From positions 1 to 23,827 of IMG/VR virus record IMGVR_UViG_3300029258_002041: DNA of 23,827 nt; one strand, written 5' to 3'. How positions within the stretch are numbered: position 1 is the first letter of the stretch; every line of letters begins with the position of its first letter. The translations under genes were made by a program, and so were the position numbers. Shown piece by piece: positions 1-23,827 of the stretch. The stretch is from a virus. The notes under the pieces are model-generated. The model did no database searches and was not told where the DNA came from. It was given only the letters and a program-made list of their open reading frames with translations.

Positions 1-337
1 CAGACTTTCTCACCGAATAAAGAGGGACATAATAAATATAACTTGACGTTGCTGTAACAGTTTCATGAGTAGTTCTAGAGTTGCTTCTTTCAGTAATAGG
101 AATACCATCTCTAAAAGTCATAACTTTGTTAGATGCCGCCAATATTGTTAAGGCTTCATATTGCTCCTTGGTAAGTGCTTCTATAACAAATCTCTTTTTT
201 ATTTTTTCAGGATTAGCTTGGAGCAAGCCGCCGTCCAGATTGCGCCTGTTCTCACCAAGCCACAAATCTTCCTGACTGTAACTTTCAGGATGAATACTGA
301 GCAATGTTCCATCTATATAAATGCCATCAAAAGCCAT
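1..337 (-). CDS. Tail protein, 3' end outside window (partial)
   Basis: This frame is open from an ATG at 337 to the window edge (112 codons visible), so the C-terminus is missing. The visible protein begins MAFDGIYIDGTLLSIHPESY and continues with a pattern of an 'RRNLDG' turn, a basic strand 'KKRFVIEALT', then 'KEQYEAL' and 'MTFRDG'. By memory this resembles small tail-tip or distal-tail proteins that carry a rewritten 'LDG...kkrf...Lt.eqy..L...f.D' pattern, but no family can be named. The ribosome binding site (AGGTAGAGAG just upstream) is mediocre. The same frame stays open upstream of this ATG for 22 codons to a TAA, without another ATG. A 30-codon ORF in the neighbouring frame overlaps the start. 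Position after the tube paralogue supports a tail role. Confidence 0.6.
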   Translation of the reverse strand, partial: MAFDGIYIDGTLLSIHPESYSQEDLWLGENRRNLDGGLLQANPEKIKKRFVIEALTKEQYEALTILAASNKVMTFRDGIPITERSNSRTTHETVTATSSYIYYVPLYSVRKS

Positions 338-405
338 AATCTCTCTACCTGTTTTTTCAATAATTGAATGATGTGCTTTGGTGTAATTTGGCTTTGGTTT
401 GCCAT
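313..405 (-). CDS. Possible 30-residue ORF overlapping the next gene start
   Basis: A short ORF begins MANQSQITPKHIIQLLKK and ends at TAG 313-315. Its start has the better ribosome binding site of the two here (AAAAGG, then ATCTAAC, then ATG). It overlaps the start of the tail gene (ATG at 337) in a different frame. It could be a real small protein, a leader ORF that feeds ribosomes to the 337 start, or the true N-terminus of the tail protein reached by a -1 shift at its AAA AAA Lys-Lys codons. Sequence alone does not decide. Confidence 0.3.
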   Translation of the reverse strand: MANQSQITPKHIIQLLKKQVERLWLLMAFI

Positions 406-433
406 GTTAGATCCTTTTATATCACAGGTTAGA

Positions 434-1615
434 TTATTTGTTTTGTTCTATCAATATCAACAAATCCTCAAGACTGTCATAATTCACATCATTGGCGATA
501 ATATAACCATCCGACATCTGAGGCGTGAATGGTTCATATACTATTCGCCGCCCACACAACACAATACTACCAGATTCAATTACACCTAGCAACATTATAC
601 TGAACACGTCGCCACTTTTATAATGATTGTAGTTATCTATGTCATTGTCAAGAAACGACATCTCGCCCGTGACCATTCGATGAGCACAAACCAGACTGCT
701 AATTTCCTCGGTACCGGGAACATAAGATGCAAAAAGATTGTTGTTAGCATTCAAACTAAATTCAGTCAGTTGAATCTGGTTCAGACCTGCATATGTTGAT
801 ATGCCTAATGTTGTGATAAAATCACCATCATAAAGTTGTTCTCTTACCGAGTCAGAAACCACCGATGTAGTATCAACAATTTCTTTGGCAAACATGCAAT
901 CAAAGCCAAAAACCGGCAACACATCCACTCTGAATTCAAAAGCAAAAGAATCTACCTTTACTCCATTATAAAGGAAATAATCACTGTCTCTCTTGGCTTC
1001 GACACAAAGGCTTTCGTCAATCTTATGGCTGATTCTGTCATAGTAGTCAGACACAAACACTGATACATCACTGCTTGTAGAGTCAATCATTCCAAAAACA
1101 GCATCATTTGTGCTGTAATCTTTTGCCATTGTTGAATTTTGCGCCCTTGTGACATCAAAAGTATACCTGACGCCAGATGGAGACTGTGAATCAGCAGCAG
1201 AAGCAATGTTGGTAACAGCCATAATCTCACTTCCAACCACCAAATTCGCCGCAGAATCAAAGCAATTTGCCGTCAAGGGGTAAACATCAAAAGAAGTAGT
1301 GTCACTGCTTACAGCCGCAATCAGGGCACCATATGATATGTTTCCATTCTGATATAAAGTCTTGTCAGCAAAATCAATCTGTTTCCCCATTGCAACCTTA
1401 AAAAGATTGAGAAAGCTATCGTTGATGCGTATATTAAGACTTATACTGCCAGATCCAATATAATTGTCCTGAATGTGCTCTCCCCGATCCATAAAATTGA
1501 AATAGACAGTATCGTTCAGACCAGATCCTAGCTCTTCAGATATCATGCCTAAAGGTTTGTCGGGAATGCCTGTCTTAAATTGTGATTCAAGTCCAATATA
1601 TATATAACTAGGCAT
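434..1615 (-). CDS. Second tail-tube-fold protein (distal tail candidate), paralogue of the main tube protein
   Basis: This 393-residue protein aligns by eye along its length with the tail tube protein at 11008-12504. N-termini match (GLESQFKTG against GEETTYGQM; an ISEEL/TSESV strand; DNYIGSGSIS against SVIGSSSVGG). Middles match (SDYFLYNGVKVDSF against VAFFYTGCKVNTL). C-terminal halves match (NNNLFASYVPG...HRMVTGEMSF against NNNLFPDKIPFG...QREVTGTFNI). A beta-rich insert at about residues 92-175 ('VVGSEIMAVTNI', ending 'DYSTNDAVF') resembles inserts in the tube protein. It sits directly after the tape measure and small membrane genes, where phages encode the distal tail protein, which also has a tube-like fold. 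I infer a distal ring or tube-cap role. The start has an AGGTAGGTG ribosome binding site. Confidence 0.65.
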   Translation of the reverse strand: MPSYIYIGLESQFKTGIPDKPLGMISEELGSGLNDTVYFNFMDRGEHIQDNYIGSGSISLNIRINDSFLNLFKVAMGKQIDFADKTLYQNGNISYGALIAAVSSDTTSFDVYPLTANCFDSAANLVVGSEIMAVTNIASAADSQSPSGVRYTFDVTRAQNSTMAKDYSTNDAVFGMIDSTSSDVSVFVSDYYDRISHKIDESLCVEAKRDSDYFLYNGVKVDSFAFEFRVDVLPVFGFDCMFAKEIVDTTSVVSDSVREQLYDGDFITTLGISTYAGLNQIQLTEFSLNANNNLFASYVPGTEEISSLVCAHRMVTGEMSFLDNDIDNYNHYKSGDVFSIMLLGVIESGSIVLCGRRIVYEPFTPQMSDGYIIANDVNYDSLEDLLILIEQNK

Positions 1616-1623
1616 ATCAGCAC

Positions 1624-1752
1624 CTACCTATCGTCAAGGTATCTTTTTAAAGGACACCAAAAATAATAATCCGTCCTAGTCCACACAAAAAACGCCACAA
1701 TAACAATGGCCTCGGCTATAATATCATTAACCTTAAACAAGATCCTCTTCAT
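1624..1752 (-). CDS. Small single-span membrane protein (42 residues)
   Basis: A 42-codon ORF fills the gap between the tape measure and tube-paralogue genes. Its ATG (1752-1750) overlaps the tape-measure stop in a TAATG, the same 1-nt overlap used at several other junctions in this cluster, which argues that it is translated by coupling. The protein has a short basic start (MKRILFKVND), one hydrophobic segment at about residues 11-24 (IIAEAIVIVAFFVW), and a charged tail ending KRYLDDR with one Cys. It ends just before the next gene, whose ribosome binding site overlaps its last codons. No family is recognised. Position suggests a tail-associated or inner-membrane protein; a holin or superinfection-exclusion role is possible but unsupported. 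Confidence 0.6.
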   Translation of the reverse strand: MKRILFKVNDIIAEAIVIVAFFVWTRTDYYFWCPLKRYLDDR

Positions 1753-4700
1753 TATTGAATTTTCCTTGCTATTTCACGCTTCAGCTCATGCTTCAATTCT
1801 TTTGCAACATCCTTTCTTGCTACAAAGTCTCCGGTATAAGGTTTGCCCTCTACATTCAGTGTAAGAGTGATACTACCCATATCTTCCGCACCTTGTGTGG
1901 TGCTGACAATGTTTGGATCTTCTGTGCCCGATGCACCAACTTGACCGCCTGAATACAATCTTGCAGGCATTGAAGTTTCAAAGAATTCCCTGTTAGCATT
2001 GACGCCCTTACGACTGACGATATAAGAACCGACCGGCAGGAATGTTTGTATCTGATCAATACCTTTTTGCCCTCTGATAAGTCTGGCTCCGCTGTTCATC
2101 AAGTCGAAAATACGCCTGTTTTGATCGTACATGCCTTTGGGTATATATGCTTCTCCGTCAGAAACCCTGACAGAAACAGCACCGCCATGTTGCATTCCCC
2201 TTCCATTGCCGCCATTGGCAAAATTGTCTGCACCACCACCTATTCCAGCCATCTCATTTGCTGCTGTTAACAAATTATCAGCTATTTGTTGTGTCAAATC
2301 TCTTGCCTGCTCAAGCGGCCCATTAGCACTTCTTGTCGCCTCAGCAAGCTCATCCATGTTGTTTGCAGATTCTCTGACATTTTCTCTTGCTCTTTCTGTT
2401 ATTTCTGACCCTTCTCTAAATTCATTAGCAGCCTCGTTAGCAGCCCTTGTCACATCAGACCATTTCGAGCCAAGTCTCTTGATAACTTCTTCAGTCATGT
2501 CAAGAATCTTGTTGTTTTCTTTATTGTCATCTACCAGATCTTTACCTATGGCCTTTGTCTGTTTCAAAATAGAAATCATCTCATCCGCTGTTATTGCACC
2601 AAAGCTTTCAGCCACCTTTCCGATAAGCAATACCATCGTTGTTAAAGCCGGAATCACACCTTGTTCTAAAAGAACTACCATTTGGTTCAACGCTTCCTCG
2701 GAAGACAATAACTCATTGGCATATGCCATAGCTTGCACTTTGGCCCTTGCGCTGAAAGCATCACCCTGCTTCTTGATGGCATCATACATCTCCTTTGCAA
2801 TCTCTCTTTGCTGATTGGCAATGCCCAGTTGCTTTTTACGTAAATCAAATATTTTCTGATGATTTCGTTCTTGTTTCTCCAAGAAAGCGGCCAGTTTGTC
2901 TTGCAGATTTTCGTCACTAACCCCAAGATCAATCAGTTTCTTAATCAAATCAATGCGTTTGGTGTAATAGGCGTTCTGCTCTTCTATCAGTTCGATTTGT
3001 CTGTCGATAGAATCTCTCTGTCTGTCATAATTGCTTAACAATTTCTGCTGCTGGCCTAATTGATTGCCAATATTACCAGTTATATCACCAATCTTGTTGC
3101 TAATTTCCGATGCTGCTGTGCTAATATCACGGAATGCTTGTTCTTCTCTTTCTAATTCTCTTGTAGTCATGCCTATTTGGTCATTAGTTCTAACCAAAGC
3201 ATTATTTAGCAATCTAATTATCTGCTCCTGAAATTTTAGCTCTTCATTAAAAGAAACTTCTTGATCATTTGCCTTTTTTATAATGTCTCTTTGCTTAGAC
3301 AACTGACTATTGATATTTTTAAGCTGACTAAATAAATCATCATATTGCTTTGCCCTTTGTTTTTGTTGCTCATTGTCAAGAGTAGCTTGCGATATGCTGA
3401 TCTGTCGCAACTTAGTTCTAATCTCTGCCGATTTTTCATTTAAATCATTAATCTTTTCCTGTGCCTTTTTCCTGTCTTGAACCAATTCGTTTAATTTCTT
3501 TTCAGCACTTATAATTCCAGAAACACTGATACCTACCTGTGATAACAATTTTAAAATGTCAAGTTCAGCATTCATTTTTCTCAAAGTGCTGGCAGCTTCA
3601 AGTTGAGCTTCGGCATATTTTTTCATTCTTTCAACAGCATCATCAAGCATCTCGTTAAGCAACCTATATGCTGATATAGCATTAGATACACCCTCTCTTG
3701 TAACATTTCCAAACAATTGAGATTTCATGCTCGCATCCGTTATGCTGTTACTCACATTTCCTACCACCTTGTCAAACACATCAAAATACTTGTTGGCCTT
3801 TTCAATAGCCAAACCCATCCGTTCAAATTTGTCAGACAATGCTATGCCTTCAATATCAGATGCGACATCATGAATTTCCTTGAGCAACTTGCGTGCATTT
3901 TTAAGCTGTCTTTCCGCATCAAATGATTTTTTAAACTTGTCACCAAGACTTAGCAATGCTTCAAATTTTGCTATTTCAAGCTTCAAGTCTAAAACAATTT
4001 CCCTGTCATCAAAATATTGATCTATGGCATTGCTCGCATTTTCCATTTGAGTTTGTAAATGTTCAACAAACTCAAACAACGCTTTTTGTGCAGGGCTTCC
4101 AGCCTCAAAAACGCTTATGATGTCACGCCCTATCTCAAGCGAATATTTTCTCACTATTTCACTTGCAAGCAAAAAGTTAGACTCAAAAATATCAGGAAAT
4201 TCCAGTAATTCTTCTTTGGTTATTTTCCCTATATTCTGAATGCCTTTGGCTAATACCTCCAGCATAATATCAATAGAAGCTGCATCTCTATCCACCACAA
4301 CCCCAAATTCAGCAAAAGCATCAGCCAATAATTTTGTTCTATATGTTACTTCATCATACCCTTCAGGAAGAACCTCAAGGCTTTTAACATGTTTGTCAAC
4401 CTCATCGCTCATGGCACGAAAAAAATTCTGAATCACACTGATCTGTTGATCTGCATTTCTGGCATCAGCAACTTGGGCGAAAATATTGCCTAAATCTTCG
4501 GTACTACCTACCAGACCTTCTATCACATCAATCATTTGTCGTGCAGCCTCTTCATAATTGCCGTAAATGCCAAGAGTTTTTTCCGTTTCTTTTCTTAACT
4601 CCAATAAGGTTTGAATATAATTCTTTGTCTTGTCGTCTAAATCACTATAATCACCATCCAGTTTCTTAATGACATCAATCAAAGGCTCAGAAGCAGCCAA

Positions 4701-7700
4701 AAATTGCTTAAATTTCTTTTGAAGCGTATCTTTAGTTTTGGACAACCTTTCAGCCGAAACCATTCCTGCCTCAAAACCTTCCGACAATCTTTCAACTTTA
4801 TTGTTCAGCACACCCAATTCTGTGGCATACACACCGGCAGCAAAAGCACTTGCCTTCAATTCATTTCTGAACACCTTGGCACGAAACGCATGCTCTTTCA
4901 TTGAAGCAGCACCTAGCCAACCAAAATAAGTTGTTTGCTCTATCGCAATAGTGTAATTCGTCATAGCTTTTTCAACTTCTTCAACATTTTTTGCTCTCAA
5001 TGCTTGTGCTTGAAATTCTGCTATTTCTTTATAAGCTTTTGCTATTTTTTCCGCTTCATCTTTCAATGATATCAATTTGCTTTTGATTTCATCTATGTTT
5101 CCAATATCAAAATCAGGAATATTCCCCTTAATGTCTTTAAATGCCGTCACCACTTTCACCGCTGCTTTGTCAAGACTGATATACCCATCCTCATAATCTT
5201 CAATTGCATTTATTGCATCCGAATACTTAGAGACTAGCTTCTGCTGTTCGGCTATTGATTGGTTAGTTTTGTCTATAGCTTCTGATATTTCTTCACTTGT
5301 CGTCACAAAGAGATTGTAAAGAGGTTTTAAGATTTCCAAAACCAAAGTAACTGTCAAGTAAATATTAAGCAATCTGCTTGCAAATTTAGCCAACATCTGT
5401 AATGTTATACCAAGAGCTGCACTAAATCCTATAGCACCACTTTTTGCCAGTTGCCAAGCTGCTGTCAACACTCTTAAATTTTCACTAAGACCAACAGCAG
5501 ATCTGGATGCTATCACCAAGTTTTCATGTGCTTTTCTTTGCGCATCTTTGGCACCTATCAAAGCACGTTTATAAGCAGTTGCGGCATCAATATTGCCCCT
5601 GATAGCATCAGCAAATTTAGCCGCCGTAATAGATCCTCTTTTTAACTCAGCTTCTATGCCTTTTTGTGCTACATTCAAAGCACCCAAAGCACTTCCATAC
5701 TTATATACAGATGCCTGCGTCTTTATCATTTGGTTCTCAAACAAGCTCGCTGAAATAGTACTTCCCTTAAATTGAGCCACTGACTCCTTCAAGATTGCTT
5801 TATTAATGTCTGCAAAAGCATTTCTCAGACCAATAGTCTCTCTTGCAGTTCTCTTTGTTTCTTGGCTGAGCGAAAACATAGCTTTAGCACCAACAGCACT
5901 ATTTTTTGCAAATCTGCTTAAAGCTTGAGTTTCCATGTTTATATATTGAGCAAAATTTATATGCTGATATTTCAATACCCCTTTCAACAAAACACTAGTA
6001 GCAGATGAAACCGCAAGCAAAGACACCTTCCATGCTGCAAAAGCTGCTGCAACGCTTGCTATACCACCTAACATACCACCCAATTTTTCATCAAGAGTTT
6101 CAACCGCATCTATAGCATCAACTATAATTTTGGACACAGAAAGAAACGCATCAACAAAGGGCTTGACATTGATTCGCAAGACTGCATCCAACGCTGCACT
6201 AATCTCTTTTAAAATACGTTCAGGACGATCTTTCATGGCGTTATACATTTCTTCTGTTGCGCCCGCAGAATTACTTCCAATCTCAGCTATAGCCATGTTT
6301 ACATCATCAATATTTTTTGCCAAAGTGATAAAAGATTTAGCACCACGCAGTCCCAATCGCTCAAACACAGTGCCAACTTCTTCAGCTGTCAATGCACCAG
6401 CATTCAGCTTATCAGCAACCTTCTCCATCACGTCCATAAAATCAAGAGGTTTGTTCATATCTATTTCAATATCAAATGCCTCAGAAAATTTGTCTGCATC
6501 TTTAGCCATGCGAGCAAATATAACCTGCAATGAACGACCAGCTATACCAGCCTTTATCATATTATCATTCAAAACACCCAAAATAGCCGCCAACATATCA
6601 AAAGAGACACCAACTTCATGAGCAGTAGCAATAGAATACTTCATACCATCTCTAAGTTCTGACATTTCAACAATATGGTCTCTAAAGGTTGCAACCAAAA
6701 CATCATTAATATGAGTAAACTGTGCAGTCTGATTTCCTACAAAGGCAAGCTCCTTTCTGAAATTCTTATAAATACCAGCAACAAGCTTTGTGAAGTCAGC
6801 AACCTCTTCTTCAGTCGCAATAATTGCTTTTAATGTGCTCTCAAACGCCGATAAAGATTCTTCAGCAGCCAAACCTGCCGAACCTAATTGATAAAATAAT
6901 TCACCAGTTTCTTCAAATGCTGCTCCCATCGTAACCGCAGCATCATACATTTCCTCTCGCATTATTTTGGCAACCTTGGCTGTAGACATTATTTCGCTTC
7001 TAACTGTCCGCATAGCACGAGCTAGCTGATCTTGAGAGTCTATCAACGAATCAATAGCACTTTTTAGTCTGTCAAATGCTCCAAAGAATATTGCAAAACC
7101 AATCAACCATGCGCTCTGAGACTTGATCATCTGAGTAAAGCCATCAACCGTCCATCGTGCCATAGCTTTAGATGCATCAGCCGATCTTGCCATCAACAAG
7201 TTTGATTCTTGCAATCTCTTTTCATATTTTGCTTGTTGAACCGTAACCCGTGACATTGCAGCACTAACCTCTTTTTGTGCCGCCTTCAATTCCTGATAAG
7301 CTTTATTTTGTCCCAACAAAGACGCATAGCTTCTGTTTGTAGCTGCCGAATTTTTCTTGGTCTGTAATTCAATCGCAGCCATCGAAGTTCGGATGGCAGC
7401 TTGTGTATCCACCAACATCGAATATTCTTTGCCCAAAGCCGTCACAATAGATTTCAGGATAGAAGCACTGCGAGATGCTTGGCTCATGCCTGATGAAAAA
7501 GCACCCGCAGATGCAGACACATTATTAAGCTCAGTTTCAAGCACCTTAACTCTCTGCGCAGCCAAAGCAGATTTCTTTTCCAGTTCAGACATGGGAAGTC
7601 CCACACCCTTGATTACTTTCCCCAAAGCCTGAAAGTTTTTAGGATCTACAATAGGACGTATGGCCTGCACTTTGATTCTGGTAGCAGCCATCGTTTCTTC

Positions 7701-9512
7701 AACAAGCAACCCAAGCTGATCTGTTGTTTTCTTTGTATCAACGCCAAGCTGTCGTATAGCTTGGTCTATCTTGCGAAACGCTTCGCTTGCCTTTGTACCA
7801 ACAGCAGTAGTATCTGTTCCATATTTCCTCATCTCTGCTGTTATTTCAGTCATTCTGGCTTTCAGTTCATTGAGTTTGGCAGCCTGTGCTTCAGGACTCC
7901 AGCCTAAAAATCCACCTGTTGCCTTTTGTTTTCCAAGAACTGCACCAGTCTTTCTGGCTCTTGACAACTCTTCAATCAAGGCACTTACGGTCAACACTGT
8001 TTCTTTGAAAGAAATTGTTAAGTCACGAGCTTCTTTGTCTATGTTTTCAATGTTGGCAGCCGCTTTTGTAGCCGCAGCTTCGTCAATAATGCCCTGAGCC
8101 ATCACCGCTCTCAGATCAAGAACATTTCTATAAGTCTTGTCCAGTTCAATATTATATTTTTCTAATTGAACCAAGTCTGATATGAATTGTCGTTCTCTTC
8201 CTTTGTACGCGCCAGCACTATATGCCTGCAAAACCTGTCTCTCAGCTTCAGCAAGCAAATGTGTTGTCTCAGCCAATTTGACAACTTTGTCTCGATACTT
8301 TTCAGAAGCAGCCGCCGCTATTTTAAGACTGTTCTGTGTAGCCGCCGCAAACTGATAACCAGCATCAGTCGTGTAAATCCACTGTAGTTCGACTTTTTTC
8401 AAATTGTTATTCAGTCTGCTTGATTCATCTCCTATTCTTTTTAACACATCTGAGATTGGATCAACTTTTTCAGCAGCCAAAGCAATAGGCTTCAAAGTAG
8501 GCGTTCGTCTGAGCAAATTGTTATATACCTCAACCTGCACAATATTTTGCTGATAAACAGTCAACAACCTCTCCAAAAGATCAATCTCTTCACGTATTTC
8601 TTTGCCTGCTGTGCTCTCTCGTTGCACATCGTTAAGCGACCTATATGTCGCCAACAATTCAAGCAATCTCCCTCTATATTTATAAACATCATTGCCTAAT
8701 TCATCAAAATGCTTCTTTGCCCGTACAGCATCAGCAATATCCAACACCTTTAGCTCTTCAAATTTAAAAGACGTTGCCAAAATTCCCACTTCCCTTAACC
8801 CTACAACCAAACCATCTATTTCTTGCTTGGTGACTTTGAAACCCGCTCGCAATTTATCAATAATAGGCAAAATATTACGAAAAATTTGTATATCAGTCGG
8901 CCTAACCAACTCAAGCAATTTATCAAAGTCTTGTCGATCAAATTTGATGCTAATAGGCGCAGCTTTGGCTACCGCTTGCATTTTAGCAATCGCATTTTCA
9001 AAACCAGCAATTATCTCATCAAATTTTTCAGTTATAGGGCGTTCAGACGAACCACGACCATGAATATCTATAATAATCGTAGCTCCAGATATAGCTTGAA
9101 TCTCGGCTTGAAAAGCTTTACCCGCCTCCGCAGCCTGTTGCATGGTAGAAATAATATCCTGCACAGAAGTCTTAACAGTTAAAGCCATAGACTCTGACGC
9201 AATTGCTATTTCTCTATAGGCAAGCTCAATCTCATGCAGCCTTGCGATAAACTTGTTCATAAATCGAGTCATCGATGCACTAGTATTGCCTATAGTTCTA
9301 TTTACCTTTATGATTTGTTTTCTGATCACTTCATATCTGTTGGCTATTTTTTCAATTCTTTTCGCAACTTTGTCAAGTGTTGCTGTATCAATGCCCTTGC
9401 TTACTTCTTTAAGTTTTTTGTTGACACCTTTTAACTGCTTCTCAATCACCTTTGGTATTGTAGGCGCACCTTCCTCAGCTTTTACAGTTATATAAATATC
9501 AGTTCCAGCCAT
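1752..9512 (-). CDS. Tail tape measure protein (TP901-like core)
   Basis: At 2586 residues this is much the longest gene. It sets tail length by spanning the tube lumen during assembly. Residues 1-760 are mostly amphipathic helix and coiled coil. About residues 800-1105 carry the phage minor-tail/TP901-type core, with a Trp-Leu-Ile-Gly-Phe hydrophobic stretch and a long Ala/Gly/Glu-rich helical region ('GSAGLAAEESLSAFESTLKA', 'AGIAGRSLQVIFARMAKDAD'). Hydrophobic segments follow at about 1140-1175 and 1375-1400. Residues about 1700-2350 are heavily charged coiled coil. The C-terminus (about 2425-2525) has the typical 'GGAVSVRVSDGEAYIPKGMY' and 'PVGSYIVSRKG' pattern of tape measure ends. No muralytic motif was noticed. 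It starts 5 nt after the chaperone gene behind TAGGAG. Confidence 0.93.
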   Translation of the reverse strand: MAGTDIYITVKAEEGAPTIPKVIEKQLKGVNKKLKEVSKGIDTATLDKVAKRIEKIANRYEVIRKQIIKVNRTIGNTSASMTRFMNKFIARLHEIELAYREIAIASESMALTVKTSVQDIISTMQQAAEAGKAFQAEIQAISGATIIIDIHGRGSSERPITEKFDEIIAGFENAIAKMQAVAKAAPISIKFDRQDFDKLLELVRPTDIQIFRNILPIIDKLRAGFKVTKQEIDGLVVGLREVGILATSFKFEELKVLDIADAVRAKKHFDELGNDVYKYRGRLLELLATYRSLNDVQRESTAGKEIREEIDLLERLLTVYQQNIVQVEVYNNLLRRTPTLKPIALAAEKVDPISDVLKRIGDESSRLNNNLKKVELQWIYTTDAGYQFAAATQNSLKIAAAASEKYRDKVVKLAETTHLLAEAERQVLQAYSAGAYKGRERQFISDLVQLEKYNIELDKTYRNVLDLRAVMAQGIIDEAAATKAAANIENIDKEARDLTISFKETVLTVSALIEELSRARKTGAVLGKQKATGGFLGWSPEAQAAKLNELKARMTEITAEMRKYGTDTTAVGTKASEAFRKIDQAIRQLGVDTKKTTDQLGLLVEETMAATRIKVQAIRPIVDPKNFQALGKVIKGVGLPMSELEKKSALAAQRVKVLETELNNVSASAGAFSSGMSQASRSASILKSIVTALGKEYSMLVDTQAAIRTSMAAIELQTKKNSAATNRSYASLLGQNKAYQELKAAQKEVSAAMSRVTVQQAKYEKRLQESNLLMARSADASKAMARWTVDGFTQMIKSQSAWLIGFAIFFGAFDRLKSAIDSLIDSQDQLARAMRTVRSEIMSTAKVAKIMREEMYDAAVTMGAAFEETGELFYQLGSAGLAAEESLSAFESTLKAIIATEEEVADFTKLVAGIYKNFRKELAFVGNQTAQFTHINDVLVATFRDHIVEMSELRDGMKYSIATAHEVGVSFDMLAAILGVLNDNMIKAGIAGRSLQVIFARMAKDADKFSEAFDIEIDMNKPLDFMDVMEKVADKLNAGALTAEEVGTVFERLGLRGAKSFITLAKNIDDVNMAIAEIGSNSAGATEEMYNAMKDRPERILKEISAALDAVLRINVKPFVDAFLSVSKIIVDAIDAVETLDEKLGGMLGGIASVAAAFAAWKVSLLAVSSATSVLLKGVLKYQHINFAQYINMETQALSRFAKNSAVGAKAMFSLSQETKRTARETIGLRNAFADINKAILKESVAQFKGSTISASLFENQMIKTQASVYKYGSALGALNVAQKGIEAELKRGSITAAKFADAIRGNIDAATAYKRALIGAKDAQRKAHENLVIASRSAVGLSENLRVLTAAWQLAKSGAIGFSAALGITLQMLAKFASRLLNIYLTVTLVLEILKPLYNLFVTTSEEISEAIDKTNQSIAEQQKLVSKYSDAINAIEDYEDGYISLDKAAVKVVTAFKDIKGNIPDFDIGNIDEIKSKLISLKDEAEKIAKAYKEIAEFQAQALRAKNVEEVEKAMTNYTIAIEQTTYFGWLGAASMKEHAFRAKVFRNELKASAFAAGVYATELGVLNNKVERLSEGFEAGMVSAERLSKTKDTLQKKFKQFLAASEPLIDVIKKLDGDYSDLDDKTKNYIQTLLELRKETEKTLGIYGNYEEAARQMIDVIEGLVGSTEDLGNIFAQVADARNADQQISVIQNFFRAMSDEVDKHVKSLEVLPEGYDEVTYRTKLLADAFAEFGVVVDRDAASIDIMLEVLAKGIQNIGKITKEELLEFPDIFESNFLLASEIVRKYSLEIGRDIISVFEAGSPAQKALFEFVEHLQTQMENASNAIDQYFDDREIVLDLKLEIAKFEALLSLGDKFKKSFDAERQLKNARKLLKEIHDVASDIEGIALSDKFERMGLAIEKANKYFDVFDKVVGNVSNSITDASMKSQLFGNVTREGVSNAISAYRLLNEMLDDAVERMKKYAEAQLEAASTLRKMNAELDILKLLSQVGISVSGIISAEKKLNELVQDRKKAQEKINDLNEKSAEIRTKLRQISISQATLDNEQQKQRAKQYDDLFSQLKNINSQLSKQRDIIKKANDQEVSFNEELKFQEQIIRLLNNALVRTNDQIGMTTRELEREEQAFRDISTAASEISNKIGDITGNIGNQLGQQQKLLSNYDRQRDSIDRQIELIEEQNAYYTKRIDLIKKLIDLGVSDENLQDKLAAFLEKQERNHQKIFDLRKKQLGIANQQREIAKEMYDAIKKQGDAFSARAKVQAMAYANELLSSEEALNQMVVLLEQGVIPALTTMVLLIGKVAESFGAITADEMISILKQTKAIGKDLVDDNKENNKILDMTEEVIKRLGSKWSDVTRAANEAANEFREGSEITERARENVRESANNMDELAEATRSANGPLEQARDLTQQIADNLLTAANEMAGIGGGADNFANGGNGRGMQHGGAVSVRVSDGEAYIPKGMYDQNRRIFDLMNSGARLIRGQKGIDQIQTFLPVGSYIVSRKGVNANREFFETSMPARLYSGGQVGASGTEDPNIVSTTQGAEDMGSITLTLNVEGKPYTGDFVARKDVAKELKHELKREIARKIQ

Positions 9513-9517
9513 TGCAC

Positions 9518-10348
9518 TTATCTCCTAACAGGTGATTTACCGCCTTGTCCTTTAGAGCTTTTCTTTTCCAATTCACTTCTGACTTTGATTTCTTCACTTA
9601 GAACAATTTCTCTCGCTTCGTAAGACAAGTTTGATTGATCCATAATGCCACCCCTGTTTAACAAGGTATTGCTATTATTAGACCAAAACACCAAAGATAC
9701 CAGAAATCTCAGCTCGTCATTGATAAGCGACAAAGGACATTCATAAAACAGCCTTTGCCCAATTTGCAAAACAACAGATTTACCCTTCTCAGGTTTCTTT
9801 TCTTTTTTATTTTTCTGTAGAGCATATTTCGACACACGCTCTTTGTCTACTCGTATAGCATCATCCTCATCATCGGTATTGCTTTCGTTCTCTATTTTTT
9901 CAGTACCGAACTTTTGACAATTACGTGCCGCATTCAAGTGTTTTTTCAAGCATTCTTCGCAATTCCACGTTGATATATCTTTTTCTTCAGCATAAACATG
10001 AAAAGTCACAAGGCCCTTTATGGCATCTCTTTCTCTGTCGGTAAGAGTTGATATTTCTTTAACGTGATTTAAAATCTCAATCAAATATCGGTGCGGAATA
10101 CGATTCAAGCTTTTACGACTATATTCTACCGAACAACCACTGTCATCACGTAAATTGTCCCATGACACCAGACATGATTCCAGCAATCTCAACTGTTCAT
10201 GTGATGTTTCCGAATCAACAAAAGACAAATAAGGCCTGTGTCGGACAAGTAATTGCTTAACATAGAACACAGTTTGATTCCATTCCGGCACAGACCTATC
10301 ATCTTCAACCACATACCGAAAAATATTATCAGCATCAGGATTACGCAT
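9518..10348 (-). CDS. Tail assembly chaperone, second ORF (gpGT-like)
   Basis: This 276-residue protein lies between the tube and tape measure genes, the usual place for tail assembly chaperones, which bind the tape measure protein before tube polymerisation. Its N-terminal third repeats the pattern of the preceding ORF (SWDNLRDDSGCSVEY here, GWENLRDENGNIVEF there, followed by an 'IP...' helix), so both appear to carry the same domain. Residues C130, C133, H137 and C144 form a C-x2-C-x3-H-x6-C cluster that could bind zinc. A charged linker (about 150-190) leads to a hydrophobic domain (FYECPLSLINDEL, then a GGIMDQ turn). Its ATG overlaps the previous stop as TAATG. It may also be made as a fusion by -1 frameshifting. 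Confidence 0.7.
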   Translation of the reverse strand: MRNPDADNIFRYVVEDDRSVPEWNQTVFYVKQLLVRHRPYLSFVDSETSHEQLRLLESCLVSWDNLRDDSGCSVEYSRKSLNRIPHRYLIEILNHVKEISTLTDRERDAIKGLVTFHVYAEEKDISTWNCEECLKKHLNAARNCQKFGTEKIENESNTDDEDDAIRVDKERVSKYALQKNKKEKKPEKGKSVVLQIGQRLFYECPLSLINDELRFLVSLVFWSNNSNTLLNRGGIMDQSNLSYEAREIVLSEEIKVRSELEKKSSKGQGGKSPVRR

Positions 10349-10698
10349 TATTCTTCCGACTCTTCCCCCAAAATCTGATCAACCAATTCTCTTCTGATAC
10401 TGACTGGAATGATAGAAAACTGATCAATATCGCCTTTAAACTCTACGATATTACCATTTTCATCCCGTAAATTTTCCCATCCCTTAATGCCAGCCGACAG
10501 ATATTCAATTTGAGCCGATCCGGTTTTGATGCGCTCTTCTCGTTTCTTTCCTGTTCCCGATGCCGAATACAGTGTGTCTTCAATTCTTGCCAGTTTTTTA
10601 AACGGCACCAACTTCAAAATGAATACCGTCTGTTCTTCCGGCGGCAAACCTTCATCGCATTTGGGAATGTAACGTTGTTCTTTAGGCAAAGCCTTCAT
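10348..10698 (-). CDS. Tail assembly chaperone, first ORF (gpG-like)
   Basis: I place the start at the ATG at 10698 (116 residues), preceded by AAAGGAGA at a 10-nt spacing. The same frame is open further upstream to an ATG at 10947, but that codon abuts the terminator U-tract and has no ribosome binding site. The protein begins MKALPKEQRYIPKCDEG, has a 'QTVFILKLVPFKKLARIED' strand-helix region, a basic linker (GTGKKREERIK) and the conserved-looking 'GWENLRDENG' with W74. It is the small upstream partner of the two-ORF chaperone cassette. A UUUGGGG heptamer lies over its codons 110-111, and the -1 frame is open into the second ORF. Confidence 0.7.
   Translation of the reverse strand: MKALPKEQRYIPKCDEGLPPEEQTVFILKLVPFKKLARIEDTLYSASGTGKKREERIKTGSAQIEYLSAGIKGWENLRDENGNIVEFKGDIDQFSIIPVSIRRELVDQILGEESEE
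10366..10372 (-). other. UUUGGGG slippery heptamer for -1 frameshift in chaperone pair
   Basis: Read on the minus strand, the heptamer is T TTG GGG, with TTG (10371-10369) and GGG as zero-frame codons of the first chaperone ORF. This fits X XXY YYZ exactly. The -1 frame is open from here (GGA AGA GTC GGA AGA ATA) into the ATG of the second ORF. Slippage would give a product of about 393 residues: 111 from the first ORF, 6 junction residues and all 276 of the second. A programmed frameshift at this gene pair is widely conserved in long-tailed phages (lambda gpG/gpGT). The zero-frame stop lies 15 nt downstream of the heptamer. Efficiency of a U/G heptamer is uncertain. Confidence 0.55.
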
Positions 10699-10719
10699 AA
10701 TTTGGGTTCTCCTTTCAAG

Positions 10720-10743
10720 TTTGATTAAAAGTTTAATTAAAAG
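10720..10743 (-). repeat. Tandem 12-mer in the chaperone leader
   Basis: On the minus strand CTTTTAATTAAA is followed directly by CTTTTAATCAAA (one mismatch) and then CTT, just upstream of the chaperone ribosome binding site. Two copies in an AT-rich leader could be an operator, an A/U-rich translational enhancer or chance. Confidence 0.4.
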
Positions 10744-10783
10744 CTTCCTAGCTCTAATACTATAATAAAGACCATCGCTCTCA

Positions 10784-10812
10784 ATGATAATATAACAAAC
10801 ACCAATTTGCAA
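10784..10812 (-). promoter_or_regulatory. Candidate promoter for the chaperone/tape-measure unit
   Basis: On the minus strand TTGCAA (10812-10807) and TATCAT (10789-10784) are separated by 17 bp, about 85 nt before the chaperone ATG. It follows the terminator after the tube gene, where a restart of transcription is expected. The -35 hexamer is identical to that of the better promoter at 17977-18005. The -10 match is weak. Confidence 0.35.
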
Positions 10813-10947
10813 CCTTAAAGCACATACTTTCCATGTGGTTACAATTAATGCCTTCGTAAAAACAAAAAGTATAAATGGCAAGTGAAAGAACAGATATATC
10901 AACTCCAACACTGAAAACATCACTCTGTCAAATATTTGCCAACCCAT

Positions 10948-10981
10948 AAAAAAATAGGCGGAGTTTCTGACCTCCGCCTAT
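10948..10981 (-). terminator. Intrinsic terminator after the tail tube gene
   Basis: On the minus strand ATAGGCGGAG (10981-10972), an 8-nt loop and CTCCGCCTAT (10963-10954) form a perfect 10-bp GC-rich stem, and the T-tract runs directly on to 10948. It lies 27 nt after the tube stop codon. It should end or reduce transcription between the abundant tube protein and the less abundant chaperone and tape measure proteins. Confidence 0.9.
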
Positions 10982-11007
10982 CATCCCTCTTCATCCCATA
11001 TTTCAGG

Positions 11008-12504
11008 TTATATACTAGATTCGCTATTGACGAGAATGCAGTACGCTTCCGGGAGATTGTTCTCGTCATCGGGGAACGCTTGGAATGGCATGTCTACCGT
11101 GATCAAATTAGCGTCTGCCACAGTCGGAGTTGTGCCATTGAATTTGATTGACGGAAACACCACATACTTCTGTCTGAAGACATCAGAATCATCAATCTCC
11201 CCATCCACAGTATCATCAATGCAAGCGATTTCAGCCTTTGCAGCCAATCCATTGACAAACTTGGCATACATCAGCATATCATCAAACTCGATGTTAAATG
11301 TTCCTGTGACTTCCCGTTGCTGTTCCGGCAATTTAGCTCTGCCAATTTCACCGAACGGAATTTTATCAGGAAAGAGATTGTTGTTGATGGTGTATTCACC
11401 AGACATGATTTCGTAAGAAGTCGAATCAAAGAAGAATTCGCCCATAAACGAACTGAGAGGATCAGTATCAGACACAGAGCCACTTCCTGTAGTGCTTTGC
11501 AACGATACGGGAGCATTTATAGCATGATCCACTTCTATGCTGTTGTCGCCAGCCCCCGGAATACCAGTAAGCCTGTATTCATTGCTTACAATGGCCTTTC
11601 CGGTGTAAGTGATATTAGTTTCCTGTCCAATGATCAGCGTGCCGCCACCAGAAGGGAACATCCCGTATTCGGTAGCATTTCGCAACACAATGTAAGTGTC
11701 ACCAATACTTGCAGCCGCACCCAACAAACCAACAGACTGTTCAATCTTGCCCATCATTCCGTAAGTGCCAGTGCAAATATCGTTACTGGGAAACACTTCG
11801 TTCAAAGTATTGACTTTACATCCCGTATAGAAAAAGGCAACAATGTCCCTCAAGATTTCCAAACTCAACCCAGTCGGCAAAACAGGAGCCACATCAATCA
11901 AATGAGTATAGACCAAACTCCAATTGGTTGAATCCTCTGAAAAAATCCGAGATCCCTTGCTGTAATCAGTGGAAAGGGTACCTCCACCTGTCGCTCCTAC
12001 GCCAGTAAAGGTATTGTTGTCAGTGCCACCAATACCGCTGTAAGAGAATGATTCATAAGTAAGATCCTTGGTGGTCAAATCTCTCTGGATAATAACACCA
12101 TTACCACCTCCACTATCAAAGCCCTCAGTTACGAGATTTCTGTCTGTAGGAAGATCTGAAGTTGAATCGTTATCGAATGCCATAGTGCTAATGGCTGCTA
12201 TTCCACCATCTACACCCTGCATCGTTAAATGTTCACCATATCCATGTTTCAAAAATATACTTTGGCCTTCGGTGTTCTGTTCATAATTGATGTCACCACC
12301 CACAGAACTCGATCCAATTACCGAAGTGTTATAAGCTCTGTCATCACGCAACTCGGCGGATACCAGCACATTTAGTTCGTTAACCACACTCTCAGAAGTA
12401 AATCGGAGAACATGATCTAATGTCGCCATCTGTCCATAGGTAGTTTCCTCGCCATAGTGGATCTTTGCCCTTGCACCCACAGCCGGTCTTGTAGCATCAC
12501 CCAT
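11008..12504 (-). CDS. Major tail tube protein (Phage_tube_2-like)
   Basis: This 498-residue protein begins MGDATRPAVGARAKIHYGEE and continues with a tube-type N-terminus: 'GEETTYGQ', 'LRFTSESV', 'SVIGSSSVGGDINYE'. The C-terminal half has 'YTINNNLFPDKIPFG' and 'REVTGTFNIEFDD', the strand pattern of tail tube proteins. It is long for the family because of two beta-rich inserts: residues about 110-195 ('LTYESFSYSGIGG', 'FTGVG', ending 'YSKGSRIF') and about 255-340 ('TLIIGQETNITYTGKA', 'YRLTGIPGAG'). These may project from the tube. It sits between the terminator-type tail gene and the chaperones, has an AGGAGGT ribosome binding site 8 nt upstream, and is followed by a strong terminator, as expected for an abundant structural protein. 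A paralogue lies at 434-1615. Confidence 0.8.
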   Translation of the reverse strand: MGDATRPAVGARAKIHYGEETTYGQMATLDHVLRFTSESVVNELNVLVSAELRDDRAYNTSVIGSSSVGGDINYEQNTEGQSIFLKHGYGEHLTMQGVDGGIAAISTMAFDNDSTSDLPTDRNLVTEGFDSGGGNGVIIQRDLTTKDLTYESFSYSGIGGTDNNTFTGVGATGGGTLSTDYSKGSRIFSEDSTNWSLVYTHLIDVAPVLPTGLSLEILRDIVAFFYTGCKVNTLNEVFPSNDICTGTYGMMGKIEQSVGLLGAAASIGDTYIVLRNATEYGMFPSGGGTLIIGQETNITYTGKAIVSNEYRLTGIPGAGDNSIEVDHAINAPVSLQSTTGSGSVSDTDPLSSFMGEFFFDSTSYEIMSGEYTINNNLFPDKIPFGEIGRAKLPEQQREVTGTFNIEFDDMLMYAKFVNGLAAKAEIACIDDTVDGEIDDSDVFRQKYVVFPSIKFNGTTPTVADANLITVDMPFQAFPDDENNLPEAYCILVNSESSI

Positions 12505-12519
12505 AGAAAAACCTCCTAA

Positions 12520-13002
12520 TTAATCAACAAACTTATAATACTTTCGCTTGACAATCCTAAATATCACAACCGCCGAATAAAACATGCCATTAGTCCTTGC
12601 CAGTCTTACGCCCGGCATTGCACTTTCAACAAATGTGCGACGATCATGAATATAGCCGTCCAAATTAGAATGTACTGAGAATAGGTTCATTATTCTTTCA
12701 GTGTTTAACCGCATTTTTTCAAACATTAAGTTTTCGCTGAACTCTTCTTGGTAGTATATAAGTTGATAGACGTTTTCCATGTCATATTCCCGACCTCCCA
12801 CTTTCATATTCTTCTGCGGCCCCATAACACATTCACTCCACGCTACAGACAAGGCAGGAGTTGCAGGAACAAACAATACGTCTTGATTGAATATATTCTT
12901 TTCGTCAAAGTCTAAATCAAAGTCAGACTGATAAACCTTGAAGGTTTCAACAATGTTTAAAGACCCATCATTAATATAATCTTTGTTGTCAATGACAGCC
13001 AT
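12520..13002 (-). CDS. Putative tail terminator protein
   Basis: This 160-residue protein starts MAVIDNKDYINDGSLNIVET. A central 'KNMKVGGREYDMENVYQLIYY' region is followed by a helix (FEKMRLNTERIMNLF) and a final basic strand (AVVIFRIVKRKYYKF). The order of strands and helix, the size, and the position directly before the tube gene fit a gpU-like tail terminator, which caps the tube at its head-proximal end. The assignment rests mostly on synteny. It starts one base after the previous stop codon (TAACATG), indicating coupled translation. Confidence 0.45.
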   Translation of the reverse strand: MAVIDNKDYINDGSLNIVETFKVYQSDFDLDFDEKNIFNQDVLFVPATPALSVAWSECVMGPQKNMKVGGREYDMENVYQLIYYQEEFSENLMFEKMRLNTERIMNLFSVHSNLDGYIHDRRTFVESAMPGVRLARTNGMFYSAVVIFRIVKRKYYKFVD

Positions 13003-13003
13003 G

Positions 13004-13549
13004 TTATATCAGTCCTATTTGTCGCATAAATCCAATAATATTGTTCGCACATATTCGAGCTATCCAATCAATCAAATCTTTGTCAATATCCCAACCAAAA
13101 TGTTCTTCCCAAGAATAACCTAATGCCGTTTTTTCTTCAAAAAAGTCATCAGGATACCGACCAACAAATCTGTTGACATCAATAGATAGCGTCACAAAAT
13201 CTTTGGCAACCGTTCTAGTAGCAGAACCAGCCAACATAGCTCTATGCGTAAAAAGAAAGGTATCCCACAAAGCACCTGTTCTAACACCCGGAGTCTCATA
13301 ACTTGGATCTACGGCAAGCATTGGCGCACCAGCCCATGCCCGAAAAGCACCTTTGCGCTCATACCATCTTAAAGTTTTTTCTGATTTTCCAGACTTCGGC
13401 AATTCCTGCCACCTGTCTTCAAAGTGCTGTGCTAAAACTTCTGATATTTCAACAAAGTCATTCACATACCCAAAGTTTTTGATATAGTCACTAAACGTAG
13501 CTATATCTTTAAACACGGGCGATTTTTTATTTATCTCAAGTTCTAGCAT
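13004..13549 (-). CDS. Putative neck / tail-completion protein (HK97 gp10-like)
   Basis: This protein has 181 residues. After an N-terminal helix (EVLAQHFEDRWQEL), residues about 50-95 contain 'KTLRWYERKG' and 'GVRTGALWDTF', matching the '...K...LrTGaL..S' signature of HK97-gp10-like and Mu-gpG-like virion morphogenesis proteins. A strand-rich half follows and the protein ends in a hydrophobic helix (DWIARICANNIIGFM). In such clusters this protein acts at the neck between connector and tail terminator, which matches the gene order here. The start is close behind the connector stop codon (TAATCATG). Confidence 0.5.
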   Translation of the reverse strand: MLELEINKKSPVFKDIATFSDYIKNFGYVNDFVEISEVLAQHFEDRWQELPKSGKSEKTLRWYERKGAFRAWAGAPMLAVDPSYETPGVRTGALWDTFLFTHRAMLAGSATRTVAKDFVTLSIDVNRFVGRYPDDFFEEKTALGYSWEEHFGWDIDKDLIDWIARICANNIIGFMRQIGLI

Positions 13550-13551
13550 GA

Positions 13552-14028
13552 TTACAAATCATCTTGATCAAATATATTAGTATAGAGAGGATACTTAGGA
13601 AAGCTGGTATAGCTTGTTGCATCCTCATTGCTAATTAACGGCCCGGAAGTTATGCCTGAATATGTATCTTCATAAACACCGGCCCGATAATTGTCGATAA
13701 ATAAATTTAAAAAGGTTTCAGATTCATCATTGAAAAAATCGCCTACACCCTCAGATTTCACGTTGAACTGCCCATAATAATTACTTTTCATCAAATAAGC
13801 AGCAGTAGCATATGCTGTCGCATACCTTAAATCATCGGGAACATTGGCATCAGTCGGCAAACCACCAGTAGGCATGATTTTTCTAATGCTGGCCTGCACT
13901 TTTCGTTCGGCAATTGAAATCATCGCTTCGCATGATGTCGTATCAATGTGGCCACTGCCACCAATTTTTAACTTGCCAGTATTCGACAACAAAACTAATT
14001 TGACATCATCAACAGTGCAATAAGACAT
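13552..14028 (-). CDS. Head-tail connector / head completion protein (gp6/gp36-like)
   Basis: This 158-residue protein begins MSYCTVDDVKLVLLSNTGKL. It then has a helix 'CEAMISIAERKVQASIRKI', a loop ending 'VPDDLRYATAYATAAYLMK', and a polar tail. The 'Y.tvdDv... / A...v...i / P..lr.a....A.y' layout is that of gp6-like adaptor and Mu gp36-like (DUF1320) connector proteins, which form the ring under the portal. The gene order capsid, unknown, connector, neck, terminator, tube fits. Its ATG overlaps the preceding stop as TAATG. Confidence 0.65.
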   Translation of the reverse strand: MSYCTVDDVKLVLLSNTGKLKIGGSGHIDTTSCEAMISIAERKVQASIRKIMPTGGLPTDANVPDDLRYATAYATAAYLMKSNYYGQFNVKSEGVGDFFNDESETFLNLFIDNYRAGVYEDTYSGITSGPLISNEDATSYTSFPKYPLYTNIFDQDDL

Positions 14029-14402
14029 TAACTTGCCGTTTTTTTCCTTTCGCCGCTGGTTTTGCTACCCGAAGCAACTTGTGGCTCTTCTGACGATACA
14101 GGGATGTTTTGCTCAAAATAATTTGCCGCATTATAGCTGGTATTTTCAGCCAGCTTTTTAACATCCTCAATATCTCCTTCAACCAAAGTATAAACAGGAA
14201 CATTTTTGCCAGCAAACTTGTCAAAAGTAACTTCCCCATCAATAACACCCTGAAGCACCCTGAGAGGAATTGTTCTTTTAGAATTGTCAAATAAATAGCC
14301 TTTTCCGAAAATGGTTTGCTCTTTGGCAATATCCAATCCGGTGATGTAATTGCCATCAACGTTGTTGCAGATGATTATCGTTTTTGTTGCATTTTTAGCC
14401 AT
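14028..14402 (-). CDS. Small protein between capsid and connector genes, unknown
   Basis: This 124-residue protein of no recognised family begins MAKNATKTIIICNNVDGNYI. The first 90 residues look folded and strand-rich; the last 35 are polar and end in a basic, Ser/Lys-rich tail (SKTSGERKKTAS) that may be disordered. It lies where lambda encodes FI and where other phages place packaging accessory or head-decoration proteins. A role in head completion is inferred from position only. The ribosome binding site AAAGGA is 10 nt upstream, downstream of the strong capsid-distal hairpin. Confidence 0.6.
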   Translation of the reverse strand: MAKNATKTIIICNNVDGNYITGLDIAKEQTIFGKGYLFDNSKRTIPLRVLQGVIDGEVTFDKFAGKNVPVYTLVEGDIEDVKKLAENTSYNAANYFEQNIPVSSEEPQVASGSKTSGERKKTAS

Positions 14403-14433
14403 TGGCTTTATATCCTTTCATCTTGATATTTCA

Positions 14434-14464
14434 ATTAGAGGGGAGCATTAAACTCCCCTCTAAT
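14434..14464 (-). other. 12-bp hairpin after the capsid gene
   Basis: ATTAGAGGGGAG and CTCCCCTCTAAT form a perfect 12-bp stem with a 7-nt loop, 30 nt after the capsid stop. There is no U-tract on either strand (the minus transcript continues UGAAAU), so it is more likely an RNA-stability or processing element, or a weak attenuator that raises capsid mRNA over downstream genes, than a full terminator. Confidence 0.65.
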
Positions 14465-14493
14465 GTTATAGACACTTAGTTGTTCTGTTACAC

Positions 14494-15765
14494 CTAAAAT
14501 ACCGTTGCCACAATAAAGTCATCGTTGCGATAACGAACAGGAAGTCCATTTACACCACCGATAACCTCAACCTTCTTGGGATCACTCACTTCATTGATGA
14601 TCGTTTCAGCAAAAATTCCGGGTTTCGGAGACAATACGTTGCCAGCACCATATTCCGATAAAGTGGTATAGAAGTTGCCATATGTGCTTTCGCCCGTATT
14701 GACAGCCGACGGAGCCATCGCCCGAATAATCACCTTATTGTCCGGCAAGAAAGGCTTGCTCGTCAGAACATAAGTGCCTGCCGCAAACGCATACTCCAAA
14801 TTCTCACTCACAGTGACTGTAGTGGTTGTCGGAGTCGCAGCCACAGTTACGAATTGATCCTGAAGCACCGTTCCATCGGTTGCATAGCTGATCAGCCGAA
14901 TGGTATCACCCGATTCAATCCCGCTTGCATCATCTACCACAAACGAAGTCGTGCCCGCTGTAGCATTAGATGCCAGTTCAGTCGTCAAAGTGTAATGACC
15001 ATCCCACTTAGTGAACTTAATATCGCCCACATAAGTTTGCAGAATCAAATACAAGTTGTCCATAGTCAGGATATCCCGCCTGCCACCAGTAATAATGGTG
15101 TTTTTCACCTGTCGCACGGCAGTATTGGCAAGCAAAAGCCTTTCAATATAAGCATTGTAAATCACTTCAACAGGCTTAAAACCAGTTCCCCGGAACAAGT
15201 ACATCCATTCAAACAAGTCATTAAGGGGGTTTGCACTGGCAGTGGTAGTCCACTTGTCAGCAGCAGCCGTGATAGTCGGTTTGAATCTGGTGGGAATATT
15301 GTAATCAACAGTGAACTTGATACGATTGCTATTGATAGTCAATTGCCCCATGATCGCCTGCCATAGCGAATGCTCAATCCGAGTATCTATCCTACGCCGC
15401 AGAGCAGCAACCTTCTTGGCGATGAAGGTTTTGACATTTTCAACTTCATTCAAAGTGCCCAGTCTACGCACAGATTGAAGCTGGTGTGGCATCACATGAA
15501 ATTTCTCACGGAAATATGCGGGAGCCATCCTACGCTGATAGAATCCACCACCGGCAATGATGGGAGACTCTGCACCCTGAGCAACCGCCTGTGTCATGCC
15601 GCCAATATCCAGCTCAACATCCCACATAACTTCATGTGCATTAATCCCCTTCAAAGGGAAGAGTTTACTCGCCATGAAGTCAGGAGATATTGCAACTTGC
15701 TGAATTACACCCGAAACGTACTGGGTTTTTAAATAAGGATACCGACCTAACAGTTCATTCAACAT
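14494..15765 (-). CDS. Major capsid protein (lambda gpE-like, HK97 fold)
   Basis: This 423-residue protein begins MLNELLGRYPYLKTQYVSGV. The N-terminal part has features of the Phage_cap_E family: 'ISPDFMASKLFP', 'EVMWDVELD', 'YFREKFHVMPHQL', an Arg-rich helix 'KKVAALRRRIDTRIEHSLWQ', and the late 'NPLNDLFEWMY' region. The end has 'PVRYRNDDFIVATVF', typical of the capsid C-terminal P-domain strand. Residues about 255-337 are a Thr/Val/Ala-rich beta insert ('TTSFVVDDASGIESGDTI'), probably a surface domain. It follows the protease/scaffold and small-protein genes. The ribosome binding site is exceptionally complete (AAAGGAGGTGAT) and overlaps the upstream stop, consistent with high expression. 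Confidence 0.85.
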   Translation of the reverse strand: MLNELLGRYPYLKTQYVSGVIQQVAISPDFMASKLFPLKGINAHEVMWDVELDIGGMTQAVAQGAESPIIAGGGFYQRRMAPAYFREKFHVMPHQLQSVRRLGTLNEVENVKTFIAKKVAALRRRIDTRIEHSLWQAIMGQLTINSNRIKFTVDYNIPTRFKPTITAAADKWTTTASANPLNDLFEWMYLFRGTGFKPVEVIYNAYIERLLLANTAVRQVKNTIITGGRRDILTMDNLYLILQTYVGDIKFTKWDGHYTLTTELASNATAGTTSFVVDDASGIESGDTIRLISYATDGTVLQDQFVTVAATPTTTTVTVSENLEYAFAAGTYVLTSKPFLPDNKVIIRAMAPSAVNTGESTYGNFYTTLSEYGAGNVLSPKPGIFAETIINEVSDPKKVEVIGGVNGLPVRYRNDDFIVATVF

Positions 15766-15770
15766 TATGC

Positions 15771-15782
15771 ATCACCTCCTTT
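15771..15782 (-). promoter_or_regulatory. Near-complete Shine-Dalgarno of the capsid gene
   Basis: AAAGGAGGTGAT on the minus strand complements almost the whole 3' end of bacterial 16S rRNA and overlaps the TAA of the preceding gene. It fixes the capsid ATG at 15765 and explains high yield. Confidence 0.85.
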
Positions 15783-16158
15783 AGACTATCTGCGGTCTGA
15801 TAATAATACGTTGCACATCGGCCCAAGTAACCGCTGTAGTCTCAGTAACAAAGCCATATTTGACAATGACCCTATCAAAGAGAGCAGTGATTTGGTTCCG
15901 TCCATTTGACAGACTATAAATATTTTCTGTGGTTAGATATACCTCGCTAGAGGCATGAACTGCATTATTGAAAGGCACTACCAAGCCACTAGTAGCATCA
16001 AAAACACACGTCACAAAAGGCGGCAACTCTGTACCGTAACCAGCAGCATCCCATGCGGTAGCATCAAGAGTACCACTTAAAGTGACATAATCAGCACTAG
16101 CAAGGCCGGTCTTAAATGCCCATTTTCCTACTATTTGACCAGATCCTACTTCCGGCAT
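15781..16158 (-). CDS. Putative head decoration protein, unknown family
   Basis: This 125-residue protein begins MPEVGSGQIVGKWAFKTGLA. It is almost entirely strand- and turn-like, rich in Val, Thr, Ala and Gly, with no long helix or membrane segment. Size and composition match small capsid-decoration proteins, and its place between scaffold and capsid genes is that of lambda gpD. I recognise no family signature, so decoration is an inference from position. It has an AGGAGGT ribosome binding site 7 nt before the ATG, and its stop codon overlaps the capsid Shine-Dalgarno. Confidence 0.5.
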   Translation of the reverse strand: MPEVGSGQIVGKWAFKTGLASADYVTLSGTLDATAWDAAGYGTELPPFVTCVFDATSGLVVPFNNAVHASSEVYLTTENIYSLSNGRNQITALFDRVIVKYGFVTETTAVTWADVQRIIIRPQIV

Positions 16159-16176
16159 CTTTAAACCTCCTGTATT

Positions 16177-16809
16177 TTATTGGCTCACAACCGGGATGTT
16201 CATCTTTTTCAGGTCTTCACGAATGCTGTCAACATCCATACCTAACCTTTTCTCATCCTCAGTGGGGGCAGTGGTGACAGAAATCTCTTCCGACAAGAAT
16301 AAGGAAGAAGGCATGTTCGCAAAAATATCCTTGAACATCTCCATCAAAGTCACGTTCTTGTCCTCATCGAGCTTGATCACTTGACTCGCAGTATCAAGAT
16401 GAATATACTTACCCACCGTTTCAATTACCGCAGGAGGCACTTTCTTGTCTGCCAGTTCCTTCAGGAATCCATCTTTGGCAAGGTTGAAGCGTTCATCACG
16501 AGCAATTTTGAGATCACCATCCATTAGCTTAATACGTTTCGACATCTCTTCATTGCTATCAGCCAACTTGGTGACGATATCTCCAAGCCGAGTCTTTTCA
16601 TTGCTAAGCTTTTGGTTGGCTTCCTGCAATTCTTTTAATTGAGCAGTGACTTCCTCAAGATTGACAGTGCCACCACCATCATCCTTTTTCTTGCTTTTAT
16701 CGTCAGTTGGTTCTTTTTTCTTATTTTTTTTATCACCATCATTAGCGGGATCTTCAATGTTGACATTCGGATCTTTCGGATCTTTGTTCTTGGTGTCTTT
16801 TTCACCCAT
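16177..16809 (-). CDS. Nested scaffold protein (Mu Z / lambda Nu3-like)
   Basis: An in-frame ATG within the protease gene (codon 380) has a perfect GGAGGT Shine-Dalgarno 7 nt upstream, stronger than that of the full-length gene. The 210-residue product starts MGEKDTKNKDPKDPN and has a highly charged N-terminal linker, a coiled coil (TAQLKELQEANQKLSNEKTR and beyond) and a helical C-terminus ending NIPVVSQ. That is exactly the scaffold part without the protease. Separate scaffold from a start nested in the protease gene is known for Mu gpI/gpZ and lambda C/Nu3. It would give the large scaffold excess needed to shape the prohead. Confidence 0.8.
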   Translation of the reverse strand: MGEKDTKNKDPKDPNVNIEDPANDGDKKNKKKEPTDDKSKKKDDGGGTVNLEEVTAQLKELQEANQKLSNEKTRLGDIVTKLADSNEEMSKRIKLMDGDLKIARDERFNLAKDGFLKELADKKVPPAVIETVGKYIHLDTASQVIKLDEDKNVTLMEMFKDIFANMPSSLFLSEEISVTTAPTEDEKRLGMDVDSIREDLKKMNIPVVSQ

Positions 16810-17946
16810 ATTTTTGACCTCCAAAATTAATTCATCTAGTTTTTTACCTTGTCGTATTTCGTCTTTCAATAAAGCGATTAGTTCGTTCAACTTTTCATTG
16901 ACATTCTCTGTTTCCGTGTCTTCAAAAACAAAAGGAGTGACATCAAAGCCGTCTTCTCTGCTTTTGTTGATTATATCCTCTGAAAACATCATCGGTTTAA
17001 GGTTGGGAATAAATGGCATGTTGGTAAAAGCACCACCCATAACAGCAGCACCATGAGATTTGCCACTTTCCTTGTCCCGATAATCGTCAACATAAGTAGA
17101 GCTGAAATACCTATACTTTTTAGATTTTAAAGCACTCTTACCCTGTTCTGTCAGTTCAGCAGTGCCTACTAGCGTATAACCATCACGTTCATTAGGTTTG
17201 ATATTTAATTCTTTTATCCAAGAAGAAGCTCCCTTGTTTGGCTCATGCGAAAAATCAGTAGAAACATCTCGACCAAGAACCTTATCGTTAAAATTCTTGA
17301 CCATCTGTTTCAATTTGTCTTTGGTGACATTCAGCTTGCCATATGACGGATGATTGTAATTTCCGGTTCGCAACATTTCGATTTCAACAATATCTTTATC
17401 AGAAGGTTCTGTAAGCTCAACCATGGTCAAGAAATTACCTTCTGACATCTCTTTGTCTTCCTTGACACAATGCGTTTTCCGTAAATTCTCTGCTTTCTCC
17501 ATGACACCGGGATATTTTGATGCCAAAGGTGTTCCGGTTCGTGCACCTTTAAGTGCTCGTATTACAGTATTTAAAGCAGTGCAATTTACAGAACCATCAG
17601 CATCTTTATAAGGGAACTTTTTGATTTTGCCTTTTCCAGTTTTTGATTCTTTCACCCACAAAAAATGACTGTCAGGAACTTCTTTTCTTGCCGTTGGTGC
17701 TTTCCATGTCTCCGCCAAATCACAAGCTTCATAATCTGCATATTCGGCTATATACTCCAAAGCATCCTCAGCCAATGCAAATTCATCAAGAAACTCACTT
17801 TCAGACATCTCGTATTCTTTTGCGGCTTCTTGGATGGAAACCCCATGCTTTTTGTAATAAGATATAGCACAAATCTGTTGTGCCTGTCCTCTAGGGGTTC
17901 CTTTCTCAACCATATTTCCAACACATGCAAGATATTCTTTCGGCAT
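16177..17946 (-). CDS. Prohead protease (Mu gpI-like) with C-terminal scaffold
   Basis: This 589-residue protein would cleave itself and other head proteins during prohead maturation. I choose the ATG at 17946 because GAGG lies 6 nt before it; the frame is open two codons further to a TTG at 17952 that would abut GAGG. Residues 3-40 form a small Cys-containing helical motif and about 75-165 an accessory domain ('TWKAPTARKEVPD...'). The protease core covers about 170-315, with 'STDFSHEPNKGASSWIKEL' (His near 234), 'YRYFSSTYVDDY' and 'GAAVMGGAFTNMPFIP', the pattern of Mu-like prophage I proteins. Residues 380-589 are a Lys/Asp-rich linker, a coiled coil and an acidic helical tail, a typical scaffold. 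A promoter lies just upstream. A strong internal start at 16809 makes the scaffold separately. Confidence 0.85.
   Translation of the reverse strand: MPKEYLACVGNMVEKGTPRGQAQQICAISYYKKHGVSIQEAAKEYEMSESEFLDEFALAEDALEYIAEYADYEACDLAETWKAPTARKEVPDSHFLWVKESKTGKGKIKKFPYKDADGSVNCTALNTVIRALKGARTGTPLASKYPGVMEKAENLRKTHCVKEDKEMSEGNFLTMVELTEPSDKDIVEIEMLRTGNYNHPSYGKLNVTKDKLKQMVKNFNDKVLGRDVSTDFSHEPNKGASSWIKELNIKPNERDGYTLVGTAELTEQGKSALKSKKYRYFSSTYVDDYRDKESGKSHGAAVMGGAFTNMPFIPNLKPMMFSEDIINKSREDGFDVTPFVFEDTETENVNEKLNELIALLKDEIRQGKKLDELILEVKNMGEKDTKNKDPKDPNVNIEDPANDGDKKNKKKEPTDDKSKKKDDGGGTVNLEEVTAQLKELQEANQKLSNEKTRLGDIVTKLADSNEEMSKRIKLMDGDLKIARDERFNLAKDGFLKELADKKVPPAVIETVGKYIHLDTASQVIKLDEDKNVTLMEMFKDIFANMPSSLFLSEEISVTTAPTEDEKRLGMDVDSIREDLKKMNIPVVSQ
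16817..16822 (-). promoter_or_regulatory. Internal Shine-Dalgarno GGAGGT for the nested scaffold
   Basis: Minus-strand GGAGGT followed by 7 nt (CAAAAAT) and ATG GGT GAA. The match is ideal, and so is the spacing, inside an otherwise Lys/Glu-coding stretch of the protease gene. Confidence 0.85.
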
Positions 17947-17976
17947 ATCCAACCTCGCTAAATCACGCTAAAAATA

Positions 17977-18005
17977 ATTATCGCAAACAAATTCCATAAT
18001 TGCAA
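17977..18005 (-). promoter_or_regulatory. Sigma70-like promoter for the head/tail operon
   Basis: On the minus strand TTGCAA (18005-18000) and GATAAT (17982-17977) are 17 bp apart, with a TGC extended -10 directly before GATAAT. It lies in the only sizeable gap (88 nt) between the amidase and protease genes, about 30 nt before the protease start. Confidence 0.65.
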
Positions 18006-18040
18006 GTTTTTTTTAAAATAGCTAATATTTGTGTATCATG

Positions 18041-18631
18041 CTATATCACGACTTCAACATTATGATGCCATTCGACAATAGATTTTGCCATCATTTTTAT
18101 TAATTTGACATAATTTTCACGAAAGGAAAAAGTTATTAAATCAGTATCATTACTAATAAAAAATAATTCTGCCAACACAACAGATGCCTTGATATTTCTT
18201 GTTAGATATAAATCTTTGCGACGTTTAATACCACGCCACATATGAAATGAAAAATAAAGCGCATTATTAAACGAAAAATTTAAACAAAATCTGTACGCAG
18301 AATTACCAATACCATCATATAGAACTTCTGCACCACTTACTTTTTTATCACTGAAAGAATTGAGATGGATTTCAATGAAAAGACTCAAGTCTTCTATCTT
18401 GTTCGCTCTTTTAGCCTTCAGTTTTAAAGACTGTCCATAAGCTGTTATATCCTCTGAATTATCAATGATCAGAGGAATTATTTCTATATCTCGTGGTATT
18501 TTATCACTTGCATATATTTTGAAATCATCAACAAACTTGCTGACATAATCATATTCATAGACGCCTTGTCGTTCATTGTGAGCACCTCTAAAAACAGCAT
18601 CATGGCCAGCACATAAGATGACTTTTCTCAT
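18041..18631 (-). CDS. N-acetylmuramoyl-L-alanine amidase endolysin (Amidase_3)
   Basis: This 196-residue single-domain enzyme would cleave the amide bond between muramic acid and the stem peptide during host lysis. The zinc-amidase residues are in order: H10 in 'VILCAGHDAVFRGA', E26 in 'GVYEYDYV', H89 in 'FIEIHLNSF', and the catalytic Glu E155 in 'VVLAELFFISND'. There is no signal peptide and no cell-wall-binding repeat, so it should need a holin, which is not recognisable next to it. The ATG overlaps the upstream stop in TAATG, so it belongs to the adhesion/lysis operon rather than to a separate lysis cassette. No terminator follows; the next unit has its own promoter. Confidence 0.88.
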   Translation of the reverse strand: MRKVILCAGHDAVFRGAHNERQGVYEYDYVSKFVDDFKIYASDKIPRDIEIIPLIIDNSEDITAYGQSLKLKAKRANKIEDLSLFIEIHLNSFSDKKVSGAEVLYDGIGNSAYRFCLNFSFNNALYFSFHMWRGIKRRKDLYLTRNIKASVVLAELFFISNDTDLITFSFRENYVKLIKMMAKSIVEWHHNVEVVI

Positions 18632-19146
18632 TATCTTGCACCTGCAACTACATCCAGTGTTGCACCTGTTTGCAAATATTTAACAAGCACCCTGACATAT
18701 TTAGCTGCCCCCACCATAACTTCCTGAGCAGGCGAAATATATTTGCCGCTATCTGAACGCTTGTAATATCCCGCTGAAAAACTCATGCTTCTCAGTGTGC
18801 CAAGTATTGCAGTAGCATCATTATCATAATAAAGCACCGGAACAAATATGGCTGCACCATTGTTTGTTGAAAATTCAGCACCTAGATGAAGAATAGTTTT
18901 GTCGCCCACAAAAATAAAGGGATACGTTACATCATCTGTATATGCTGATAAATCAGACGTTGTATCAGCAGATGTCAGTGACTCTCTATAAAAAACAGCA
19001 TCCGATCCAACCTTTAAAGATGCTGGAACAAAAAGTTGCAAAACACATTCATTTTCACCTGCATCGGTTCTTGTCTCGCATGATAATTCAGCAGCTATAG
19101 AAGTTTGAACTGTTATTGGTTCATCTACTTTTACTTGTTTTCCCAT
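18631..19146 (-). CDS. Small virion-associated protein, paralogue of the upstream gene
   Basis: This 171-residue protein begins MGKQVKVDEPITVQTSIAAE. It is strand-rich with no membrane segment. Two blocks match the neighbouring 193-residue protein: 'FIFVGDKTILHLGAEF...AIFVPVLYYDNDATAI' (about residues 73-118) and 'GAAKYVRVLVKYLQTG' (about 147-162). The family is not recognised. The position directly after the LamG-repeat protein suggests an accessory fibre or tail-surface protein. The ribosome binding site is TAGGAG, 6 nt before ATG. Its stop overlaps the amidase start. Confidence 0.6.
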   Translation of the reverse strand: MGKQVKVDEPITVQTSIAAELSCETRTDAGENECVLQLFVPASLKVGSDAVFYRESLTSADTTSDLSAYTDDVTYPFIFVGDKTILHLGAEFSTNNGAAIFVPVLYYDNDATAILGTLRSMSFSAGYYKRSDSGKYISPAQEVMVGAAKYVRVLVKYLQTGATLDVVAGAR

Positions 19147-19155
19147 GATTTGCTC

Positions 19156-19737
19156 CTATATGGCTCCAAGATAGATTTTGCCAACTCCAAGATTGGGGAA
19201 AAAGCCAAATCCATCATAGTTTCTCTGAAGGCTTAACACCCGCACATATTTTGCTGCTCCTATAATCCTTGTAACTACACGGCTTATATATAAAGAACTG
19301 CTGATTTTCCAGACACATTGCCCATAATCATCAGTTTCACGACTAAAATCTATAGTTATAGGCACAGCACAAGATATGAGAGATGCATTGTTATTGTTAT
19401 GATAAAGAGCAGGTGTAAAAGTGTACTTCTCTGCTGCTCCTATTGTATCCCCGACAAAAGCAAAAACCAAGATGTTTTTGTCACCTACAAAATAATAAGG
19501 TTTGGATGAAAGAGCTATGTTTGTTTGCCATTCATTGACAAATGTTCCAGAGCCGGGCGCATAATATGGCGTTAAAACCACAGACGATGGTATAGCAACC
19601 TTGCCAACCCGAACATATTCTAAAAGCATATCATCAGTAGACGATGGTTCCACAGTCGGATCTTGTGTTTCTTCAGCCCCTAGATTGAAATAGAGATTGT
19701 TTCTCGTAGGAGGATAACATTCAAATGCCTTGACCAT
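19156..19737 (-). CDS. Small virion-associated protein, paralogue of the downstream gene
   Basis: This 193-residue protein begins MVKAFECYPPTRNNLYFNLG. It shares with the next gene a central 'YYFVGDKNILVFAF...FTPALYHNNNNASLI' block (about residues 79-122) and a 'GAAKYVRVLSLQRN' block near the C-terminus. This points to tandem duplication followed by strong divergence. The N-terminal 60 residues and the C-terminal 'NLGVGKIYLGAI' are its own. No family is recognised; the fold is likely all-beta. Its ATG overlaps the stop of the LamG protein in TAATG behind GAGGG, so the two are translationally coupled and probably work in the same virion structure. Confidence 0.6.
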   Translation of the reverse strand: MVKAFECYPPTRNNLYFNLGAEETQDPTVEPSSTDDMLLEYVRVGKVAIPSSVVLTPYYAPGSGTFVNEWQTNIALSSKPYYFVGDKNILVFAFVGDTIGAAEKYTFTPALYHNNNNASLISCAVPITIDFSRETDDYGQCVWKISSSLYISRVVTRIIGAAKYVRVLSLQRNYDGFGFFPNLGVGKIYLGAI

Positions 19738-22700
19738 TATAATCCCTCGCCCAACGCATCCATTTGATATTCTATTTGCGGTTCAATGTTGTTGAACCTG
19801 TCAATGCTGCCTTTCATTTGTAAATATCTTTCATGCACTTCGATACCTGACAATTCGTGATTTGTGATGTTCATAAAGCCAAGCTCACCTAAGAAACATC
19901 TGGTATTCGTAAAATCATCACCATGAGGCTGACGATTATAATAACCGCCAAAAGTCAGATAGGAATTCCTCATGCGGCATGGATACCTAGGCGTTACGCT
20001 ATCAAAATCACCAGAAACACCCACTGTAGAATTGCTGTCTTTTTCTGGAGGCATTGCTTTGCCGTCAACATAGACATTAAAACGTCGCCCTATATCATCA
20101 GTTGAAATGTAAGTAATGACAATATAATGCCACATATTCCCTTCATAGGCTTTTTCAATAGTCCAATAGCCCGGCGTGTCACTTCCAAGGCTGCTTACTT
20201 TGAACTTCAGAGATCCCTTGTAAGCCGTTAAACTCCATTGACGTAAATGAGTAGGCGGCATATCATCATTGTCGCCCTCAGTCCATTTTTCAACCAAATG
20301 AGCAGTATATTCGTCGGCTATCGAATCTATTTTGACCAGCATTTCGATTGAGAACTCGGTATTGTGTTCTTCATCGAATTGAACAGCTTTAATTCGTCGC
20401 ATATTAAAGCCAAACCGATCATAATTGTCAACACTACCATCATTGTAAGGCATCAGTGTGCCACCATCAACTGTGCTCTCATTGTATCTGCTTAAAAATA
20501 GCGCATCACTTCGCTCTAAATTGTCGCCGCCTTCAACATCATAATAGTCAGGATCACCAGTGATGATTGTGCCATAATAAGTAGGTTTCCATTTTACTGA
20601 AGTGCCAATCGGTGAATAGCCATAGCAACACGTAGCCGTAGAGTCTGGATTTTGACGAATATTTTGTGAATCGCCTCTTGAAAAACCGGAGTAAAGCATC
20701 GGATAGACATGGAACAATTGTCTGAGTTCAATGGCAAGAGGCAAAAACATGCCGTAGGAATAAGGATCATAACTTATTTTACCCAATTGCGGAACAAGCA
20801 TTGCCGGATCTGAATCCTTGATCTTGTCTGTTGCAAATATTCTGTCTGGATATTGACCATATTTGCGCACAGCTCCATATATCAGCACTCCATTTAAAGT
20901 TTGCCAAGGGTTGCGCCTGTTGGCTCCCCATATTACTCGCCTTTGGTTTTTTCCACCTTGTATATAAATTTTTGTCTGTGTTGTGTCATAATAAGTTTGA
21001 ACGCCATCAACATAGCAATACCACGCTTCATCTTCGATAAAAGAAATAGACACACAATATCTTGTAAATTCCTCAAGCCCAATTGCCATCACCCTTTCAA
21101 CTTCTGAAAGAGGGCCGCCATTATCAGAATAAACATGCGTCAAAATAAGGCTATGGGTATTGTCACCTTGATCCTCTAATGTTATTTTCCATGCCGGTCT
21201 TTGTCCCCAATCTTCTTCGCCACGCACACATAAAAATTGGTCATCTTCGTCCTCAAGGCATCGCCCATGAACTTCAAACTCTATTTCCCAATTAAAATCA
21301 TATCGATGTTCGACATTGCCTGTTCTGAAATTCAAATCTTCCTGATCAAGGAGCTTAGAATTGTGCTGTCGAAATTTTGACACATAATTCGAGTCTTCAA
21401 CAGGGTAAGGATTAGCAGCGTTTCTGCGTCTAAATTCAATGCTTTCATGAGTATAAGCAGTGTCTTTCACCAAATCAGTTTTAACATCTGAAAAATCATC
21501 AAATCGACATTCAGTATCAGTATCGCCAAAATCAAGATGCCGATCCACGCCGCTTATGTTTCTATATTCACCTGTAAAGAACGATCTAGGCGACATATAT
21601 GAGCATTGATCCCACGTCCCTAACAAATAAGCATCATGAATGCCCCGGCATTTAATCTCATCTCTGCCAATTTCTTCGTGTGTCCGCACCCATGCAGCCA
21701 TTCGTATTTCATCAATTGTGCCATTCAATGCAAGTTTTGATTCACCAACACCTACATAATCAAAAGCTCCTATGTAGATGGAATTGTTTTTCGGAGTTGA
21801 AGGTGTTCCTCTAGTCTCATAAAAAATGACAGAGCTTGAAAGGCTTTCTTCTGTCACTATGTCATAATTACATACTTTATCACCACCAACATACCCAGTC
21901 AAAAATCTGCCATCCCATGTCACAGCAACTTTTGTAATGCTTGCACGAGGCATATTGCCAATTTTGCGATTGACTAAAACAGCATTGGAAGGATTGCCAT
22001 CAACATCAAAAAGCATTTCAAAAAACAGCGAAGGATGATCATTAATATCATTAGCAAAATACAACCACCAAGAATGATACGGCGCATCACCTATTCTTTT
22101 GCCGATGATAGTCTGTCCATAGGTATAATCGCCATAACAATTGACAATAGCTTCAATAGTAAATCTTTGCCAATCAAAATAAGGATCATTGTCTTCACTA
22201 TCTAAACCAACAACAACAAAGTCATCGCTTCCGTCAAACTCAAGACTCTTTTTGCCTAACCCATAAGCAAAACTGCCACTAGACGGATCAAAATTGCTTA
22301 AAAGACCATTATACCCCTCCACCCTTTCAGGAACCACATACTCGCCTACATTTTCTTCTTCTGTTTCGTTAAAATCCCACATAGCAGCAATTTGAGGAAT
22401 TTCGACAAAAAGCCGTGTTATATCAACACCCTCATATCCACCTTCCCACTCATCAGTCAAGACATAAAAAATGCCGCCATCAATATCACACCCATAAAGA
22501 GAACCAAAATACTTATTGCCATCAGCATCATAAGCAACACAATAAGCACCCAAGCTATATCTCAAATAAGTACCAGTTGTTTTAAATTCAGCCCCGCCAC
22601 TTTCGCCTGACTCCATATAAAACATGCAGTCTGTAGAGTCATTTTCTACTCGCCCTGAAAAATAAACACTAGTCCAGTCGCCATAAGAAGCACTGCTATA

Positions 22701-23219
22701 TGTTTTGTCAAACCCCTCTTCTGCTTCATCGTCAAGAAACTCAAATCTTAGATCTCCACTTATAACCTTGATCCAAGATTTGCCAATAACATAATCTCCC
22801 TCGTCTGCTTCAAGAGCTTCAACTGCAAAGCCTTCTCCTGACATATCAGTTTTAATATATGCTCCTGTAGAAATATTTAAAGGCAAACCAGATGTGATTT
22901 GATTACTTACATCACCTGTTGAATCAAGACCATTATTAACCCAATCCTCATCAGGCACATAAACATTTCCATGCTCTAAACTCCAACTGCTCGAAAAGTT
23001 TGGATATTCAATGAAATCCAAATCATAACTGATGGAAAAAATCAGATCGAACAACCACCTGTAATTGGTAGAATCACCAGCAATAGGGATTATTTCAGGA
23101 TATTCTTCTCCTAGATCATCAAAATGAAAAGTACCACCCCGGATCGGAAGCTCTATAAAACCTACCGATGGCTTTAATACTTTGTCTCCATACATCTCGG
23201 CATACGGATCAAAAGACAT
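19737..23219 (-). CDS. Large LamG/concanavalin-repeat virion protein (adhesin candidate)
   Basis: This 1160-residue acidic protein is rich in Trp, Tyr, Asp and Gly. Three LamG-like jelly rolls can be traced. The first, about 280-512, runs 'AMWDFNETEEENVGEY', 'KKSLEFDGSDDFVVVG', 'FTIEAIVNC', 'KVAVTWDGRFLTGYVGG', 'NGTIDEIRMAAWVRT'. The second, about 643-785, includes 'WEIEFEVHGRC' and 'AWYCYVDGVQTYY'. The third, about 955-1130, runs 'FSIEMLVKIDS', 'WHYIVITYIS', 'FNVYVDGKAMPP', 'FLGELGFMNIT'. The first 280 residues hold another beta-sandwich-like region resembling a carbohydrate-binding module. Such folds bind glycans, so a tail fibre, tail-tip or capsid adhesin is likely. No signal peptide is visible. 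The start has AAAGG 8 nt upstream and lies 3 nt after the receiver-like gene, giving an operon. Confidence 0.7.
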   Translation of the reverse strand: MSFDPYAEMYGDKVLKPSVGFIELPIRGGTFHFDDLGEEYPEIIPIAGDSTNYRWLFDLIFSISYDLDFIEYPNFSSSWSLEHGNVYVPDEDWVNNGLDSTGDVSNQITSGLPLNISTGAYIKTDMSGEGFAVEALEADEGDYVIGKSWIKVISGDLRFEFLDDEAEEGFDKTYSSASYGDWTSVYFSGRVENDSTDCMFYMESGESGGAEFKTTGTYLRYSLGAYCVAYDADGNKYFGSLYGCDIDGGIFYVLTDEWEGGYEGVDITRLFVEIPQIAAMWDFNETEEENVGEYVVPERVEGYNGLLSNFDPSSGSFAYGLGKKSLEFDGSDDFVVVGLDSEDNDPYFDWQRFTIEAIVNCYGDYTYGQTIIGKRIGDAPYHSWWLYFANDINDHPSLFFEMLFDVDGNPSNAVLVNRKIGNMPRASITKVAVTWDGRFLTGYVGGDKVCNYDIVTEESLSSSVIFYETRGTPSTPKNNSIYIGAFDYVGVGESKLALNGTIDEIRMAAWVRTHEEIGRDEIKCRGIHDAYLLGTWDQCSYMSPRSFFTGEYRNISGVDRHLDFGDTDTECRFDDFSDVKTDLVKDTAYTHESIEFRRRNAANPYPVEDSNYVSKFRQHNSKLLDQEDLNFRTGNVEHRYDFNWEIEFEVHGRCLEDEDDQFLCVRGEEDWGQRPAWKITLEDQGDNTHSLILTHVYSDNGGPLSEVERVMAIGLEEFTRYCVSISFIEDEAWYCYVDGVQTYYDTTQTKIYIQGGKNQRRVIWGANRRNPWQTLNGVLIYGAVRKYGQYPDRIFATDKIKDSDPAMLVPQLGKISYDPYSYGMFLPLAIELRQLFHVYPMLYSGFSRGDSQNIRQNPDSTATCCYGYSPIGTSVKWKPTYYGTIITGDPDYYDVEGGDNLERSDALFLSRYNESTVDGGTLMPYNDGSVDNYDRFGFNMRRIKAVQFDEEHNTEFSIEMLVKIDSIADEYTAHLVEKWTEGDNDDMPPTHLRQWSLTAYKGSLKFKVSSLGSDTPGYWTIEKAYEGNMWHYIVITYISTDDIGRRFNVYVDGKAMPPEKDSNSTVGVSGDFDSVTPRYPCRMRNSYLTFGGYYNRQPHGDDFTNTRCFLGELGFMNITNHELSGIEVHERYLQMKGSIDRFNNIEPQIEYQMDALGEGL

Positions 23220-23222
23220 TTG

Positions 23223-23786
23223 CTATACCTTTTTGGCGACTAACTTGCCACCATTTGTTTCAACCTTTTTTAGAATTTTCTCCAAACGATGATTGGTTTC
23301 TTCTTGAACCAGTTCTAGTTTGTGCATGATGCCATCTATGGTAGAATCTTTGAAAACACCGTCGAGCCGTTCCTGTTCTTTTTTTTCTTTCTTGATTTTG
23401 CGTTCAATCACATGACTTACCGTAAATCGCAAATTGTTGGTATCGAATGGCTCTTTGACAAAAGAATGAATAATCCCTTTTTTCATTTTTTCTGTTAATG
23501 TGACAAAATTTGCATTCCTTGTCAACAATATCCGAAAAACATGAGGATATATGTCTTTTATTTCTCGCAAAAAAGAAAATTCATCATCACTCTTTTCGAT
23601 ATTATTAGACAAAATGACATCAATATCAAACTCTTTCAGAAAATTTGCAGCCATTCTAACATTGTCAGCAAAATAAACTTTGTATGGCTCACTTTCCAAA
23701 GCATTTTTGATCAATGCCAACAGTTCATGATCATCATCAACAATCAAAACATTTATGACTCTTTTTATAGGCGGAACAAGTTGCAT
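23223..23786 (-). CDS. Pseudo-receiver (response-regulator-like) protein with coiled-coil tail
   Basis: Residues about 10-127 of this 187-residue protein follow the CheY-like receiver fold. 'INVLIVDDDHELL' supplies acidic D17/D18, 'RILLTRNAN' supplies T89, and 'HSFVKEPFD' supplies the conserved Lys K111 and following Pro. The phosphoacceptor strand reads 'DIDVILSNNIEKSDDEFSFL', where relatives have 'DVVxSDxxMPxMxGxEFL'. N61 therefore replaces the phosphorylated Asp, and the MPxMxG loop is lost. Residues about 128-187 are charged, probably a coiled coil, with no DNA-binding domain or enzyme. I infer a phosphorylation-independent interaction module. It has GAGAGG 6 nt before its ATG and ends 3 nt before the LamG gene. 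Confidence 0.75.
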   Translation of the reverse strand: MQLVPPIKRVINVLIVDDDHELLALIKNALESEPYKVYFADNVRMAANFLKEFDIDVILSNNIEKSDDEFSFLREIKDIYPHVFRILLTRNANFVTLTEKMKKGIIHSFVKEPFDTNNLRFTVSHVIERKIKKEKKEQERLDGVFKDSTIDGIMHKLELVQEETNHRLEKILKKVETNGGKLVAKKV

Positions 23787-23827
23787 CGAAAGCCTCTCAT
23801 TCTTTAAGTCTCGATTTTCTTATGAAT

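Follow-up and report, generated by a model that had tools for sequence, protein, structure and literature searches.

A virus record of 23.8 kb is analysed here and called the window. Its minus strand carries one late operon, which contains, in this order, the genes of a receiver, a LamG protein, two small conserved proteins, an Amidase_3 protein (four genes downstream of the receiver) and a Mu-like head protease; after the protease come a small protein occupying the decoration position, a capsid-E major capsid protein (MCP), head-tail genes, a minor tail protein and the tape measure. The presence of MCP, protease, tape measure and minor tail genes supports the original prediction that a pseudo-receiver lies in a phage structural operon. 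Upstream of the receiver gene the contig runs for only 41 nt more, which leaves the upstream neighbour of the gene outside it. By gene position alone, the LamG protein would be a virion part. The features are:

23223–23786, minus strand: stand-alone receiver gene, 187 aa, read as a pseudo-receiver (open reading frame, Response_reg match, AlphaFold2, Foldseek)
23427–23750, minus strand: REC domain, residues 13–120 (PF00072 match)
23604–23606, minus strand: codon AAT of Asn61 at the phosphoacceptor Asp site (sequence and alignments)
23451–23453, minus strand: codon of Glu112 at the position of the conserved Lys of the K-P motif (alignments)
23226–23399, minus strand: C-terminal helical, coiled-coil-like tail, residues 130–187 (AlphaFold2 helices; alignment with the REC-HD-GYP linker of NF053512)
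19737–23219, minus strand: LamG-containing protein, 1160 aa (Laminin_G_3, 4.1e-11; homologue in L007)
19156–19737, minus strand: conserved cassette protein, 193 aa (40% identity to a 214-aa protein of L007)
18631–19146, minus strand: conserved cassette protein, 171 aa (56% identity to a 173-aa protein of L007)
18041–18631, minus strand: Amidase_3, putative endolysin (Pfam, 6.7e-16; phrog_435 endolysin, 2.6e-25)
16177–17952, minus strand: Mu-like head maturation protease (PF10123, 6.2e-12; phrog_328)
14494–15765, minus strand: major capsid protein, Phage_cap_E (PF03864, 7.3e-31; 60% identity to the MCP of L007)

Two minor tail proteins of the window (434–1615 and 11008–12504) both match phrog_290; they lie on either side of the tape measure gene and are probably paralogues. 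In L024, homologues of the second are encoded in tandem (14935–17019 and 17105–19174).

The receiver gene is an intact open reading frame of 187 codons on the minus strand with an ATG start, a Shine-Dalgarno-like stretch and a gene-like positional GC (0.47/0.22/0.32), and its stop is separated from the ATG of the large LamG gene by 3 nt, as predicted. Pfam Response_reg matches residues 13–120 with E = 1.4e-12 and 48.2 bits (cut-off 30.2), and a PDB sequence search gave 28 chains at E ≤ 1e-3, the best being 3hv2 (4e-10). An AlphaFold model from the single sequence reached a pLDDT of only 48.8 and was replaced by one from a 7-row alignment (mean pLDDT 77.6), which shows a (beta-alpha)5 core, where the pLDDT per block is about 84–93 except for the 61–70 loop (65) and the N-terminus, and two helices after the core (residues 116–147 and 150–177). 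Foldseek found 590 PDB matches to this model at E ≤ 0.001, again with 3hv2, the REC of an HD-domain protein, at the top (TM(target) 0.85–0.88). The protein ends after the helical tail and has no output domain, as had been claimed from the sequence. It is a genuine receiver fold consisting of REC and helical tail; the predicted fold is borne out by the Pfam, PDB, AlphaFold and Foldseek results alike.

Alignment with solved and bacterial receivers placed Asn61 in the phospho-Asp column of NtrC-type and HD-GYP receivers and confirmed the acidic pair Asp17/Asp18 and Thr89, all three as in the original prediction. Its further claim, a retained Lys111-x-Pro, was wrong: the catalytic Lys, which in the aligned receivers stands immediately before Pro (K-P), has its column at Glu112 (Glu112-Pro113), and Lys111 is off by one position. 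In the model beta5 comprises residues 108–111, from which the side chains of neighbouring residues near this strand should face opposite ways. Thus, two of the five catalytic positions are gone (Asn61, Glu112). The MPxMDG loop, correctly reported as missing, is replaced by NIEKSDDE, with Lys65 and Glu69 in place of the D+4 Pro and the D+8 Gly, and Thr89 is followed by Arg90 at a position usually occupied by Gly. Phe109 is the aromatic residue at K-3, so that both Thr89 and the K-3 aromatic, the Y-T coupling positions of receivers (PMC12632262), are retained. Of the features of a canonical phosphorylatable receiver, the window protein therefore has the acidic pair and the Thr and lacks the phospho-Asp and the Lys-Pro. 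A pseudo-receiver is a protein recognised as a receiver but without the Asp or another of the five residues (PMC12632262); under this definition the window protein is, judged from its sequence, a pseudo-receiver and specifically an aspartate-less receiver.

The closest phage seen, found in a profile scan, is L007 (record G001, IMGVR_UViG_3300028840_004168, 129.9 kb), which shares with the window a cassette of the same order: REC, LamG, p214, p173, amidase, protease and MCP. Identities between the two phages are 60% for the MCP, 56% for p171, 40% for p193 and 29% each for the LamG protein and the receiver; in a REC tree the pairing of the two receivers is unsupported, only L041 and L042 being a well supported pair. 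The L007 receiver (169 aa), the stop of which overlaps the LamG start, has all catalytic residues (Asp15/16, Asp59, Thr87, Lys110-Pro111) and is potentially phosphorylatable. Since this syntenic receiver bears the Asp, the Asp-less state of the window receiver is derived and not a family trait. Homologues with Asp at this site had been named with the original prediction as a finding that would refute it, and they do exist: besides L007, two distant stand-alone RECs have the Asp. Because Glu112, Arg90 and the missing D+4 Pro and D+8 Gly accompany Asn61, this does not turn Asn61 into an error; it points to a loss within this lineage. We regard the REC fold combined with a derived loss of the Asp as almost certain.

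Both receivers have as best NCBIfam match NF053512 (REC-HD-GYP, NosR family), with 9.6e-21 (next match 6.8e-11) for the window and 1.2e-43 (next match 3.4e-20) for L007, and both alignments run through REC and the linker helix. Among plasmid proteins related to the L007 REC, most top matches carry the annotation HD-domain phosphohydrolase. An HD_5/HD-GYP domain was found in none of the records G000 (the window), G001, G003, G008 and G021, and the similarity to REC-HD-GYP proteins covers REC and linker without the C-terminal phosphodiesterase domain. The match to NF053512 and the lack of HD-GYP in these records indicate that the phage gene resembles a regulator of the c-di-GMP phosphodiesterase kind reduced to its input half, the enzyme being absent. 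Very probably, to go by these alignments, the window and L007 receivers stem from the REC and signalling-helix half of an RpfG-like REC-HD-GYP regulator that lost the phosphodiesterase; bacteria were probably the source of the receiver, which would have become blind to phosphorylation later, in the window lineage. Newly seen here are the syntenic homologue with Asp and the descent from REC-HD-GYP proteins.

What reads as a complete REC-HD-GYP regulator of 362 aa is encoded at 9914–11002 of L008/L009, on viral contigs of 211 and 119 kb.

In IMG/VR, scans with single proteins (receiver, MCP, LamG) returned no relatives, and alignment-based scans found them; 22 MCP-related loci were obtained. PF00072 was searched in 20 virus records, made up of the window itself, 17 MCP relatives and two REC-HD-GYP contigs from the profile scan. 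Stand-alone RECs of 173–175 aa, with the Asp kept and of K-G type, were also present in G003 and G008, two more distant phages of the same capsid type, and none was found with PF00072 in the five other MCP-family records of about 96–140 kb. The RECs of G003 and G008 are of another subtype, their genes lie elsewhere in the late operon, and neither phage has a LamG homologue, which was seen in the window and L007 alone; these RECs are therefore best read as separate recruitments. The L041 and L042 receivers, likewise differing in subtype and in their place within the late operon, may be independent acquisitions. Tblastn against INPHARED gave no more than weak matches for P0001; the matches of the RECs of L007 and L043 were mostly contigs without annotation or records resembling bacterial contamination, with no informative context. 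An MCP search of genome_contigs for a host yielded three contigs without host assignment.

All five readable stand-alone phage RECs adjoin, or are fused to, a coiled-coil/membrane protein, usually with a hydrolase near, a pattern that was noticed after the fact in few lineages, with coiled coils judged by eye and membrane helices by a hydropathy threshold:

L007: neighbour of 148 aa, coiled coil, transmembrane helix 8–26
L038 (G003): neighbour of 168 aa, coiled coil, one transmembrane helix
L039 (G008): neighbour of 156 aa, coiled coil, one transmembrane helix
L044: neighbour of 102 aa, coiled coil, transmembrane helix borderline and below threshold
L043: REC, coil and transmembrane helix in a single polypeptide

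The membrane proteins of L038 and L039 are 37% identical, and a coiled-coil membrane protein of this G003/G008 type was not detected in REC-less relatives. None of the neighbours matched recognised holins. The hydrolases are Amidase_3 in the window and in L007 (in G001 the sole amidase of this kind), patatin in L039 and Amidase_2 in L044; in L043 no lysis genes are in view. Resemblance between receiver tail and partner coil is weak (4 of 500 shuffles in L007, elsewhere not significant).

Several of these loci hold further genes of interest. In L039 a Pfam-confirmed patatin-like phospholipase (8216–9007), and in L038 a protein similar by reading (11071–11895), lie beside the receiver and the coiled-coil membrane protein in the late operon. 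L043, a 46.6-kb viral contig, encodes the 244-aa REC-coil-TM fusion (9974–10708) and then a PAS-histidine kinase together with another receiver, which stands alone (10590–12927). In L044 (75.5 kb, viral) the stand-alone receiver has the small coiled-coil protein on one side and an endolysin-like Amidase_2 gene on the other (9691–10956). Upstream of the coiled-coil gene of L007 is that of a 202-aa protein (8909–9517), which matches phrog_1128 and nothing in Pfam or PDB and reads like a papain-type (NlpC/P60-like) enzyme. G001 has further small membrane genes elsewhere; a holin-like 91-aa gene has, as read from the sequence, nuclease-like genes and others that are not structural as neighbours.

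As the best explanation overall we tentatively propose that the window protein is a phosphorylation-independent late adaptor, perhaps in a membrane/lysis step. REC face and helical tail would form a late-made protein-binding module, whose contact with its partner would in the window lineage have been freed from phosphorylation. To judge from the neighbours, the likeliest partner would be the small coiled-coil/membrane protein whose gene adjoins those of stand-alone phage receivers, which would place the adaptor in a membrane/lysis or late host-control step. A membrane/lysis role is favoured because coiled-coil/membrane neighbours and nearby hydrolases recur at phage receivers; for the window receiver such a partner is conceivable, if doubtful. 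It is a long shot that phages repeatedly recruit bacterial RECs into a late membrane/lysis module in which the REC docks on a coiled-coil membrane partner. If they did, lysis or late host control would be gated through the docked REC by the signalling state of the host or, for the Asp-less form, by something else. The recurring link of receiver and small membrane protein in late operons might tie the two-component signalling of the host to late functions of the phage.

The main rival to the membrane/lysis role is a decoy, as already suggested in the original prediction, or a dominant negative: the REC and helix fragment would bind a host histidine kinase, or co-dimerise with a host REC-HD-GYP phosphodiesterase, and thereby block signalling or c-di-GMP turnover, the Asp-less form binding without turnover. 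REC-HD-GYP ancestry without the catalytic domain fits this model. So does G001, in which no HATPase_c or histidine kinase was found, so that any phosphate on the L007 receiver, or its partner, would have to be host-derived. There is also a precedent in PIT4 of Pseudomonas phage LSL4, a phage protein that acts on two-component systems by binding histidine kinases (PMC10714779). However, PIT4 is an early gene and the window receiver a late one, and most bacterial REC matches are about 27–39% identical, so that none was found to mimic a given host protein closely. On balance a decoy seems rather unlikely.

The original prediction also offered the receiver as a scaffold for the downstream LamG protein; as scaffold, chaperone or virion partner it would fit the 3-nt gap in the window, the overlapping stop and start in L007 and the restriction of the LamG homologue to the two phages with this REC type. 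This idea is weakened, and in our view improbable, because related phages that lack a LamG homologue also have stand-alone receivers; moreover, the LamG proteins, given their low identity between window and L007, could just travel with the cassette. Still less probable is that a captured receiver is in decay and no longer has a function: the loss of two catalytic residues and of the D+4 and D+8 positions relative to L007 would agree with decay, but the frame is intact with gene-like GC and a Shine-Dalgarno-like stretch, core and tail are conserved and spacing is tight in a compact operon. A sequencing or assembly error at codon 61 is scarcely credible, although AAT is one base from GAT (Asp), because Glu112 for Lys, the losses of the MPxMDG loop with its D+4 Pro and D+8 Gly, and Arg90 for Gly co-occur and together exceed a one-base change.

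A late adaptor remains our preferred reading, and it can be set beside known systems. A literature search found nothing on phage-encoded or stand-alone receivers, and a word search found no mention of phage in PMC12632262 or PMC4395418. PHROG 731, REC-like phage proteins, is matched by the window receiver (4.2e-10, residues 11–163) and also by the L007, L038, L039, L043 and L044 RECs; no informative isolate-phage neighbour was found for it. With the RpfG-like REC-HD-GYP regulators of NF053512 the window protein shares the motifs RILLTG.. and G.I..F..(K)PFD and the helical linker. Unlike them, the window and L007 proteins have no HD-GYP domain and are sited in a phage late operon, and of the two only the window receiver has lost the catalytic Asp and Lys. 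What receivers do without phosphorylation has been called an unresolved question (PMC12632262), for which the same stand-alone receiver, phosphorylatable in one and aspartate-less in the other of two related phages, is a natural experiment. The window protein lacks the phospho-Asp like the known aspartate-less receivers (ALR/PsR), and its Asn61 corresponds to Asn53 at the phospho-Asp site of RitR (PMC4395418); it differs from RitR and other known members in being phage-encoded and in having no output domain.
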